Positions 1-64,000 of a stretch of 64,000 bases of DNA are shown in pieces. Made by a program: the position numbers and the translations under genes. The stretch's first letter is position 1, and every line of letters begins with the position of its first letter. A model generated the notes under the pieces. It did no database searches, was not told the DNA's origin, and was given only the letters and a program-made list of their open reading frames with translations. This DNA comes from Pseudomonas sp. ICMP 561. GTDB lineage: Bacteria > Pseudomonadota > Gammaproteobacteria > Pseudomonadales > Pseudomonadaceae. The stretch is taken from contig NZ_LKBT01000018.1 of assembly GCF_002699985.1 (NCBI RefSeq), forward strand, positions 1 to 64,000. The letters run 5' to 3'.

Positions 1-83
1 CTTCCTCGAATAGGCCTTATACATAGATGCAACCGGGTAGCAGTGTTCAAAAAGCGGGTTGAAAGTAGGGGCGAGTCCATACA

Positions 84-172
84 TAGGACCGGCTTCAGCC
101 GGGAGGGCGTCGGGATATTTACCCAATATCCTTCGCCAGAAATACCCCCCTCCCGGCTAAAGCCGGTCCTAC
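84..172. repeat. REP doublet (inverted pair)
   Basis: Two facing REP-like arms of about 24 bp, taggaccggcttcagccg... on the left and its near-perfect reverse complement on the right, are separated by about 40 bp. The same kind of element recurs at 3789-3878. This type of extragenic palindrome is common in Pseudomonas. It lies downstream of the helicase gene that ends at 240. Confidence 0.85.
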
Positions 173-239
173 GAGATTGCAGGCAAACACAGAATCTTCA
201 CATAAAAACAGTGCTGTCTCAGTGACATTGGGGCGATAT

Positions 240-2759
240 CTAAATGTTTTCCTTACGACCACGCCTGTCCTCGAAAAACGGCTTGTCTGCCGGTATCCGG
301 TCCGACGCCTTGGTCGTATTCACTCCTTCCTTCGCGCTGCCATCGATATACCAATAGCAATGCCGCACGGCCCGGGTGATCGCCACGTAGGCCAGCCGCA
401 GAACCTCGTCTTTCTGCGCATTGTCGAAAGCATCGGTATCTCCGGGATTGCCTAATCCAGCCTGACGGTAAAGCTGATTTTTGTACGGCGAGTGGGTCAG
501 ATGCTGACAATCGCCCAGCAGGAATACTGCGTCAGCCTGCAGACCTTTAGCACTGTGATAAGTCAGTTGTTTAAAGCGGCGAGATTGAGGCGGCAGCGCA
601 TAATCTGCATTCACTAAAGCTTGTAACTTACTGGATAACATAGCTTTATCGCTGCTCTTTCGGTACAGCAACAGGATCGAATCACCGTCGTTGTAGTGCT
701 CGATCAAACGCTCGGCCAGGGCCTCGTCATCTCTCTCCAGCACCGTAACCGGTAGCAACTCCTGCGCCGCACCGCTGGCTTTGGCTTTCTTGCCCGCAAT
801 GGCAGGTGCCGCGCGCACGATGTGCTCGGCCGCATCAATGATGTACTGATGACTGCGGTAATTGTCACTGAGCATGACCTTGGTGGTCGCAGGCGCAGGA
901 AACTCCTTGGGAAACTCCATGAAGAACTTCGGTGAGCTGCCACGCCAGCCATAGATCGATTGCCAGTCATCCCCGACACACAGCAGCGAGGCATGCTGCG
1001 CGGTCCGCCCGATATGCAGATCAGACCCGCGACGCCGAATTTCACGCAAACAGGCGCGCACCCACGAAACGATCTGCGGCGAGACGTCCTGAAACTCATC
1101 GATCATCAAATGGGCCAATGGCCTGAGCTGATGATCGCCCACCAGCTTCAGGTTTTCCGGCGAGTTCTCGCCAAACAGGGCGAACATCCGGTTATAGGTC
1201 ATCACTGGCGGCGTCTGGGTCAGCAAGTGATTTTCGAAGGCCTTCCAGAACAAACTTAGCGCTTCAAAGAAATAGCGGTCGGGATCGTTATTGGAAAAGC
1301 TCATTTCGGCAACGGCTGCGGGCACATCCAGCCCCAGATTTTCGATAAAACCCGCCGCCGCAACAAAGCTGTCCAGCAACGGCGCGGCGCTCAGATCGCC
1401 CTTGACCTTGTAATCGAACCCAGGCCCGGCAACGGCTGCGCCTGACAAGGATTGCAACACACGGCTACCCGCCTCATAACTATCCAGCCAAATCAAAGGC
1501 TTGCGGCAGAAAGCTTGAAACAGCGTGCGCTTGATGACCCACTCCGCCCAGATCGGCAATTTCGCTCCCGGGCGTTTCATCTGCTGGTCTTCGGATGGGT
1601 CAAAGCCGAGTACCACCCAGGCATCCAGCTCTGCGATATAGCCGTGCAGATGAAAGCCAAAGCCGTTGATCTCGACAGTCTGCCGCATGGGCTCGACGCC
1701 TTTGATGGGCCAGGCCCTGGCACGAATCCACAAGTCTTCGATGGTGTCGCACAGCTCTTCATCGCGTTTGGCCGACAACTCGGTGACCGTCACCCGTTTC
1801 TGTACATCGGGGTGGTCGCGCTCCAGCTCCTTGAGCTGCAGCGCCTGGCGGTACAACGGTGCCATCACATCGCGGAAACGTTCGTTACTGGCATAGAGGT
1901 CGCGATAACACAGGTTCAGTTGCTGACGCTGAGCGTCATTGATGCGCAGATCAAAAGGATTGCTGTCCGCACCCTCCTCCAGTCCCGCCGTGGATTGAGC
2001 GCCGAGGTTTTCAAAAGCAGTGAGCTTCTCAAGGCCCGGCATGCTGCGCACCAGCGGCAGAATCCGCGAGTGAAAGGTACGCACCACGTCCCGCGCCTGC
2101 TTCTGGTCCAGACTCAGACCCCAGCAGGCAAATATCTCGACCAGTTTATTGACGAAGTCCTTGCGCGACTCGCGGGTGAAGGTCACCACGGTCATGGAGT
2201 CCAGTTCGAAACCCAGGTAATGACTGAGCAGCAGGATGCGCAACACCAGCGAAGTCGACTTGCCCGCGCCCGCCCCGGCGATGACGTAAGTCGATGGCGT
2301 GTCACTGAAGATCATCTTCCACTGCGCAGCGCTGGGTTGCGCATGGGCGGGTAACTTCTGCCCGACGTCGGCCTTCATGCGTTTCTTGATGTCCGCGCTC
2401 AGCGGCAGACGCCAGTCATCGAACAAATGATCATCGACTTTCGGCCCACGATGCTCATTCGGACGCGTGTCGCGGATTACCAGAACCTTGCGGCCCTCTT
2501 CGATACCGTCCAGGTGCCCCTCGGCGTAGCCCTCTTCGACACCCTGCAAGTGACCGTTGAGGTAACCGTCGGCATGGCTTTGAGTCCAGGACGGTGGATG
2601 TTGCGCGCCCAGACGATTCAACCCGCGCCCCAACAGTCGCGAGAGCAAGCGTTTGATCAGAGACAGCTGGTTGGGTGGCGTCAGATCGGATTCGGTATGG
2701 GCGGGAACATCAACAGGCAGATTGTCTGGCACGCAGGCTCCAGGGCACAGGTAAAACAA
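240..2759 (-). CDS. UvrD/Rep-family superfamily 1 DNA helicase
   Basis: This 839-residue protein should be a 3'-5' DNA translocase acting in repair or replication-fork rescue. All SF1A motifs are visible in order: Walker A GAGAGKST (about residues 161-169), motif Ia FTRESR, motif II DEFQD, motif III GDDWQSIYGWRG, motif IV DNYRS, motif V YHSAKGLQAD and motif VI YVAITRA. The first 110 residues are not helicase core; they contain a short glycine-periodic stretch (GYLNGHLQGVEEGYAEGH, about residues 65-82). The start is a TTG without a clear Shine-Dalgarno site and no ATG occurs before residue 128, so the N-terminus is uncertain. It resembles UvrD-domain proteins rather than UvrD itself. Family assignment is firm; specific role unknown. 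Confidence 0.9.
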   Translation of the reverse strand: MFYLCPGACVPDNLPVDVPAHTESDLTPPNQLSLIKRLLSRLLGRGLNRLGAQHPPSWTQSHADGYLNGHLQGVEEGYAEGHLDGIEEGRKVLVIRDTRPNEHRGPKVDDHLFDDWRLPLSADIKKRMKADVGQKLPAHAQPSAAQWKMIFSDTPSTYVIAGAGAGKSTSLVLRILLLSHYLGFELDSMTVVTFTRESRKDFVNKLVEIFACWGLSLDQKQARDVVRTFHSRILPLVRSMPGLEKLTAFENLGAQSTAGLEEGADSNPFDLRINDAQRQQLNLCYRDLYASNERFRDVMAPLYRQALQLKELERDHPDVQKRVTVTELSAKRDEELCDTIEDLWIRARAWPIKGVEPMRQTVEINGFGFHLHGYIAELDAWVVLGFDPSEDQQMKRPGAKLPIWAEWVIKRTLFQAFCRKPLIWLDSYEAGSRVLQSLSGAAVAGPGFDYKVKGDLSAAPLLDSFVAAAGFIENLGLDVPAAVAEMSFSNNDPDRYFFEALSLFWKAFENHLLTQTPPVMTYNRMFALFGENSPENLKLVGDHQLRPLAHLMIDEFQDVSPQIVSWVRACLREIRRRGSDLHIGRTAQHASLLCVGDDWQSIYGWRGSSPKFFMEFPKEFPAPATTKVMLSDNYRSHQYIIDAAEHIVRAAPAIAGKKAKASGAAQELLPVTVLERDDEALAERLIEHYNDGDSILLLYRKSSDKAMLSSKLQALVNADYALPPQSRRFKQLTYHSAKGLQADAVFLLGDCQHLTHSPYKNQLYRQAGLGNPGDTDAFDNAQKDEVLRLAYVAITRAVRHCYWYIDGSAKEGVNTTKASDRIPADKPFFEDRRGRKENI

Positions 2760-3011
2760 AAGTGGCCTATGGTCGCGCGATTCGACTTTCAGCTCCAGTA
2801 AATGCTTTTCGATCAGGCAATTAGCCGATCAAGTGCAGGTCAAGTAGAGAATAACTGCCACCTTAAATATCGAATTAACAGATAGCTTAAAGCGAGTATT
2901 TACGCTTTTTATCGATACATATTTGATCAATCATGGCTGCCATCGATAACCGAACAACGTTCAGCAGCCCGGGCCTACAATCATGCCCGCTTCTGCACAG
3001 GAGGCCACACC

Positions 3012-3707
3012 ATGCTGCAATTACGACCTTTCAACACTCTGGGCGGCGCCAACCACGGCTGGCTGGACGCACACCACCATTTCTCGTTCGCTGAATATTA
3101 CGACCCAAAACGCATGAACTGGGGTCAACTGCGAGTCTGGAACGATGACGTGATTCAAGCCGGTACCGGCTTCCCGAAACATCCACACCGGGACATGGAA
3201 ATCATCACCTACGTTCGTGAAGGTGCCATTACTCACGAAGACAGCCTTGGCAATAAAGGCCGAACCGAAGCAGGCGATGTCCAGGTGATGAGTGCCGGGA
3301 CCGGTGTCGCTCACAGCGAGTACAACCAGGAATCGACAGCGACCAAAATCTTCCAGATCTGGATCATGCCGAATGAAACCGGCGCAGCGCCTTCCTGGGG
3401 TGCCAAACCGTTTCCGAAAGGTGATCGCGAAGGTTTCGTGACCCTGGCAAGCGGCAAATCGGGTGATGACGTAAGCCTGCGTATTCGAGCGGATGCACGT
3501 CTGGTGGCCGCCAACCTGAAAGCCGGCGAAAGTGCCGAATACCAGATGGATGCCGGTCGACGCGCTTACCTGGTACCGGCGACCGGCAGCATTGAGGTCA
3601 ACGGTTTACAAGCGAACGCCCGGGACGGCGTTGCCGTTGAAGACGAGCGCGTACTGCGAGTGACGGCTATCGAAGACAGCGAAATCGTACTGGTCGACGT
3701 GGCTTGA
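3012..3707 (+). CDS. Pirin family protein (bicupin)
   Basis: A 231-residue bicupin of the pirin/YhhW family; relatives bind one metal and some have quercetin 2,3-dioxygenase activity. The N-terminal cupin carries the family metal ligands: the segment FPKHPHRDME holds the two histidines, and HSEYN and the downstream glutamate lie in the second cupin motif. Length matches YhhW. The start is an ATG seven bases after a strong AGGAGG. It is a single-gene unit ending in a strong terminator at 3728-3758. The physiological substrate cannot be told from sequence. Confidence 0.93.
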   Translation: MLQLRPFNTLGGANHGWLDAHHHFSFAEYYDPKRMNWGQLRVWNDDVIQAGTGFPKHPHRDMEIITYVREGAITHEDSLGNKGRTEAGDVQVMSAGTGVAHSEYNQESTATKIFQIWIMPNETGAAPSWGAKPFPKGDREGFVTLASGKSGDDVSLRIRADARLVAANLKAGESAEYQMDAGRRAYLVPATGSIEVNGLQANARDGVAVEDERVLRVTAIEDSEIVLVDVA

Positions 3708-3727
3708 GTAATCGCTGCACATGAAAA

Positions 3728-3758
3728 AGCCCGGACTCTCGCGAGTCCGGGCTTTTTT
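3728..3758 (+). terminator. Rho-independent terminator of the pirin gene
   Basis: A perfect 11-bp stem (agcccggactc / gagtccgggct) with a 4-nt loop is followed by a run of T, 20 bp after the pirin stop codon. Confidence 0.95.
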
Positions 3759-3788
3759 GTGGAAAGTTTCAGCTTGAAACGCAGCCCC

Positions 3789-3878
3789 GTAGGACTGGCT
3801 TCAGCCGGGAGGGCATTATTTCTGGCGAACGATAATTGCTGAATGTACTGGCCCCCTCCCGGCTAAAGCCAGTCCTAC
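3789..3878. repeat. REP doublet (inverted pair)
   Basis: Facing arms gtaggactggcttcagccg and its reverse complement are separated by about 40 bp, the same class as the element at 84-172 with one base changed in each arm (ggact for ggacc) and compensated in the partner. It sits between the convergent ends of the pirin and phosphoglucomutase genes. Confidence 0.9.
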
Positions 3879-3894
3879 AGATCACCTGAATGCA

Positions 3895-5535
3895 TCAGGC
3901 AATCGCGGCATCCACCAGTACCTGAGCTTCTGCTACCAGACGCTTGAGGTGCTCTTCACCGATAAAACTCTCGGCGTAGATCTTGTAGATGTCCTCGGTA
4001 CCCGATGGCCGCGCAGCAAACCAGCCATTTCCAGTCATCACTTTCAAACCGCCAATCGCCTGATTATTGCCTGGCGCATGGCTGAGAACGCTCAGGATCG
4101 GCTCGCCCGCCAGTTCCGTTGACTTGACCTGATCCGGCGACAGTTTGCCCAGCGCCGCTTTCTGCTCAGGGCTGGCTTTGGCTTCGACGCGTGTCGAGAA
4201 CGGCTCGCCCAGTTGCTCAGTCAGTGTCTGGTAAATTTCGCTGGGATCGCGACCTTTACGAGCAGTGATCTCTGCAGCCAACAGCGCAGGAATCAGACCG
4301 TCCTTATCAGTGCTCCAGACCGTGCCGTCCTTGCGCAGGAACGACGCACCGGCGCTTTCTTCGCCGCCGAAACCCAGCGAACCATCGAACAGGCCTTCAG
4401 CAAAGAATTTGAAGCCGACTGGCACTTCGTACAGGCGACGACCAAGACGCGTAGCGACACGATCAATCATGCCGCTGCTGACCACGGTTTTGCCAACCGC
4501 TGCGTCCGCACGCCAGCCCGGACGGTTCTGGAACAGATAGTCGATAGAGACTGCCAGGTAATTGTTAGGAGCCAGCAGACCACCCGTTGGGGTTACGATC
4601 CCGTGGCGGTCGTGATCAGGATCGCAGGCAAATGCAACCTGATACTTGTCTTTCAGGCCAATCAGGCCCTGCATGGCAAAGTTGGATGACGGGTCCATAC
4701 GAATGCGGCCGTCCCAGTCAACGCTCATGAAGCGGAACGTCGGATCGACGAACTGGTTGACGACATCCAGATTCAGACCGTAGTGCTCGCCAATAGCCGA
4801 CCAGTAACGCACCCCGGCACCGCCCAACGGGTCTACGCCCAGGCGCAGACCTGCGTCGCGAATGGCGTCCATGTCGATGACGTTCTTCAGGTCAGCCACA
4901 TAGGTATTCAAATAATCATGACGATGGGTGGTGTCGGCACGCAGTGCTCGTTCGTGAGTGATACGGCTGACGCCCTGAATTTTTTCCGCCAGCAGTTCAT
5001 TGGCCTTGGCTTCAATCCACTTGGTGATATGGCTGTCTGCCGGACCGCCATTGGGAGGGTTGTACTTGAAGCCACCGCTTTCCGGCGGGTTGTGCGACGG
5101 CGTGATGACGATACCGTCTGCCAGGCCGGATGTGCGGCCACGGTTGTAGCAGATGATCGCGTGGGAAACCGCCGGGGTTGGCGTGTATTCGTCACCTTCG
5201 GAAATCATCACTTGCACACCATTGGCGGCAAGGACTTCCAGTGCGCTGGCAGCGGCCGGCGTGGACAAGGCGTGTGTATCAGCCCCCAGAAACAACGGTC
5301 CGTCGATGCCGTTGGCCTGACGGTACAGGCAAATCGCCTGACTGATCGCCAGAACGTGCCACTCGTTGAAGCTGAGTTCGAACGAGCTGCCACGGTGGCC
5401 GGAAGTGCCAAACGCTACGCGCTGGGTCGAAATCGATGCATCAGGCTGGCCGGTGTAATAAGCGGTAACCAGTCGCGGAATATCGACCAGCAACTGAGGT
5501 GGTGCCAGCTTGCCGGCGAAGGGACTGAGACTCAT
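3895..5535 (-). CDS. pgm: Phosphoglucomutase (alpha-D-glucose phosphate-specific)
   Basis: Interconverts glucose-1-phosphate and glucose-6-phosphate in the cytosol, linking glycolysis to trehalose, glycogen and cell-surface sugar synthesis. With the start chosen here the protein is 546 residues, the same as E. coli Pgm. Visible signatures are the phosphoserine loop [11 protein letters not shown] (Ser147), the magnesium loop DPDHDRHG, the sugar-binding GEESAG and the phosphate-binding [10 protein letters not shown] near the C-terminus. The ATG at 5535 follows GGAGG by four bases; an upstream in-frame start at 5586 would add 17 residues without homologous character and is rejected. Transcribed alone, convergent with the pirin gene. 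Confidence 0.97.
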
Positions 5536-5666
5536 ACAACCTCCATGAAAAGCAGAATAGAAATAATGCTGGCTGCTGTACGACACAAGAAAACGATCAG
5601 CGGCGCGGCAGTTTACTGGCAGTTGGACCTTGTTGCTCGGCTATCGATCCCTAAGTCGTTGAACGT

Positions 5667-8012
5667 TCATAGCTGCCACCAGCGCGGGAGTAACTGACGC
5701 ACCTTCGGCTCGGCAAATCGATCATCGATCAGCATGACCACGCCTTGATCCTGCTGCCCTCGAATCACTCGCCCCGCCGCTTGCACGACCTTTTGCACCC
5801 CTGGGAAGAGGTAGGTGTAATCGTAGCCCGCGCCGAACAACACAGCCATGCGTTGCTTGATCTGCTCATTGACGGGGTTGAGTTGAGCCAGCCCCAGCGT
5901 CGCAATGAATGCACCGATCAATCGCGCGCCCGGCAAGTCGATGCCTTCGCCAAACGCGCCACCCAGTACGGCGAAGCCGATGCCCTGACTTTCCAGGGTG
6001 AAACGATCGAGAAAGCCCTGACGATCACTTTCGCTCATGCCTCGCGCCTGCTGCCAGATCGGGATTTTTGGATGGCTTTGCTGCATCAAATCCGCGACTT
6101 GCTGCTGATAATCAAAACTGCTGAAGAACGCCAGATAGTTGCCCGGTCGAGCCTGAAACTGTTCAGACAAAAGCTCCACGATGGGCGCCAGTGACGCCTG
6201 ACGATGGGTGAATCGTGTGGAAATACGACTGATGATCTGCACGTCCAGCTGTTCGCGACTGAAAGGCGATTCCACATCAATCCACGCGGTATCCGTGGGT
6301 AAACCCAACAGATCAGCGTAATAGTGGCGCGGACTCAGGGTTGCCGAGAACAACACGCTGCTCCGGGCCGCTGTAAGCCTGGGTCGAATGAAACGGGCAG
6401 GCACTACATTGCGCAGGCACAATCTGGAATAGCTGCGCTTGCTGCTCAGCGCCCTTTTGCTGATATCGAACACAAAATGCTCGTCGAACAACTCGGCGAT
6501 GCGCACAAACGCAATCGCCTCAAAATAAAAGTTTTGCAGCGCGCCATTCATTGCATGAGGGTGATCATTGAAATAATCCCCCATGGATGCGACGCACAGG
6601 TTCAGGCTTTGCAGAAATTTGCCCGGGGTTTCGGCATAGGCCTGATACGGAGCAACCTGCTCCTTGTGCAGCGCATTCCATTCACGATTCAAGCGTTGCA
6701 GGGTTTTCTGCAACGCTTCGGGTGCCGTCTGGCGCAACGTGCTCAGGTTCTGCTGATCCAGGCTGGCGCTGTACATCTGCCTGGCTCGCTCGACCATGTT
6801 GTGGGCTTCGTCAACCAACACCGCAACGCGCCACTGATTGAACTGGCTGAGCCCGAACAACAAGCCGCTGAGATCGAAATAGTAGTTGTAGTCAGCAATC
6901 ACCACGTCCGCCCAGCGCGCGATCTCCTGACTGAGGTAGTACGGGCAGACCTCATGAGCAAGTGCCACATCACGCATACCGGCCTGGTCCAGCCACGGAG
7001 CGTACAACGCAGCACTGCGCGCCGCCGGCAAACGGTCATAAAAACCCTTGGCCAGCGGGCAGGAATCGCCATTGCAGGCTTTATCCGGATGCTCGCAAGC
7101 CTTGTCCCGGGCGACCAGCTCCAGCACGCGCAATTTCAACTCCGGCGCACTCGTACGGATCACTCTCAACGCATCCAGCGCCAGCTTGCGGCCAGGCGTT
7201 TTGGCGGTCAGGAAGAACACTTTGTCCAGCTTCTGCGTCGGCGCAGCCTTGAGCATCGGAAACAAAGTGCCAATGGTTTTACCAATACCGGTGGGCGCCT
7301 GCGCCATCAGGCAACGGCCGGTGCTGACCGCCTTGAAAACCGATTCCGCCAGATGACGCTGACCGGTACGGAAACTCCCGTGAGGAAATTTCAGCTGGTT
7401 TAACTGTTGATTACGCCCACTGGAGTGCTCCAGCTCCTGCTCTGCCCAGCGCAAAAATATGGCGCAATGTCGCTGAAAGAATGCCTGCAGGGTCGGCGCG
7501 GTAAAGCGCTCACGAATTAACGTTTCCTGTTCGGTGACAATGTTGAAATACACCAGTGCCAGATTGACTTCGTCCAGCTGCAATTGCTGGCAGAGGAGCC
7601 AGCCGTAGACCTTCACCTGCGCCCAGTGCAACTGCCGGTGATTGTCCGGCATCGTTGACAATTCGCCGCGGTAAGTCTTGATCTCCTCCAACTGGTTCAG
7701 TGCCGGGTCATAACCATCGGCCCGACCACGAATCCTCAGTTGCTGATATTCACCCGACAGTGAAACCTCTGACTGATAACCGGGACCGCGTCGCGCCGCA
7801 ACACTGCGATGCCCCGCGATGCCTTCCTGTGCGGTAGGAGATGGCGTGAAGCGCAGATCAAGGTCGCCTGCTTTGGCGGTGAACTCGCACAGCGCACGCA
7901 CCGCGACAAGATAACGAGCCTGATCAGCGGGATCAGGCGCCAGGGAGCGCAGCTCTTGAGTGCTGATCCCGGTTCCTGTTTCAGAGCTGATGGATGAAGA
8001 AATGACGGTCAC
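5667..8012 (-). CDS. XPD/DinG-type SF2 DNA helicase with N-terminal PD-(D/E)XK-like domain
   Basis: An about 781-residue SF2 helicase, probably for DNA repair. The N-terminal 200 residues look like a PD-(D/E)XK nuclease fold: GRADGYD followed by LEEIKTYRG gives the acidic and E-x-K positions (about residues 97-113). The helicase core follows: Walker A APTGIGKT (about 239-246), an insert with several cysteines typical of the XPD iron-sulfur domain (CEHPDKAC, C, C), DEAH box VDEAHN, SATL, and motif VI QAAGRVIRGQ. The start is ambiguous: an open frame runs to a TTG at 8114, but the extra 34 residues look non-coding, so the GTG at 8012 is preferred. E. coli DinG lacks the nuclease-like domain. 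Whether the nuclease is active is unknown. Confidence 0.88.
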   Translation of the reverse strand: MTVISSSISSETGTGISTQELRSLAPDPADQARYLVAVRALCEFTAKAGDLDLRFTPSPTAQEGIAGHRSVAARRGPGYQSEVSLSGEYQQLRIRGRADGYDPALNQLEEIKTYRGELSTMPDNHRQLHWAQVKVYGWLLCQQLQLDEVNLALVYFNIVTEQETLIRERFTAPTLQAFFQRHCAIFLRWAEQELEHSSGRNQQLNQLKFPHGSFRTGQRHLAESVFKAVSTGRCLMAQAPTGIGKTIGTLFPMLKAAPTQKLDKVFFLTAKTPGRKLALDALRVIRTSAPELKLRVLELVARDKACEHPDKACNGDSCPLAKGFYDRLPAARSAALYAPWLDQAGMRDVALAHEVCPYYLSQEIARWADVVIADYNYYFDLSGLLFGLSQFNQWRVAVLVDEAHNMVERARQMYSASLDQQNLSTLRQTAPEALQKTLQRLNREWNALHKEQVAPYQAYAETPGKFLQSLNLCVASMGDYFNDHPHAMNGALQNFYFEAIAFVRIAELFDEHFVFDISKRALSSKRSYSRLCLRNVVPARFIRPRLTAARSSVLFSATLSPRHYYADLLGLPTDTAWIDVESPFSREQLDVQIISRISTRFTHRQASLAPIVELLSEQFQARPGNYLAFFSSFDYQQQVADLMQQSHPKIPIWQQARGMSESDRQGFLDRFTLESQGIGFAVLGGAFGEGIDLPGARLIGAFIATLGLAQLNPVNEQIKQRMAVLFGAGYDYTYLFPGVQKVVQAAGRVIRGQQDQGVVMLIDDRFAEPKVRQLLPRWWQL

Positions 8013-8174
8013 AACCTGAAATGCCGGTACTGGATGGGCATACAGATAACAGCACCGGTTATATCTGGCAAATACAAATGGATCGGCGGGGCCTGGATGA
8101 TTCAGGTTATGCAAGGATCTTTGGGGATTGCTCTATGCCCTGGCGCAGCGCAATTCCCCAAGCAAACACTGGAC

Positions 8175-8246
8175 TGTAGGAGCTGCCGAAGGCTGCGATC
8201 GCGGTTTATCAGGAGAAATGCTTCGCAGCCTTCGGCAGCTCCTACA
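8175..8246. repeat. REP doublet
   Basis: tgtaggagctgccgaaggct and the reverse complement agccttcggcagctcctaca face each other across about 30 bp. This is a classic Pseudomonas REP pair, in the gap upstream of the XPD-like helicase. Confidence 0.9.
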
Positions 8247-8340
8247 GAAAATGCATTTCAATCCAGCAGTTTGCACGTTGTTTGACGAGAGCCGCCCCGG
8301 TGTCACTGACACCGCGCTGTCGCGCAGCAAACATTGGATC

Positions 8341-8429
8341 TGTAGGAGCGCACGAGCACCGCGAGGCCGCGATGGCGGTGTATCAGACAGGACGCAATCG
8401 CTGCCTCGCGATGCTCGTGAGCTCCTACA
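8341..8429. repeat. REP doublet, second type
   Basis: Arms tgtaggagcgcacgagc... and ...gctcgtgagctcctaca form an imperfect inverted pair. A further half-element (taggagcagcttcagccgcgag) follows at about 8468-8489, so the 400-bp gap between the helicase and the PP-loop gene is essentially a REP cluster. Confidence 0.85.
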
Positions 8430-8517
8430 GAAAATCATTCCAGGTCAAGTGATTGCATTTTGTTTGATAGGAGCAGCTTCAGCCGCGAGAGCGTTTCACG
8501 GCCAGGCGACCGCGCGG

Positions 8518-10023
8518 TCAACGCCCCGAAAGCACCTCAACGACATTGCTACCCGTTTGCGGGTCGACGGTCATGACCCCTCTCTTGTCGGGATCGGAGG
8601 CGCGCACCCGGGCAATGATGGAGGTCGGGTCGTTGAAATCCACGCGTTTTTTGCGGTACAGGCTCTGCAAGCCTTCAAGGGTCAGCCCGCTTATATCAAC
8701 CAGCCATTGCAGAACCTGATCGGGTGCGGCCATGCCCTGCAAGGCTTTATGCAAGTCCGGCAAGGCGACCAGCATGCCGGGATGCAGACGCCGCAGGAAA
8801 CCCTCTAGCTCTCGCCCTTCATTGACGAAAGGCGAAAACAGCAGGCAAATCAGCTGTGCTTCGCTGACCCCAAAACCTTCCTGCGCAAACGTGGCCGCCA
8901 GCTCGCGACGGGACGCAATGCCCTCCTCGCTGGCATAGGCGCTCATGGCCTGATCGATCAGGCGTTGAGGCATGCCTTTACTACGCATCATTGCTTTGGC
9001 CAGTTGCAAATACTCCTCGACACCCTCGGCATAACTACGCCCCTGGACATACTGCACTTTCAACCCGCGCATGTGCGCCATCAACAACGGGTTTGCGCAA
9101 TCGGATTCACTAAAACTGAATGCAAGGTCCTCAAAGCGGAACCCCAGGAATTCGGTCAGCAGCTTCCAGTGCTCTTCGGCATTGCTGACGATCAGGTCAG
9201 AGATGGCAATGAATGCTGGCGCCCCCGCTTTGTTTGTAACGCTAACGGGAGCGATCAACTGGTCCCCTGCCTCATCATTTGTCCCGTACAGCTCCTGCTG
9301 GTAGGACTGGCTGATGCTGCCAACAACACTCAACATCGTGTTGAAATTCTGGTTTCCCGAATCGCTGAAACGATGCGCAGTACCGGGCGCCAGGCGCATG
9401 ACCCACGTGACGTACTGTTTTTGCTCCTTGCGCGAATCGCCACTCACCACCGCATCGACCCCGCCGCCCCAGGTGGTAGCCAGCTCAAAGAACTCGGCGA
9501 TGCCCAGGTAACAGCTGTTGCAGAACGTGGTCCGGCCGTCCCCGGCAGAAACATGACCATTGACCAGCATGTCCGAACGATTCTGCTCCCGTCCGGCACG
9601 GGACATGGGCACATCGGGCTCAAAGACTCTGACCACCTGATGATCAACCTCCAGCAGTTCCACTCGAGGGTCGTCATGCAGAAACAGTGCTGAATAGGTC
9701 CGCTGGATATTCTCCATGACTGCCGGGGTAATGCCGGCATGGCGCATGTTGGCGACACGCAGGTTGAAGGTGGCAGGTGCGCGCCCGGCAATGCTCAACT
9801 GGGCGGCTCGCAGCAGCGCCACGGTATAGGCGCTGTCCTTGCCGCCACTGAAGGGCACCAGCACATTGAAACTTGAAATACGCTCAATGCCGCCTGCGGC
9901 CACGATCAATCGCTGAATCAGCAACTGCAGCGCCGTGCGCTCTGCTCGTCGAAAATAACCCAGCAGCCGCTGCAGCACTTGCTGATAGACGTAGTTCATC
10001 GCCTGTTCGTGAATGGAGCTCAT
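8518..10023 (-). CDS. PP-loop (N-type ATP pyrophosphatase) protein of unknown role
   Basis: A 501-residue protein with a PP-loop nucleotide-binding motif PFSGGKDSAYT near residue 52, as in enzymes that adenylate a substrate before adding sulfur or nitrogen (PAPS reductase, asparagine synthetase, tRNA-thiolation and N-acetyl-sugar amidotransferase families). FCNSCYLGIAEFF about 130 residues later supplies a C-x2-C pair that could bind metal or sulfur. The C-terminal 200 residues are helical and unassigned. The ATG at 10023 follows GGAG by nine bases; the frame extends 14 codons further but without an initiation signal. It stands alone, with REP elements downstream and AT-rich DNA upstream, which fits horizontal acquisition. 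Substrate unknown. Confidence 0.8.
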   Translation of the reverse strand: MSSIHEQAMNYVYQQVLQRLLGYFRRAERTALQLLIQRLIVAAGGIERISSFNVLVPFSGGKDSAYTVALLRAAQLSIAGRAPATFNLRVANMRHAGITPAVMENIQRTYSALFLHDDPRVELLEVDHQVVRVFEPDVPMSRAGREQNRSDMLVNGHVSAGDGRTTFCNSCYLGIAEFFELATTWGGGVDAVVSGDSRKEQKQYVTWVMRLAPGTAHRFSDSGNQNFNTMLSVVGSISQSYQQELYGTNDEAGDQLIAPVSVTNKAGAPAFIAISDLIVSNAEEHWKLLTEFLGFRFEDLAFSFSESDCANPLLMAHMRGLKVQYVQGRSYAEGVEEYLQLAKAMMRSKGMPQRLIDQAMSAYASEEGIASRRELAATFAQEGFGVSEAQLICLLFSPFVNEGRELEGFLRRLHPGMLVALPDLHKALQGMAAPDQVLQWLVDISGLTLEGLQSLYRKKRVDFNDPTSIIARVRASDPDKRGVMTVDPQTGSNVVEVLSGR

Positions 10024-10065
10024 GCTGATGCACTCCTTTGCATTCCCCAACGAAGTGCGTTGCAA

Positions 10066-10612
10066 GAAAGGAGTTTAAAATCGGACAGCCTTGAAAAATC
10101 ATAATTGACCATGACTCATTCCCTGAGTGGTAAAAGCACCCAACTATTATCGATATTAATTTGGTAATTACAAGATGTGAAACAGGAATTAAAGAGGCGG
10201 GATTAGTGCGTTTAAGTTTGCAAACATTAAACGTGTTAGTTTAATTTTCTGTTTATAAAATTTTATTATTGAGGTGCTTCATAGAGCCTTTGCGCAAGGC
10301 CGCGGTGCTGCAATGGCAGCCTTGAGGGCGTCATTTCACTCGGGAATGCGGTGTCTCAGGGCTGCTGCCTTCGCGAATGAATTCGCCCCCACAGAACATC
10401 GGGTTTCAAACCATGCACTTGCGAGTTTTCGATAAGCAGGTATTCAACTCCAGCGAGACGCGACAGATAACACACACTCAAACGCATAAGCATTGCCGCG
10501 CTTTCGCAGATTCGTTTAATGATTGCCTGCACATACGAGCAATAGCGCACTGAATGTTTAAACGCTGTGAAATAACGCTCGCATTAAGGACTAAAACCAA
10601 ATATCACACAGC
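10066..10612. other. Intergenic region, AT-rich near the PP-loop gene
   Basis: Positions 10100-10275 are clearly more AT-rich than anything nearby, with many TTAA/ATTA steps, and probably hold the promoter of the PP-loop gene. No convincing gene was seen in the rest; a 64-codon frame on the minus strand (10356-10550) has no usable initiation signal and unusual composition. Confidence 0.5.
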
Positions 10613-10640
10613 AAAATGCCCTCCATCGTGGAGGGCATTT
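10613..10640 (-). terminator. Rho-independent terminator of the reductase gene
   Basis: An aaatgccctcc / ggagggcattt stem with a tetraloop lies about 25 bp after the stop codon of the minus-strand oxidoreductase, ending in TTTT on that strand. Confidence 0.85.
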
Positions 10641-10663
10641 CAAGGGTGAAGCAACCAGCGTGA

Positions 10664-11692
10664 TCAGGCCTGAGGCTCTTCCACTTCCAGCACTGCACGG
10701 CCACCAATCGGGCAACCATCCATGTAGCGGTGCGCCTGAACCACATCACTGAACGCGAAAACCCGGGTTTTAAGGGGTTCCAGCACACGGTCGGCCGTCA
10801 GCTGATTGATGTCACGCAGCGCACGTTGCAATGCCGCGTCATCCTGAGTGATCCCCAGTTCCGGCTTGCCCGTGAAGTTACCCAGGCAATGTACGAAGAA
10901 CTGAATGTTTTTCTGGAACGCTGCACAGGCCGGGAATGGCGTCTGATTACCGCCTTGCAGGCCGTACAGCACCAGACTGCCACGAGGAGCAAGCACATCG
11001 CCCATGATCGACATCTGTGGACCGCCCAGACCGTCGAGCACGACATCGACACCGCGATTGTCCGTGTACTTGTTGACGGCCATCAGAAGGTCCTGCTCTT
11101 CGGTGACCACGACTTTGTCGGCGCCCAGAGACAACAGGTACTCGCGAGCGTCGTCGGTCTTGGTGACCGCGATCACTTTCAAACCCAATGCCTTGCCCAA
11201 CTGCACAAACGAAGGTCCCGCACAGTGGCTGGCGTCTGTCACCAAGGCTGTTTGCCCAGGCTTGATCCGCGCCAGATCAACATATGCGAAGTACGCTACG
11301 AGCAACGGCGTGTAGTGCACGCTGGCCTCAATAGGGGTCAAAACATCGGGATAACGCGTCAATGAAGTACGCGGCATAACGATGGTTTCACCGTAAACCG
11401 GATGCTGATTCGGATCGGCCGCAGGGAAACTGGCAACCTTGTCACCGACCTTCAGGTCATCGACGCCCTCACCCACTGCAGTGACAACACCGGCCATTTC
11501 CTGACCGATACCTGCGGGGAGCCGTGCCTGTGAAGGCGCCAGGTTCTGCCGCCATAGCACGTCGTACCAGCTGATACCGATCGCCTGGACACGTACCTGA
11601 ACCTCGCCGGGTGCTGGCAACGCGACCGCATGCTCTTCGATCTTGAGCACCTCGGCTGGACCAAACTGATGAAAACGGATCGTGCGGGACAT
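10664..11692 (-). CDS. Medium-chain reductase, quinone-oxidoreductase type (zinc-free)
   Basis: A 342-residue NAD(P)-dependent reductase of the MDR superfamily. It has the GroES-like N-terminal half (VQAIGISWYDVLWRQ, GQEMAGVVTAVGEGV) and a Rossmann half with the modified nucleotide loop VTDASHCAGPSFVQLGKALG and the usual LGADKVV. The cysteine and histidine zinc ligands of true alcohol dehydrogenases are absent, so it belongs with zeta-crystallin-like quinone or enone reductases. The ATG follows GAGG by seven bases. It is divergent from the LysR gene at 12057, its likely regulator. The physiological substrate is unknown. Confidence 0.9.
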   Translation of the reverse strand: MSRTIRFHQFGPAEVLKIEEHAVALPAPGEVQVRVQAIGISWYDVLWRQNLAPSQARLPAGIGQEMAGVVTAVGEGVDDLKVGDKVASFPAADPNQHPVYGETIVMPRTSLTRYPDVLTPIEASVHYTPLLVAYFAYVDLARIKPGQTALVTDASHCAGPSFVQLGKALGLKVIAVTKTDDAREYLLSLGADKVVVTEEQDLLMAVNKYTDNRGVDVVLDGLGGPQMSIMGDVLAPRGSLVLYGLQGGNQTPFPACAAFQKNIQFFVHCLGNFTGKPELGITQDDAALQRALRDINQLTADRVLEPLKTRVFAFSDVVQAHRYMDGCPIGGRAVLEVEEPQA

Positions 11693-12056
11693 TTCGAACC
11701 TCGCCTAGAAAACCTTGATGCCATGAACTCTATCCGGGCTCTGCCGGTAACACTATCAGTGGCTATTAATAGTCGACATGTCTGTCATCGATTGTCATAG
11801 GTTTCGCATGGATATTCCCAGGCCAATCGTCAAACGCTCATGGGCGGCCATTGTTCGCATGTCAGCCGGACAATGCAACCCGCAGCGTTGCCGGGCGTCT
11901 GGCGCGCCGAAAATTTATGAATGCGCAAAGGTAGCGTTTGCTCGTACTATTCACGCCCGAGATGTGTCAGCTAGATCCACCCTGCTTCACCAGACAGCTG
12001 CAAGTGTTCCGCTGTTTGCACACCATCGCATTGATCAACGGCCGAGATCTCCCGCC

Positions 12057-12971
12057 ATGAACCGCAACGACCTGCGTCGCGTCGACCTCAATTTGCTCAT
12101 TGTCTTTGAAACCCTGATGCATGAGCGCAGCGTGACGCGTGCGGCCGAAAAGCTTTTTCTCGGCCAACCGGCGATCAGTGCTGCCCTGTCGCGCTTGCGT
12201 GGCCTGTTTGACGATCCGTTGTTTGTGCGCACAGGTCGCAGCATGGAGCCAACGGCTCGGGCAACAGAGATCTTCGCCCTGCTCTCGCCAGCCCTTGATT
12301 CGATTTCCACAGCCGTCAGCCGCGCTTCGGAGTTTGACCCGGCGACCAGCACCGCAGTCTTCCGCATCGGCCTGTCGGACGATGTGGAATTCGCCCTGCT
12401 GCCGTCCCTGCTCAAACGCCTGCGTTCCGAGTCACCGGGTATCGTGCTGGTCATCCGCCGGGTCAACTACATCCTGATGCCCCCACTGTTGGCGTCCGGC
12501 GAGATATCCATCGGCGTCAGCTACACCAGCGACCTGCCGGCCAACGCCAAACGCAAAGTCCTGCGCCGCAGCAAACCCATGCTGCTACGCGCCGACACCA
12601 TGCCCGGCGCATTAAGCCTCGAAGACTTCTGCTCCCGCCCCCACGCACTGGTTTCCTTTGCAGGGGACTTGAGCGGCTTCATCGACGAACACCTCGAGAA
12701 GCTCGGCCGCAAACGCCACGTCGTCCTCGCTGTCCCGCAGTTCAACGGCCTGGCCACCCTTCTCGCCGGTACCGACATCGTCGCCACAGTGCCCGACTAT
12801 GCGGCCGCTGTGCTGACTGCCGCTGGCGGAGTAAGAGCTGAGGCACTGCCTATCGAGACTCAAACCTTCGAACTGCACATGGCATGGCGTGGGTCGCAGG
12901 ATAATGATCCGGGTGAAAGGTGGTTAAGGTCGCGGATTCAGATGTTTTTTGGGGATCCTGAGAGTCTTTAG
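12057..12971 (+). CDS. LysR-family transcriptional regulator
   Basis: A 304-residue LysR regulator. The N-terminal helix-turn-helix (LNLLIVFETLMHERSVTRAA... GQPAISAALSRLR) is intact and followed by a periplasmic-binding-like effector domain with the usual VPDYAA near the end. The ATG at 12057 gives the family's normal length and starts exactly where homology starts; the open frame continues 93 codons upstream but that stretch lies in the divergent promoter region. It probably controls the reductase at 10664-11692. Oddity: its last nine codons and stop are the left edge of a repeat copied at 35098, which suggests the gene end serves as an integration site that leaves the protein intact. Confidence 0.92.
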   Translation: MNRNDLRRVDLNLLIVFETLMHERSVTRAAEKLFLGQPAISAALSRLRGLFDDPLFVRTGRSMEPTARATEIFALLSPALDSISTAVSRASEFDPATSTAVFRIGLSDDVEFALLPSLLKRLRSESPGIVLVIRRVNYILMPPLLASGEISIGVSYTSDLPANAKRKVLRRSKPMLLRADTMPGALSLEDFCSRPHALVSFAGDLSGFIDEHLEKLGRKRHVVLAVPQFNGLATLLAGTDIVATVPDYAAAVLTAAGGVRAEALPIETQTFELHMAWRGSQDNDPGERWLRSRIQMFFGDPESL

Positions 12972-13112
12972 AAGTCTCAGGACAGGCTATTTATCTGATT
13001 ATTTCTGACTTTTCATAGACCACGGAGCTCGATTCACTTCCAGTGCATTGCTATATTGGGGGCATATCTGAGGGCATGCTTGGGATGGTTTGAAAAGGAT
13101 GCCCCCAGCCTT
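12942..13112. repeat. Direct repeat copy 1 (candidate att site at LysR 3' end)
   Basis: Begins inside the LysR 3' end (atgttttttggggatcctga...) and runs about 140 bp past the stop. The first 75 bp match 35098-35172 almost perfectly; similarity then continues with substitutions through a tgggggcat / ggatgccccca pair to about 13112, and faintly to 13165. The homologous end point, the gene-tail location and the G-rich arm-like motifs are typical of tyrosine-recombinase attachment regions. Confidence 0.8.
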
Positions 13113-13746
13113 AGGCTGAACAATCTTTGTCTCGAAAAATCACCTGCGACAGTTCCCTACCTTCGTTGAATACTCAACGTCGAGACAAAAGTCTCTCCAG
13201 ATTAGGCACCAGGCGTTTTATCAAGCCTAAAGTACTGCCGCCTGATGTTAGGTAGCGGCCCCTGCCATATAATCGACTTTTGAGTTTCGGAGCACGGACA
13301 AAAATATCGGGACGTTTTGATATTTAGCAGCTTGGGCTACCAAACCCCGAGACGGGAAAATCCAGCATAATCAGTGTGTTGACGTAGCCAAAATGGCGAA
13401 AGCATAGAGATTCTAACTCTCGGACATGTTACATGTCGGCAATTTCCAACTATAAAATTTTTCTTTAAAACAATCAGATACATATTTATAAGCTCTACAA
13501 CACAGCACTTGTACTGCCCTATAAATCGCATTCTCTCGCCCTTAGGCACCTTGTTTCGGAACGTCATTTGCGTGGTCATCAGGCGGGTCGTGGCTAAAAC
13601 TACGAACTCCGCATAGCGACCAAGCGAATGTCACGATGTTCGAACCTCTTAGCGAGTTTTCTATTAGGTGCTGGCGCATTTACACCAGATTGACATAATG
13701 CAGACCGGCCATCCGGCCGCATGCTTCTTTCTACACAGGTACACCC
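13113..13746. other. Intergenic region upstream of the sensor kinase
   Basis: After the repeat there is a weak inverted repeat around 13123-13192 (ttgtctcgaa and cgagacaaaa) and an AT-rich stretch at 13440-13500. A minus-strand frame of 80 codons (13337-13579) lacks a Shine-Dalgarno site and a recognisable sequence. I see no supported gene here. Confidence 0.4.
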
Positions 13747-14943
13747 ATGGCGCTTGAGAGTGATCGCCGGCTTACAGAGGGTCCTTGGAATGCCCGGTAC
13801 AGCCAAGATTTGATAGAACATCTTCCCGTCGGGCTATACATCTGCAATCAAGATGCCGTCGTGGTCGCCTACAACATAAAGGCGGCGGAAATCTGGGGGG
13901 AAACCCCAGTCAAAGGTGATCCAGAAGTGAAATTCTGCGGTTCCCACAAGCTTTACATGGGCGACGGCACTTATTTGCCCCATGATCAGACACCAATGGT
14001 CAAGGTCCTTGCTACCGGCGAGCCGGCCCTGAATTTAGATGTCATAGTTGAACGACGTGACGGCAGCCGGCGTAATGTTATGGCAGACGTTACTCCTCTA
14101 TTTGATGAGTACGGCATTCAGATCGGTTTTTTGAACTGCGTACAAGACGTCACTGTTCACCGCCAGCGCGAGGAAGAGCGGATCAGGATGGTAAGCGATC
14201 GCTTCCAGGCCCAAAAGATGGAAATCGTTGGGCAGCTGACAACCGGCATTGCCCATGACTTCAATAATATGCTGACAACCGTAACCGGCTCGGTAAGTCT
14301 TGCGGAGCACTACCTCAAGAACGACAAACCAGAGCACGCTGAGAAACACCTCGGCAACGCTATACGCGGCGCTCAAACCGCAGGGGCTATGACTGCTAGG
14401 CTTATGGCTTTTTCGAGACGCCACGAACTGAGTTCACAGGTGCTCAATGTGAATCCGTTGATCCTATCGTTGATCGAACTTGGTAGGGGCAGCCTGGGAT
14501 CAAAGGTCAAGTTTGCAACTGAGTTAGCATCCGATCTTTGGCTGATCAATGTGGATCCGCATCAACTCGAAAGCGCCCTGTTTAATCTGATGATCAATGG
14601 CAGGGACGCCATGCCGACCGGTGGGACCATATCAATCCGTACCTGCAATCTTGAGGTCAGCGAGCTTATGGCTGCCAAAGGTGCCCTCCTGATTACCGGG
14701 CAGTCATGTGTCCAAATCCAAGTATCCGACACAGGGACGGGAATGCCGGCCGGTCTCATTGAGCGGATTTTTGAGCCTTTCTTTACAACCAAAGCAGAGG
14801 GCAGAGGAACAGGGCTTGGACTGTCCATGGTCTATGGATACGTCATTCAGGCAGGCGGGTTCATTACCGTCGACAGCGAGGAAGGCAACGGCACAACGTT
14901 CTCGCTGTTTCTACCCAAGGACAGTCACCCAGATGCCGCTTGA
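13747..14943 (+). CDS. PAS-domain sensor histidine kinase (orphan, soluble)
   Basis: A 398-residue kinase with no membrane segment. It has an N-terminal PAS domain (about 15-140), an H-box GIAHDFNNMLTTV with the phosphorylatable histidine near 172, then N-box NLMINGRDAMP, G1 DTGTGMP, F-box FEPFFTTK and G2 GTGLGLSMV. The HDFNN type is found in NtrB-like and hybrid kinases that often carry a C-terminal receiver; here the protein stops right after the ATPase domain and no response regulator gene is nearby. The start is an ATG eight bases after AGG. It is the first gene inside the repeat-flanked segment; its partner and signal are unknown. Confidence 0.9.
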   Translation: MALESDRRLTEGPWNARYSQDLIEHLPVGLYICNQDAVVVAYNIKAAEIWGETPVKGDPEVKFCGSHKLYMGDGTYLPHDQTPMVKVLATGEPALNLDVIVERRDGSRRNVMADVTPLFDEYGIQIGFLNCVQDVTVHRQREEERIRMVSDRFQAQKMEIVGQLTTGIAHDFNNMLTTVTGSVSLAEHYLKNDKPEHAEKHLGNAIRGAQTAGAMTARLMAFSRRHELSSQVLNVNPLILSLIELGRGSLGSKVKFATELASDLWLINVDPHQLESALFNLMINGRDAMPTGGTISIRTCNLEVSELMAAKGALLITGQSCVQIQVSDTGTGMPAGLIERIFEPFFTTKAEGRGTGLGLSMVYGYVIQAGGFITVDSEEGNGTTFSLFLPKDSHPDAA

Positions 14944-14975
14944 GTAATGAGACCCAGCTAAATCCCACGTAATAA

Positions 14976-15014
14976 GCATCGGTAGGCGCACCCCGGAAGG
15001 GGCTCTACCGATGC
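14976..15014 (+). terminator. Hairpin after sensor kinase gene, possible terminator
   Basis: gcatcggtag and ctaccgatgc form a perfect 10-bp stem with a smaller GC stem inside, 30 bp past the kinase stop. There is no T-run, so termination is only a possibility. The rest of 15015-15362 shows no gene. Confidence 0.4.
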
Positions 15015-15362
15015 GCTACGTAATAGAAAAATCTTTAACCCATTGATCTATATAAAGCAACTTGCTTGTCATCAGTTACTCTCGAGCCCGCCTGTTCAGG
15101 CCGAACGGATCTCTGCCATCTAGTAACCCCTGATGAGTGGCCGCAGCGGGAATAGCGGTGACACCAACATTGGTCTGCTCCACATGAAAGTCATCATCTT
15201 CTATTTTATCGACCGGCCAGAAAGAAAATGTCAGTTGGAGATTTTTTCCTCTACTAGGGTAGCTTCCTATCGGAGATGTTCTTCAAGTAGTTAGAAGCCT
15301 GAATGCACGCGGACTAAATCGGCCGCCCGATGTGCAGCACACACCGGGTGACCAAAGTTTAT

Positions 15363-16523
15363 TCAAGGACGAATGCCAACTTCGGCTTCTTGCGCTGTCC
15401 ACGGTTTGACCTGCTCGCTGAGTGTCAGGCCCAAGCCCGGACGCTTAGGAACCAGCATGCGGCCGTCACGGGTTTCCAGGCGCTCGTTGAAGAGCGGCTC
15501 AAGCCATTCGAAATGTTCGACCCACGGCTCGGTGGGGTACGCAGCCGCCAAGTGGACGTGTAACTCCATGGCAAAATGCGGAGCCAACATAAGTCCCGCT
15601 TGCTCGGCCATTGAGGCGACCTTAAGGTAAGGGGTAATGCCACCTACTCGTGGTGCATCGGGCATCAGGAAGTCAGCGCCGCGATGCTTGATAAACTCGG
15701 CGTGCTCGGCAACGCTGGTAAGCATTTCACCCGTGGCAATAGGCGTATCGAATTGTTGAGCCAGAGCAGCGTGGCCCTCAGCGTCATAGCAATCCAGCGG
15801 CTCCTCAATCCAGATCAGGTTGTACTCTTCGAATTGGCGGCACATTCGCTGGGCAGTCGGGCGGTCCCATTGCTGGTTGGCATCAACCATCAGAGGGAAG
15901 TTGTCTCCTAGATGTTTGCGCACGGTGCTGACACGCTCTATATCGATGGCACAATCCGGCTGTCCGACTTTCAGTTTGATACCACCAATGCCCTTTTCAC
16001 GTGACAGATCAGTGTTCTTCATCAACTGGTCAAGCGGAGTGTGAAGGAAACCGCCCGAGGTGTTGTAGCAGCGTATCGAATCACGTTCTGCGCCAAGCAA
16101 TCGGGCTAGCGACAAGTTGGCGCGCTTGGCTTTCAAATCCCACAGTGCCACGTCGAAGGCACCAATGGCCTGAGTGGACATGCCGCTGCGGCCTACCGAC
16201 GCACCGGCCCAGCAAAGTTTGGTCCAAAGCTTGGAAATGTCACTTGGGTTCTCCCCAATAAGCGCCGGGGCGATTTCCTTGGCATGGGCGAATTGACCCG
16301 GCCCGCCTGCACGCTTGGAGTAGCTGAAACCAAGGCCACGGTGACCATCAATGGTTTCGATTTCAGCGAACAGGATGGCGATCTCGGTCATCGGCTTTTG
16401 CCGTCCCGTTAGCACTTTGGCATCGCTGATGGGGTTGGCCAGAGGCAGAATTACCGAAGATACCCGAACCCAGGCAATACGATCCTCGTCGGAGGACTTG
16501 ATAGATTCTTGTTGTGCAAGCAT
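15363..16523 (-). CDS. L-talarate/galactarate dehydratase (enolase superfamily)
   Basis: A 386-residue mandelate-racemase-group enzyme predicted to dehydrate galactarate and epimerise or dehydrate talarate to 5-keto-4-deoxyglucarate. Agreement with the characterised Salmonella talarate/galactarate dehydratase, recalled from memory, is close throughout: SDAKVLTGRQKP, GFSYSKRAGG, WAGASVGRSGM and YNTSGGFLHTPLDQ. Catalytic features are the lysines of GIKLKVG, metal ligands in MVDANQQWD, WIEEPL and ATGEMLT, and the histidine of LAPHFAME. The start follows AAGGAGAG. It is the last gene of an operon with TctC, TctB and TctA, which probably import the substrate. Confidence 0.93.
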   Translation of the reverse strand: MLAQQESIKSSDEDRIAWVRVSSVILPLANPISDAKVLTGRQKPMTEIAILFAEIETIDGHRGLGFSYSKRAGGPGQFAHAKEIAPALIGENPSDISKLWTKLCWAGASVGRSGMSTQAIGAFDVALWDLKAKRANLSLARLLGAERDSIRCYNTSGGFLHTPLDQLMKNTDLSREKGIGGIKLKVGQPDCAIDIERVSTVRKHLGDNFPLMVDANQQWDRPTAQRMCRQFEEYNLIWIEEPLDCYDAEGHAALAQQFDTPIATGEMLTSVAEHAEFIKHRGADFLMPDAPRVGGITPYLKVASMAEQAGLMLAPHFAMELHVHLAAAYPTEPWVEHFEWLEPLFNERLETRDGRMLVPKRPGLGLTLSEQVKPWTAQEAEVGIRP

Positions 16524-16560
16524 GGAGCTCTCCTTAGCAGTGATGAAGTCTTGAAAGAGA

Positions 16561-18081
16561 TCAAGTGCGCAGAATCTCGTCGATCGCACTCTTCTTCGGA
16601 CGCATGGCGCTGTAGACCTGCCAGATGATGAAAACCAGCGCCAGACCCAGGAACGAGGCAGCGATGGGGTTGGCAAGAAATGCCAGGAAATTGCCATCCG
16701 ACAGCATCAGTCCACGACGCAGGTTGGTTTCAGCCATAGGCCCCAGAATGAAACCGATAATAAAGGGTGCTGCGGGCATGCCCGCCTTGACGAAGCCATA
16801 GCCAAGGACACCGAACAACAAAATCGACCAGACATCGAACAGGCGGCTGGACAAGCCAAAAGCTCCGACGACACAGAGCACCAGAATGATCGGCAGCAAA
16901 ATGTGTTTGGGCACATCCAGCAGTTTGATGAACAGGCGCAGGCCGTAGAATTCCATGAATAGCATCATGAAGGTGGCGACGATCAATGCAGCAAAGATCG
17001 TGTACACCAGCGGACCCTGACTGATAAACAGCAGCGGCCCTGGCTGGATACCGTGTATCAGAAAACCGCCCAGCATGATCGCGGTAACGGTGTCACCGGG
17101 AATACCCAGAGTCATCAAAGGCATCATGGCGCCGCCGATACCTGCGTTGTTAGCCGTTTCACTGGCTACCACCCCACCGATGTTGCCTTTGCCGTAGGAC
17201 TCTGGATCCTTGGCGCGCTTCTTGGCGATGATGTACGCCACCAGGTTTGAAGTGCCCGCACCAATGCCCGGCAAAATGCCAATTCCCAAGCCTATTAGCC
17301 CCGAGCGAAAAGCATTGGGAATCTGCTGGCGAAACTCTTTGAGTGAGAAGCCGAAGCCTTTGATGTTTTTCATGCTCACAGAGCGTGCCTTGCCCTGCTT
17401 GGCGTGTCGGCCGTTTTCCGCAAGCTTGATAATCTCGGCCACCGCAAACATGCCGATCATCACCGTGAGCATGGAAAAGCCACCGTTCAGTTCAGGGAAG
17501 CCGAAGGTGAAGCGGCGGATCGCTTCAACCGGAGCGATGCCCACAGTAGAAACGGCAAAGCCCAATGCGCCTGCGAATAATCCTTTGGCCATGGACCCCG
17601 CAGACAGCGTGGCGATCAGGGTCAAGGAAAACACCGCGATCGCAAAATATTCATGAGGACCGAAACGTAAAGCGACCTTGGCCAGCTGCGGAGCGATGAA
17701 CATTAGCGCCGCAATACTGAACAGGGTGCCCAGGAAGGAAAAGACGATGCCAATGCCCAGCGCCTTGACGCCATGGCCCTGCTCCATCAGCGGCCCACCA
17801 TCGAACACCGTCGCAATTGATGAAGGTGTCCCGGGAATCTTGAGCAAGATCGCTGAAATGAGACCTCCCGAGGTGGCACCGATAAACAGCGACACCAACA
17901 ACGAAAGACCGGCCTGAGGCCCCATGGTAAATGTCAACGGCAGACACAGTGCGACGGCCATGGTGGCAGACAGACCGGGCACGGCACCGAAGACAATGCC
18001 CACGGCCACGCCGATGGCCATCAGCAACATGATATTGATTGAAAAAACAGCACCGAAGCCTTGCTGCAACAAGTCGAGCAT
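16561..18081 (-). CDS. tctA: TctA-family large permease of a tripartite tricarboxylate transporter
   Basis: A 506-residue inner-membrane protein with about 12 hydrophobic segments, the large subunit of a TctABC-type secondary transporter. The family signatures GAVPGLSATMAVAL near the N-terminus, KIPGTPSSIATVFDG and the mirrored GILPGIGAGTSN / LGIPGDTVTAIMLGG in the second half are present. The ATG follows GGAG by eight bases. It lies 11 bp after tctB and 37 bp before the dehydratase. The neighbouring dehydratase implies aldarate (galactarate or talarate) rather than citrate as substrate; that is inference. Confidence 0.95.
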   Translation of the reverse strand: MLDLLQQGFGAVFSINIMLLMAIGVAVGIVFGAVPGLSATMAVALCLPLTFTMGPQAGLSLLVSLFIGATSGGLISAILLKIPGTPSSIATVFDGGPLMEQGHGVKALGIGIVFSFLGTLFSIAALMFIAPQLAKVALRFGPHEYFAIAVFSLTLIATLSAGSMAKGLFAGALGFAVSTVGIAPVEAIRRFTFGFPELNGGFSMLTVMIGMFAVAEIIKLAENGRHAKQGKARSVSMKNIKGFGFSLKEFRQQIPNAFRSGLIGLGIGILPGIGAGTSNLVAYIIAKKRAKDPESYGKGNIGGVVASETANNAGIGGAMMPLMTLGIPGDTVTAIMLGGFLIHGIQPGPLLFISQGPLVYTIFAALIVATFMMLFMEFYGLRLFIKLLDVPKHILLPIILVLCVVGAFGLSSRLFDVWSILLFGVLGYGFVKAGMPAAPFIIGFILGPMAETNLRRGLMLSDGNFLAFLANPIAASFLGLALVFIIWQVYSAMRPKKSAIDEILRT

Positions 18082-18092
18082 GCTCGATACTC

Positions 18093-18584
18093 CTAGAAGT
18101 TCATCAGGCCAGCGGGCAGCATCAAATCGAAGGCCTCGCGAAACAGCAGGTAGATGACGGCCGAGGTCGCCAAGGCGATCAGGGCGTAAGTGACGTGTCG
18201 TACCTTATGGTCGTGCGGCGTCAACACGATGAACTGCAGATAAAGATAGACCACGGTCATGATCGGAAAACCGACCGGGTTCATCAACGCGATATAGCCC
18301 ACGATCAGCGCTAGCGTCTTGACCACGGTTTTCACATCAATGGCAGTGTTCGTCTCATCTGCGTCGACCTGAGGGAGGTTGTCCGCCGGTGCTTGAGGTG
18401 TGGAAAAAGCACTGACGAGTTGTATGACAGCAAGGAGGCAGAGCATCCCCGCCAACAGCGCTGGAACGAAAGCCGCATCGATACCGGAGTGAGTCGGTAG
18501 TTTGAGCGTCATCAGTAAGTAGGCTAGCGCGGTGCCAAGCATCGCAGCGCCGATAATCAGCTCTTTTTTCTTGCAAGTAGCCAT
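18093..18584 (-). CDS. tctB: TctB-family small membrane subunit
   Basis: A 163-residue protein with four predicted membrane helices and a hydrophilic acidic linker (about residues 65-85), the usual shape of TctB, the poorly conserved small subunit of tripartite tricarboxylate transporters. It follows tctC by 64 bp and precedes tctA by 11 bp, the canonical order. The ATG is preceded by GAGG seven bases upstream. The call rests as much on position as on sequence. Confidence 0.9.
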   Translation of the reverse strand: MATCKKKELIIGAAMLGTALAYLLMTLKLPTHSGIDAAFVPALLAGMLCLLAVIQLVSAFSTPQAPADNLPQVDADETNTAIDVKTVVKTLALIVGYIALMNPVGFPIMTVVYLYLQFIVLTPHDHKVRHVTYALIALATSAVIYLLFREAFDLMLPAGLMNF

Positions 18585-18648
18585 CGGAAAACCTCGGTAA
18601 ATAATCCACGCGACACGGGCTGGCGATAAGGCCAGCCCGTCTCAGGTC

Positions 18649-19623
18649 TCACTTGGTGCGCAGAGCATCCTTGAATTGCATGAAGTCATCGCGGGTCTTG
18701 GCGAGGATTTTCTTGGATTCTTCGGTCCCGTAGTAGGCAACCGGCTGCTTGAACTTCTTCAGTTCCTCGGCATATTCGGGGATTTCGCTGATCTGTTTCA
18801 TGATGTCAGCCATCTTGCCCACAATCGCTACGTCAGTGCCCTTCGGGAACGCTACGACATAAGGTTTGTCGATGGTGAAGTCGACACCTTGCTCCTTGAA
18901 GGTCGGGACATTACCCAGCATAGCGTTGCGTTCGTCATTAGGCTGGCCCAGAGCGACCATTTGCCCGCCGTTGACGTAGTCCTGTACCGAGCCGTAACTG
19001 ATGGCGCCGAGGTCGATGCGCGCGCCAAGTAGCGCGACAACTTTCTCCGATACGGTGCCGGCATCAACCATCTTCAGTTTGACGCCGGTGATTTTCTCGA
19101 ACATCAGGCCCTGAATGTGTGAGAAGTTACCCATCTCGGTGCCGTAGGTAACGCTTTCTGGCTTGGCCTTGGCCTTGGCGATCAGGTCCTTGACGCTGGT
19201 CACTCCGGATTGAGTAGAGGCCACGAATACCGCGCCCTTGTCGACCCCGGCGATGCACGAGATATCAAACGCTTCGAAGCTGTCATCAGAGAGCCCCGCC
19301 ACTTCGTTAACGATCAGTTGCCCTGGATGCGTGAAGAGGATCGTGTTCCCGTCCGCTGCCGCACTTTTTACCTGCTCAGCCGCCAGCGTGCCACCGCCTC
19401 CGGCAACGTTTGTCACCACCATGGTCTTGCCGGTGATCTTGTTGAAATACTTAGCCATCATGCGTGCGTTGAAGTCGGTATCGCCGCCGGGGTTGGCGAT
19501 GACGACAACTTGCACCGGGCGAGTTGGCCATTTCACATCTGCTGCGAAGGCCATGCTGTTTGAGGTGATAGCACCCATGCCAACAAGTGCAGAAAGGAGA
19601 GAGACGCGAAGTGTTTTTATCAT
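18649..19623 (-). CDS. tctC: TctC/Bug-family periplasmic solute-binding protein
   Basis: A 324-residue periplasmic receptor with a signal peptide ending about AFA-AD (residue 27). The mature part carries Bug-family landmarks: PTRPVQVVVIANPGGDTD, where the first ligand loop lies, VVTNVAGGGGTLAAEQV, and a C-terminal EELKKF segment. It is the first gene of the tct-dehydratase operon and presumably delivers an aldarate to TctAB. The divergent region upstream to 20355 contains a candidate operator at 20031-20050. Confidence 0.94.
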   Translation of the reverse strand: MIKTLRVSLLSALVGMGAITSNSMAFAADVKWPTRPVQVVVIANPGGDTDFNARMMAKYFNKITGKTMVVTNVAGGGGTLAAEQVKSAAADGNTILFTHPGQLIVNEVAGLSDDSFEAFDISCIAGVDKGAVFVASTQSGVTSVKDLIAKAKAKPESVTYGTEMGNFSHIQGLMFEKITGVKLKMVDAGTVSEKVVALLGARIDLGAISYGSVQDYVNGGQMVALGQPNDERNAMLGNVPTFKEQGVDFTIDKPYVVAFPKGTDVAIVGKMADIMKQISEIPEYAEELKKFKQPVAYYGTEESKKILAKTRDDFMQFKDALRTK

Positions 19624-20030
19624 TGGAATGCTCCGATTTTAAAAAGCTGACCGAACGTGTGGGCTCGGCGAAGTTGTAACTCTTTATGTCGGCACACCGA
19701 ATTACATACGGGTGACCGCTATTAGGGGTGGGTGCATTAGGCGTTCAAGGCGTTCCCCGTCATTGCGCAGGTCGCTACTGCACAAATCAGAAACAGTGAA
19801 TCGACCGCTGATAAATGAACGCACAGTGGCCCGCGAACTGCTGGTTGGCAAAGACCTGTGTGTGGAGAATTGGAAATGCTGAGCGCCCTGCTCTGCCGGG
19901 CTTTGCAGCCAAACGACGGCATGGTCTGGGCGTGAACATAGATGGGGAATCAAGGAATACTGCGTGCTGCTTTCAAGACGCGCGACGAGGGTCGTCAGCA
20001 TGATCTGAGCCTCAATTATTATTATTTTTT

Positions 20031-20050
20031 GTCATATGTTGTCATATGAC
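20031..20050. promoter_or_regulatory. Candidate operator between the divergent aldarate genes
   Basis: gtcatatgttgtcatatgac contains a perfect 10-bp palindrome, gtcatatgac, and an adjoining near-copy, gtcatatgtt, in direct order. It lies in the 730-bp divergent gap between tctC and the MFS permease. The pattern fits a GntR-like dimer site, but no regulator gene is nearby. The remainder of 19624-20355 shows no supported gene. Confidence 0.55.
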
Positions 20051-20355
20051 TTGAGCTTTTCTACCAAGCAGCCGTACTGCTGTCAATGTGCGATCGGCTG
20101 GTGATAAATACCTTTCAACTGTCTGTCGTGAACTCCGATCATAGAAGCGCTATGGCTTCAGTCCCAGAATTGAAGACATTCAGGCACGAATAACTTCAGG
20201 TCAGTTAAAAGATGTGTTTTTTTGAGTCGTACGATAACTTACCCGTCTCGGACTATCCCAGCTCATGCTGACCAGGCGAGCAGGCGTCACCGGTCAGCTT
20301 CGCGGAGTCGAAAACAAAAATAACAACGTGTTCGATCATTGGAAGATCAAGCCAT

Positions 20356-21690
20356 ATGCCTGAAACCAAACCGGGCCGGGTCCGTTACTCGATCCTGCTG
20401 ATGCTGTTTTTTGTCACATCAGTGACGTTCGCCGACCGCTCCAGCCTGTCCATTGCCGGTTCTGCCTTGCAGGCTGATTTAGGAATTGACGCGCTGACCC
20501 TCGGCTATATTTTCTCGGCGTTTGGCTGGGCCTACGTGATCGGCCAGATTCCTGGAGGCTGGCTGTGCGACCACTTTGGTGCGCGTCGGGTGTACGGCAT
20601 CGCGCTGTTCAGTTGGTCGCTATTTACCCTGATACAGGGGTTTGTCGGCGTGTTACCGCTGAGCTGGACAATCGTCAGCCTGTTCCTCCTCAGGATGGCG
20701 GTGGGCTTTGCCGGCGCCCCCTGTTTCCCAGGTAACGCCCGGATAATTGCCGCCTGGTTTCCAAGCGCAGAGCGCGCCACGGCAACGGCCATTTCCAGTT
20801 CAGCGCAATACTCTGCCACGGCGATCTTCGCCCCCTTGATGGGCTGGGTCGTCCAGGCCATGGGCTGGCAGTACGTGTTCATCGTGCTCGGTGGATTTGG
20901 TCTGCTGTTCAGCATCCTCTGGTTCAGGGTCATCCATGGGCCACGTGAGCATCCGACGATCACCCAGGCCGAATTCAGCCATATAGCATCCGGTGGCGGA
21001 TTGCTGGACCTTGAGCCTCGCGTGGGTGATGCCACCGAATCGCAGTGGCGTTACCTCAAGTTGCTACTGAGCCACCGAACGCTGATAGGCCTTTACCTGG
21101 GCCAGTACTGCAACAATGCGATCACCTATTTTTTCCTGACGTGGTTCCCCGTTTATCTGGTGCAGGCGCGCGGCATGACCATCCTGTCCGCCGGTTTCTT
21201 CACCGCCTTGCCAGCGATCAGCGGTTTCGTGGGTGGCGTCCTGGGAGGTTTGATATCCGACGGTCTGCTGCGTTGGGGCTATTCCCTCACACTGGCCCGC
21301 AAGCTCCCCATCGTCTGTGGCCTGCTGCTGTCGAGCAGCATGGTGCTGTGCATTTACGTTCAGAGCGACGCAGCCGTGGTCGGGCTTATGGCCCTGGCAT
21401 TCTTTGGCAAAGGCTTCGGCTCGCATGGCTGGACGCTAGTCGCCGATACCTCGCCGCGCCAGATCATCGGCCTCTCGGGCGGTCTGTTTAACACCTTCGG
21501 CAACTTGGCGGCGATCACTACGCCAATTGTGGTTGGTTATCTGGTCAGTCGCACCGGCTCGTTTGATTCGGCGTTGGTTTACGTCGCGGCCAACGCTCTG
21601 CTGGCGGTGTTTTTCTATCTGGTTGTGGTGGGCCGTATTTACCGGATTGATCTGGAGAATGGGTCGGGCGGTTCGGCCGTCAAGGATTGA
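20356..21690 (+). CDS. MFS transporter, anion:cation symporter family (aldarate permease-like)
   Basis: A 444-residue, 12-helix permease. The N-terminus (RYSILLMLFFVTSVTFADRSSLSIAG) and the loop between helices 2 and 3 (WAYVIGQIPGGWLCDHFGARRVYG) are typical of the ACS family that includes the glucarate/galactarate permeases GudP and GarP. It is divergent from the tct-dehydratase operon and 45 bp upstream of an FAD oxidase gene, so it probably imports a sugar diacid or a related hydroxy acid. Having both an MFS and a Tct transporter for the same pathway is redundant. Confidence 0.88.
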   Translation: MPETKPGRVRYSILLMLFFVTSVTFADRSSLSIAGSALQADLGIDALTLGYIFSAFGWAYVIGQIPGGWLCDHFGARRVYGIALFSWSLFTLIQGFVGVLPLSWTIVSLFLLRMAVGFAGAPCFPGNARIIAAWFPSAERATATAISSSAQYSATAIFAPLMGWVVQAMGWQYVFIVLGGFGLLFSILWFRVIHGPREHPTITQAEFSHIASGGGLLDLEPRVGDATESQWRYLKLLLSHRTLIGLYLGQYCNNAITYFFLTWFPVYLVQARGMTILSAGFFTALPAISGFVGGVLGGLISDGLLRWGYSLTLARKLPIVCGLLLSSSMVLCIYVQSDAAVVGLMALAFFGKGFGSHGWTLVADTSPRQIIGLSGGLFNTFGNLAAITTPIVVGYLVSRTGSFDSALVYVAANALLAVFFYLVVVGRIYRIDLENGSGGSAVKD

Positions 21691-21735
21691 ACTCATCGGT
21701 TTTCATTTTGGGCTAACAATAAGAAGGAACGTGTC

Positions 21736-23154
21736 ATGAGTCATGTGAGCGAAGCATTGATACAAGCACTTGAGCAGGTAGTCGGCTCACCGGGCCTGAT
21801 CCAGGACCCAGAGCGCATGCAGAGCTATTTGAGTGACTGGCGCAACGCCTACTGTGGCAAGGCGGCGCTGGTGGTGCGTCCAGCCAGCACCGCTGAGGTC
21901 GCTGAGGTCGTACGTTTGTGTCGAGAAGCCGGCGTGGCGCTGGTACCCCAGGGGGGTAATACAGGATTGTGCGGAGGCTCGATTCCGGACAATTCGGGCA
22001 CTCAGGTCGTGTTGTCACTGACGCGCATGACCGCGATTCGCGCCATCGACGCGGCCAATGAAACCATCACTGTAGAAGCCGGGGTAATCCTGCAACGCTT
22101 GCAGGAGGCTGCCACTGAAGTGGGCCGCCTGTTTCCGCTCTCGCTGGGCGCCGAAGGCAGTTGCACTGTTGGTGGCAACCTGGCGACCAACGCAGGCGGG
22201 ACCGCCGTCTTACGCTATGGCAACATGCGTGACCTCACCCTGGGGCTTGAAGTGGTGCTCGCCGATGGGCGTGTGTGGGATGGTTTGCGCGGCCTGCGCA
22301 AGGACAACACAGGTTATGACCTCAAGCACCTGTTCATAGGTTCGGAGGGAACGCTGGGAATCATCACTGCTGCCGTGCTCAAACTGTTTCCCGCAGTGCG
22401 CAGTCTGACCACTGCATGGGTGGCGTTGCCAAGCCCACAGGCAGCGGTCGACCTGATCGGCCGCATGCGCACATTGTGTGGCGATCGCCTGACCGGATTT
22501 GAACTGATGTCGCGGCAAAGCGTGGAGTTCGTTCTGCAGCACGTGGCGGGTTGCAACGATCTGTTCAACGAAGTTCACCCCTGGTACGTATTGATAGAGC
22601 TCAGTGACACCCTGATTGACGCGAATCTGGGCCAAATGCTGGAAGACGGGCTGGGCGAAGCGTTAGAACAAGGTGAAACACTAGACGCCGTAGTTGCCAG
22701 CAACGAGGCCCAGGTCGCGGCACTGTGGGCATTACGCGAAGGCATATCGGAAGCCCAGAACCATGAAGGCCCTAGCCTGAAACACGATATCAGTGTGCCC
22801 GTCAGCAGCATTCCCGCATTCATTGAGGCAACTGACCGTAAGCTCAAAGAGGCTTTTCCGGGCGTGCGAATTGTCGCTTACGGGCACGTCGGGGACGGCA
22901 ACCTGCATTACAACATCAGCAAACCTGTGGGCACAGAAGATGTACCTTTCAAAGCCCATGCCGACGCGATCATGCACGTCATTTACGATGCAACAGTCGC
23001 GTTTGCAGGCAGCATCAGCGCCGAGCATGGTCTCGGACAAGCCAAGCGGGACGCCGCTCAGCACTACAAGGCGCCGCTGGAACTGGAACTGATGCGAACC
23101 CTCAAGCAAGCCCTTGACCCGGACGGTTTAATGAACCCCGGCAAACTGCTGTAA
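21736..23154 (+). CDS. FAD-linked 2-hydroxyacid dehydrogenase (GlcD/D2HGDH-like)
   Basis: A 472-residue flavoprotein with a PCMH-type FAD domain (QGGNTGLCGGSIPD near 73-86, GGNLATNAGGTAVLRYGN near 142) and the FAD-oxidase C-terminal domain (AYGHVGDGNLHYN with its metal-binding histidines, AGSISAEHGLGQ, MNPGKLL end). Members oxidise D-lactate, glycolate or D-2-hydroxyglutarate and pass electrons to the quinone pool or a flavoprotein. It is co-oriented with the permease 45 bp upstream; the start follows AAGGA. Its place in aldarate catabolism is inferred from position. Confidence 0.9.
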   Translation: MSHVSEALIQALEQVVGSPGLIQDPERMQSYLSDWRNAYCGKAALVVRPASTAEVAEVVRLCREAGVALVPQGGNTGLCGGSIPDNSGTQVVLSLTRMTAIRAIDAANETITVEAGVILQRLQEAATEVGRLFPLSLGAEGSCTVGGNLATNAGGTAVLRYGNMRDLTLGLEVVLADGRVWDGLRGLRKDNTGYDLKHLFIGSEGTLGIITAAVLKLFPAVRSLTTAWVALPSPQAAVDLIGRMRTLCGDRLTGFELMSRQSVEFVLQHVAGCNDLFNEVHPWYVLIELSDTLIDANLGQMLEDGLGEALEQGETLDAVVASNEAQVAALWALREGISEAQNHEGPSLKHDISVPVSSIPAFIEATDRKLKEAFPGVRIVAYGHVGDGNLHYNISKPVGTEDVPFKAHADAIMHVIYDATVAFAGSISAEHGLGQAKRDAAQHYKAPLELELMRTLKQALDPDGLMNPGKLL

Positions 23155-23195
23155 CACCGGGGCCCGGCCAAAAAGCTTGGGGGTGAGATGACGTT

Positions 23196-24545
23196 TCAAG
23201 CTCTTTTATGAAACGTTATCTTCCCCCAAATCAAACCTATGACTGCTGCAACCGAAGAGGCGGCCAGCACGCTGAGCTTGGCGGAGGACAGTAATGCAGC
23301 ATCGGAAAACGCCAACGATGCAATAAAAATAGACATAGTGAAGCCAATCCCTGCCAGCAGACCAACTAGCCCTACTCCACTCCACGTCACACCATCAGGC
23401 AACTTGCAGATGTTCAGTTTGACCAGAGCAAAGCTGGCCAGCATAACGCCCAACGGTTTTCCAAGCACCAACGCCAGCATCACGCCCATAAACACCTTCT
23501 GGGAAAGCGCCTCATCCAGATTGGCGCCCGCAAAGCTCACCCCGGCGTTAGCCAGTGCGAACAGGGGCATGACGCCAAAAGCCACCCAAGGGTGCAACCC
23601 AACCTGGATTCGCTGAACGGGTGGCAGCACTTCGCGCTGCGCGTGGCGCAATTGCTTGAGTGGTTCTGCGACGGCCTGCGGATTATCTTTGGCCTGAGAA
23701 AAGCGGTCCATTAACTCATGGAAGGTCCGCCCGATTGTTTCCAGTGGACGCTCCGTTGCGGGCTTGGAGTTCACCGGGGTCATGAGCCCAAGGATCACTC
23801 CCGCCAGCGTTGGATGAACTCCAGTCTTCAGCAGGCCAAACCAGACGATGGCACCCGGCACAACATAGGCATATGCCTTGCCTATGCCCATTCGCTGTAA
23901 AACCAATACCAGCGCCAAACCGCCCAACGCGACTACCAGCCCTAGATAATCCAGGCTCTCGGTGTAAAAAATCGCGATGATCAAAATCGCGACGATGTCA
24001 TCAATAATGGCCAGTGCCAACAGCAGAATCCGCACGCCACTTGGGATAGATTTCCCCAGCAAGGCGAGTACTCCGACGGCAAAAGCAATGTCAGTCGCGG
24101 TAGGCACAGCCCAGCCAGCACTCGCCTCGCTACCGTGATTAAGCAGCGTGTAGATGATCGCCGGCATCATGACACCGCCCAGCGCCGCCCCTAAAGGCAG
24201 TGTCGCGAGTTTCATATTCGCCAGTGCGCCGTCCTTGATCTCTTGGCGGATTTCAGCGCCAACCACCAAAAAGAAGATCGTCATCAGGCCATCGTTCACC
24301 AGAAAATGAAGTGAGCGGGAGACGCTGAAATCACCCACCCCCAAGGTGACCTGCGTGTGCCAGAAATGCTCATAGGATTCGGCGACCGGACTATTGGCCC
24401 AAATCAGCGCCGCCAAGGCCGCGAGCAAAAGTACGATCCCGCTGACCGCTTCAATATGAGAGAACCGCTCCAGCGCAGAAAACGCACGTTCGGTTAAAAC
24501 CTGAGGACGGGGAATAGCTGCAGAGGCCGAGTTTTTTTCAGACAC
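23196..24545 (-). CDS. nhaA: Na+/H+ antiporter NhaA (copy 1)
   Basis: A 449-residue inner-membrane antiporter exporting Na+ or Li+ in exchange for protons. The ion-binding aspartates are present in PTATDIAFAVG and LAIIDDIVAI, and the conserved lysine in LGKPLGV. It carries an insert of about 40 charged residues in the middle (around PLETIGRTFHELMDRF) that the second copy at 33456 lacks, so the two are not a recent duplication. The start is GTG, seven bases after GGAG; that ribosome site sits inside the candidate riboswitch at 24546-24622. The gene lies downstream of the ClC gene on the same strand. Confidence 0.95.
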   Translation of the reverse strand: MSEKNSASAAIPRPQVLTERAFSALERFSHIEAVSGIVLLLAALAALIWANSPVAESYEHFWHTQVTLGVGDFSVSRSLHFLVNDGLMTIFFLVVGAEIRQEIKDGALANMKLATLPLGAALGGVMMPAIIYTLLNHGSEASAGWAVPTATDIAFAVGVLALLGKSIPSGVRILLLALAIIDDIVAILIIAIFYTESLDYLGLVVALGGLALVLVLQRMGIGKAYAYVVPGAIVWFGLLKTGVHPTLAGVILGLMTPVNSKPATERPLETIGRTFHELMDRFSQAKDNPQAVAEPLKQLRHAQREVLPPVQRIQVGLHPWVAFGVMPLFALANAGVSFAGANLDEALSQKVFMGVMLALVLGKPLGVMLASFALVKLNICKLPDGVTWSGVGLVGLLAGIGFTMSIFIASLAFSDAALLSSAKLSVLAASSVAAVIGLIWGKITFHKRA

Positions 24546-24622
24546 GATAACGCTCCGTTGGCGGCCCGACCAACGTTTGAATTTAACCTGCGCAGTGCCG
24601 TATGCAACAACGCACCCAGCGC
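24546..24622 (-). promoter_or_regulatory. Candidate cation-sensing riboswitch of nhaA copy 1
   Basis: Reading toward the gene, this 77-nt leader shares the ordered blocks cgctgggtg, gcaggtt, ggtcgggccgcc and gttatcg with the leader of the other nhaA gene (33369-33455). A stem cgttgg/ccaacg encloses tcgggccg; an alternative stem aacg/cgtt would enclose the Shine-Dalgarno GGAG. Mutually exclusive helices over the ribosome site are a typical switch layout. nhaA-associated riboswitch classes that sense lithium have been described; class membership here needs a covariance-model search. Confidence 0.65.
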
Positions 24623-25038
24623 GATCATAAGAAGCTGGTGGATGAGATGCAAATTGCCATGGCTCAACGGGCCCTGTGTGGCATGGCTTATCCGGCGAGC
24701 GCTTACCGCCTCTGCAACACCCATGAAAGTCGCGACACAGGTTACGTAAACCACAAATCCGCTTCGCAGATCGACTCAGGCTGTAAGCTGGTTTACCTAC
24801 GCGTCCTTACAGTGGAAGACCTGTTCGATGAATTCTTCGCCCCCATCCCCAGAGATGGGTGCGCCGCTACTGAAAGTGGATGTGCGCCTGATGAAGACGC
24901 TTGTCAGCCTTTCACACACTCCGAAGCTTTCCGGAAGCCGTGCGTCAAGCATGCGGATCGTCTACTCAAACACACCAATAGCGCGCTTGCTCTGCAAGAG
25001 GTTAAAAACCAACTTCGGCCCAACCGTTGGTGGTTTAG
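24623..25038. other. Intergenic region between clC and the nhaA leader
   Basis: No supported gene. Plus-strand frames in this stretch run into the ClC coding sequence in antisense and lack initiation signals. It may hold the promoter of nhaA copy 1. Confidence 0.4.
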
Positions 25039-26361
25039 CTACTGTCTGGCCTGGCGCGACGCTGATTCATCCGCAGAGGTCTGGATAAAGCCACGAGCCA
25101 ACTGCTGATACAACTCAGGCCCCATTCTTGAACTCACTGCCTTTGCGATCAGGGCGACAGCCATAAGGCTGATCACCATAGAATGGCTGTCAATCATCTC
25201 CATGACGATGATCGCGGACGTGATAGGCGACTGGGTAACAGCAGCCAAAAAACCGACCATGCATAGGGCGATCATGGGCTGCGCAGCCAGGCCGAACAGA
25301 TCAGCGACGTTTGCACCTACGGCGGCACCCACGGCCAGGGCCGGGGCAAATATGCCGCCGGGAATGCCCGAGAAATAAGTCACCACCGTGGCAAGAAAAC
25401 GCGTGATTAGGGCGTGCCACGGCAGGCTGATTTCGGAGGCAATGACATGGGACGTGATGCCGTAGCCACTGCCAAAAGACATGCCACCGCTTAGCCAACC
25501 CAATATCGCCACAATCAAGCCACAGATACCAGCGAACCAGACAGGATGCCGGGCGCGCCACTCCCAGACTACAAATCGACGATGTCGCTGAGGCCACAGC
25601 AGCATTCGGCTGAACAACCCGCCTAACAGCCCGCAGCCGACACCGATCGCCATCACTGGCAAGACAATATCGACATTGATGCCCTCTATGTCGAAATGAC
25701 CGAAATAGTTGTAATTACCTTGCAAGGCAATTGCGACCATCCCCGACAGGATTATGGTACTGAGCAGCACCCCGCTGGTGCGGGTTTCCAGCTTGCGCCC
25801 CAGCTCTTCCACAGCGAAGGCGATGCCGGCCAGCGGGGTGTTGAACGCGGCCGCAATACCTGCCGCACCGCCGGCCAGAATGAGGTCCTCAGCGCGAATG
25901 ATCCGGGCGTTGGGCAAGAACCGATGAAAGAAATGCATGATCGAGGCCGCGACCTGCACGGAGGGGCCTTCGCGCCCAGCCGAAAAGCCTCCAGTCAACG
26001 CCAATGTGCCGAGCCCTATCTTGGCGAAGGCTATCCGCAGCGACACCAGACCGTCCACGCACTTGCCCTGATGAACCAAGCGTGTCGCCGCAATCACCTG
26101 CGGGATTCCACTGCCCTGAGCACCGACAAAGAAACGTGTAGTGAGCCACACCACCAGCATGCCGATCAGTGGGGTGTAAATGAAGGGTAGCCACGGCCGC
26201 TCTGCAGCCTGTTGGGCAAATTGCGCCAGTGCCATATCGGCTAAACGAGCAAACATAACTACCAGCAGGCCCGCCATGGTTGCGGCCGCCCAAAGCGTAA
26301 TACGAGTGCGCCAGCGCATCGATGCGAAACGACGGCGTATCAGTATTATCGGTTTGATCAC
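25039..26361 (-). CDS. ClC-family chloride channel/transporter
   Basis: A 440-residue membrane protein with the three ClC selectivity signatures in order: GSGIPQV (about residue 83), GREGPSVQ with the gating glutamate (about 128) and GIPGGIFAPALAVGA (about 330). This set suggests a Cl-/H+ exchanger like E. coli ClcA. Chloride exchange supports acid resistance and would complement the nearby Na+/H+ antiporters. It begins with GTG (26361) after a weak GGAAG; a later in-frame ATG is possible. No fluoride-riboswitch pattern was recognised upstream. Confidence 0.93.
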   Translation of the reverse strand: MIKPIILIRRRFASMRWRTRITLWAAATMAGLLVVMFARLADMALAQFAQQAAERPWLPFIYTPLIGMLVVWLTTRFFVGAQGSGIPQVIAATRLVHQGKCVDGLVSLRIAFAKIGLGTLALTGGFSAGREGPSVQVAASIMHFFHRFLPNARIIRAEDLILAGGAAGIAAAFNTPLAGIAFAVEELGRKLETRTSGVLLSTIILSGMVAIALQGNYNYFGHFDIEGINVDIVLPVMAIGVGCGLLGGLFSRMLLWPQRHRRFVVWEWRARHPVWFAGICGLIVAILGWLSGGMSFGSGYGITSHVIASEISLPWHALITRFLATVVTYFSGIPGGIFAPALAVGAAVGANVADLFGLAAQPMIALCMVGFLAAVTQSPITSAIIVMEMIDSHSMVISLMAVALIAKAVSSRMGPELYQQLARGFIQTSADESASRQARQ

Positions 26362-26597
26362 TCGATGGCTTCCAGTTGCGGTTCAGCACTATGTGTTAGC
26401 AAGACTACCCAATTAAACGTTCACGTCCAAATCCCCAGCGCCGATGTTTGCACGCCTATGCTACCGAGACCGGACAGCTTTACGGTTCTCGCTACACACC
26501 TGCGCAGACGTTGGTTAGCAACTCGCCAACCTATTTACTGGCATCAAATCCAGCGCAATGACGCTGCATAAAGCCATAACAAGACGGGGCACTCCCA

Positions 26598-27068
26598 ATG
26601 AGAGCAACGCCGCGCTTCACCCTTCTGGCCGGTACGGCAACCCTGGCAGTCGCAACCACCGTGGCACAGGCTGCATCGGTTTTTATCAATGTACCCGCCA
26701 GTGCCACAAGCGTGGTTTATTATCCGATCGGGGTTGCCCTTTCACACATCTACGGTGAAGCAATACCGAGCGTGGAGAGTTGGCTTTTGCCCTCGGTGAT
26801 TCGGTTGCCGACGCAGGGCCTGCTGTTGGGTGAGGCCCGGGTCCGTGGGGCTGGCGCGGGCATGGAGATCCCGCCAGACGCACAACTTCAAAACGGCAGC
26901 TGGCATTACCAACGTCAACTATCGCCCCTGCAGCCGCTCAAACTTGCTCGCACGCCGGAAGCTGGTGACTTCCAGCTGTGTTTCGATGGCACCTGCCACT
27001 TGATGAGCGAATGGGTAGGACTACCCAGCAGCAGTGACGCGTCAATAGAGCTCTGGAGCTGTACGTAG
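26598..27068 (+). pseudogene. Chimera: TAXI-type TRAP receptor N-terminus joined to DUF1850 C-terminus
   Basis: The 156-codon frame starts with a signal peptide and then SVVYYPIGVALSHIYGEAIP, typical of residues 35-60 of TAXI-family TRAP solute-binding proteins. Instead of continuing for another 260 residues it shifts at about residue 57 into GEARVRGAGAGMEIPPD... FQLCFDGTCHLMSEWVG... IELWSC, which matches DUF1850, the small protein usually encoded next in TAXI-TRAP operons. The simplest reading is an in-frame deletion removing most of the receptor gene and the start of the DUF1850 gene. No TRAP permease gene follows. The frame itself is open, so a secreted hybrid could be made. Family recognition is from memory. 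Confidence 0.6.
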
Positions 27069-27558
27069 GACCAAAGCCGCGTCTGCGACTCACCTGACAA
27101 AAAAACGGTTGGATAAAAAGCGTGCATTAATCTGCATTAAGAAAAATTTAGTTTAAAGGACGGGCTGACCGGCCCAAAATCCTGTCGCCTTTAGAAGGCA
27201 TGCCATGATTGCATATTGCCTGAGTAGCCTTTTAGCACTGCGCACGCCGCATGATTTCTTATTCAATCATCAGCTCGAATGTTCAGCGTTCTGACGGACA
27301 TAAACGATCGCTTACCAGACCTGTGACCGCAGCCTGGTTTACCTCATAAAGTTGTTCTCAAGGGTGGCATGGCTTCGCTCCAGAGATTGCAACTGACACT
27401 GATCCCCCGATTGCTCGGGCGGACAACCCACACCCTCGGCATCTGACAGCCGATTGATTGTTCGATCCGACCGGGGAACCAAATATCTCGTTCTACCCTC
27501 GGAACAGCGGGCATCAATACAAATGCACGCAATGCGTGCCCTAACCAAGGAGGCTCTC
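27069..27558. other. Intergenic region upstream of the BCCT gene
   Basis: About 490 bp without a supported gene. It includes an AT-rich patch near 27100-27160 that may hold the promoter for the transporter at 27559. Confidence 0.4.
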
Positions 27559-29229
27559 ATGGGTCAAAATCCAAAGGATGATCTACCCGTCAATCCTCAG
27601 CCCGTCAGTGAGGACGGCATCCCTGCTCCCAGCGGAGCCGCTAATCTCATTGATACCGACTACGTCATCGGCCAGGACAACATAAAGGGTGACTTCTCCT
27701 TTTCGCTCGATATCCATGGCAAAGTTTTCATCATTTCAGCAGCCGCAATATTGCTGTTCGTCATTCTGACATTAGCGCTACAGAATGAGGTCGAACCCCT
27801 TTTCAGCTCCATCCGCAACTGGCTGACCGGGCACCTTGCCTGGTTTTTCATGAGCGTGGCGAACGTGTTTGTTGTGCTGTGTCTGGCGTTGATTGTTTCC
27901 CCGTTGGGCAAGGTTCGCCTGGGCGGAAGAGACGCCAAGCCAGACCATACTTACATTGGTTGGTTTTCAATGCTCTTTGCCGCCGGCATGGGTATCGGAC
28001 TGATGTTTTATGGCGTTGCCGAACCTATGTCGCATTACGCGGCGTCAATGGGTGGTGTCACTCTCGATGCGAATGGAGTTCGTACCGACTGGGCTCCGCT
28101 GGCAGGTGCTGCAGGCGATATGAAAGGGTCCGCCGACCTGGCGATGGCCTCAACGATCTTCCACTGGGGACTGCACCCTTGGGCGATCTACGCGATTGTC
28201 GCCCTGTCCCTCGCTCTTTTTTCTTACAACAAGGGCTTGCCGCTCTCAATACGCTCGATCTTCTATCCATTGCTGGGCGAGCGTGTCTGGGGATGGCCAG
28301 GGCATATCATCGATATCCTCGCGGTTTTCGCCACGCTATTCGGATTGGCGACCTCACTGGGGATCGGCGCGGAACAGGCCGCTGCGGGGATTGAGTACCT
28401 GTTCGGTATCAAGTCCACGAACCTGAGCAAGGTAGTGCTGATCATTGGCATCACAATGGTCGCACTATGGTCAGTGTTGTCAGGTCTGGATAAAGGCGTG
28501 AAGCTGCTGTCCCAGATCAACATGGGTTTGGCGCTGTTGCTGCTGCTGTTCATTATTGTAGTGGGCCCGACCCTGGCAATTTTCAGCGGGTTCTTCAAGA
28601 ATCTGGTGACCTACGCAGAGTACCTTCCGGCACTATCCAACCCTTTCGGAAGAACTGACACCGAGTTCACCCAAGGCTGGACTGCCTTCTATTGGGCCTG
28701 GTGGATCAGTTGGTCGCCCTTTGTCGGGATGTTTATCGCCCGTGTCAGTCGTGGTCGAACAGTTCGAGAGTTCCTGGTCTCAGTGTTGTTGGTACCTACA
28801 CTCGTTTCAGTATTGTGGATGACGACGTTCGGCGGAACGGCGATTGACCAAGCTACGGTCCAAGGATTTGTCGGTGTCAAGGATGCCGTCCTGGAGCTCA
28901 AATTGTTCGCAATGCTTGGGCATTTACCGCTCAAGGACATCACCTCGTTTCTGGGGATTATCCTGGTCATTGTCTTCTTCATTACGTCGTCTGACTCCGG
29001 GTCCCTGGTGATCGACACCATCACAGCTGGTGGCAAAGTCGACGCACCTGTTCCACAGCGCGTTTTCTGGGCAGTCATCGAAGGCGTGATCGCCATCGCT
29101 TTGTTGCTCGGTGGTGGTCTGGTGGCACTGCAGGCGATGGCAGTTTCAACCGGTCTGCCCTTCGCGATCGTGCTGATGCTGGGGTGCATTTCACTGATCA
29201 AAGGCCTGATGTCTGAGCCTCGATCGTGA
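27559..29229 (+). CDS. BCCT-family choline/betaine/carnitine transporter
   Basis: A 556-residue, 12-helix secondary transporter for quaternary ammonium compounds. Family hallmarks are GMGIGLMFYGVAEPMSHY (substrate region, helix 3) and YWAWWISWSPFVGMFIARVSRGRTVREF (helix 8 tryptophan box and helix 9). The ATG at 27559 is preceded by AAGGAGG at ideal spacing; the frame is open 35 codons upstream but without that support. The C-terminus is short, ending soon after the last helix, so it lacks the long cytoplasmic osmosensing tail of BetT; this favours constitutive or sodium-linked uptake. It sits in a block of ion and osmotic-stress genes. Confidence 0.92.
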   Translation: MGQNPKDDLPVNPQPVSEDGIPAPSGAANLIDTDYVIGQDNIKGDFSFSLDIHGKVFIISAAAILLFVILTLALQNEVEPLFSSIRNWLTGHLAWFFMSVANVFVVLCLALIVSPLGKVRLGGRDAKPDHTYIGWFSMLFAAGMGIGLMFYGVAEPMSHYAASMGGVTLDANGVRTDWAPLAGAAGDMKGSADLAMASTIFHWGLHPWAIYAIVALSLALFSYNKGLPLSIRSIFYPLLGERVWGWPGHIIDILAVFATLFGLATSLGIGAEQAAAGIEYLFGIKSTNLSKVVLIIGITMVALWSVLSGLDKGVKLLSQINMGLALLLLLFIIVVGPTLAIFSGFFKNLVTYAEYLPALSNPFGRTDTEFTQGWTAFYWAWWISWSPFVGMFIARVSRGRTVREFLVSVLLVPTLVSVLWMTTFGGTAIDQATVQGFVGVKDAVLELKLFAMLGHLPLKDITSFLGIILVIVFFITSSDSGSLVIDTITAGGKVDAPVPQRVFWAVIEGVIAIALLLGGGLVALQAMAVSTGLPFAIVLMLGCISLIKGLMSEPRS

Positions 29230-29330
29230 TACCTGACAGGGTGAGTTGACAAAATCTGAAATTAATTCGTCTGCGAGACGCGTAACTCTGCAAAGGAGTT
29301 GCGCTTTCGCGGGACACTATTGAGGGTCGC

Positions 29331-30443
29331 ATGCTCCAGGAAACTATCGATTTTTTCATAAACTACCAAATCTTGGGCATTGCATTAGCCAATTGGGCCT
29401 TAGCGATTTTGGTGTCAACCATAAGCTTCATGTGCGCCAGGACTGTGATTGGATTTTTCCTCAAAAAACTTCACTCGAAATCATCGCAACCCACCGCTCA
29501 TATCAGCCATATCACGGTTGAAGTATTGTCAGGGACCAGCAATACACTTCTACTGCTCGCATCCTTATTGATAGGTATCGGCGTACTGGATTTGCCTGAG
29601 CGCTGGTTGGGCAGAGTGAGCAGCCTCTGGTTTGTAGTGGCGGCGCTGCAAGTTGGCTTATGGGTGAACCGGGCTATTGCACTCGCACTCTCCCGGTACT
29701 TCAGACGTCACGGCACCCATCAGACGTTCGAAGGCAGTGCGCTGGCAACGCTGAGTCTGTGGGGGGCAAAAGTATTTCTATGGGTCATCGTCGTGATGTC
29801 CATGCTTTCAAACGTTGGCGTAAACATCACTGCCTTCGTCGCAAGCCTTGGAGTGGGCGGCATTGCAATCGCACTGGCGGTGCAGAATATATTGGCGGAT
29901 GTTTTTGCGTCACTGTCTATTGCTGTAGATAAGCCTTTCGAGATTGGCGACTTTATTGTTGTCGGTTCGCTGTCCGGTACCGTGGAGCACGTAGGCCTGA
30001 AGACGACGCGCATACGCAGTCTGGGCGGCGAGCAGATTGTGATGGCCAATGCAGAGATGATTGGCAGTACGATACAAAACTACAAGCGACTCCAAGAACG
30101 TCGAATTGTATTTGAGGTCGCACTCACCTATGCCTGCTCCCCCGAACAAGCCAGAGCAGTGCCTAAATTGATTGAAAATATCGTCGGCCATCAGGACAAG
30201 GCCAAATTTGATCGCTCACACTTACGAACCTTTGGTGAAAGCGCCCTTGAGTTCGAGACGGTCTACATCGTACTCGACCCAAGTTACAACGTTTACATGG
30301 ATGTCCAGCAGGAAATCAACCTTGGGATACTGGAGGCCTTCAACGAACTGGGTGTCACTTTTGCCCACCCTTCGCGCACGATTCATGTGGCTTCAGTCCC
30401 CAGTGAAAGCACGCTCGCTGTCCGTACCGACCACGCTGCTTAA
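29331..30443 (+). CDS. MscS-family mechanosensitive channel
   Basis: A 370-residue protein with about five N-terminal hydrophobic segments, the last being the Gly/Ala-rich pore helix (VASLGVGGIAIALAVQNILADVFASL), followed by the MscS beta domain starting PFEIGDFI. Such channels vent solutes on hypo-osmotic shock, the logical counterpart to the BCCT importer 100 bp upstream. It has more membrane segments than E. coli MscS (three), as in YnaI/YbdG-type channels. The ATG is preceded by GAGGGT. A weak stem (gcgtaactc/gagttgcgc) in the 101-bp gap may separate it from the BCCT gene. Confidence 0.92.
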   Translation: MLQETIDFFINYQILGIALANWALAILVSTISFMCARTVIGFFLKKLHSKSSQPTAHISHITVEVLSGTSNTLLLLASLLIGIGVLDLPERWLGRVSSLWFVVAALQVGLWVNRAIALALSRYFRRHGTHQTFEGSALATLSLWGAKVFLWVIVVMSMLSNVGVNITAFVASLGVGGIAIALAVQNILADVFASLSIAVDKPFEIGDFIVVGSLSGTVEHVGLKTTRIRSLGGEQIVMANAEMIGSTIQNYKRLQERRIVFEVALTYACSPEQARAVPKLIENIVGHQDKAKFDRSHLRTFGESALEFETVYIVLDPSYNVYMDVQQEINLGILEAFNELGVTFAHPSRTIHVASVPSESTLAVRTDHAA

Positions 30444-30564
30444 CTAACGCCGTTACTGCTGCAGTTGCCGCGCACTGTTTTCTTTTTGCTAACTGGACGG
30501 CCATAACGATATGGGAGACTACGGATCTGCATGGCAAAAAGGCTTGATCAAGCGTAGCAGTAGA

Positions 30565-31287
30565 TCAATCCCACAGCGTCCCGATGGGAGTAGATGGGGA
30601 GTAATGGTTAGCTATCTGCGCCTGCAGCAACTCGGCAGTAGCAAGGGCATCGGTTAGTGCGTGATGCGCATGGTAGTTTGGCAGGTTATAGCGCACGCGG
30701 CTGTCAGCAAGCCTGATCGAGGGCTGAGGACGACGAAGAAGCCTGTCGAGCCATCCCGGTTTCTGTCTATGCATTCGTGCTTCCAGTTGCATGGTGTCAA
30801 TGACCGGAAACTGCAGCCCTTCGCCGAGGTAACGGCGAAACGCCTGATCAAGAAAGCCTCGCTCAATATTACGGTAATGCACAACCATCACCTTCCCTGC
30901 CATCGTACCCAACAGGGCGTCCACAACCTCAGTCAGCGGGGGAGCCTGCAAAATATCGGTATGGGTTATGTGGTGGAAGGTGATTGATTGGTCACTCAGC
31001 TCTGAGGGAGGCTTAATCACCCGATAAAATGCCTGACCACAACGTACACGTTGCAAGCTGAACGGCATCAGCCCGATGCTGACAATGCTATGGGTCTGCG
31101 CATTGAGGCCGGTGGTCTCCACATCCATCGCCAGCAGTTGCACTTGTTCTATGGGTGTCTTTGCGTCAACGGCGCCAGCTTCATAGAAGCTTCGCACGCA
31201 AGGATTAATCGTGTTCTTAGCCAATGTTTGAAACCTGTCGGCCCAATCCACAGTTTCAGGTTTACTGACGGAGCGGCTATCCATCAT
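30565..31287 (-). CDS. DnaQ-like 3'-5' exonuclease
   Basis: A 240-residue DEDDh exonuclease: motif I AMDVETTGL (about 53-61), motif II around VHYRNIERGFLD and motif III HHALTDALATAEL with the catalytic histidine. The first 45 residues are an extra helical extension. Its start codon overlaps the stop of the CBS-domain gene upstream by four bases, so the two are translationally coupled. DnaQ-like exonucleases next to DUF294/CBS proteins are a recurrent proteobacterial pair of unknown purpose. Confidence 0.9.
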   Translation of the reverse strand: MMDSRSVSKPETVDWADRFQTLAKNTINPCVRSFYEAGAVDAKTPIEQVQLLAMDVETTGLNAQTHSIVSIGLMPFSLQRVRCGQAFYRVIKPPSELSDQSITFHHITHTDILQAPPLTEVVDALLGTMAGKVMVVHYRNIERGFLDQAFRRYLGEGLQFPVIDTMQLEARMHRQKPGWLDRLLRRPQPSIRLADSRVRYNLPNYHAHHALTDALATAELLQAQIANHYSPSTPIGTLWD

Positions 31288-33164
31288 TGCGACTGACGCC
31301 CTTTGCCCGGATAGCGAAACCGCAGAAAATTCTGCGCATTGCTCAACACCTGAAACGCCTCTTTAAGGTTGTGCCTTTCACTGGTCGAAAAGCGCTCCGG
31401 CTCGATGTAGTTATCCGGCGTCGCACCCTGCTCCAGAGCGTCTGCTTGATGCCGGATGCGGACCATGGACAAAAACTCCAATGCGTAACGCAGATGCTCC
31501 ACTGCATCGGGCTGTAAACGCTGGGTCGTGCTGATTGCATCAAGGCGATCAAACGAGTTCTGTGCCGTACTGCCGCATGCCAGAGCGTGGATGCGTATGA
31601 GGTCGGTAAGGGGCGCTGTTCCCCTGCCCTTCAAATTGATAATTCTCTTCTGCTGGCCGTCTGTTTCCACTACAAAAGTACGGAAGAATCCCAACGGCGG
31701 AGTACGGTTCAGCGCGATCCGGGCCATTGCGTTAAGAAATCCGGGATGGGTGCTGGATTTTTCCGCACACAACTGCTTGAGCTCGTGAACGAGATCAAGC
31801 TGGCCATAAACTCCATCGAGATCGAAAAAAATACTGCTGTTAAGCAGCGTCGCAGCATTTGGTTTTTCGATCCATTGCTCAAAGTAGGCCCGCCAGACCC
31901 GTAACGGCTGCCGCCACTGATCATTGGTGGCCATCACCCCACCCTTGCAGTAGCTATAACCGCACGCTGCGAGGCCATCACTGACGAATGTGGCCAGACT
32001 GTGAAAATAACCGTCATGCAGAACGGGGTCGAACCGATCATCCAGCACCAGAGCGTTGTCCTGGTCGGTCACCAGCAACTGTTCATCTCGAGCCATCGAG
32101 CCCAGCACCATGAAGCAGTAAGGTACTGGCGGCGGGCCCAGTTCTTTCTCCGCCAATTCAATCAGGCGCTGGGTAAAGGCCCGGCCAATACCTGAAATGG
32201 CGCTGCCAATCATGTGCGCCGTCGCGCCGTCCCGCACCATCCGAATGTAGGTGGCGCGAAGATCGCGGAGCAACGAGCGCAGTCCCGCAACAGACGTCTG
32301 ATTGGATATGCGGTTGACCAGGTACAAGCTACTCTGGGACTCGTAACGGATGATATCCGACAGATTAATCAGCCCTAAGGTACGGCCCTTGTGCACGACT
32401 GGCAGGTGATGAATATTACGCCTCAGCATGACCAGCATCGCCTCGAACACCGAGTCATCTGCCTGTATTGCTACGGGATCGCTGGACATGACTTCACTGA
32501 TGGATGTAGATACCCCGCTTCGCCCCAAGGCAACCACACGGGTACGCAGATCACGATCAGTGACGATACCGACCATCTTTGCTGCTTCGCCTTCACCCGC
32601 AGCCATAACCACCACACAAGAAACACTTTGTTCGGTCATGACTTTAGCGGCGTCATGCACCGAGGTATCGGATGCGACCCAAACCAGAGCACGAGAAATC
32701 AAAGCGCGACTTTTGAGCTGGATCAACTCGCTTGCACGGCCTTGAGCATCGACGGCGGACTTAAGTCTGGAATGGCCTTCAGCCTCAACGAAATCGGCAA
32801 AGGCATCGTGTTGCGCGCATAACTGGGCGAACACCTCTGAGGGAATAAAGTAAATCAGGCTGTCTTCCAGGGCCCGGGCAGGAAAGCGAACTTTGTTGCT
32901 GCGCAGCAAACCTGCCTGGCCAAAGATGTCTCCTTCAACAAGTCGGTTATAGAGCTCGCCATTTCTGCGATAAACCTCCACTGCCCCGCTGCGCACGTAG
33001 TGCAGGTCCTCAATGACCGCTCCCGCCTCAAGGATATCGCTGCCGGCCTTGAAATAGCTGACTTCAACGCGCTGGGCGATAGCATCCAGCGATGCCTGGG
33101 GCAAGGTATCGAAAGGTGCGAAGCGTTGAAGATGGTCGCGAATCTCCAGTAACTCGATTTGCAT
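31284..33164 (-). CDS. Cyclic-nucleotide-binding/CBS-domain putative nucleotidyltransferase (DUF294)
   Basis: A 626-residue cytosolic signalling protein. Order of domains: cNMP-binding fold (about 1-115, RSGAVEVYRR and EGDIFGQAGLL), two CBS domains (about 155-275), DUF294 nucleotidyltransferase with GSMARDEQLLVTDQDNALV (the G-S and D-x-D positions of Pol beta-type enzymes, about 365-385), and the DUF294 C-terminal helical domain. The plan resembles bacterial sensors that are thought to modify a partner in response to adenine nucleotides. It is coupled to the exonuclease gene by an ATGA overlap. Target unknown. Confidence 0.9.
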   Translation of the reverse strand: MQIELLEIRDHLQRFAPFDTLPQASLDAIAQRVEVSYFKAGSDILEAGAVIEDLHYVRSGAVEVYRRNGELYNRLVEGDIFGQAGLLRSNKVRFPARALEDSLIYFIPSEVFAQLCAQHDAFADFVEAEGHSRLKSAVDAQGRASELIQLKSRALISRALVWVASDTSVHDAAKVMTEQSVSCVVVMAAGEGEAAKMVGIVTDRDLRTRVVALGRSGVSTSISEVMSSDPVAIQADDSVFEAMLVMLRRNIHHLPVVHKGRTLGLINLSDIIRYESQSSLYLVNRISNQTSVAGLRSLLRDLRATYIRMVRDGATAHMIGSAISGIGRAFTQRLIELAEKELGPPPVPYCFMVLGSMARDEQLLVTDQDNALVLDDRFDPVLHDGYFHSLATFVSDGLAACGYSYCKGGVMATNDQWRQPLRVWRAYFEQWIEKPNAATLLNSSIFFDLDGVYGQLDLVHELKQLCAEKSSTHPGFLNAMARIALNRTPPLGFFRTFVVETDGQQKRIINLKGRGTAPLTDLIRIHALACGSTAQNSFDRLDAISTTQRLQPDAVEHLRYALEFLSMVRIRHQADALEQGATPDNYIEPERFSTSERHNLKEAFQVLSNAQNFLRFRYPGKGRQSQ

Positions 33165-33368
33165 GGAACCTCAAAGTTGATGAGCAAGGTGGGCTCTGCG
33201 AAGTACCCAGGCAGTATTAGTGCTCCAGTCATGCGCCACCAAATCACATGTCAGGGAGATGTTCAACCAACCCATGCCCGTGTGAAGAAGCCCGCATGGG
33301 GAACCGACGTAATTGCTGTATTTCCTGGTAGCCAGCAACGGGTCGTCTTGTCATGGGCATTTGTGTAA

Positions 33369-33455
33369 CATGCCCCGCTGGGTGTCACCGCAAATACGCG
33401 GCATGGCAGGTTTAACTTAGCGCAGGTCGGGCCGCCGCGCGGGGTTATCGCGCCT
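33369..33455 (+). promoter_or_regulatory. Candidate cation-sensing riboswitch of nhaA copy 2
   Basis: Contains the same ordered blocks as 24546-24622: cgctgggtg, gcaggtttaa, ggtcgggccgcc and ggttatcg, ending at the ATG. The stem atg(cc)ccgc / gcggcat closes the upper part; gcgcg (33437-33441) pairs with cgcgc (33449-33453), looping out the GGGG ribosome site directly before the start codon. Two unrelated nhaA genes with the same leader argue for a functional RNA rather than chance. The lithium/sodium class is inferred. Confidence 0.68.
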
Positions 33456-34721
33456 ATGAACCTGGATCCCTCGCGTCTTGAAAAAGACCATAGTCATCGT
33501 GCAACACTAGCTGCGCTGGCTTTTCTCACCCGTTTTTTCGCTGCCGAATCCGCTGGCGGCCTGATTTTGATGGCGGCTGCGTTTGCCGCGCTCGTCGTCG
33601 CGAACTCCTCATGGTCTGAAGCTTACTTTTCAACCCTGCATATCAAACTCATTGGTCTCTCGATCGAACATTGGGTCAACGATGGATTGATGGCTATTTT
33701 CTTCATGCTGGTTGGCCTCGAAATCAAGCGTGAAATGCTCGTGGGTCAGTTATCCAGCTGGAGCCAGCGCGCACTTCCAGGCTTTGCCGCACTGGGAGGT
33801 ATGCTCTTACCGGCATTGATCTACATTGCAATCAACTGGGGAAATCCTGAAACCCTGGGTGGTTGGGCAATTCCTGCGGCAACGGACATCGCCTTTGCGT
33901 TGGGCGTTTTGTCCCTGCTGGGCAAGCGCGTTCCTGTCTCTTTGAAAATTTTCCTGTCTGCTCTGGCGATTCTTGATGACCTTGGGGCAGTCGTTATCAT
34001 CGCACTGTTCTACACCAGCGGTTTATCCATCAGCATGCTTATGGCTTCGCTGGTCGTGATTGTTTTTCTGCTCGTGCTCAATCGTTGCGGCGTGAAGAGG
34101 CTTTGGCCTTACCTGATTGCGGGCGGTTTACTGTGGTTTTTCATGCTCCAGTCCGGCATTCACGCGACGTTGGCGGGAGTCATTCTCGCGCTCTGCATTC
34201 CGCTGGGTGATTCGAACAACGAGCGCAAGTCTCCACTTCTCTATCTGGAGGAAAAGCTGCATCCGTGGGTTGCTTTCGCCGTCGTGCCCGTCTTTGGTTT
34301 TGCCAATGCCGGAGTGTCTCTTGCAGGCATGTCACCCGGTAATCTGATTGATCCAGTGCCGCTGGGTGTAGCTTTGGGGCTTTTGCTGGGCAAGCAAGTG
34401 GGCGTGTTCGGTTTCTCCGCGCTGGCCATTCGTTCAGGTCTGGCAAAATTGCCGGAAGAATGTGGTTGGTTCCATCTATACGGCATAGCACTGCTATGCG
34501 GCATTGGCTTCACGATGAGCCTTTTCATCGGGGCACTGGCCTTTGCCGGAAATCCACTCCTGGTAGATGAGGTAAAGGTCGGTGTGTTACTCGGCTCAGT
34601 GCTTTCCGCTGCTCTAGGGGTTGCAGTTCTTCTCAGCGCCAGGCCGCTCCTGTTGGAGCCTGATATCAACCGGTCAGGCAGCCACGGACCCGATCAGCTC
34701 GATAAAGTAAGCGGCATATAG
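33456..34721 (+). CDS. nhaA: Na+/H+ antiporter NhaA (copy 2)
   Basis: A 421-residue antiporter with the key residues in [23 protein letters not shown] and the lysine of LLGKQVGV. It lacks the charged mid-protein insert of copy 1 and is closer in length to E. coli NhaA (388 residues). Divergent from the DUF294 gene and translated from an ATG whose ribosome site lies in a hairpin. A GC hairpin (ggcgggg ... ccccgtcgcc, about 34771-34793) downstream may end the transcript. It is the last gene of the repeat-flanked segment. Confidence 0.95.
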
Positions 34722-35097
34722 TGACCAATTGAGGTCTTCCAGATACAGGATCAAGTCTTCTGGCTACCCTGAAAGCGGCGGGGTTACTGCCCCGTCGCCA
34801 GTACCTTGGTCACACTTCACATTTCAAGCGCGTCAGCCAGTTCGATGCCGGGCTACCTGCGGAGCTTCGCAGGCTGGTGTGGCTGAGAATGAGCTGACCA
34901 GCTCTGGTGCTCTTTGTCTGCAAAGTGTCGTGCTCATCCAGTACACGACGGCGCACTGAATACCAGCCACGACTACCGAGGCCCGTTTCAGAAATCTCTA
35001 TTCGCGATCACGCGTACATCCAGTGTGAATGGGGGGCAAAAATGGGGGCATAATTCGTTTTTTTAGGAGGCAATTACCGCCCTAGAGCCAAGTCAAA
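34722..35097. other. Right junction of the repeat-flanked segment
   Basis: No convincing gene. At 35032-35051 lies tggggggcaaaaatgggggc, two G-rich words in direct order, 50 bp before the second repeat copy. Similar words (tgggggcat, tggggggcac) occur inside both repeat copies. Such motifs at element ends resemble arm-type binding sites of phage-like integrases; this is inference. Confidence 0.5.
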
Positions 35098-35272
35098 ATG
35101 TTTTTTGGGGATCCTGAGAGTCTTTAGAAGTCTCAGGACAGGCTATTTATCTGATTATTTCTGACTTTTTCATAGACCATGGAGCTCCATTCACTTCCTT
35201 TGGATCGCTACAGTGGGGGGCACACCCGAGGGCATGCTTTGGATGGTTTGAAACGGATGCCCCCAGCCTAAA
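35098..35272. repeat. Direct repeat copy 2 (candidate att site)
   Basis: Repeats the LysR 3' end and downstream DNA of 12942-13112: the first 75 bp are nearly identical, including the last codons and stop of LysR without the rest of that gene. Offset between copies is 22,156 bp. The four-gene helicase operon starts 165 bp further on. Confidence 0.85.
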
Positions 35273-35439
35273 GCTCGACAATCCCCTTCACGAAATATCA
35301 CTCGTGGCTGTTTCCAGCCGATGAAACGAACGCCCCCTCAGAAACGCTCTATCAACAAAACTTTTCGTAGCAGCGCACTGGCAAATAGGCGCATTGAGCA
35401 ATACCCTGCCCGTACCGACCCAACGTAACGAGCTGAAAC

Positions 35440-37272
35440 ATGTCAGGGATTGCCATATTTGAAAGCCCACGTTGGCTACGAGATCTTCTGCGCTTCTTAC
35501 CGCTGAAGAGCCAATTCGTCCTGTCAGGCAACATCCGCGACCTGCAGGCCAGTGAAGTGGCGCCCGGTACGGTGACTGCGCAGAGCTTCAACCAAACTCT
35601 CTGTAATGCCCTGCTTGATGCCGGCTACACCCAGGTTATCGCCTGGGATCCGGTGTCCGGTTTCCGGACAATCGACAAATCCGGCTCCACCCCTGAAGTC
35701 GGCCAGACGTTGCTTCAGGAGCTTGGCCTGACTCCGGTAAATGGCGCAGCACCCGCTGGTATCGATCTGCTGGGCACCACCCTGCCACGTTTGGTGGGTC
35801 GTGCTGGCGAACCTATCGCGCTGATCATCGATTTCGCCTCACGTCTAGTGGTTCGCAACGATTCGCTCAGCGCTGCTGAACACCAGCTCTTCACCCAGGC
35901 CTTGGTGCAATCCCATCAGGCTCGCAGTCGTCCGGCCACAGAGCTGCGCAAACCGTTCTTCAACACCCTGCTATGGCTGGTGGAAAAAGAAGGCGATTTG
36001 CCTGACTGGTTGCTGGTCGACAACCCGCGCCTGCGCCACATTCCCGTGTCCAAACCCGATCAATTGTCCCGCCGTGCATTGGCACCGGCCTTGCTCAAAG
36101 GGCTCAATGGCAGCCAGGGCGCAAGCGAAGTGGTCATGCGTCAGGCTGTGGACGCCTTAGTTCAGAACACCGAGGGATTGCTACTGCTCGATCTCAGTGC
36201 CATTGCGCAACTGGCGCGGGTCGAGGGTGTAGCCATGGAGCAGATTGCCGATGCGGTGCGCCGCTATAAAATTGGTGTCACCGAGGATCCGTGGCTGAAG
36301 ATCGACCGTCAGCGTATCCGGCATGCGGATGCGCTCGTCCACCAGCGAGTCAAAGGCCAGGAGCATGCGGTGACGCACATGCTCGACATCGTCAAGCGTG
36401 CCATGACAGGCGTCGGCGCCAGTCGCAAGGGCAACCGTCCACGGGGCGTAGCCTTTCTCGCGGGGCCGACCGGCGTAGGCAAGACCGAACTCGCCAAATC
36501 GATTACAAGCCTGCTGTTCGGCGACGAAAGTGCATATATCCGCTTCGACATGTCGGAATTCAGCGCCGAACATGCCGATCAACGCCTTATCGGCGCACCG
36601 CCCGGCTACATTGGCTATGACGTCGGCGGTGAGCTGACCAATGCTATCCGCGAGAAGCCGTTCAGCGTGGTGTTATTCGATGAAATCGAAAAAGCTCACC
36701 CTCGGATTCTCGACAAGTTCCTGCAGATCCTCGACGACGGAGTGCTGACTTCAGGCCGCGGTGATCGGGTGTACTTTTCGGAGGCACTGATCGTGTTCAC
36801 TTCCAACCTGGGGATCTATCGCCAGGGTGACAATGGCGAACGCGTTGCCAACGTTCTGCCGGGCGAAGCCTTCGAGCAAGTCCAAGACAAGGTGCACAGC
36901 GAAATCGACCGATATTTCAAGCTGGTGCTCAACCGGCCGGAAATCCTCAATCGAATCGGCGAGAACATCATCGTCTTCGACTTCATTCGCGAAGGCGTTG
37001 CAGTGCAAATCTTCGAACAGATGGTCAACGCCACCTTCGACGACCTGCAGGGACAGAACCTGTTTATCGAATTGGCCCCCCAGGCACGCCAGACACTACA
37101 CAACCTCTGTCTGCAGGACCTGTCAAACGGTGGCCGGGGCATACGCAACCAGTTAGAGGCACGCCTGCTCAATCCCCTGTCGCGGGCACTGTTCGATCAG
37201 GACGCGCAATCGGGGGAGCACTTCACGATCACCGAGTTGGGCATCACCGGACTGAAGATGGAACGTCGCTGA
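35440..37272 (+). CDS. AAA+ ATPase, Clp D2-like, with degenerate N-terminal module
   Basis: A 610-residue ATPase, first gene of a four-gene operon. The C-terminal half is a Clp/HSP100 D2-type module: Walker A GPTGVGKT (342-349), pore loop GYIGY (389-393), Walker B VVLFDEIEK (D414, E415), sensor 1 TSNLG, arginine-finger region LNRIGENI and a ClpB-type small domain. A GYxGY pore loop indicates polypeptide threading. The N-terminal half (about 20-260) keeps AAA-like strand patterns (QFVLSGNIRDL, IALIIDFASRLV) but has no Walker A lysine, so it looks like a dead ATPase or sensor domain. It stops 2 bp before the radical SAM gene. Role inferred as a remodelling motor of a defence-like complex; no described family recognised. 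Confidence 0.85.
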   Translation: MSGIAIFESPRWLRDLLRFLPLKSQFVLSGNIRDLQASEVAPGTVTAQSFNQTLCNALLDAGYTQVIAWDPVSGFRTIDKSGSTPEVGQTLLQELGLTPVNGAAPAGIDLLGTTLPRLVGRAGEPIALIIDFASRLVVRNDSLSAAEHQLFTQALVQSHQARSRPATELRKPFFNTLLWLVEKEGDLPDWLLVDNPRLRHIPVSKPDQLSRRALAPALLKGLNGSQGASEVVMRQAVDALVQNTEGLLLLDLSAIAQLARVEGVAMEQIADAVRRYKIGVTEDPWLKIDRQRIRHADALVHQRVKGQEHAVTHMLDIVKRAMTGVGASRKGNRPRGVAFLAGPTGVGKTELAKSITSLLFGDESAYIRFDMSEFSAEHADQRLIGAPPGYIGYDVGGELTNAIREKPFSVVLFDEIEKAHPRILDKFLQILDDGVLTSGRGDRVYFSEALIVFTSNLGIYRQGDNGERVANVLPGEAFEQVQDKVHSEIDRYFKLVLNRPEILNRIGENIIVFDFIREGVAVQIFEQMVNATFDDLQGQNLFIELAPQARQTLHNLCLQDLSNGGRGIRNQLEARLLNPLSRALFDQDAQSGEHFTITELGITGLKMERR

Positions 37273-37274
37273 AC

Positions 37275-37919
37275 ATGGACCTTAGCCTGTCGCGCATGCA
37301 TTTTCCGGTCACTACCCTAGGCCCAGGGCGGCGTATTGGTATCTGGTTCCAGGGCTGTAGCATCCGCTGTCCAGGCTGCATCTCTGCCGATACCTGGGGG
37401 CCTGGACATCGACGCTTGTCGCTGGAGCAACTGCTTGAACAGATAACCCCCTGGCTGCACGAGGCCGAAGGAATCACCATTTCCGGAGGGGAACCGTTCG
37501 ACCAGTTCGACGCCTTGCGATCACTACTCGAAGGCCTTCGTCGGCTCAGCGAGCTCGACATTCTGGTCTACAGTGGCTTCACCCTGGAGCAACTCGATGA
37601 GTCGTTGCTCCAGACCAAGGGTTTGATAGATGCCTTGATCAGCGACCCCTATATCGAAGCACTCAGTCAGACCATGGCTTTGCGCGGCAGTGACAATCAA
37701 CGCCTGAGCCTGCTCACACCACTGGGCCGGGCACGCCTGGGTCATTACGAACGCCTGCTCGAACCCACCGACAAGGCGCTCGACCTGATGTTTGACGAAA
37801 GTGGCAGCGTCTGGATGGCCGGCATACCACGACGTGACGACCTATTGCGCTTACGCGATCTTCTGCATGAGCAAGGCCATCATTTACAGATCAGCGCACA
37901 CGCGTCGCGACGCCGCTGA
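37275..37919 (+). CDS. Radical SAM protein, NrdG/activase-like
   Basis: A 214-residue small radical SAM enzyme. The cluster motif is GCSIRCPGC (C28-x3-C32-x2-C35), the SAM-binding GGE appears as ISGGEPFDQ, and the YSGF segment of NrdG-type activases is present. NrdG activases normally install a glycyl radical on the anaerobic ribonucleotide reductase NrdD, but no NrdD or other glycyl-radical partner is encoded here. It lies 2 bp after the AAA+ gene and 14 bp before the giant helicase, so it must act with them. It could modify an operon partner or a nucleotide, as viperins do; the substrate is unknown. Confidence 0.85.
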   Translation: MDLSLSRMHFPVTTLGPGRRIGIWFQGCSIRCPGCISADTWGPGHRRLSLEQLLEQITPWLHEAEGITISGGEPFDQFDALRSLLEGLRRLSELDILVYSGFTLEQLDESLLQTKGLIDALISDPYIEALSQTMALRGSDNQRLSLLTPLGRARLGHYERLLEPTDKALDLMFDESGSVWMAGIPRRDDLLRLRDLLHEQGHHLQISAHASRRR

Positions 37920-37933
37920 GTGGAGTACACCCC

Positions 37934-40900
37934 ATGATACGTTTCTGCCCCAACTGCAAAACCGAACGCGCCCTCGAGGAAATGTTCTGCGAAGGGCTCA
38001 TTCAGGAACGCACCTGCGGCTGGGACCTCGCTGGCGAACCCATTCATGCCGCCGGCTGGCGGCCGCAAGCCGTCGTCACTGAGGAGCCCCTCCCGCAGGT
38101 CAACCCTACTCAGGGGAATGCCCCTGACCTGCTCTGCAAAAATGGGCACCCGATGGTCGATGGCGACCTGATGTGCCTTGAGTGTGGCAGCTCACCTGCG
38201 CAAGCAACGTCCTACGACGCCCAGCCAGACAGCTGCGAACCAGAGGCCCCCACCCAAACCCTGATCGATGGCTGGCGCCTGATCCGTCAGATCAGCATCA
38301 CCGACGGTGTGCGAGAACGATACCTCGCCGAGCACGAGGAAACCGCACGACAGGCGGTCCTGACCTTGTATCGAGCCGGCGCCGAACCGGACCCGGCGAT
38401 CTATGATGTGATCCGTCGACTACCACGCGAACACGTACCCGAAATCATTGCCACCGGCCGCTGGGATGACCGTGCCTATGAGGTCATTGAAGAACTCACC
38501 GGCGGAACGCTGGCAGAACTTGGCAGCGTAATTCGCGACAGCGCCAGCGTGCACCACGTGGTCAACGAATTGGGCCTCGCGCTGCATGCTTTCAACGAGG
38601 CCGGCCTGCGCCATCGTGACCTGCGCCCAGCCAGCCTGCTGGTACGTTCCCGCGAACCGCTGGACCTGGTCATCAGCGGCTTCGGCTCGGCACGCCTGTC
38701 CGAGTTCGACCTGGACATCGTGTCGCCACTGGAAACCAGCCGCTACATGGCGCCCGAAGCCATCGCAGGCGGCGTTGCGGCTGCCTCGGACTGGTGGAGT
38801 CTGGGCATGATCCTGCTCGAGCAACTGACCCAGGGCGCCTGCTTTGACGGCATAAATGCCAATGCATTTCTTATTCACGTGCTGGCCAACGGAGTACCGA
38901 TCCCCGACGAACTCGACCCGCGCCTGAACCTGCTGCTGCGAGGTCTGCTGGCACGCGACCGTCATCAGCGCTGGCAATGGCAGCAGGTCAAAGGCTGGCT
39001 CAACGGTATTGCGGTCGAGGCTCCGGCCTCTTCCGTCCAGCAAACGGACGATGGTGAAGGCGCCACCCTACTGCTGGGCGATCGCCGCTTCCACAAGGCA
39101 GGCGTATTCGCCCTGGCGGCAGCACAGGCGGATAATTGGCAACAGGCTCTGGACCATTTGCTTCGCGGTGTGATCGTGACGTGGGCCGAGCAGGTCGGTC
39201 TCGCCTCTTCCCTGGTCGCCGGTTTGCGTCAGGTCGTTCAGCACGAAGGGATTGAGGACGACTTCCGTCTCATGCTGGCGCTGAGAATCCTCAATCCAGA
39301 AATCCCGTTGATTCATCGTGGCGACATCGTCACACCAGGATGGCTACTGGAGCACCCACTGGAAGGCTACCGCCTGATCAGCGGATCGGTCCCTGACCTG
39401 CTTGAGCAATTGCAGACCGACAACTGGTTGTCGCGTCTCAAATCCCGCGCCGAAAACGTACGTCAGCGTGCCCTGCACCAACACATCGAGTTGGTCGAAG
39501 AGCAACTGCGGATATTCCTGCTATCGACCTCGCGAGCCAAGCTGTCCACGCAATGGCAAGAGCGCCAACGCCTGTTTCCAGACACCGACCATCCGGGACT
39601 GAGCTCTCTGTCGGAGCGCCGGGTGATCGCCGAAGAAGACCTGATCGTGCTGCTCAGCGCGGCGATCAGTCAGTTTCGTTCCGGGGCCTCAATCGTAGAG
39701 GCCGCCGCCGAGCTGGCCAGGGCTGCCGATGTCGGGTGGTTCGACTCCGAAGCGGCGACCCAACTGCTGTTGCATTCGCGACTTGAGCTGTACCGAAGTG
39801 TCGATGAGCGCATCCAAGGCTTTGCCCGTTGTGGCGTGCCGGTAGTGGACGAGTGGGCCGAGCAGTTCCGCCTGGAGCGACGTATGCCATTGGCCCAGGC
39901 ACTGGTTTTGCTGGCCATCCCGCCCAGTCATTGGCTGGAACCACAGAAACAACAGTACGTCTCTCAGATCCTCGACTTCTTCGAGAAGAAGGTGGTGACC
40001 GCAGTGATGCGCGGGCCACTGGTGCGTATGAGCATCGGCAAGACCACCGCACGGGTCGACATCCGTGAGCTGAACAGCGAGCGCAGTCCGGCCGCGGCTT
40101 TGCTCGATCACCTGCTGCAACGTAATGCCCGGGCAGTGAACCTAGACCCAGAGAGTTTTCAGCTCAACGGCCAGCTGGAATCGCGCATGCATGCCCTGTA
40201 CCGGCAAAGCGCGCTGTACAAACGCGACACCGGCATCGACGGCCTGTACCTGGGCTTCCCTTTCCTGCTCAATCGCGACCCTCGCGGCACCACGCGTACG
40301 CGGATTATCCCGCTGCTGCTGTGGCCGGTGAAGCTGCTGCTGGAGCTGGGCTCTCGTGGTCACGCCGCCTTGGCGTTCGACAGTGAGCGTGAGGAAGTGC
40401 GGCTCAACCCCGCGCTGGAAAGCGTGCTCGGCGCCGAAACATGCAAACGCTGGCGCAAGATCGCCGATGAGCTGCTGGGCCGCTCGTCAATTCGTGCGGC
40501 GGATGTGATGGACGCCTTCGGCATGCTCGCCACCATTCGCTCACGCGCCCTTGGCAACCTGCCCGCCAGCACCGTGGAGATCGCGCCCTACCAAGACGAG
40601 CTGGACTGCGCGGCGGTGCTGTTTCACGTGACCTTCATGGGGCAAGCCATCGGAGAAGACCTGCGCCAACTGAAAACCCTGTCCCCCGCCGGTACCGGTC
40701 TGGAAACGGCGTTGCGCCTCAAGACTGCCGACGAAACCGGGCACGAGGCACCGCCAGGCGAGCTGCAACGCTACTTCACCGTGGCCAGCGATCCCTCCCA
40801 GGAAGCGGCCGTGATCCAGGCCCGACAAAGCCCGGGACTGCTGGTCGAGGGACCGCCCGGAACTGGCAAGAGCCAGACCATCGTCAATATGGTCGCCGAC

Positions 40901-43900
40901 GCCATCGGCCGCCAGCGCAGCTTGCTTATCGTCTGCCAGAAGCATGCGGCGCTTGAAGTGGTGTACAAACGCCTGGTCGCCGAAGGCCTTGGCCAACGCA
41001 TCGTCATGCTCAATGACGTCAACCGCGACCGAGAGCCAGTCATCCGCGGTATTCGAGAACAACTGGAAAGCCTGTTCACGAACGGCAGCCAGGCTCAGGG
41101 CTGGCAGCGCCAGCGCGAACAGGTCGCGGCTCGCATCGAGGCCCTGGAGGGTGAGCTTGACCGCTTCCACCAAAGCCTGCATCGCCTGGATGAAAATACC
41201 GGCCTCAGTTATCGCAGGCTGCTCGGCGAGCTGATTGAATTGGAATCAGGCCCTGCCCCGCTCGAGTTTCCGGCCCTGCGCCAACGCTTGGCCTCCCTGG
41301 ACCTCGCTAGCCTGACCCGCTTGGAAGAAAGCTGCGCCCCTCTGATTCGCCTGTGGTTGCCCGCACGCTACGAAGGCAGTCCATTGGCCCAGTTACAGTC
41401 GTTCGCGGCCGACCGGGCCACTTTGCAGACCTTCACCGACAATCTGCACAGTTTCACTCAGGCCGAAAACAACCGTCAGGCCACGTTGCAAGCACACCCC
41501 GCCAGCTTCGAGATCGATGACCCCACGCCGTACCGCAACTGGATGACGACCCATGTCACGACCCTGCTAGGCCTGAAGCAAGAGCAACGTCTGCGTCTTG
41601 CGCGCTGGCTGCCGCTATTCCGTAGTCGCGAAGAGGGCCAGCGCCCACGGGGCGAGTCGATTCTCGGTGAACTGCAGCAATTGGATCAGCAACTCGGCCA
41701 ACTGGATCAGGATCACTACGTCCCCGCCTTGTCACCGGCACTCTGCCTGCTCGAAAACAAGGCCCTCAGGCATCTGGATCAAGACTGTACCAAGGTTATG
41801 GCTGCCCGATCCTGGTTGGCGAACATCAATCCGCTGCATCTACTACGTCGCAAGCGACTGCGCAACTTCCTACAGGGCCAGGGGGAAAGCCGTGTTATTG
41901 AAGCACTACCAACCCTACAGGCAGCCATCCGCCTTGAAAGCCAGTGGCGGCCATTGCGCACCGAGCTGAGTACCCTGCACCAGGCGTTGGAACTGGAAGC
42001 TGTGAGTAAGCAGGCTTGCCTGGAATTGATCAGCTTCGTGAAGAGCGACATCCGCCACCTGCTGGAAATCCAGGCACTGGCGCTGGCCTTAGCGCAATCG
42101 CCTCGCGCCCGACAGGCCGACGAGGCGGCCCTCGCTGGTGACAAACAGCACCTCGAGGCGCTGCTCAGTGATCTTGATGCTTCGCTCATGCGCCATGGCG
42201 TACGCCAATCCAGCCTCGAACAACTCAAGACTCTCAGCGACTGGCTGGGGGATGAGTTGGTGAGACAACTGCAGCACGCCGTCGAACACAACCTGAGCAA
42301 TCAGCTGAGCCTTGATCGTCTGCGTGAGGCACTGCCCTTCCTGGCCGCCTATCAGTCATTCCGCGGGCGCGCCGGTCAGTTGACGACAGCCGACCTAGAA
42401 TTGCTCGCACTGCTGCGCCAACGCCAGGAGCAGTTGGACAGCATTGCACCCGAGCAACTTGAAGCCGAAGTGCGGCGCCTGCTCAACCGCGAAGCCCGCC
42501 TGGGCTGGAAACACCGCGTAGAGCAAACCAATCCCGAACTGCTGCTCAGCCAGGACGAAGCCCGCGCCAAAGTCGTCAGCCTCGCGCAAGCCGACGCACA
42601 GATGCGGCTGCTCAATCGTGAGCTGCTGGCCAAAGACATCAACCTCGATAACCTGGGCAATCGCAAACAATGGGAGGATGTTACCCGCCTGACTGGCAAA
42701 CGCTCGCGGCGCCTGCGTGAATTCATCGAACTGGGTAGTAACCTCGGTTTGATGAGCCTGCGTCCGGTGTGGCTGATGAACCCGGACGTCGCCAGTCGTG
42801 TACTGCCGCTCAAGGCAGGCCTGTTCGATACTGTCATCTATGACGAAGCCTCGCAGATGCCGGTTGAGTTCGCCCTGCCGACCCTGTTCCGCGGTCAGGT
42901 CACTGTTGTCAGCGGCGATGAAAAGCAAATGCCGCCGACGGCATTCTTTTCCAGTCGCATCGAAAGCGACGAAGCCGAAGTGTTTGACGGCGACGAACCT
43001 GATGAAGACGCGGATGAGGAACAGCGCGAAGCGTTCGAAGACACTTGGAACCGTCGTGAGATCAAAGATTGCCCCGACCTGCTGCAGCTGGCGCGCAACG
43101 CCCTGCCCAGCACCACATTGCAGATCCACTACCGTTCGGCCTACCGTGAACTGATCGGCTTTTCCAACGCCTCGTTCTATGGCAATCGCCTGAACGTTCC
43201 GGTCCGTCACCCGCAGGCGAATATCCAGCGCATTAAGCCGCTGGAGCTGATCCAGGTCGGCGGGCTGTATCAGAACCAGAGTAACGCCCAGGAAGCCGAA
43301 CGGGTCGTCGAGTACCTGAGCGAATTGTGGCAGAAGCCCTACGACCAGCGCCCTTCAGTGGGTGTCGTCACCTTCAACCGCAAGCAGGCTGACCTCATCG
43401 AGGAGCACTTGGAGCAGCGTGCAGAGCAGGATGAACTGTTCCGTGCCGCCTACGCCCAGGAGCGCGAGCGCAGCGAAGACGGCGAGGACATGTCGGTGTT
43501 CGTCAAGAACGTGGAGAACGTGCAGGGCGATGAACGCGACATCATCGTCTTCTCCTCCACCTTCGGGCGCAACAGCCAAGGCACGTTCCGCCGTAGCTTC
43601 GGCGTACTGGGGCAGACAGGGGGCGAACGACGCCTGAACGTGGCGGTGACCCGCGCGCGGCGCAAGGTGGTGATGATCACGTCGATGCCAATCGCCGATA
43701 TTTCGGACATGCTAAACACGCACCGCGCGCCCAACAGCCCGAGAGACTATCTGCAAGGCTATCTGGAATATGCTCGCGCGCTTTCCTCGGGCGAATTCAG
43801 CAGCAGCACCAAGTTGCTGGAGCGCCTGCAGACCGACCGCAGCAGCCAGCGTCGTGAGCAAGGTCAGCAAAGTGATGGTTTTGTCAGGCTGGTCGGTGAA

Positions 43901-44242
43901 TTCATTCATTCCCTGGGATGGCAGGCGGCTCCCGCCAGTGAAGGCGACGCTTTCGGGCTCGATTTCGCCATCGAGAATCCTGGCACGGGCCTGTATGCCA
44001 TCGGCATCGAGTGCGATGCGCCTTGCCACAATCTTCTGGAACGTGCCCGCGCCCGGGAAATTTGGCGCCCATCCGTGCTGCACCGCGCCATCCCGCACAT
44101 CCATCGTGTGTCGTCGCAAGACTGGTATCACAGCGGCGACAGGGAACGTTCACGGCTGCGTGAAGCAATCGAACAAGCCATGCAAGTCGAGCAGCCGCTG
44201 CAACCCGGCCCTACTTCAGTTGATACGGAAATCTGCCAATGA
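37934..44242 (+). CDS. Zinc-ribbon/pseudokinase/SF1 helicase/nuclease-like fusion protein
   Basis: A 2102-residue protein. Residues 1-90 hold two zinc-binding modules (C5, C8, C19, C28; then C68, H72, C81, C84). About 105-370 is a protein-kinase fold with HRD (227-229) and APE retained, but the DFG aspartate is glycine (GFG, 249-251), the HRDxxxxN asparagine is serine, and no glycine loop or VAIK lysine is visible: a pseudokinase. A long helical region follows. The Upf1/Dna2-like SF1 helicase has GPPGTGKS (973-980), DEAS (1637-1640), GDEKQMPP, QGDERDI and AVTRARR (about 1904-1910), with a large coiled insert between motifs I and II. The last 170 residues resemble the MTES_1575/Vsr-like nuclease (D2010, E2026-C-D2028). 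Helicase-nuclease fusions of this kind occur in anti-phage systems such as Hhe. The 3' end overlaps the next gene by ATGA. Confidence 0.85.
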   Translation: MIRFCPNCKTERALEEMFCEGLIQERTCGWDLAGEPIHAAGWRPQAVVTEEPLPQVNPTQGNAPDLLCKNGHPMVDGDLMCLECGSSPAQATSYDAQPDSCEPEAPTQTLIDGWRLIRQISITDGVRERYLAEHEETARQAVLTLYRAGAEPDPAIYDVIRRLPREHVPEIIATGRWDDRAYEVIEELTGGTLAELGSVIRDSASVHHVVNELGLALHAFNEAGLRHRDLRPASLLVRSREPLDLVISGFGSARLSEFDLDIVSPLETSRYMAPEAIAGGVAAASDWWSLGMILLEQLTQGACFDGINANAFLIHVLANGVPIPDELDPRLNLLLRGLLARDRHQRWQWQQVKGWLNGIAVEAPASSVQQTDDGEGATLLLGDRRFHKAGVFALAAAQADNWQQALDHLLRGVIVTWAEQVGLASSLVAGLRQVVQHEGIEDDFRLMLALRILNPEIPLIHRGDIVTPGWLLEHPLEGYRLISGSVPDLLEQLQTDNWLSRLKSRAENVRQRALHQHIELVEEQLRIFLLSTSRAKLSTQWQERQRLFPDTDHPGLSSLSERRVIAEEDLIVLLSAAISQFRSGASIVEAAAELARAADVGWFDSEAATQLLLHSRLELYRSVDERIQGFARCGVPVVDEWAEQFRLERRMPLAQALVLLAIPPSHWLEPQKQQYVSQILDFFEKKVVTAVMRGPLVRMSIGKTTARVDIRELNSERSPAAALLDHLLQRNARAVNLDPESFQLNGQLESRMHALYRQSALYKRDTGIDGLYLGFPFLLNRDPRGTTRTRIIPLLLWPVKLLLELGSRGHAALAFDSEREEVRLNPALESVLGAETCKRWRKIADELLGRSSIRAADVMDAFGMLATIRSRALGNLPASTVEIAPYQDELDCAAVLFHVTFMGQAIGEDLRQLKTLSPAGTGLETALRLKTADETGHEAPPGELQRYFTVASDPSQEAAVIQARQSPGLLVEGPPGTGKSQTIVNMVADAIGRQRSLLIVCQKHAALEVVYKRLVAEGLGQRIVMLNDVNRDREPVIRGIREQLESLFTNGSQAQGWQRQREQVAARIEALEGELDRFHQSLHRLDENTGLSYRRLLGELIELESGPAPLEFPALRQRLASLDLASLTRLEESCAPLIRLWLPARYEGSPLAQLQSFAADRATLQTFTDNLHSFTQAENNRQATLQAHPASFEIDDPTPYRNWMTTHVTTLLGLKQEQRLRLARWLPLFRSREEGQRPRGESILGELQQLDQQLGQLDQDHYVPALSPALCLLENKALRHLDQDCTKVMAARSWLANINPLHLLRRKRLRNFLQGQGESRVIEALPTLQAAIRLESQWRPLRTELSTLHQALELEAVSKQACLELISFVKSDIRHLLEIQALALALAQSPRARQADEAALAGDKQHLEALLSDLDASLMRHGVRQSSLEQLKTLSDWLGDELVRQLQHAVEHNLSNQLSLDRLREALPFLAAYQSFRGRAGQLTTADLELLALLRQRQEQLDSIAPEQLEAEVRRLLNREARLGWKHRVEQTNPELLLSQDEARAKVVSLAQADAQMRLLNRELLAKDINLDNLGNRKQWEDVTRLTGKRSRRLREFIELGSNLGLMSLRPVWLMNPDVASRVLPLKAGLFDTVIYDEASQMPVEFALPTLFRGQVTVVSGDEKQMPPTAFFSSRIESDEAEVFDGDEPDEDADEEQREAFEDTWNRREIKDCPDLLQLARNALPSTTLQIHYRSAYRELIGFSNASFYGNRLNVPVRHPQANIQRIKPLELIQVGGLYQNQSNAQEAERVVEYLSELWQKPYDQRPSVGVVTFNRKQADLIEEHLEQRAEQDELFRAAYAQERERSEDGEDMSVFVKNVENVQGDERDIIVFSSTFGRNSQGTFRRSFGVLGQTGGERRLNVAVTRARRKVVMITSMPIADISDMLNTHRAPNSPRDYLQGYLEYARALSSGEFSSSTKLLERLQTDRSSQRREQGQQSDGFVRLVGEFIHSLGWQAAPASEGDAFGLDFAIENPGTGLYAIGIECDAPCHNLLERARAREIWRPSVLHRAIPHIHRVSSQDWYHSGDRERSRLREAIEQAMQVEQPLQPGPTSVDTEICQ

Positions 44243-45597
44243 GTGGTCCCAAGGTCGTTCGCATTGTTACCCGCGAAGAAATCATCGCCATTTGTGAAGG
44301 CCACCTGCAACGCCTGGAGCGCGCCGTGAATCGCTGGCAAACACAGGCCACGAGGCTTGGTGAGCTCAGTGAACAGGAGCGCTCCGCCTCCCTGGAGCGA
44401 CACGCTCGCCTTCGCGCTCTGCTGGCAGAAGACCAATTGACGGAACTGCAGAAGGCCGTACCAGTTGAAATCGAGCACCTGCGCCTTGATCTGGAGAACC
44501 GCGAAGAACGCGCGATCATTCGTACCGCCGAGCGACGCCAACGCGACCGACGCGTCCAGGAAAACGCAAAAACCCTGCTTGATGCTTTGCAAACTAACCC
44601 CGAAAGCGTCGATCAAGCCTTGCTGGAGACCCTCTCACAATTGGCCAGCGGCGCCAGTCGTGAAGATGCCGAACGTCTGCTGGCCGAGGGTTTCGCCCAC
44701 TTGAGCAAGGCAAACGAGGAGCCAACTCTGAGCGATACCCAACGCGCCCTGGCGCAGCAACTCAAGGTCGACGAACCCGAGGTTTCCCTGCGCGAATGGA
44801 TTGCGGCCCGGGAACCGGATGCAACGCGCGACGCACGGCTGCTACGCATTGACCGCCACATCGTGGAGCTGCAACTGTTGCAAGGTGCTGAATGTGCCGC
44901 GCCGTTCCTCTTGGCACTGGAAAGAGCTGAAACGGAAACCGATGCCAAGCGGCGCAACCTGCTGTTTGACAGCCTAGTACTCGACCTCGCCGCGTCCACC
45001 CGAAACTTCCGACGCCAACGCGAGTGTCTCGAACAACTGCAGGATCTGGCCAGCGAAGTCAAAACCTACACAGGCATCGAACACGCGACCCTGCTCGATC
45101 ATATTGGCGCTTTTACAACCGACACCGAGCTTTCGATAACCATCGGATTGATCGAGCAGTGTAAAGCGCTTATCGCTTCCCACTTACAGGACCAGGCCGC
45201 CCTCGCCCGCCGCGAAGCCGTGCTCGGCGGCTTGGCTAGCCTCGGCTACGAAGTACGCGAAGGCATGGCGACTGCCTGGGCGCAAAATGGCAAGGTCGTG
45301 CTGCGCAAAACCGCTACTCCCGGCTACGGAGTGGAAGTGGGTGGCAGAGCCGACAATGGCCGTCTGCAGGTTCGCGCCATAGCCCTCAGCAGCGATCGCG
45401 ACAAGGCGCGGGATCGCGACATTGAGACCATCTGGTGCGGCGAATTCCAGCGACTGCAGGACTTATTGAAAGACAAAGGCAGCGAGTTACTCATTGAGCG
45501 TGCGCTTTCGGTAGGCGAAGTCCCACTTAAAGAAACGAATATTTCCGAGCCGGGCGTAGAAACAATTACTGCTCAGCAAAAGACACTTCATAAATGA
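44239..45597 (+). CDS. Coiled-coil protein, last gene of the helicase operon
   Basis: A 452-residue protein with no recognised enzyme domain. Residues 1-20 (MSGPKVVRIVTREEII) look like a conserved cap; about 20-110 are strongly predicted coiled coil rich in Glu, Arg, Leu and Gln; a helical middle follows; the last 120 residues (VLGGLASLGYEVREGM ... NGKVVLRKTA) look like a small mixed alpha/beta domain. Its ATG overlaps the helicase stop codon, implying coupled translation and a shared complex. It could be a scaffold or a sensor. Function unknown. Confidence 0.8.
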   Translation: MSGPKVVRIVTREEIIAICEGHLQRLERAVNRWQTQATRLGELSEQERSASLERHARLRALLAEDQLTELQKAVPVEIEHLRLDLENREERAIIRTAERRQRDRRVQENAKTLLDALQTNPESVDQALLETLSQLASGASREDAERLLAEGFAHLSKANEEPTLSDTQRALAQQLKVDEPEVSLREWIAAREPDATRDARLLRIDRHIVELQLLQGAECAAPFLLALERAETETDAKRRNLLFDSLVLDLAASTRNFRRQRECLEQLQDLASEVKTYTGIEHATLLDHIGAFTTDTELSITIGLIEQCKALIASHLQDQAALARREAVLGGLASLGYEVREGMATAWAQNGKVVLRKTATPGYGVEVGGRADNGRLQVRAIALSSDRDKARDRDIETIWCGEFQRLQDLLKDKGSELLIERALSVGEVPLKETNISEPGVETITAQQKTLHK

Positions 45598-45853
45598 ACC
45601 GCTAACTACAGGCGCCTTGACCTCAATCGAACTCCAGCCCTTGAGGGTGTCCTTCCTGGAAACTGAACGTCCAAGACAGGGTGAGTCTTTGGCCGATTCT
45701 GCTGAAAAAGCCCGAATTTAAGGCTGTAAGAAGGCGACGTTGGCCCTCGTTTCAGAACCTGGTCACCACGTTGCGTGGCTTTCCGGTTCTGCATTGACCG
45801 TTGCAGCTTGGTTAATAGGTTAATTTGAGGGTTTTTGCTGATTCCGGGCGTAC

Positions 45854-46015
45854 CTATCCCGTGGTCAGCGGCCCTTGTGAGGTCAGTTTCGCCAGTGGTC
45901 TTAAATTCTGTACCGCAGCGGCCAAGGTAAATTCATCGTTTGCACCGCTCATTCCTCGTAGCCTTAATCGATCCAGTTTCAGGATTCGTTTGAGATGAGC
46001 GAACAGGACACTACA
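45854..46015 (-). pseudogene. Transposase C-terminal remnant (IS1182-like)
   Basis: A 54-codon frame on the minus strand ending TTG* reads AHLKRILKLDRLRLRG, then GANDEFTLAAAVQNLR: the C-terminus of a DDE transposase of the IS1182/IS5-like group in Pseudomonas. A stop lies directly upstream and the catalytic domain is missing. The motif gattctgctgaaaaag at 45696-45711, 140 bp beyond the stop, resembles an element end. It marks the right side of the four-gene operon. The rest of 45598-46072 has no supported gene. Confidence 0.7.
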
Positions 46016-46072
46016 TTTTCATGGCTAGATGCTCTGCCCCCAAGAACTCAGAGCATCAGCTCAACAACAGAC

Positions 46073-46636
46073 TCATCGCTCAACAAACGGCAGCGGTGCA
46101 TCAGTATCACGACCCACCGCGAACACATTCAAAGTCATCGCCACCAACGAGTAATACCCGAACACCCCGACAAGCTCTACAAGGCCAGGCTCTCCGAACA
46201 CCTGAATTGCGTTCGCATACAAATCCTCGTTAATCCGACGCGTCTCGTACAGTGACTTGCACAGGCTGTAGACCAACTCTTCGTCCTCGCGCGCAAATTG
46301 CGGGACTACTTGTAGTCGCAGTGCTTCAATAACAGAGTCTGTGACTCCCGCCGCACGTGCGATCGGCTCATGAATTTGCCACTCGGCCTGCGACTGCCAC
46401 CACGCTGCGGTGAACAGTATCGCCAACTCCGTGAGGCGCAACTCGAGTCGCGTGCCATATCGACAGAACGCTCCCAGTTGCTGGGCATGACTGGCCAGTT
46501 CGGGACTGTGGATCCAGGCCAGAAAAGGTCCATCCAGGTTGCCCCTCGGGCCCGCAAGAATGTCCTTGAGTACCGAACGCTGGGCTTCATCCATGGATGC
46601 TTCAGTCAGTTCGCTCAGCCGCGATTGAATGACCAT
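46073..46636 (-). CDS. Carboxymuconolactone decarboxylase-family protein
   Basis: A 187-residue all-helical protein of the CMD/AhpD superfamily. The core motif ELAILFTAAWWQSQAEWQIHEP corresponds to the family's E..(x)..H helix pair, but the CxxC redox cysteines of AhpD are absent, so it is a decarboxylase-like or uncharacterised member rather than a peroxidase partner. ATG at 46636, ten bases after GAGG. It is flanked on both sides by gene remnants, so its original operon context is lost. Confidence 0.88.
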   Translation of the reverse strand: MVIQSRLSELTEASMDEAQRSVLKDILAGPRGNLDGPFLAWIHSPELASHAQQLGAFCRYGTRLELRLTELAILFTAAWWQSQAEWQIHEPIARAAGVTDSVIEALRLQVVPQFAREDEELVYSLCKSLYETRRINEDLYANAIQVFGEPGLVELVGVFGYYSLVAMTLNVFAVGRDTDAPLPFVER

Positions 46637-46760
46637 TACGGTATATCCTCAGAGACTTTTCAACATAAGGTGCAGCGCACGCTTGAGTTTGTCAGCAATC
46701 TCATCATGGCGGCCTGCTTTAATTTAGCATGTAGCTTGAGCGCGGGATGGAACGACGCTT

Positions 46761-46994
46761 CTCACCATCAATTTCAGGAAGCAGCGGCTGGAACAAACTG
46801 GCATCGTCTCGCGCAAGGTCATTTCGTTTTCGCCTTTGGCGGTCCAGTATGAAATCACTCAACTAGGTCGAACACTGCAGCAGCCATTTCGCGAACTGCA
46901 TAAGTGGACGCTTGATAAATTGCCTGATGTTGAAGCTGCACGGTTGAAGTTTGACCAGGGCGCAGAGGTAAGTTTGAGTCAGGCACGGGATTGA
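46761..46994 (+). pseudogene. HxlR-family regulator, C-terminal fragment
   Basis: An uninterrupted frame of 77 codons reads INFRKQRLEQTGIVSRKV, then AVQYEITQLGRTLQQPFREL: the recognition helix end, wing and C-terminal helix of a HxlR winged-helix regulator. An in-frame stop lies just upstream, where the first half of the gene should be, and no start codon is available. Divergent HxlR regulators next to CMD-family genes are common, so it probably once controlled the gene at 46073-46636. Confidence 0.7.
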
Positions 46995-47232
46995 ATCATC
47001 GCAGCGATCAGTGGGTGACAGTTGATCAAGTAAAATGGGCGCCCCGCCCTGCGTAAGCCTATCCGACACCGCCGTTTAAATGGAAACACTTACCTTCATT
47101 TACGTCCCATGAAAAGACGGGTATCTCATTAGATTGGAGAAAATAACTCTACAGTGAAACAACCTATAGACGGTGAACCCTTCGAACGCTCGGGGCCTCA
47201 TATAGGTTGTCGACCGTTCAGGAGTTTGCAAC

Positions 47233-47373
47233 ATGCAGAAAATCACTAAAACGCTGGTTCTAATCTTGTGCATTACCGGAGCCATGTCTGGGTGCTTTGA
47301 CAATTCGGACAGTGACCAGGGAACAAAAAGTAATCCCGATAACGGCTCATCGGTAAGAATGGAGCAACACTAA
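47233..47373 (+). CDS. Small lipoprotein, 46 residues
   Basis: ATG at 47233 is eight bases after AGGAG. The product has a short basic start (MQKITK), a hydrophobic stretch and a lipobox-like MSGC with the cysteine at residue 19, then a 27-residue hydrophilic tail rich in Asp, Ser, Gly and Asn. This is the layout of a tiny outer- or inner-membrane lipoprotein similar in size to entericidins. Function unknown; short length leaves some doubt. Confidence 0.65.
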   Translation: MQKITKTLVLILCITGAMSGCFDNSDSDQGTKSNPDNGSSVRMEQH

Positions 47374-47424
47374 GCAGGCGCTCCTCTTAAGTTCATCATT
47401 TGATATTCAAACAAGGATGAACGT

Positions 47425-47692
47425 ATGTCTTCGTTGAAAATAGCAATCTTAGGTACTCATTGTCCGGCGAAGTGCATCCCTTCGGCCGTACGGAGATGAG
47501 CCCGTTTTGCGCCAGCTCTGCGGAGAAGGAACCTTCGATTTGACCGGGTTCATCGAATCCGTCAAGTCAACCGGTTACAACGGGCCTTGGGGTGTGGAAA
47601 TTCTCTCGGAGAAGTTCAGAAAGAAGCCTTTGAAAGAGCTCGCTAGCGTGTCGTTCGCTGCGTCAATGAGCGCGCTAAGCGCCAGGCCGTAA
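47425..47692 (+). pseudogene. Sugar phosphate isomerase/epimerase-like gene, internally deleted
   Basis: The start is well formed (AGGA seven bases before ATG; MSSLKIAILGT...) but hits a stop after 24 codons. In another frame, from about 47497, comes DEPVLRQLCGEGTFDLTGF, then GPWGVEILSEKFRKKPL, the C-terminus of a TIM-barrel sugar isomerase of the IolE/xylose-isomerase-like type. About 200 central codons are missing and the frame is lost. Confidence 0.65.
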
Positions 47693-47767
47693 TTCAAGTT
47701 ATGGAAAGCGAGGTAATGCCAGCGGGGCTGTCCTGCTGGCGCACATACATGACCGCACGACGCTATT

Positions 47768-48682
47768 TTAATCCAGCGCCCCACGCTCAGCCCGCAACAC
47801 GAGTTCATCCACGACACGTCGAACCTTCGGTAGCAGGTGACGTGTTTGTGGCCAGACCGCATGAATCGCCACATCGGCCGTACTGTATTTTTCCAGCACC
47901 TGAACGAGTCGCCCAGCCTCAAGGTGGTCTCGAACCAGAGAGTTCGGAATCTGACAGATACCGTGCCCAGCAACCGTCATGGAAACGATGGCGTCACCAT
48001 CACCCACTTCATGGGTGCCCGGTGGAGTAATCCGGATGAGTTCACCATTTGCATTCTGGACACTCCAACTCATCCGCTGTCCGCGACGGAAGCTTACGAT
48101 ACAACTGTGGTGCTGAAGGTCCTCAACAGATTCAGGACAGCCGTGTTTCGCAAGGTATCCGGGCGACGCGCAAATGATCTGCTTCTGCACCGTCAGACGA
48201 CGTGCAACGAGGCCACTTGAATCTTTCAATGTGCCAAAGCGAATACTGAGATCGATGCCCTCTTCGATCAAATCAATGACGGCATCGCTGAAGGTCACCG
48301 TTAATTTGAGATCGGGATTTGCGTCCAGAATTTCCAAGAGTACCGGTAGCACAACGCTGCGGCCGTACGCTGCTGGCAGATCGACCCTCAAGCGCCCACT
48401 GGGTGTTTGTTGGTGACTGGTCAGCGACGCCTCTGCTGCCAGGATTTCGTCGACAGCTGCCGAGCAACTCGCAAAATAGGCCTCTCCGTCCACGGTTAGC
48501 CCAGAGCTTCGGGTGGTGCGATGGAAGAGTTTGCAGCCAAGCCGTTCTTCAAGCTTCGCAATGCTTTTTCCCACTGCTGACTTGGTGATGCCCAGCCGAT
48601 CGGCAGCCTTGGTAAAGCTTCCTGTGCGTGCGGCTGTCACGAAGATCAGCACACCACTGAGGGCCTGTTCAATCTGCGCCAT
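47768..48682 (-). CDS. LysR-family transcriptional regulator
   Basis: A 304-residue LysR protein with an intact helix-turn-helix (VTAARTGSFTKAADRLGITKSAVGKSIAKLE) followed by FHRTTRS and a substrate-binding domain with the CASPGYLAKHG motif of the CrgA-like subgroup. It is divergent from the MFS efflux gene at 49077 across a 394-bp gap, the usual arrangement for a regulator of its neighbour. The gap showed no additional gene. Confidence 0.93.
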   Translation of the reverse strand: MAQIEQALSGVLIFVTAARTGSFTKAADRLGITKSAVGKSIAKLEERLGCKLFHRTTRSSGLTVDGEAYFASCSAAVDEILAAEASLTSHQQTPSGRLRVDLPAAYGRSVVLPVLLEILDANPDLKLTVTFSDAVIDLIEEGIDLSIRFGTLKDSSGLVARRLTVQKQIICASPGYLAKHGCPESVEDLQHHSCIVSFRRGQRMSWSVQNANGELIRITPPGTHEVGDGDAIVSMTVAGHGICQIPNSLVRDHLEAGRLVQVLEKYSTADVAIHAVWPQTRHLLPKVRRVVDELVLRAERGALD

Positions 48683-49076
48683 TGTAGACTTTTACTCCCT
48701 TCTGCAAGAAAGAATAGGCGGTCTTTCTATCCATAGCTCTACCTTAGCCTGTTCCCAAAGTGTTTCCTACCCATTGGGATTTGCAGTTTCTGCACCCGAA
48801 CGTTCTTCGTGAACGCTTCGTCCAGGCAAGTTAAGAGGACATCACCGCGTTCCACGATCGCAGGTTACCTGCAAACAAGTAGAGAAATACTCAACTCTGT
48901 TGCTACTGAGAGCGCCTTTATCAACCTAGAAGATACGGGCAAAGTCACATCTTGAAATATCCATTCCCTGCGAGTCATTGCCGCAACAGGAAGTGGCGAG
49001 CACCCATCGCCTTCTTTCTCTCAGGCCCGCGTTAAAGCGCGACGACTCCAACTCAAAAATACACAGGATGAAGACT

Positions 49077-50237
49077 ATGCCTTTAGCTTTATGGGCGCTG
49101 GCCCTCAGTGCATTCGGAATCGGAACGACTGAATTCGTCATCGCAGGGCTTCTGCCCCAAGTGGCTGCAGATTTCAATATTTCCATCCCCCAGGCCGGTA
49201 ATCTGGCAACCGTATACGCCTTGGGCGTATTCGTAGGCGCACCTCTGCTGATCATTCTGGGTACCCGCATTCCTCGTAAACCTATGCTTCTGCTCCTCAT
49301 GAGTTTGTTTGTCATCGGCAACTTCGTCACGGCAACAGCAAGCGACTTCGATATCGCACTGCTGGGTCGGTTAGTGACCTCTTTGACTCACGGCGCATTC
49401 TTCGGCATCGGTGCAATCCTCGCCGCCGACCTGGTTGCGCCGAACAAACGCGTTCAGGCCATCTCGTTCATGTTCTCCGGCTTGACGGTCGCCAATCTGG
49501 TAGGCGTTCCGGTCGGCACCTGGCTGAGCCAGGTGATGAGCTGGCGCGACACCTTCTACGCGATCACGATCATGGGTGTGCTGGGCTTCATCGGCGTGTT
49601 GATGCTAATACCCAAAATCCCTAACCACGAGCGCCCTCAGATCAAGAAAGAATTCGCAGCGTTTGCGAACCCCCGCGTCTTGCTCGCGATGGGCATCACC
49701 GTCTTTGGCCCGGCAGCGTTCTTTACTTCAATCACCTACATCGCACCGATGATGGTCGAAATAGCAAGGTTTGACCCTGGTAGCGTGACGTGGCTGATGG
49801 TTGTCTTCGGTCTCGGCCTGTTCGTTGGCAACATCCTGGGTGGTCGTTATGCCGACAAGGCTCTGATGCCACTGCTGTACCTGACGCTGGGTGGCCAGGC
49901 AATCGTCTTGCTGATCTTCAGCCTGACCGCTCACAGCCAGATCATGTCGGTGGCCTGCATACTGCTCATGGCAGGTTTTGGCTTCGCAACCGTCTCCCCT
50001 ATCCAGAAACTCGTCATGGACAAGGCCCGAGCGGCGGGCGCTCCGACCCTGGCATCTGCGGTAAACATCGGCCTGTTCAACCTCGGCAACGCCATCGGTG
50101 CTTGGGTGGGTGGCATTGTGATCGCTGCCGGCCTGGGCCTGGCTGCCCCTAACTGGGCAGGTGCCATTCTTTCAATGATTGCGCTCTTGCTAGCTTTGGC
50201 ATCCGGGGCGCTGGACCGTAAGCACAGTAGCCGGTGA
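49077..50237 (+). CDS. MFS transporter, DHA1 family (AraJ/YdhP-like efflux)
   Basis: A 386-residue 12-helix drug:H+ antiporter-type permease. SAFGIGTTEFVIAGLLPQVA at the start and the GRLVTSLTHGAFFGIGAILA helix with PVGTWLSQ (motif C-like) are typical of the AraJ/YdhP group of sugar or drug exporters. ATG at 49077 is eight bases after AGGA; an in-frame ATG nine bases upstream is possible. Probably regulated by the divergent LysR gene. Substrate unknown. Confidence 0.9.
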   Translation: MPLALWALALSAFGIGTTEFVIAGLLPQVAADFNISIPQAGNLATVYALGVFVGAPLLIILGTRIPRKPMLLLLMSLFVIGNFVTATASDFDIALLGRLVTSLTHGAFFGIGAILAADLVAPNKRVQAISFMFSGLTVANLVGVPVGTWLSQVMSWRDTFYAITIMGVLGFIGVLMLIPKIPNHERPQIKKEFAAFANPRVLLAMGITVFGPAAFFTSITYIAPMMVEIARFDPGSVTWLMVVFGLGLFVGNILGGRYADKALMPLLYLTLGGQAIVLLIFSLTAHSQIMSVACILLMAGFGFATVSPIQKLVMDKARAAGAPTLASAVNIGLFNLGNAIGAWVGGIVIAAGLGLAAPNWAGAILSMIALLLALASGALDRKHSSR

Positions 50238-50460
50238 GTTGGCAGGACGAGAATATGTGCCGCAAATGCCCGTCCGGGCCACGGATGCCAAGCCAAGCTA
50301 TTGATGTCTTGTCCATATAGCTTGCTTAAGCACCCGAAAAGCGCCTGACACCGTGTGACCGTTTATACGGCTGTCACTTGTTCGCAATGGCCAGGCTGGG
50401 TTTCAGGTTGATTTTCTCCAGCATGAAGGTAAAACAGTCACCATTCATCCAGCACAGAAT

Positions 50461-51102
50461 ATGGAGGGCAGCTTGTCAGGTAAAAAATGGATTCCAGCGG
50501 TCAGTCAGCGTTTTGAAGAGTCCATCTGGCGAACGGCCAACTGGCTAAATGAGCCGAACCATTGCCTCGCCTATTCAGACGACTCATTGGAGGTGGTGAC
50601 TGATTTCCAGACCGATTTCTGGCGGGTAACTCACTACGGATTCATACGAGACAGCGGGCATTTTCTGGGGTTTAAAACCACGGGTGGCTTCACTGCTCAA
50701 GTGAGGATTAACGCCGAGTTCCGCGAGCTTTATGATCAAGCCGGGATTATGGTCAGGCTCAATGAGCAGACATGGGTCAAGGCCGGGATTGAGTTCAACG
50801 ATGGAAATCCGATGATCAGCAGCGTGCTCACCGTAGGCAGATCAGACTGGGCGCCCGGCTCCTTTACAGGAGACCCCGACGACTTTTGGCTTCGTGTGAC
50901 CGTTTCCGATGGCGTGCTGCGCTTGCAGTATTCAACAGATGGCGTGAGCTGGCCATTGCTAAGACTTGCCCCCTTTCCAGAGGCGGAAAGCTATGAGGTT
51001 GGCCCTATTTGCTGCACCCCGCAGCGCGAAGGGTTAAAGGTAAGATTTTCCGAATGGTCTTTGACGCCGCCCTTGGGGCGGGATTTACATGATTTAAGCT
51101 AG
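50461..51102 (+). CDS. DUF1349 protein (concanavalin-like fold)
   Basis: A 213-residue cytosolic protein of the DUF1349 family, once called 'regulation of enolase 1'. Segments such as DFQTDFWRVTHYGFIRDSG, AGIMVRLNEQTWVKAGIEF and DDFWLRVTVSDGVLRLQYS form the beta-sandwich pattern. The biochemical role of the family is unclear. Start: ATG at 50461 is in frame, but a GGAGGG just inside the frame could instead serve a TTG at 50473, which would remove four residues. Confidence 0.85.
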   Translation: MEGSLSGKKWIPAVSQRFEESIWRTANWLNEPNHCLAYSDDSLEVVTDFQTDFWRVTHYGFIRDSGHFLGFKTTGGFTAQVRINAEFRELYDQAGIMVRLNEQTWVKAGIEFNDGNPMISSVLTVGRSDWAPGSFTGDPDDFWLRVTVSDGVLRLQYSTDGVSWPLLRLAPFPEAESYEVGPICCTPQREGLKVRFSEWSLTPPLGRDLHDLS

Positions 51103-51241
51103 CTCCGACTTATGTGAGCGCAGACTTAATCTGTAATGCCGGGCTCGGCGCGTGTAGAACCTCCGACCTTCGGTCAGTGATCGCGAGCAAACTGGCAATA
51201 CCAGCGTCGAAGGGTTCATACACCCTGCTCAGGAGATGCCA

Positions 51242-51679
51242 ATGAAAAGCTTAATGACTCCACTGGCCTTGCTGCTTGGTATGACGGGCAGCCAGGTAAT
51301 GGCTGACACCGCGTCGAACCCCTTGGTCAGTGAGCGCTGGCAGTCCCGGCCGTTGATCGTCGTGGCACCCAGCGCGAGCGACGCGACCTGGCTTGAATTC
51401 CAGCAAGAGCTGATGAAACCTGCCAACCGCGAAGCCTTTGTCGAACGGGAGATGGTGCTGTATTCCGTGGTCGATGGCGTCGGCAAGCGCAACGATCAGG
51501 CTCTGGACCCAAAGGCCACGTTGGCGCTGCTCAATACACTGGATGTGAAGTCCGATAGCCCGACACGTCTGCTCCTGGTGGGCAAAGACGGCGGTACAAA
51601 AGTGGACCAGTACGCGCCGCTGGACATCAAGGCGATTTTCGCGACCATCGACAAAATGCCGATGCGCCAGAATCGCTAG
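51242..51679 (+). CDS. DUF4174 secreted protein
   Basis: A 145-residue protein with a signal peptide cleaved near MADTAS (about residue 22). The mature domain (RPLIVVAPSASDATWLEFQQEL ... TRLLLVGKDGGTKVDQYAPLDI) matches DUF4174, a thioredoxin-like fold without the CxxC. ATG at 51242 is six bases after GGAG. A gctggcc/ggccagc stem at about 51710-51734 follows. Function unknown. Confidence 0.85.
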   Translation: MKSLMTPLALLLGMTGSQVMADTASNPLVSERWQSRPLIVVAPSASDATWLEFQQELMKPANREAFVEREMVLYSVVDGVGKRNDQALDPKATLALLNTLDVKSDSPTRLLLVGKDGGTKVDQYAPLDIKAIFATIDKMPMRQNR

Positions 51680-51757
51680 CTTCGTGCACTCTCAGCTTGT
51701 GGAAGTTGGAGCTGGCCGCCTCCAGTGGGCCAGCAATCAACTGAATGCCACTGTATC

Positions 51758-52963
51758 TCAATGACCAACAACCACTTGCCCGGACTGCCTGTCACCTCCT
51801 GCAAAACCATGGACTCGGGCTCGGGATGCAATGGCCAGACTTAGCAGTAAAAGCACCAATAGAACCCACGGAAAAGAGCTCACCCCCCATTGCCCAAGCA
51901 ACACACCCCCCAGTAATCCGCCTCCTGCAATAGCGCTGTTCCAGACCACAACGTTCATCGAAAGCGCAACGTCAGCGCCCTCACCTGCCGAGTCGGCAAG
52001 CGCGGTTTGCAAAAGCGTGGCAGCGCCACCGAAAGTCAGGCCCCAGATAAATACCCCGACGTAAATGGCCGCAGCTGTGTTTGAAAACAAGCCAAGCAAT
52101 ACCGAAACCGCTGCGAAGGTTACGAGGCTGACCAACACGGTTGTCCGCAGATAACGATCAACCAGCCGTCCCGTTACCCATATGCCCGCCAACGCGGCGA
52201 CGCCAAATGTGAGCAACACCAGATCCACATCATTTGCCAGCCCGGCCTCGGCGACGAAGGGCGCGATATAGGTGTAAAGAATGTTATGAGCCAGCATCCA
52301 GGTGAACACGACGCCCAATACAGGGCGCACACCCGGCGTAAAGAACACCTGACGGAGCGCCATGCGCTGTGACGAAGACTGGCCGGGATAGTCCGGCACG
52401 TTGACCAATACCCAGACGATCAACACCAGCGTCATTCCGGACATCAATCCAAATGCCATGCGCCAGCCCATGAAACTACCCAGCCAGGTTCCCAAAGGCA
52501 CGCCGAGCGACAACGCGATGGGCGTTCCCACCATGGCAACCGCCAGCGCGCGGCCTTGCAACCGGGGCACAACCATCCGTCGTGCATAACCTGCGATCAG
52601 GCTCCAGGCCAGACCCGCAGACACCCCGGCGAAAAACCTCGCGACCAACGTCAGCCAGTAATTTGAAGACAACGCAGTGATGGAGTTGAAAATCAGAAAG
52701 CCGACAATCGTCAACAGCAGGACCGTTCTACGACGCCAGCTTTGTGTAGCGATGGTCAGCGGAATGGCTGCCAGAAGTGAGCCCAACGCGTAAACAGTCA
52801 CCATCTGCCCGGCAAACGATGCCGATACTCCCAGGCCACTGCCGATCTCGGGCAGCAAACCGGCCGGCAACGTCTCAGTCACGATGCATATGAACCCCGT
52901 CATCGCCAATGCGAGTAACGCCCCAAGCGGAAGCTTTTCGCTTTGTTTCTGATCTGCAGTCAT
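51758..52963 (-). CDS. MFS transporter, DHA1 family efflux pump
   Basis: A 401-residue 12-helix permease starting LPLGALLALAMTGFICIVTETLPAGLLPEI, with GSLLAAIPLT, ARFFAGVSAGLAWSLIAGYA and motif C-like IALSLGVPLGTWLG, typical of the arabinose-efflux/chloramphenicol-resistance-type DHA1 group. It is divergent from the TetR gene at 53088 with an operator-like palindrome between them. Substrate unknown. Confidence 0.9.
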   Translation of the reverse strand: MTADQKQSEKLPLGALLALAMTGFICIVTETLPAGLLPEIGSGLGVSASFAGQMVTVYALGSLLAAIPLTIATQSWRRRTVLLLTIVGFLIFNSITALSSNYWLTLVARFFAGVSAGLAWSLIAGYARRMVVPRLQGRALAVAMVGTPIALSLGVPLGTWLGSFMGWRMAFGLMSGMTLVLIVWVLVNVPDYPGQSSSQRMALRQVFFTPGVRPVLGVVFTWMLAHNILYTYIAPFVAEAGLANDVDLVLLTFGVAALAGIWVTGRLVDRYLRTTVLVSLVTFAAVSVLLGLFSNTAAAIYVGVFIWGLTFGGAATLLQTALADSAGEGADVALSMNVVVWNSAIAGGGLLGGVLLGQWGVSSFPWVLLVLLLLSLAIASRARVHGFAGGDRQSGQVVVGH

Positions 52964-52980
52964 TCGAATCTCCCGACTAA

Positions 52981-52996
52981 TATACTGATCGGTATA
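52981..52996. promoter_or_regulatory. Palindromic operator for the TetR/MFS pair
   Basis: tatactgatcggtata is a 16-bp near-perfect palindrome, 18 bp upstream of the MFS start codon in the 124-bp divergent gap. It is a natural TetR-family operator. Confidence 0.65.
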
Positions 52997-53087
52997 AATA
53001 TAGGGAGAAGCTACGGGATGGTCAACGACTTATGTATCGATTAGTATTTAAGTAGCTTCACTCAACTACGTCTGAAGGAGATCCGGC

Positions 53088-53711
53088 ATGGCACAGATGG
53101 GACGTCCACGCACGTTTGACCGTGACGTGGCAATCACGCAGGCGCTGCATTTATTCTGGGAGCATGGCTACGATGCGACATCCCTCAGTCAGCTCAAGGC
53201 CCACATCGGCGGAGGCATCACTGCGCCTAGCTTTTACGCCGCCTTTGGCTCCAAGCAGGCCCTGTTCACTGAGGTCATGGAGCGCTACCTCACCACCCAC
53301 GGCCGGGTGACCGACAGCCTGTTTGATGCCGCCCTGCCGCCCAGGGAAGCAATTGAACTGACCCTGCGCCGCTCGGCGAAAATGCAGTGCGAGGCCGATC
53401 ATCCCAAAGGGTGTCTGGTGTCGTTAGGACTGATGAGCGCTTGCTCGGACGAGAGCAAGGCCATCTCCGAACCGCTCGCACGGGCAAGAAACCTGAACCG
53501 TGCGGGTATCGTTGCCTGTATCGAACGCGCCATTAACACAGGCGAATTGCCCGCGACGGTGATGCCGGAAACTCTCGCCGCCGTGTTCGACAGCTTCATG
53601 TTGGGCCTCTCGACGCTGGCGCGCGACGGCGTTCCACATGCCACACTGGATGCCGCAGTGACTCAGGTGATGGGGCTTTGGGATAGCTTGCGCATCGTTG
53701 CCGAGGAATGA
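53088..53711 (+). CDS. TetR/AcrR-family transcriptional regulator
   Basis: A 207-residue regulator. The N-terminal DNA-binding domain reads GRPRTFDRDVAITQALHLFWEHGY, then FYAAFGSKQALFTEV; the C-terminal domain has the C-containing CEADHPKGCLVSLGL stretch of a well-populated subgroup. ATG is preceded by AAGGAG at good spacing. It is expected to repress the divergent MFS gene. Its 3' end (53641-53670) is duplicated at 55304-55333. Confidence 0.92.
   Translation: MAQMGRPRTFDRDVAITQALHLFWEHGYDATSLSQLKAHIGGGITAPSFYAAFGSKQALFTEVMERYLTTHGRVTDSLFDAALPPREAIELTLRRSAKMQCEADHPKGCLVSLGLMSACSDESKAISEPLARARNLNRAGIVACIERAINTGELPATVMPETLAAVFDSFMLGLSTLARDGVPHATLDAAVTQVMGLWDSLRIVAEE
53641..53670. repeat. 30-bp direct repeat, copy 1 (within TetR 3' end)
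   Basis: ccacactggatgccgcagtg... differs by one base from 55304-55333. The two copies bracket the three small genes that follow. Confidence 0.8.
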
Positions 53712-53739
53712 AGGGCCGCAGCCAAGAAGGATGTTGTTT

Positions 53740-54188
53740 ATGCGTCATTGGAATTATAGATATCTTGCGTTAGCGCTATTCCTGTCGGGATTGGCTTTCT
53801 CCATATACAAAACATTTCAGGCAGAAGTTGTTCCTATCAAAGAGTATCAACGGGCACGAGCCGAACTCGCCAACATCATCCCACCCGCGGGTGACAGGTT
53901 AGGGGATCAGAGTAGTAGCTATCAAACTTACCGGGCGTTCAGCCGCTACGACTATACAAGTGTTCAATCCAAAGAATGGGTCTCATCATTTTTTACGCAC
54001 CAACTGGAGTCAGCAGGCTGGCTAACGAACCTATATGGCAAAGAAGGAATATTTTTTTGCAAGAACGGACTCAGGGTCGACCTGAGCTACTCGGCTACTC
54101 GGCTACCCGCGAGACTCGATATTCCTTAGGTTTCATGCTGGGGGACCAGCCCGGCGAAAGTGACAAGGGCTGCCAAGGCGCCGGATAA
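53740..54188 (+). pseudogene. Unknown membrane-anchored protein gene, frameshifted by an 8-bp duplication
   Basis: ATG at 53740 follows AGAAGG by nine bases. The product begins with a basic N-terminus and one membrane segment (residues 8-25), then an extracytoplasmic domain. At 54087-54102 the octamer ctactcgg occurs twice in tandem; as printed, the frame ends at 54129 with LPARLDIP. Removing one copy would give SATRETRYSLGFMLGDQPG and extend the frame to 54188 (146 residues). I infer the longer version is ancestral. No family recognised. Confidence 0.65.
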
Positions 54189-54317
54189 CGTAGCCTTGAA
54201 TCTTTTTTCTGTTTGCTTCACCTCCTTCCCGTTGGAAACAAGTGACGTAGAATCCTGGTACATCCGAAATACGATGGATCCTCACACGCCTCCAATCATT
54301 AGTTCGAGCTCGATACA

Positions 54318-54773
54318 GTGACGATTGAATCCTGCAAGTCTCTCTTTCTTACCTCCCTTACTGAGCCAGATGAGGGAGGTCTTCAGTTGGTCGTTCGTGA
54401 AGGTCAAGAATGCAGATCCCCTGAGGAAATTGCCAAAGCCAAAGCTTTACAACCGGATCTAAGCTCGCTTTTGGAAAAAGCCACCCTGATAAGGCACGGT
54501 CCAGGCTGTAGAGTCTTCACGTTACATTGGCCAGGCTACATATCGTACGCAGTCGAAAATGAAAGCTACTCCCTTAACTGCACCACAGATGAAAGAACGG
54601 GGAAGCTGTTCAGACTCTATAGCAAATCAGCCTATCTGGACTATTTAGCGAAAGTGACCTTCGCAAGCGACGTTTATCCCGGACCGTTTAAACATTGGGC
54701 TGTCGTTTGTGAGGACCACGTTGTCAATATCGCATCGTGTGACGAACCGATTATTGCCATCCAGACTATTTAG
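54318..54773 (+). CDS. Hypothetical protein, 151 residues
   Basis: Cytosolic-looking protein, not recognised. It contains several cysteines (CKSLFL, QECRSPEE, GPGCRVF, LNCTTDE, VCEDH) and a balanced charged composition with no signal or membrane segment. ATG at 54318 lacks a clear Shine-Dalgarno site. It lies inside the 1.6-kb stretch bounded by 30-bp repeats, followed closely by another unknown gene. Small cysteine-containing orphans in such cassettes can be immunity proteins; that is speculation. Confidence 0.55.
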   Translation: MTIESCKSLFLTSLTEPDEGGLQLVVREGQECRSPEEIAKAKALQPDLSSLLEKATLIRHGPGCRVFTLHWPGYISYAVENESYSLNCTTDERTGKLFRLYSKSAYLDYLAKVTFASDVYPGPFKHWAVVCEDHVVNIASCDEPIIAIQTI

Positions 54774-54828
54774 ACTGCGGCGTCAAATTGACCCAAAGTG
54801 TGCTGACCTACTGCTCGATGGAGCCACT

Positions 54829-55278
54829 ATGTACATAGTCCACGATTCCCGCTCAGACGAAATCCTCAGGCTTGAGCACCTACTGGAGGGGTTCAACTAT
54901 ACCGTCTGGCTCAACACTTACGGGCCTTTTGAGCTGAACACAACGCTTGAGGAGCAACTGTCCCATTCCATTGGTAACGAAGTAATCATTGGCAGCCATT
55001 CCAGCGTGACGCCAAGCGAAGCCCGCAGCGAGATTACAGAGCGATTGCTGCACTTGGGAGATGAAGGTTATGGCCCGATAGATCTAACCGCAAAGCACGC
55101 AGAAATCCTGAACCTTCTTGAAACCCTATTAAAGAATATCAACCTCGACCACGCCAACACCGTCACTTCGTTTTGGCTCACGAAAGGCCATCCGGCGTAC
55201 CCGGTATTCTGGGAGTTTTCGTTTGATATCATTTCCGACGGTAAACGATTGATTCTAATGGGTAGCAGCAGCGACTAG
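54829..55278 (+). CDS. Hypothetical protein, 149 residues
   Basis: ATG at 54829 sits six bases after GGAG; an open frame extends 40 codons upstream over the end of the previous gene and is discounted. The acidic product (MYIVHDSRSDEILRLEHLLE ...) has no membrane segment. Not recognised. It is 55 bp after the preceding hypothetical gene and probably cotranscribed. Confidence 0.6.
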   Translation: MYIVHDSRSDEILRLEHLLEGFNYTVWLNTYGPFELNTTLEEQLSHSIGNEVIIGSHSSVTPSEARSEITERLLHLGDEGYGPIDLTAKHAEILNLLETLLKNINLDHANTVTSFWLTKGHPAYPVFWEFSFDIISDGKRLILMGSSSD

Positions 55279-55303
55279 CCTACGAAGGCTTGGCTTTCGG
55301 ACG

Positions 55304-55333
55304 CCACATTGGATGCCGCAGTGACTCAGGTGA
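55304..55333. repeat. 30-bp direct repeat, copy 2 (TetR-tail remnant)
   Basis: 29 of 30 bases match the TetR gene at 53641-53670, and the frame still encodes DATLDAAVTQV. It marks the right edge of the small-gene cassette. Confidence 0.8.
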
Positions 55334-55457
55334 CCGGTACTCGCGCAGCGTACGGATCTCAAGAATTGATTGTCGTTTGCCCCATACCATACCGGGTATC
55401 ACCTCCCACGCCCGCTTTTCGATAAACTTCAGCTTTCGTCTGTCAGTGAGAGCGTCC

Positions 55458-56336
55458 ATGTCTACCAAGGTCATATCCAGAGCAGCCGAGCAAGCCGCCT
55501 CACTGGAGAGCCGTATTCGTGGCCGGTATGAACAGATGTCAGCGGTTGAGCAGAAGCTGTCCGACGTAATCCTCGCTTCGCCCGGCCACCTGGCGATGCA
55601 GACTGCGACTGAGCTGGCGATCAGTGCCGGTGTTTCCAAGGCCACTACCACCCGCTTCTTCCGCGCGTTGGGCTATGACTCGTATGAGAAGGCTCGCCGA
55701 GATGCGCGCAAAGCCAGCACTGGCGGCTCGCCTTTATATTTGCAGCATCTAGGTGAAGATGACCACGACCCTCAGACACTGATTCAGCATCACCTGAATC
55801 AGGAAGTCACCAACCTGATCAAAACCTACGAGTCCCTCGCTCAGGCAGATCTGTTTCAGATCGCACAGGCCATCGCCAAAGCCCGTCGAGTCGTACTGAT
55901 CGGTTATCGCCACAGCCAGACCATCGCCGTCATGTTTCGCAGCAACCTCATCCAGGTCCGCAGCGACATCCTGTTGCTTCCTGCACCCGGCGATTCTCTG
56001 GCCGAGTACCTCGCAGGGCTAGACGAGCGCGACGTAGCCATCTGTATTGGCTTGCGCCGTCGTGTGCCGCAGCTTGAAAGTGGCATGGCAGCAATGAATG
56101 CCCTCGGCGTACAGATTCTGTATATCTCTGATGTGCTGGCCGGTAAGCCTGCGAAGCTGGCGAAGTGGGTCATACGCTGCCACACCGAGGGCACCCTGAT
56201 GTTCGACAGCAATTCGAGCATCGCAGGTATCACCAACCTCCTCTGCTCGCTGGTCGGCAGGGAGCTGTCCAGCGAAAAATCGACGCATCTGGCCAACGCC
56301 GAGATTCTGCATCAGGAACTGGGCGAGCTGGAATAG
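55458..56336 (+). CDS. RpiR/MurR-family transcriptional regulator
   Basis: A 292-residue regulator with an N-terminal RpiR helix-turn-helix (EQKLSDVILASPGHLAMQTATELA, then GVSKATTTRFFRALGYDSYE) and a C-terminal SIS sugar-isomerase-like domain (VVLIGYRHSQTIAVMFRSNL ... NSSIAGITNLL). ATG at 55458; the frame is open 56 codons upstream through the cassette edge, discounted. It is followed in the same direction by the ureide operon, and a double operator lies at 56431-56477, so it most likely controls that operon. Confidence 0.92.
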   Translation: MSTKVISRAAEQAASLESRIRGRYEQMSAVEQKLSDVILASPGHLAMQTATELAISAGVSKATTTRFFRALGYDSYEKARRDARKASTGGSPLYLQHLGEDDHDPQTLIQHHLNQEVTNLIKTYESLAQADLFQIAQAIAKARRVVLIGYRHSQTIAVMFRSNLIQVRSDILLLPAPGDSLAEYLAGLDERDVAICIGLRRRVPQLESGMAAMNALGVQILYISDVLAGKPAKLAKWVIRCHTEGTLMFDSNSSIAGITNLLCSLVGRELSSEKSTHLANAEILHQELGELE

Positions 56337-56430
56337 ATCCCGATAGCGACCTATACGGCACCATAACGGGACGGCCGCGCACCAGCGCGGGGCGAGCCAC
56401 CCTGGTGCCAAAGCTCATGACCATCCGTAC

Positions 56431-56477
56431 AAGAAACACTGGTTTCATGATTTTATCTTTTGAAACCATTGTTTCTT
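56431..56477. promoter_or_regulatory. Double GAAAC-N4-GTTTC operator upstream of the ureide operon
   Basis: Two sites, gaaacactggtttc (56433-56446) and gaaaccattgtttc (56462-56475), are each palindromic and together form a large inverted repeat of about 47 bp. They lie 95 bp before the binding-protein gene and 95 bp after the RpiR gene. RpiR dimers binding paired sites is the natural inference. Confidence 0.7.
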
Positions 56478-56571
56478 AAGGCTTGCTGATCTTCTTTCAA
56501 GTCCGCAAGCAACGCTGGCACAGAAACTGCGATACCCCTTTGGTCTTCATACCGAACCAAAGGGCGCCATC

Positions 56572-57423
56572 ATGAAAAAAATGTTCCCAGGTATACCGTT
56601 TGTTCTGGCTGCAATGACCTTCGGCGCCACGCTGTACGCGACAGTGGCTTCTGCCGATACACTCGATGAAATCAAATCTCGTGGCACGCTGACCGTAGCG
56701 ATCGACCCAACCTTCGCCCCTTATGAATACACCGATGACAGCGGCGCGATCATCGGCTACACCCCGGCGATCATGGCTGAGGTGGCGAAGACCCTGGGCG
56801 TAAAAGTCGAATACCAGAAGATGGCCTTCAGCGGCATTATCCCCGCGCTGATTTCAGGGTCAGTGGACGCCGAAGGCTCCTCCCTGAACGTCACCGCCGA
56901 GCGCGCGAGCAAAGTGCTGTTCGTGGCGCCGTTCGGTAAAAGCGTCAACGCGGTCATGACCCGTGCCGATGACAAGCGTCTGGACCCCGCCAGCCTGAAA
57001 ATCGAAAGCCTCTCCGGCTTGAGCGCAGCGGTTAAAACCACCTCCGCGCCGGAACAACTGGTCAAACAATTCAACGTCGAACTCAAAGCCAAGGGGCTGG
57101 CACCGATCAAGATCGTCGGCGTCGACAGTGTCGATCAGACCCTGTCAGCGTTGATGACCAAGCGGGCCGATTTCATCCTCGACGACATCACCGTACTGGG
57201 CAGCCTGCGCAAGCAGCACCCTGAAAACCTGCGCCAGGTCGGCGAACTGGGCGACAGCCAGTGGATCAGTTGGGCTACACGCAAAGATGACTTTCGCCTG
57301 AACAAAGTCATCAGCGATCAGATCATCGCCATGAAGAACTCCGGCGAATTGCAGAAGCTGCAACAGCAGTATCTGGGTGTGACCTTCGATCTGCCTTCCA
57401 GTGACTTCATTCCTGCCAAATGA
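56572..57423 (+). CDS. ABC transporter periplasmic binding protein, amino-acid type (SBP_bac_3)
   Basis: A 283-residue periplasmic receptor with a signal peptide (cleavage about AsA/ADT, residue 28). The family pattern is clear: LTVAIDPTFAPYEYTDDSG at the mature start, GIIPALISGSVDAEGSS in the hinge region and a C-terminal QKLQQQYLG. The operon encodes two matching permeases but no ATPase. Neighbouring allantoicase and DUF1989 genes suggest a ureide or guanidino compound as ligand rather than an amino acid. Confidence 0.92.
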   Translation: MKKMFPGIPFVLAAMTFGATLYATVASADTLDEIKSRGTLTVAIDPTFAPYEYTDDSGAIIGYTPAIMAEVAKTLGVKVEYQKMAFSGIIPALISGSVDAEGSSLNVTAERASKVLFVAPFGKSVNAVMTRADDKRLDPASLKIESLSGLSAAVKTTSAPEQLVKQFNVELKAKGLAPIKIVGVDSVDQTLSALMTKRADFILDDITVLGSLRKQHPENLRQVGELGDSQWISWATRKDDFRLNKVISDQIIAMKNSGELQKLQQQYLGVTFDLPSSDFIPAK

Positions 57424-57431
57424 GAACCCAC

Positions 57432-58049
57432 ATGTCCTCCCCTTTCACCCAAGTCCATGTACCGGCCGGGCACGGTCGCACGTTCGAAGTCCGCAGCGGC
57501 CAGTTCATCACGGTAATCGACCGGGACGGCCAGCAAGCCGCCGACTTCGTCGCCATCGTCAACGGTCAGCCCGAGCAATATCTTTCGCCCACCCACACCC
57601 GTCGACGTTTGAACTCGCTGTTTTTTGCCATCGGCGACAGCCTCTACTCAAACGCCGATGAGCCTTTATTGCAGGTACTGCATGACACCGTTGGTGTGCA
57701 CGACGCCAACGTTCCAGCCTGTGACTGCACGCGCTTCAGCGTTGACTTCGGGGTCGACGGCCATCGCAATTGCCTGGACAACATGCACGAAGGACTGAGC
57801 CATTACGGAGTGCTGCCGGTAAACGTGCCCGAGCCTTTCAACCTGTTCCAGAACGGCCCGGTAACCGCCGACTGCCGGATGCAGGTCACCGATCCGACCA
57901 GCAAGGCAGGAGACAGAATCGTCTTTCGTGCCTTGAAAGACCTGGTCTGCGCGGTGTCCTCCTGTCCACAGGACATCATTCCGGGTAACGGGCTGCTCGT
58001 TACTCCCATCGACATCGTCATTTCCGATGACGAACCGTCGCACGCCTGA
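57432..58049 (+). CDS. DUF1989 protein (urea-carboxylase-associated family), A
   Basis: About 205 residues of DUF1989, the family of urea-carboxylase-associated proteins that includes the carboxyguanidine deiminase subunits CgdA and CgdB. The core metal and catalytic region is intact: GVHDANVPACDCTRF, GHRNCLDNMHEGL and SSCPQDIIPGN. The start is ambiguous between an ATG overlapping the previous stop (57420) and the ATG at 57432 after GAGA; the latter is preferred. It overlaps the open frame of the next DUF1989 gene slightly. Confidence 0.88.
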   Translation: MSSPFTQVHVPAGHGRTFEVRSGQFITVIDRDGQQAADFVAIVNGQPEQYLSPTHTRRRLNSLFFAIGDSLYSNADEPLLQVLHDTVGVHDANVPACDCTRFSVDFGVDGHRNCLDNMHEGLSHYGVLPVNVPEPFNLFQNGPVTADCRMQVTDPTSKAGDRIVFRALKDLVCAVSSCPQDIIPGNGLLVTPIDIVISDDEPSHA

Positions 58050-58059
58050 GGCCCCTCCC

Positions 58060-58704
58060 ATGCTGATCATGAAAGAAGCCATCGAAACCCGAGCACCATT
58101 GCCACCCCAGTCCGTCAGGGTACCAGCCGCCAGCGCCGGATCAATCCTCGTCAAGCGCGGCCAGTTGCTGCGTGTTACAGCCCTGCAAGACGGCGCCGTG
58201 GCAAGCCTGTTCGGCTTTAGCGAACTGGAGCCCAGCGTGCATTTGTCGGTGCATCACACCCGGGTGTTCAGCAACTCGTACGTGCTGGGTGCTGGCATGC
58301 GCATGGTCAATAATCGTCGACGTCCGGTTATGGTGCTGGGCAAGGACAGCGTCGGCAAACATGACCTGCTGATGCCGGCCTCCACGACCGCCTTCCTGGC
58401 AGCCAACGGCTATCGAGACCAGAAAGGCTGTGTCGAATCGCTCAAAGCAGAGCTGCAACGTCTCGGCCGTCAGCAACCCAAACTGCCGGACCCGATCAAC
58501 CTGTTCATGAGCGTGCAGCTGGATCAGCAAGGAACGCTGAAGCCGTTACCGAATACGGTCAAAGCCGGTGACTCGGTGACCTGTCGCGTGGTGCTGGACA
58601 CGCTGTTCGTGGTGTCCACCTGCTGCACGGGCATCGCGGGCAATGATCAACCCGGCGCAGTCGAATTGTCAGTGGCTGAAGACCTCAGTGAATTTCCGGT
58701 TTAA
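58060..58704 (+). CDS. DUF1989 protein B, degenerate in the core motif
   Basis: A 214-residue DUF1989 relative in which the conserved core has diverged: KHDLLMPASTTAFL replaces the HDxxxxACDxxRY consensus, and QKGCVESLKAEL replaces HxNCxDNxxEGL; CCTG stands where its siblings have CPQD. It is likely a non-catalytic partner of one of the other two copies. The ATG at 58060 is chosen since the 11 residues upstream run through the previous gene's stop region. Confidence 0.85.
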   Translation: MLIMKEAIETRAPLPPQSVRVPAASAGSILVKRGQLLRVTALQDGAVASLFGFSELEPSVHLSVHHTRVFSNSYVLGAGMRMVNNRRRPVMVLGKDSVGKHDLLMPASTTAFLAANGYRDQKGCVESLKAELQRLGRQQPKLPDPINLFMSVQLDQQGTLKPLPNTVKAGDSVTCRVVLDTLFVVSTCCTGIAGNDQPGAVELSVAEDLSEFPV

Positions 58705-58707
58705 TCC

Positions 58708-59367
58708 ATGAGTTCATACGCGCAACTGCTCAATGCCCTGCCTGATCTTGCGAACGGGCTGTTGGTCACGCTGGAACTGACGTTGCTTGCCGCCGTTACC
58801 AGCTTCGGCATGGGCCATGTCATCTGGTGGCTGCGCGGACGATCGACGCCAATGTGGCGCGGCCTTGGGCATTTGTACGTCAGCCTGATGCGTGGGGTCC
58901 CGTCGATTGTCCAGTTGTTCATCGTGTTCTTCTCTCTGCCCCTTATCGGGTTGGGTGGCAAACCCTTGCTGGCTGCGGTACTCGCCATAGGCCTGAACAG
59001 TGCCGCGTATGTCGCGGAAATCCTGCGCGCCAACTACCGCAACCTGCCCGGCGGCCAAACCGAAGCGTCTTCGGCGCTCGGGCTCTCAGCCTTTGAAACG
59101 TGGTGGCATGTCTCGGCACCGCAAGCCTTGCGTGCCAGCCTGCCCGCGCTGGTCAACGAGTTCACCCTGGTGGTCAAGACCACGCCATTGGCGTCAGTGG
59201 TGGCAGTGACCGAACTGACCTACGCCGGGCAACTGGTGATCGCTCGCACCTACGAAGCCACCCCGGTGCTGGCGATCGTCGTCGCCGGTTACCTGCTGAT
59301 TTGCTGGCCGACACTCAAGCTCGCGCGACGCCTGGAAAGTCGCTTCAACCGCTCCAGGAGGCAATGA
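58708..59367 (+). CDS. ABC transporter permease, His/Glu/Gln type (1)
   Basis: A 219-residue inner-membrane permease of the polar amino acid family, five helices. The EAA loop appears as GQTEASSALGLSAFETWWHVSAPQA. It starts 3 bp after the DUF1989-B stop and its stop overlaps the next permease start. Works with the second permease and the binding protein at 56572. Confidence 0.93.
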   Translation: MSSYAQLLNALPDLANGLLVTLELTLLAAVTSFGMGHVIWWLRGRSTPMWRGLGHLYVSLMRGVPSIVQLFIVFFSLPLIGLGGKPLLAAVLAIGLNSAAYVAEILRANYRNLPGGQTEASSALGLSAFETWWHVSAPQALRASLPALVNEFTLVVKTTPLASVVAVTELTYAGQLVIARTYEATPVLAIVVAGYLLICWPTLKLARRLESRFNRSRRQ

Positions 59368-60029
59368 TGGATTGGTCAGCGATTCTCGATAACGCACCTG
59401 ATCTGGCAGCAGGCCTGCTGGTGACCTTGCGCCTCAGCCTGATCTCGGCGTGCACCGCCCTTACCTTTGGTGCGCTGTTGGCGTGGGCTCTGCAGCGAGG
59501 TCAGCCGTGGTTGCACGCAATAGTGCGCGCCTACATCGACTTCGTGCTGGGCTTGCCGATGCTGGTGCTCATCTATCTGCTGTTTTTCATCTTGCCGGAA
59601 TATGGCATCACCCTCAGTTCACCGGTAGTGGGGGTTACCGCATTGACCCTGTATTACGGGCCGTACATGGGTGAAGTATTGCGTTCCGCATTTGGCGGCA
59701 TCGCCCGGGGCCAGTATGAAGCCAGCGCCGCGCTGGGCCTGCGCCCTTGGGAAACCCTGCGTCATGTGTTGCTCAAGCAGGCACTGCCCGTTGCGCTACC
59801 GCCATCGATTGGCTTGTTGATAGGCCTGATCAAGGACACCGCGCTGCTCTCGGTAGTGGGCGTGGAAGAGTTCATGTACGCGGCCAGGCAAGCCATCTCC
59901 ACCAGCTATGCCCCACTGGAAATTTACCTTGTCGTCGCTCTCGCCTACTGGCTGATCACCCTGTTGCTCGATACCGCCGCGGGCGCTGTTGAGCGCCGTC
60001 TCAATCGCCATCGTCTGGCCCGAACCTGA
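59364..60029 (+). CDS. ABC transporter permease, His/Glu/Gln type (2)
   Basis: A 221-residue permease with the EAA loop GQYEASAALGLRPWETLRHVLLKQA. Tandem ATG codons at 59364 and 59367 follow GGAGG; the first overlaps the previous stop as ATGATG. Forms a heterodimeric channel with permease 1. No nucleotide-binding subunit is encoded in the operon. Confidence 0.93.
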   Translation: MMDWSAILDNAPDLAAGLLVTLRLSLISACTALTFGALLAWALQRGQPWLHAIVRAYIDFVLGLPMLVLIYLLFFILPEYGITLSSPVVGVTALTLYYGPYMGEVLRSAFGGIARGQYEASAALGLRPWETLRHVLLKQALPVALPPSIGLLIGLIKDTALLSVVGVEEFMYAARQAISTSYAPLEIYLVVALAYWLITLLLDTAAGAVERRLNRHRLART

Positions 60030-60048
60030 ATCTGAACTGGAGTTCCCC

Positions 60049-60735
60049 ATGTCTGTAATGCCGACTTCCTCCCTGACCATTCCCGCTGGCCACGGTAAAG
60101 CTGTACGCCTGAAAGCCGGGCAATCGGTGCGTGTGATCAATACCCACGGCACCCAAGTGGTGGACTGCTGGGCCTGGAATGCCTATGACCTTGAAGAGTT
60201 CATGTGTATGGAAGCGACCCGCGTATGGACTCAACACCTGAATCCAGTGGTGGGTGACAGCTTCGTCACCAGTGCGCGCCACCCGATTCTGACGCTGGTT
60301 GAAGACACATCGCCGGGTGTGCATGACACCTTCATGGCAGCCTGCGACCGCCGTCGTTATGAACTGCTCGGCTGCACTCACTACCATCGCAACTGCAGCG
60401 ATAACCTGTTCGAAGGCATGCTGGAACTGGGCGTGACGCCGCCGCGACGGAACCTGGCTTCGTTCAACATTTTCATGAACATCCGCGTTCAGCCAGACAA
60501 CATCACCCTGGCCACATTGCCCACAGTCACCGACCCCGGTGACTACATCACGTTGCGCGCGGAGATGGATTGCTTCGTCGCGTTTTCCGCATGCCCGCAG
60601 GACATCGTCAACATTCAGGGCCAGGGCGACAACACGCCCAAAGACGCTGATTTGCAGATTATTGACCAGGCATTTCCAGCCATTCAGGTGAAAGGCCCCT
60701 GGGTGCCGGACCACGTGAAGTCAGCGCAACAGTGA
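60049..60735 (+). CDS. DUF1989 protein C
   Basis: A 228-residue DUF1989 protein with the full core motif: [33 protein letters not shown] and [13 protein letters not shown] at 60049 is six bases after GGAG. It is the member closest to the allantoicase gene, 34 bp upstream of it. Related proteins accompany urea carboxylase or guanidine carboxylase; here they accompany allantoicase. Confidence 0.9.
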
Positions 60736-60769
60736 CCAGCGCTTTGCGCGACATTTCAGAGGTAGCGTC

Positions 60770-61771
60770 ATGAAGATTCCCCAACACGCATTCGAAAAAT
60801 ACCTGAACCTGGCAGACGCACGCCTGGGCGCAGTCGCCTTGTCCGTCACGGATGACTGGTTCGCCGACGTCAATCGTCTGTTTCAGCACGCGCCCGCGGT
60901 TTTCAAGGCCGATGTATTCGACGACAACGGCAAATGGATGGACGGCTGGGAATCCCGCCGCAAGCGTCACGAAGGTTACGACCATGCGGTGATCCGCCTC
61001 GGTGTGGCGGGCACGCTCAAGGGCGTAGACATCGATACCTCGTTCTTCACCGGCAACTTCCCGCCGTCGGCATCCATTGAGGCCTGCTTTCTGGAAGGCG
61101 CCGATCCCGACGAAAATACCGTCTGGACCGAAGTGCTCGGTGCAGTGGAGTTGAGCGGTGACAGTCATCACTATCACGCCATCAACGACGATCAACCCTA
61201 CAGCCACTTGCGCCTGAACATCTTTCCCGACGGCGGCGTCGCGCGGTTGCGGGTCTACGGCATCCCGCACAAGGACTGGTCAAACATCGATCCGAACGAG
61301 AACGTGGACTTGTGCGCCGCCCTCAACGGCGGTCGCGCCATCGCCTGTTCGGACGAGCATTATGGCCAGATGGGCAATATCATCAATCCCGATCGCGCCG
61401 CCGTCATGGCCGAAGGCTGGGAAACCGCTCGACGTCGCACACCGGGTAATGACTGGGTGATCGTTGCGTTAGGTGTCCCCGGAGTCGTTGAACGCATCGT
61501 GGTCGACACGCTGCACTACAAAGGCAATTATCCGGATCGTTTGTCGATCCAGGCCGCCTGCGTAAAAGGCGGCACTGACGGCCAGATCGAAACGCAAAGC
61601 CTCTTCTGGCGCGAGCTTTTGCCGGAACAAAAAATGGAGATGGATCGAGAGCATTTCTATGAGGCAGAACTGGCCAGCCTGGGAGCGATCACCCACGTAC
61701 GATTGAACGTCTTTCCGGATGGCGGGGTTAGTCGATTGAGGCTGTTCGGCAAACCGGCGATTGGGCGATAA
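60770..61771 (+). CDS. alc: Allantoicase
   Basis: A 333-residue enzyme predicted to hydrolyse allantoate to ureidoglycolate and urea in purine nitrogen use. The two internally repeated jelly-roll halves are visible: each ends in a matching motif, [19 protein letters not shown] (about 156) and [19 protein letters not shown] (about 315), and [10 protein letters not shown] / [10 protein letters not shown] mark the start of each half. ATG is preceded by GAGG. It ends the operon, immediately before a large REP array. No ureidoglycolate lyase is encoded nearby. Confidence 0.94.
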
Positions 61772-61779
61772 AGGTTTAC

Positions 61780-62989
61780 GCGGTGAATCAGGCATGACGC
61801 TTCGCGAACAAGTTCGCTCCTACCGGGTATCGCGTTTCGGGTAGGAGGCAACTTGTTGCCGAGAGGTTCTACGCGGTGAATCAGGCATGACGCCTCGCGA
61901 ACAAGTTCGCTCCTACCAGTTAGCGCGTTTCAGGTAGGAGGCAACTTGTTGCCGAGAGGTTCTACGCGGTGAATCAGGCATGACGCTTCGCGAACAAGTT
62001 CGCTCCTACCGGTTAACGCCGTGTCAGGTAGGAGGTAACTTGTTGCCGAGAGGTTCTACGCGGTGAATCAGGCATGACGCTTCGCGAACAAGTTCGCTCC
62101 TACCGGGCAGCACATTTCAGGTAGGAGGCAACTTGTTGCCGAGAGGCTTTACGCGGTGAATCAGGCATGACGCCTCGCGTTCAAGTTCGCTCCTACCGGG
62201 TAGCGCGTTTCGGGTAGGAGGCAACTTGTTGCCGAGAGGCTTTACGCGGTGAATCAGGCATGACGCCTCGCGAACAAGTTCGCTCCTACCGGGTAGCGCG
62301 TTTCGGGTAGGAGGCAACTTGTTGCCGAGAGGCTTTACGCGGTGAATCAGGCATGACGCCTCGCGTTCAAGTTCGCTCCTACCGGGTAGCGCGTTTCGGG
62401 TAGGAGGCAACTTGTTGCCGAGAGGCTTTACGCGGTGAATCAGGCCTGACGCTTCGCGTTCAAGTTCGCTCCTACCGGGTAGCGCGTTTCGGGTAGGAGG
62501 TAACTTGCTGCCGAGAGGCTTTACGCGGTGAATCAGGCATGACGCCTCGCGAACAAGTTCACTCCTACCGGGTAGCGCGTTTCAGGTAGGAGGCAACTTG
62601 TAGCCGAGAGGTTCTACGTGGTGAATCAGGCATGACGCTTCGCGAACAAGTTCGCTCCTACCGGGTAGTGCGTTTCGGGTAGGAGGTAACTTGTTGCCGA
62701 GAGGCTTTACGCGGTGAATCAGGCCTGACGCTTCGCGTTCAAGTTCGCTCCTACCTCGGGTAGCGCCTTTCGGGTAGGAGGTAACTTGTTGCCGAGAGGT
62801 TCTACGCGGTGAATCAGGCATGACGCCTCGCGAACAAGTTCGCTCCTACCGGGTAGCGCGTTTCGGGTAGGAGGCAACTTGTTGCCGAGAGGCTTTACGC
62901 GGTGAATCAGGCATGACGCTTCGCGAACAAGTTCGCTCCTACCGGGTAGCGCGTTTCGGTAGGAGGTAACTTGTTGCCGAGGGGTGTAC
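61780..62989. repeat. Tandem array of 13 REP-doublet units of about 93 bp
   Basis: Thirteen copies beginning gcggtgaatcag start at 61780, 61873, 61966, 62060, 62153, 62246, 62339, 62432, 62525, 62618, 62711, 62806 and 62899, with a partial copy at 62990. Each unit contains acaagttcgctcctacc and the imperfect reverse complement ggtaggaggcaacttgt around a 14-nt loop, so each can fold into a long hairpin. Spacing is 93 bp with slips of 91, 94 and 95. Units differ by a few substitutions (for example gcgaacaag against gcgttcaag). Confidence 0.93.
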
Positions 62990-62997
62990 GCGGTGAG

Positions 62998-63468
62998 TCA
63001 GACCAGATTTTTTTCGAAATAGACCCGTTCGAAACCATGCTCGGTGCGCCGCCCCACCTCGATATAACCAAGCTTGGGGTAAATCAGGAGGTTGTCCGCC
63101 ATCTTCTCGTTGGTATAAAGATGCACTGCATTGATTCCGAGCTGTCGGCTGGTTTCTTCACAAAAGCGGATCAGTGATTTGCCTACCCCGCGTCCTGTTG
63201 CGCTGGGTATGACCGCCACATTTTCCAGCAACACATGCTGTTGCTCGGCATAAAACACCACGAAACCTTCAAAGCTGGCGTTTTCATCGGTTGCCACATA
63301 AACGATCCCCGCCGCAATTTGCGCCGCGAAGTCGGCTGTCATGGGCGCAGGTTTGCGACCGATTGCAGGTACATAGCGGGCGTAGGCCTGTTCAGCGCAG
63401 TGCCTTATTGCAGGCTCATCTTTTGCTTCAGCGAGACGGATCAAAAATATACCTTCTGTGAGGGACAT
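62998..63468 (-). CDS. GNAT-family N-acetyltransferase
   Basis: A 156-residue acetyltransferase. The acetyl-CoA-binding motif A reads VIPSATGRGVGKSLIRF (R/Q-x2-G-x-G/A), followed by the NAVHLYTNEKMADNLLIYPKLGY motif B. ATG at 63468. It ends right at the edge of the REP array. Substrate unknown. Confidence 0.92.
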   Translation of the reverse strand: MSLTEGIFLIRLAEAKDEPAIRHCAEQAYARYVPAIGRKPAPMTADFAAQIAAGIVYVATDENASFEGFVVFYAEQQHVLLENVAVIPSATGRGVGKSLIRFCEETSRQLGINAVHLYTNEKMADNLLIYPKLGYIEVGRRTEHGFERVYFEKNLV

Positions 63469-63590
63469 GGCGTGCGATTGATACTCTGGCAGATCATAAG
63501 CGCAGATGTCGACAGGCTGTTTTTCGGGCGACCGGAGTCGGACACACCATGTAAATCGCCAGTTTTTGATAGGCTTATATGAAACCTTAA

Positions 63591-64000
63591 ATGACTTCCC
63601 GATACGCCATGGTCAATTCAACCCTTGAGCCCCGCATGAATGTCATCAGCGCCACGATGTACCAATCGAAACACACGAGAGCTCCACACCCGGTGCTCAC
63701 CATTGACTCCATTCCACTGGCGAACTGGATCAAAGGCGTCGTTTACGACGGTGAGGGCAACGACGAAACCAACGGACTGGTTCCTGCGCAAGGCTGGTTG
63801 ATTGACGACGATGACTCGAACTACGCGTGGAGGATTCTAGAACCTGTCATGGAAGACTGTTCGACCATCGTGCCACTGTTGGTCTGTTCGGACGACATGG
63901 ACCTGAGCTGCACGGTTGCGGTGGTTGAGCAAGTGATAAGGGGTGACACTGTCATTTGGGAGCGTTTTGGTCGAGCCGTCGATACCATTTCCGGCGTCAT
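63591..64000 (+). CDS. Hypothetical protein, truncated by the window end
   Basis: An open frame of at least 136 codons runs off the end. It reads MTSRYAMVNSTLEPR ..., with VYDGEGNDETNGL, GWLIDDDDSNYAWRI and VVEQVIRGDTVIW further on; strongly acidic, no signal peptide. An alternative start is the ATG at 63609. The style resembles small immunity-like or SMI1-type proteins but no family is recognised. Confidence 0.6.
   Translation, partial: MTSRYAMVNSTLEPRMNVISATMYQSKHTRAPHPVLTIDSIPLANWIKGVVYDGEGNDETNGLVPAQGWLIDDDDSNYAWRILEPVMEDCSTIVPLLVCSDDMDLSCTVAVVEQVIRGDTVIWERFGRAVDTISGV

Follow-up and report, generated by a model that had tools for sequence, protein, structure and literature searches.

The window, a 64,000-nucleotide stretch of Pseudomonas sp. 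ICMP 561 DNA, carries between positions 35440 and 45597 four genes, here called p1 to p4, whose products combine an Hsp100/Clp-like motor, a radical SAM protein, a very large helicase-nuclease and a long helical protein (Table 1). The spacings of 2 bp between p1 and p2 and 14 bp between p2 and p3, together with the 4-bp ATGA overlap of p3 and p4, confirmed the tightly packed arrangement described in a sequence-only reading of this DNA, and the same four genes were also chosen by a codon-usage gene caller, which was trained on p3 itself.

Table 1. Coordinates and assignments of the genes and flanking features in the window
Feature	Position	Strand	Length	Assignment
p1	35440-37272	+	610 aa (ORF call)	Hsp100/Clp-like AAA+, D1 degenerate (about 1-300), D2 active-type (from sequence), no ClpN
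p2	37275-37919	+	214 aa (ORF call)	NrdG/PFL-activase-like radical SAM protein
p3	37934-44242	+	2102 aa (ORF call)	zinc ribbons, pseudokinase, DUF4011, Upf1/SMUBP-2-like SF1 helicase, Vsr-like (MTES_1575) nuclease
p4	44239-45597	+	452 aa (ORF call)	long-helix protein starting MSGPKVVRIVTREE, small C-terminal alpha/beta domain
Shared upstream stretch, left edge of moving unit	35318-35439	+		predicted promoter / 5' leader
Repeat	35098-35301	.	204 bp	second copy at 12942-13143, 88%
Transposase remnant	45857-46018	-		DDE_Tnp_1_6, right of operon

The p1 protein contains AAA_2 and ClpB_D2-small domains (Pfam), and its AF2 model (pLDDT 84) aligned over residues 7-610 with ClpC from ClpC residue 183 onwards (9gi1; Z 27.4, rmsd 8.4, 488 aligned) and also with the isolated ClpB D2 domain (4fcv; Z 25.6, rmsd 3.2, 293 aligned; both by VIA-align). 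Like ClpB and ClpC, p1 thus has a D1+D2 core, and its pore loop is of the ClpB type (GY[VI]G), but it differs from these Hsp100 proteins in that no Clp_N domain was detected in it by a Pfam scan at E<=0.1 and in that D1 shows GN..D where the P-loop is expected and has no Walker A motif. In D2, the Walker A and B motifs, Arg505 and the sensor 2 motif GGRG were each kept in 82 of 82 homologues. The earlier designation 'Clp-like' therefore stands as a statement of kinship and can be made more exact, since by its motifs p1 is an Hsp100 protein with a degenerate D1 ATPase ring and an intact, predictably active D2. Other Clp-type AAA genes are present separately in the genome from which the window comes.

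In p2, Pfam recognised Fer4_12 and Radical_SAM domains, and the CxxxCxxC and GGEP motifs were kept in all 82 homologues compared. The closest solved structure was the pyruvate formate-lyase 1-activating enzyme (3c8f; E 1.1e-8). Although p2 shares the radical SAM fold and the CxxxCxxC motif with NrdG and pyruvate formate-lyase activase, it fell under their equivalog cut-offs (75.9 bits as against 126.1 bits for NrdG in NCBIfam), and no glycyl-radical family was found by the Pfam scan among p1-p4. Carriage by phages was considered and dropped, as p2 matched 1682 phage records but none over 80% of its length; among the 20 phage matches listed, the informative annotations named class III ribonucleotide reductase activase and the rest were unannotated or hypothetical. 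A plasmid search with p2 returned 75 records, and among the 40 listed many were annotated as NrdG or as 4Fe-4S protein. Nucleotide-modifying radical SAM enzymes are known in immunity, and p2 could in principle act on nucleic acid or nucleotides in the manner of viperin or a base-modifying enzyme, so that self would be tagged, or foreign DNA poisoned, and p3 would read the mark. One p2 from the plasmid-borne layout described below does match pVip weakly (E 5.6e-6), but the p2 of the window had no PADLOC match at E<=0.1, its closest kin, NrdG and PFL-AE, are protein-acting activases, and it is just 214 aa long, for which reasons we consider this proposal quite improbable.

In the third protein, Pfam identified Pkinase, DUF4011, AAA_11/AAA_12 and MTES_1575 nuclease domains, and p3 matched the solved structure of SMUBP-2 (4b3g; E 9.4e-12). 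The helicase and nuclease motif residues that we checked were kept in 80-83 of 83 homologues and the zinc ligands in 82-83 of 83. Throughout the cassette the checked catalytic sites were kept, except those of the kinase domain, which is degenerate: the residues listed for the VAIK-like positions do not include lysine, and the aspartate of the DFG site is present in only 2 of 83 homologues, with HRD mostly retained. On these motifs the domain is a pseudokinase, in agreement with the sequence-only reading.

According to its AF2 model (pLDDT 90), p4 has a long helix that is probably a coiled coil. Five residues of its C-terminal domain (G364, E366, E396, C400 and K431) are invariant in alignment A5 (63 rows), and G364 and C400 were kept in 79 of 79 ungapped members; no Pfam family scored above its cut-off, and there was no match in the PDB at E<=0.001. 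That p4 might be a small glycyl-radical protein is a guess prompted by the conserved G364 and C400; neither a Gly_radical family nor a fold match was found. By eye, the C-terminal domain of p4 seemed akin to DUF1257 (Ycf35), to DUF2997 and to the helical proteins found in other layouts, since in several of these the last helix begins with a cysteine, but HHalign gave this no support. In a home-made profile shuffle test with 120 shuffles, p4 gave z 1.7 against the plasmid-variant protein (reached by 11 of 120 shuffles), z 1.4 against L133 (10 of 120) and z 0.1, -0.6, -0.5, -0.1 and -0.7 against L013, L134, L010, DUF1257 and DUF2997, respectively. Since the intended negatives, the C-termini of p2 and p3, gave z 6.5 and 2.9, this test does not discriminate and was dropped as evidence; its sole standout was the plasmid-variant protein against L134 (z 7.8). 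The helical proteins in the other layouts thus correspond to p4 by position only.

Of the 80 p3 loci that ranked best in a scan of GTDB genomes, 77 have p1, p2, p3 and p4 in this order, two of the remainder being broken by contig ends and one, L090 (Saezia), being a genuine exception that has p3 without p1, p2 or p4 within 10 kb on either side. The hosts are alpha-, beta- and gammaproteobacteria plus one Chlamydiota MAG, so that the four families co-occur in the same order far beyond Pseudomonas, and the four genes form one conserved unit, as had been proposed from their packing. Pairwise identities of p1-p4 covaried over 76 members (Spearman 0.67-0.85, with L022, L026 and L045 omitted and the kinship of the members left in). 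Within the genus, matches to p4 came from 9 of 199 genomes, own included, two of these being matches of 49 residues, which leaves 7 of 199 and makes the operon patchy; within the phylum it occurs in 2 of 299 genomes, again counting its own. A plasmid search with p1 D1 gave 8 records, all from Rhizobium or Caballeronia, and the three examined (L008, L009 and L016) hold four genes. In IMG/VR, the p1 D1 profile picked out a single locus, in which p1 lies at the end of its contig. The combination of p1-p4 matched no system in PADLOC 2.0 or NCBIfam 20, which bears out the earlier remark that it corresponds to no named system, and in the literature searched we recognised no paper describing it.

Relatives of p1 and p2 also occur in a second layout, consisting of a helicase, a PIN nuclease, a helical protein, a Clp protein and a radical SAM protein, on plasmids of five genera (Moellerella, Polaromonas, Photobacterium, Acinetobacter and Leisingera). 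The p1 relatives there show 33.5-36.3% identity in alignments of 604-635 columns, and the p2 relatives 29-33% in alignments of 161-191; therefore, motor and radical enzyme recur as a pair next to a different helicase and a different nuclease. The helicase of the Moellerella variant is closer to MkoA (7e-102) than p3 is (1.5e-47). These distributions bear on the idea that p3 alone is an SF1 helicase-nuclease defence protein of the PDC-S37, Hhe or Mokosh kind, with p1, p2 and p4 as accessory regulators or self-protection. PDC-S37 and Hhe act as single proteins, p3 resembles both in model matches, and the Saezia locus has p3 on its own. However, the three partners accompany p3 in 77 of 80 loci with their catalytic residues kept, and the plasmid layout retains p1 and p2 while helicase and nuclease change, so we regard a solitary role of p3 as unlikely.

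The mobility of the cassette, also suggested earlier, was evident from the different loci that the cassette occupies in close relatives. In four Pseudomonas copies with p3 proteins 94-96% identical, 15.5 kb of flank was compared and just 90-122 bp proved to be shared, and therefore the cassette moves by itself. On the upstream side, the window matched L017, L018 and L019 at 89-95% identity over 91-122 bp of the stretch immediately preceding p1, and the 7.4 kb beyond gave no match to these loci at E<=1e-10. This shared stretch is a probable promoter or 5' leader; no sigma-70-like site was found in it. As for the candidate att repeat that had been placed before the operon, the 204-bp repeat does lie there, but its two copies bracket a segment to the left of the operon rather than the operon itself, and it was rejected as a bounding att site. 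A search of the whole window gave no third copy, and the 20 largest of at least 60 families of direct repeats within 34500-46200 were short and chance-like. Related copies of the 204-bp repeat occur several times in some related genomes. The insertion sequence remnant said to adjoin the operon is indeed there, as a DDE_Tnp_1_6 match (E 2.8e-4) under the Pfam cut-off; sequence related to it was found elsewhere in relatives. The claim of a defence-island setting fared less well and is thin for the window, whose near neighbours resemble, on reading of their translations, NhaA, a CBS/cNMP protein, a LysR regulator and a transporter, along with a CMD-family protein recognised by a weak Pfam match below cut-off.

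The only paper that we found to place such genes in a defence context concerns the Pseudomonas aeruginosa hotspot cDHS1 (PMC10250203). In the part of this article available to us, the right flank of cDHS1 comprises the DUF4011 gene PA14_RS11765, a radical SAM gene and a small hypothetical gene, ihfA is a left-flank gene, and the flank genes serve as boundary markers only; the words 'ClpB' and 'AAA' do not occur in the main text as available (PMC10250203). P. aeruginosa PA7 (L095) has p1-p4, with ihfA at 2519379 and p4 at about 2.540 Mb, some 20 kb apart, and thus shows the cDHS1 arrangement of DUF4011 and radical SAM genes on one side and ihfA on the other. The right flank of cDHS1 is, very probably, the same operon as p1-p4, placed via PA7 rather than PA14. 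We take PA2725-PA2728 to be the PAO1 orthologues. In P. otitidis (L024), a tRNA-Pro lies 7.4 kb beyond p4.

These genes are not merely accessory, as two observations indicate, both unusual for a defence gene: the operon occupies one fixed context in seven chlororaphis/protegens-type loci, and all P. aeruginosa isolates are reported, in the accessible part of the article, to have the DUF4011 gene, which there belongs to the core flank and not to the hotspot cargo (PMC10250203). Both would suit a core function in nucleic-acid or protein quality control instead of immunity, in which damaged or stalled complexes would be resolved by the helicase-nuclease, bound protein would be cleared by the Clp ring and repaired or marked by the radical enzyme, and the hotspot border in P. 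aeruginosa would be due to chance. The 8 genomes checked, each with one full-length p1 in addition to other Clp-type AAA matches, also point this way. Against it stand the patchiness of the operon in genus and phylum, the differing positions of the cassette among close relatives, and the related set on conjugative plasmids, and we view this explanation as possible but rather doubtful.

Evidence from neighbouring genes was sought in 116 flank genes, hand-picked, mostly as the nearest on each side, from 218 candidates of 180-800 aa lying within two genes per side at loci other than seven that repeat the context of another locus; the control, a rough one, consisted of 108 of 113 genes from three Pseudomonas genomes only. 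At E<=1e-40, a line that we chose just past the best control match (8.1e-37), 23 PADLOC models under nine names (GajB, OloB, LmuA, AbiEi, RTasHel, PDC-S06, PDC-S15, PDC-S20 and DrmD) were matched, each in 1 of 116 flank genes, a small count, versus 0 of 108 control genes. The DrmD match proved false, the protein being IstB, and was dropped, which leaves eight names, perhaps for fewer than eight proteins. At E<=1e-10 the numbers were 136 models versus 10 in the control. The defence role proposed by the sequence-only reading has support but no proof. The kinship of p3 with defence helicases, some defence neighbours and the related plasmid set speak for it, and the scores of p3 against the ProA and Hhe defence models, well below their curated cut-offs, speak against it.

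On balance, we lean towards the interpretation that the four genes encode a machine that is complete in itself, spreads horizontally and most likely acts against phages or plasmids, with p3 as its presumed effector. The SF1 helicase and Vsr-like nuclease of p3 may be restrained by its zinc-ribbon and pseudokinase half. As an activase-type radical SAM protein, p2 could equip a partner protein with a radical or with a modification made by radical chemistry, and for this role p4, with its conserved Gly/Cys C-terminal domain and long helical body, would be the likeliest target as well as the adaptor. With its one live motor tier, p1 might then thread or remodel that partner, an inhibitor or an invader protein, and this remodelling would license or reset the p3 nuclease. 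More tentatively, the radical SAM activase and one-tier Hsp100 could be a reusable control module in a new class of immunity, in which a radical or radical-made mark set on a helical partner is read or removed by the unfoldase and so switches interchangeable Vsr- or PIN-type helicase-nucleases. We know of no earlier defence effector gated by protein radical chemistry. If the machine serves immunity, it would couple a helicase-nuclease with both protein unfolding and radical chemistry, a combination absent from every system that our searches turned up, and genes used to mark the border of a described defence hotspot in P. aeruginosa would be an immune machine in their own right. If it does not, the 10-kb cassette, inherited patchily but with its catalytic sites conserved, is still without a known function.

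Among known conflict systems, the FtsH ternary (vWA-MoxR) systems are described, in the part of the source available to us, as having an AAA+ protein with a dead first and a live second ATPase domain, as in p1, and in one subset a radical SAM enzyme is thought to modify a peptide effector (PMC7159879). The AAA domains there are of the FtsH type, however, as opposed to the Clp type of p1, and no vWA or MoxR family was found in p1-p4 by the Pfam scan. Mokosh (MkoA/MkoC) resembles the cassette in that MkoA joins a kinase-type domain and an SF1 helicase in one protein, to which p3 is related mainly through its helicase part, the best-matching stretch (1.5e-47 in PADLOC). Mokosh has a PLD-type nuclease as partner or fusion, whereas p1-p4 contain no PLD or phospholipase-D family at E<=0.1 (Pfam), and to our knowledge neither a Clp protein nor a radical SAM protein nor p4 is part of it. 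Hhe is a DUF4011 helicase with a Vsr-like nuclease and is matched by p3 over 1364-2075, but at 315 bits (314.8) as against a cut-off of 2000 bits, and the HEPN domain that is a feature of Hhe had no match in p3 at E<=0.1 (Pfam scan). The helicase-nuclease half of p3 also matches PDC-S37 (492 bits) and antiphage_ProA (NF058533; 502 bits), on the latter of which we found no paper in the literature searched. Both share with p3 an SF1 helicase and a nuclease end, to which p3 aligns from residue 946 or 947 to 2087, although the ProA score (501.9 bits) is far under its cut-off of 1500 bits. What sets p3 apart from these two are its extra zinc ribbons and pseudokinase and its three fixed partners.

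The sequence-only reading of four tightly packed genes was borne out by the ORF coordinates: p1 and p2 are 2 bp apart, p2 and p3 14 bp apart, and p3 and p4 overlap by 4 bp. Pfam placed AAA_2 and ClpB_D2-small in p1, Fer4_12 and Radical_SAM in p2, Pkinase, DUF4011, AAA_11/AAA_12 and MTES_1575 in p3, and no family over the cut-off in p4. Full-length p1 is single-copy in this genome, its four other matches there being partial, limited to the AAA module and inside longer frames elsewhere. When genome_contigs was scanned with a four-member p3 profile (A1), 425 relatives were found among 460 pattern matches, and p1, p2, p3 and p4 stood together in that order at 77 of the best 80 loci examined, confirming that the four families co-occur in order in hosts far outside Pseudomonas. 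Loci L034 and L063, two of these 80, are broken off by contig ends, and at L090 (Saezia sanguinis) p1, p2 and p4 were not found in the stretch around p3 (7040-16423), where a Lon protease gene adjoins p3. Hosts of the best 80 include Pseudomonas, Gilliamella and a Simkania MAG, with further ones that we take to belong to Xanthomonadaceae, Burkholderiales, Neisseriales, Rhizobiales and Sphingomonadales. Four more sets of p1-p4 came from Caballeronia, two Rhizobium plasmids and genome G154; in one of the two Rhizobium copies (L016) p3 is interrupted, and that copy is probably decaying.

Coordinates of the operon and of other features observed in the window and in compared loci
Feature	Sequence	Position	Strand
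p1-p4 operon (610, 214, 2102 and 452 aa)	window	35440-45597	+
nhaA-I riboswitch match, preceding NhaA-like gene	window	24556-24617	-
nhaA-I riboswitch match, preceding NhaA-like gene	window	33380-33439	+
NhaA-like paralogues, clustering together	window	23196-24545; 33456-34721	
204-bp repeat, copies 88% identical	window	12942-13143; 35098-35301	
Adjoining paralogue pairs 57432/58060 (third relative elsewhere in window) and 58708/59364	window	57432-60029	
Large hybrid histidine kinase and 573-aa protein of no known kind, directly 5' of operon, 4-bp overlaps	L015 (G154)	821-5083; 5080-6801	
p3 broken over two frames	L016 (Rhizobium plasmid)	15515-22029	
Extra radical SAM gene beside plasmid layout	L140 (Photobacterium)	574-2642	
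Extra radical SAM gene beside plasmid layout	L141 (Acinetobacter)	13910-15892	
Phage_Mu_F + ADP-ribosyltransferase domain gene, near divergent p1 homologue	L134	7453-8664	
AAA+ / DUF2997 / radical SAM set	L011 (Rhodococcus plasmid)	4252-7989	
AAA+ / DUF1257 / DUF2997 / radical SAM set	L012 (Paenibacillus plasmid)	7676-10543	

Residues were counted over 82-83 members. The p2 motifs CxxxCxxC and GGEP were kept in 82/82, as was each of Walker A, Walker B, Arg505 and GGRG in the second ATPase domain (D2) of p1, whose pore loop reads GYVG in 70 and GYIG in 12; the P-loop of the first domain (D1) was absent across the members compared. In p3, helicase Walker A/B residues were present in 83/83 except A1639 (82), motif VI R1909 in 80 (K in 3), nuclease D2010, E2026, H2032 and R2041 in 83/83 and D2028 in 82/83, and the zinc ligands in 82-83 of 83. 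Since the DFG aspartate occurs in only 2/83 and lysine is not among the residues listed at the VAIK-like positions of these members, the p3 kinase domain is a pseudokinase. G364 and C400 of p4 were found in all 79 ungapped members. The predicted p1 model (pLDDT 84) matched ClpC 9gi1 over D1+D2 (Z 27.4, rmsd 8.4, 488 aligned) and ClpB D2 4fcv (Z 25.6, rmsd 3.2, 293 aligned); PFL activase was nearest to p2 and SMUBP-2 to the p3 helicase part, and the p4 model (pLDDT 90) had no PDB match at E<=0.001. We infer a scheme in which the p3 helicase-nuclease would be the natural effector and, by analogy, its pseudokinase/zinc-ribbon half a regulator. The activase-type character of p2 points to a protein substrate, for which p4 is the best candidate: it alone among the partners has no known activity, and its compact domain carries a conserved Gly and a conserved Cys. 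We expect this partner to be threaded or remodelled by the live D2 ring of p1.

p1 and p2 also turn up in further layouts. The plasmid-borne one runs SF1 helicase, PIN protein, helical protein, p1', p2' (Moellerella, six records with the order read in one; Polaromonas, Photobacterium, Acinetobacter, Leisingera), where p1' shares 33.5-36.3% identity with p1 along almost its whole length and the Moellerella-layout helicase matches MkoA of Mokosh at 7e-102. Aristaeella (L013) combines a helicase matching PDC-S37 (1258 bits) with a kinase, a protein beginning MSGPK, and FHA, radical SAM, AAA and phosphatase genes, and genome G010 (L133) has a 422-aa gene in p4-like position with p1, p2, FHA, PP2C, kinase and FGE-sulfatase genes. 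Sequence and profile comparison did not demonstrate that p4 and the helical proteins found in these layouts are homologous. The L011 and L012 sets are possibly a further branch of the AAA+-radical SAM pairing; plastid Ycf35/Ycf46 are presumably their relatives.

Evidence of mobility came from three loci, L017-L019, which are 94-97% (p1) and 94-96% (p3) identical to the window, yet in blastn at E<=1e-10 the flanks of the four (7.5 kb upstream, 8 kb downstream) match each other only in the 90-122 bp next to the start of p1; p3 of Stenotrophomonas rhizophila is 74% identical and that of P. protegens 71%. Counting the window's own genome, p4 matched 9/199 genomes of the genus (two by 49 residues) and 2/299 drawn from the phylum, and the p1 D1 profile 8/398 of the phylum. 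Seven Pseudomonas loci (L026-L029, L031, L042, L086), however, have one fixed context in common. Relatives of the 204-bp repeat lie 13-68 kb apart, in several copies, in some related genomes, and the repeats could be island end sequences.

In favour of a defence role, 23 PADLOC models under nine names matched in 116 flank genes at E<=1e-40, a line set by ourselves, whereas the 108 control genes, taken from three Pseudomonas genomes and not matched to the flank loci by taxon, gave no match that strong (best 8.1e-37); at E<=1e-10 it was 136 models versus 10, the control matches being mad2 in four genes and IetA, mad3, ZorB, TRIP13 and PDC-M21C models in one each. Only two of the nine names were traced to genes: PDC-S06, checked at its gene in L041, and DrmD, a false match to an IstB transposition protein. 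Against a defence role we counted that the operon is core in P. aeruginosa, along with the taxonomic make-up of the control and our own choice of the line. In PA7 (L095), p4 lies at about 2.540 Mb and ihfA, a left-flank gene of the core defence hotspot cDHS1, at 2.519 Mb; P. otitidis (L024) has a tRNA-Pro 7.4 kb beyond p4; and a published study places a DUF4011 gene on the right flank of cDHS1 in every P. aeruginosa isolate (PMC10250203). From these positions and this marker, the operon very probably borders cDHS1 and is core there. Judged from sequence comparisons, a defence role still appears moderately probable.

A match to the four-gene set was not found in the PADLOC, NCBIfam and literature searches made, in line with the earlier note, which knew of no described system with this combination: each component belongs to a known kind, their combination to none matched there. 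p3 resembles the PDC-S37, ProA and Hhe defence models, which speaks for a defence role, though its scores fall well short of the cut-offs set for ProA and Hhe. A parallel to the proposed scheme has been published in the FtsH ternary system: one of its AAA+ domains is dead and the other live, and a subset of these systems includes a radical SAM enzyme for which modification of a peptide effector has been proposed (PMC7159879).
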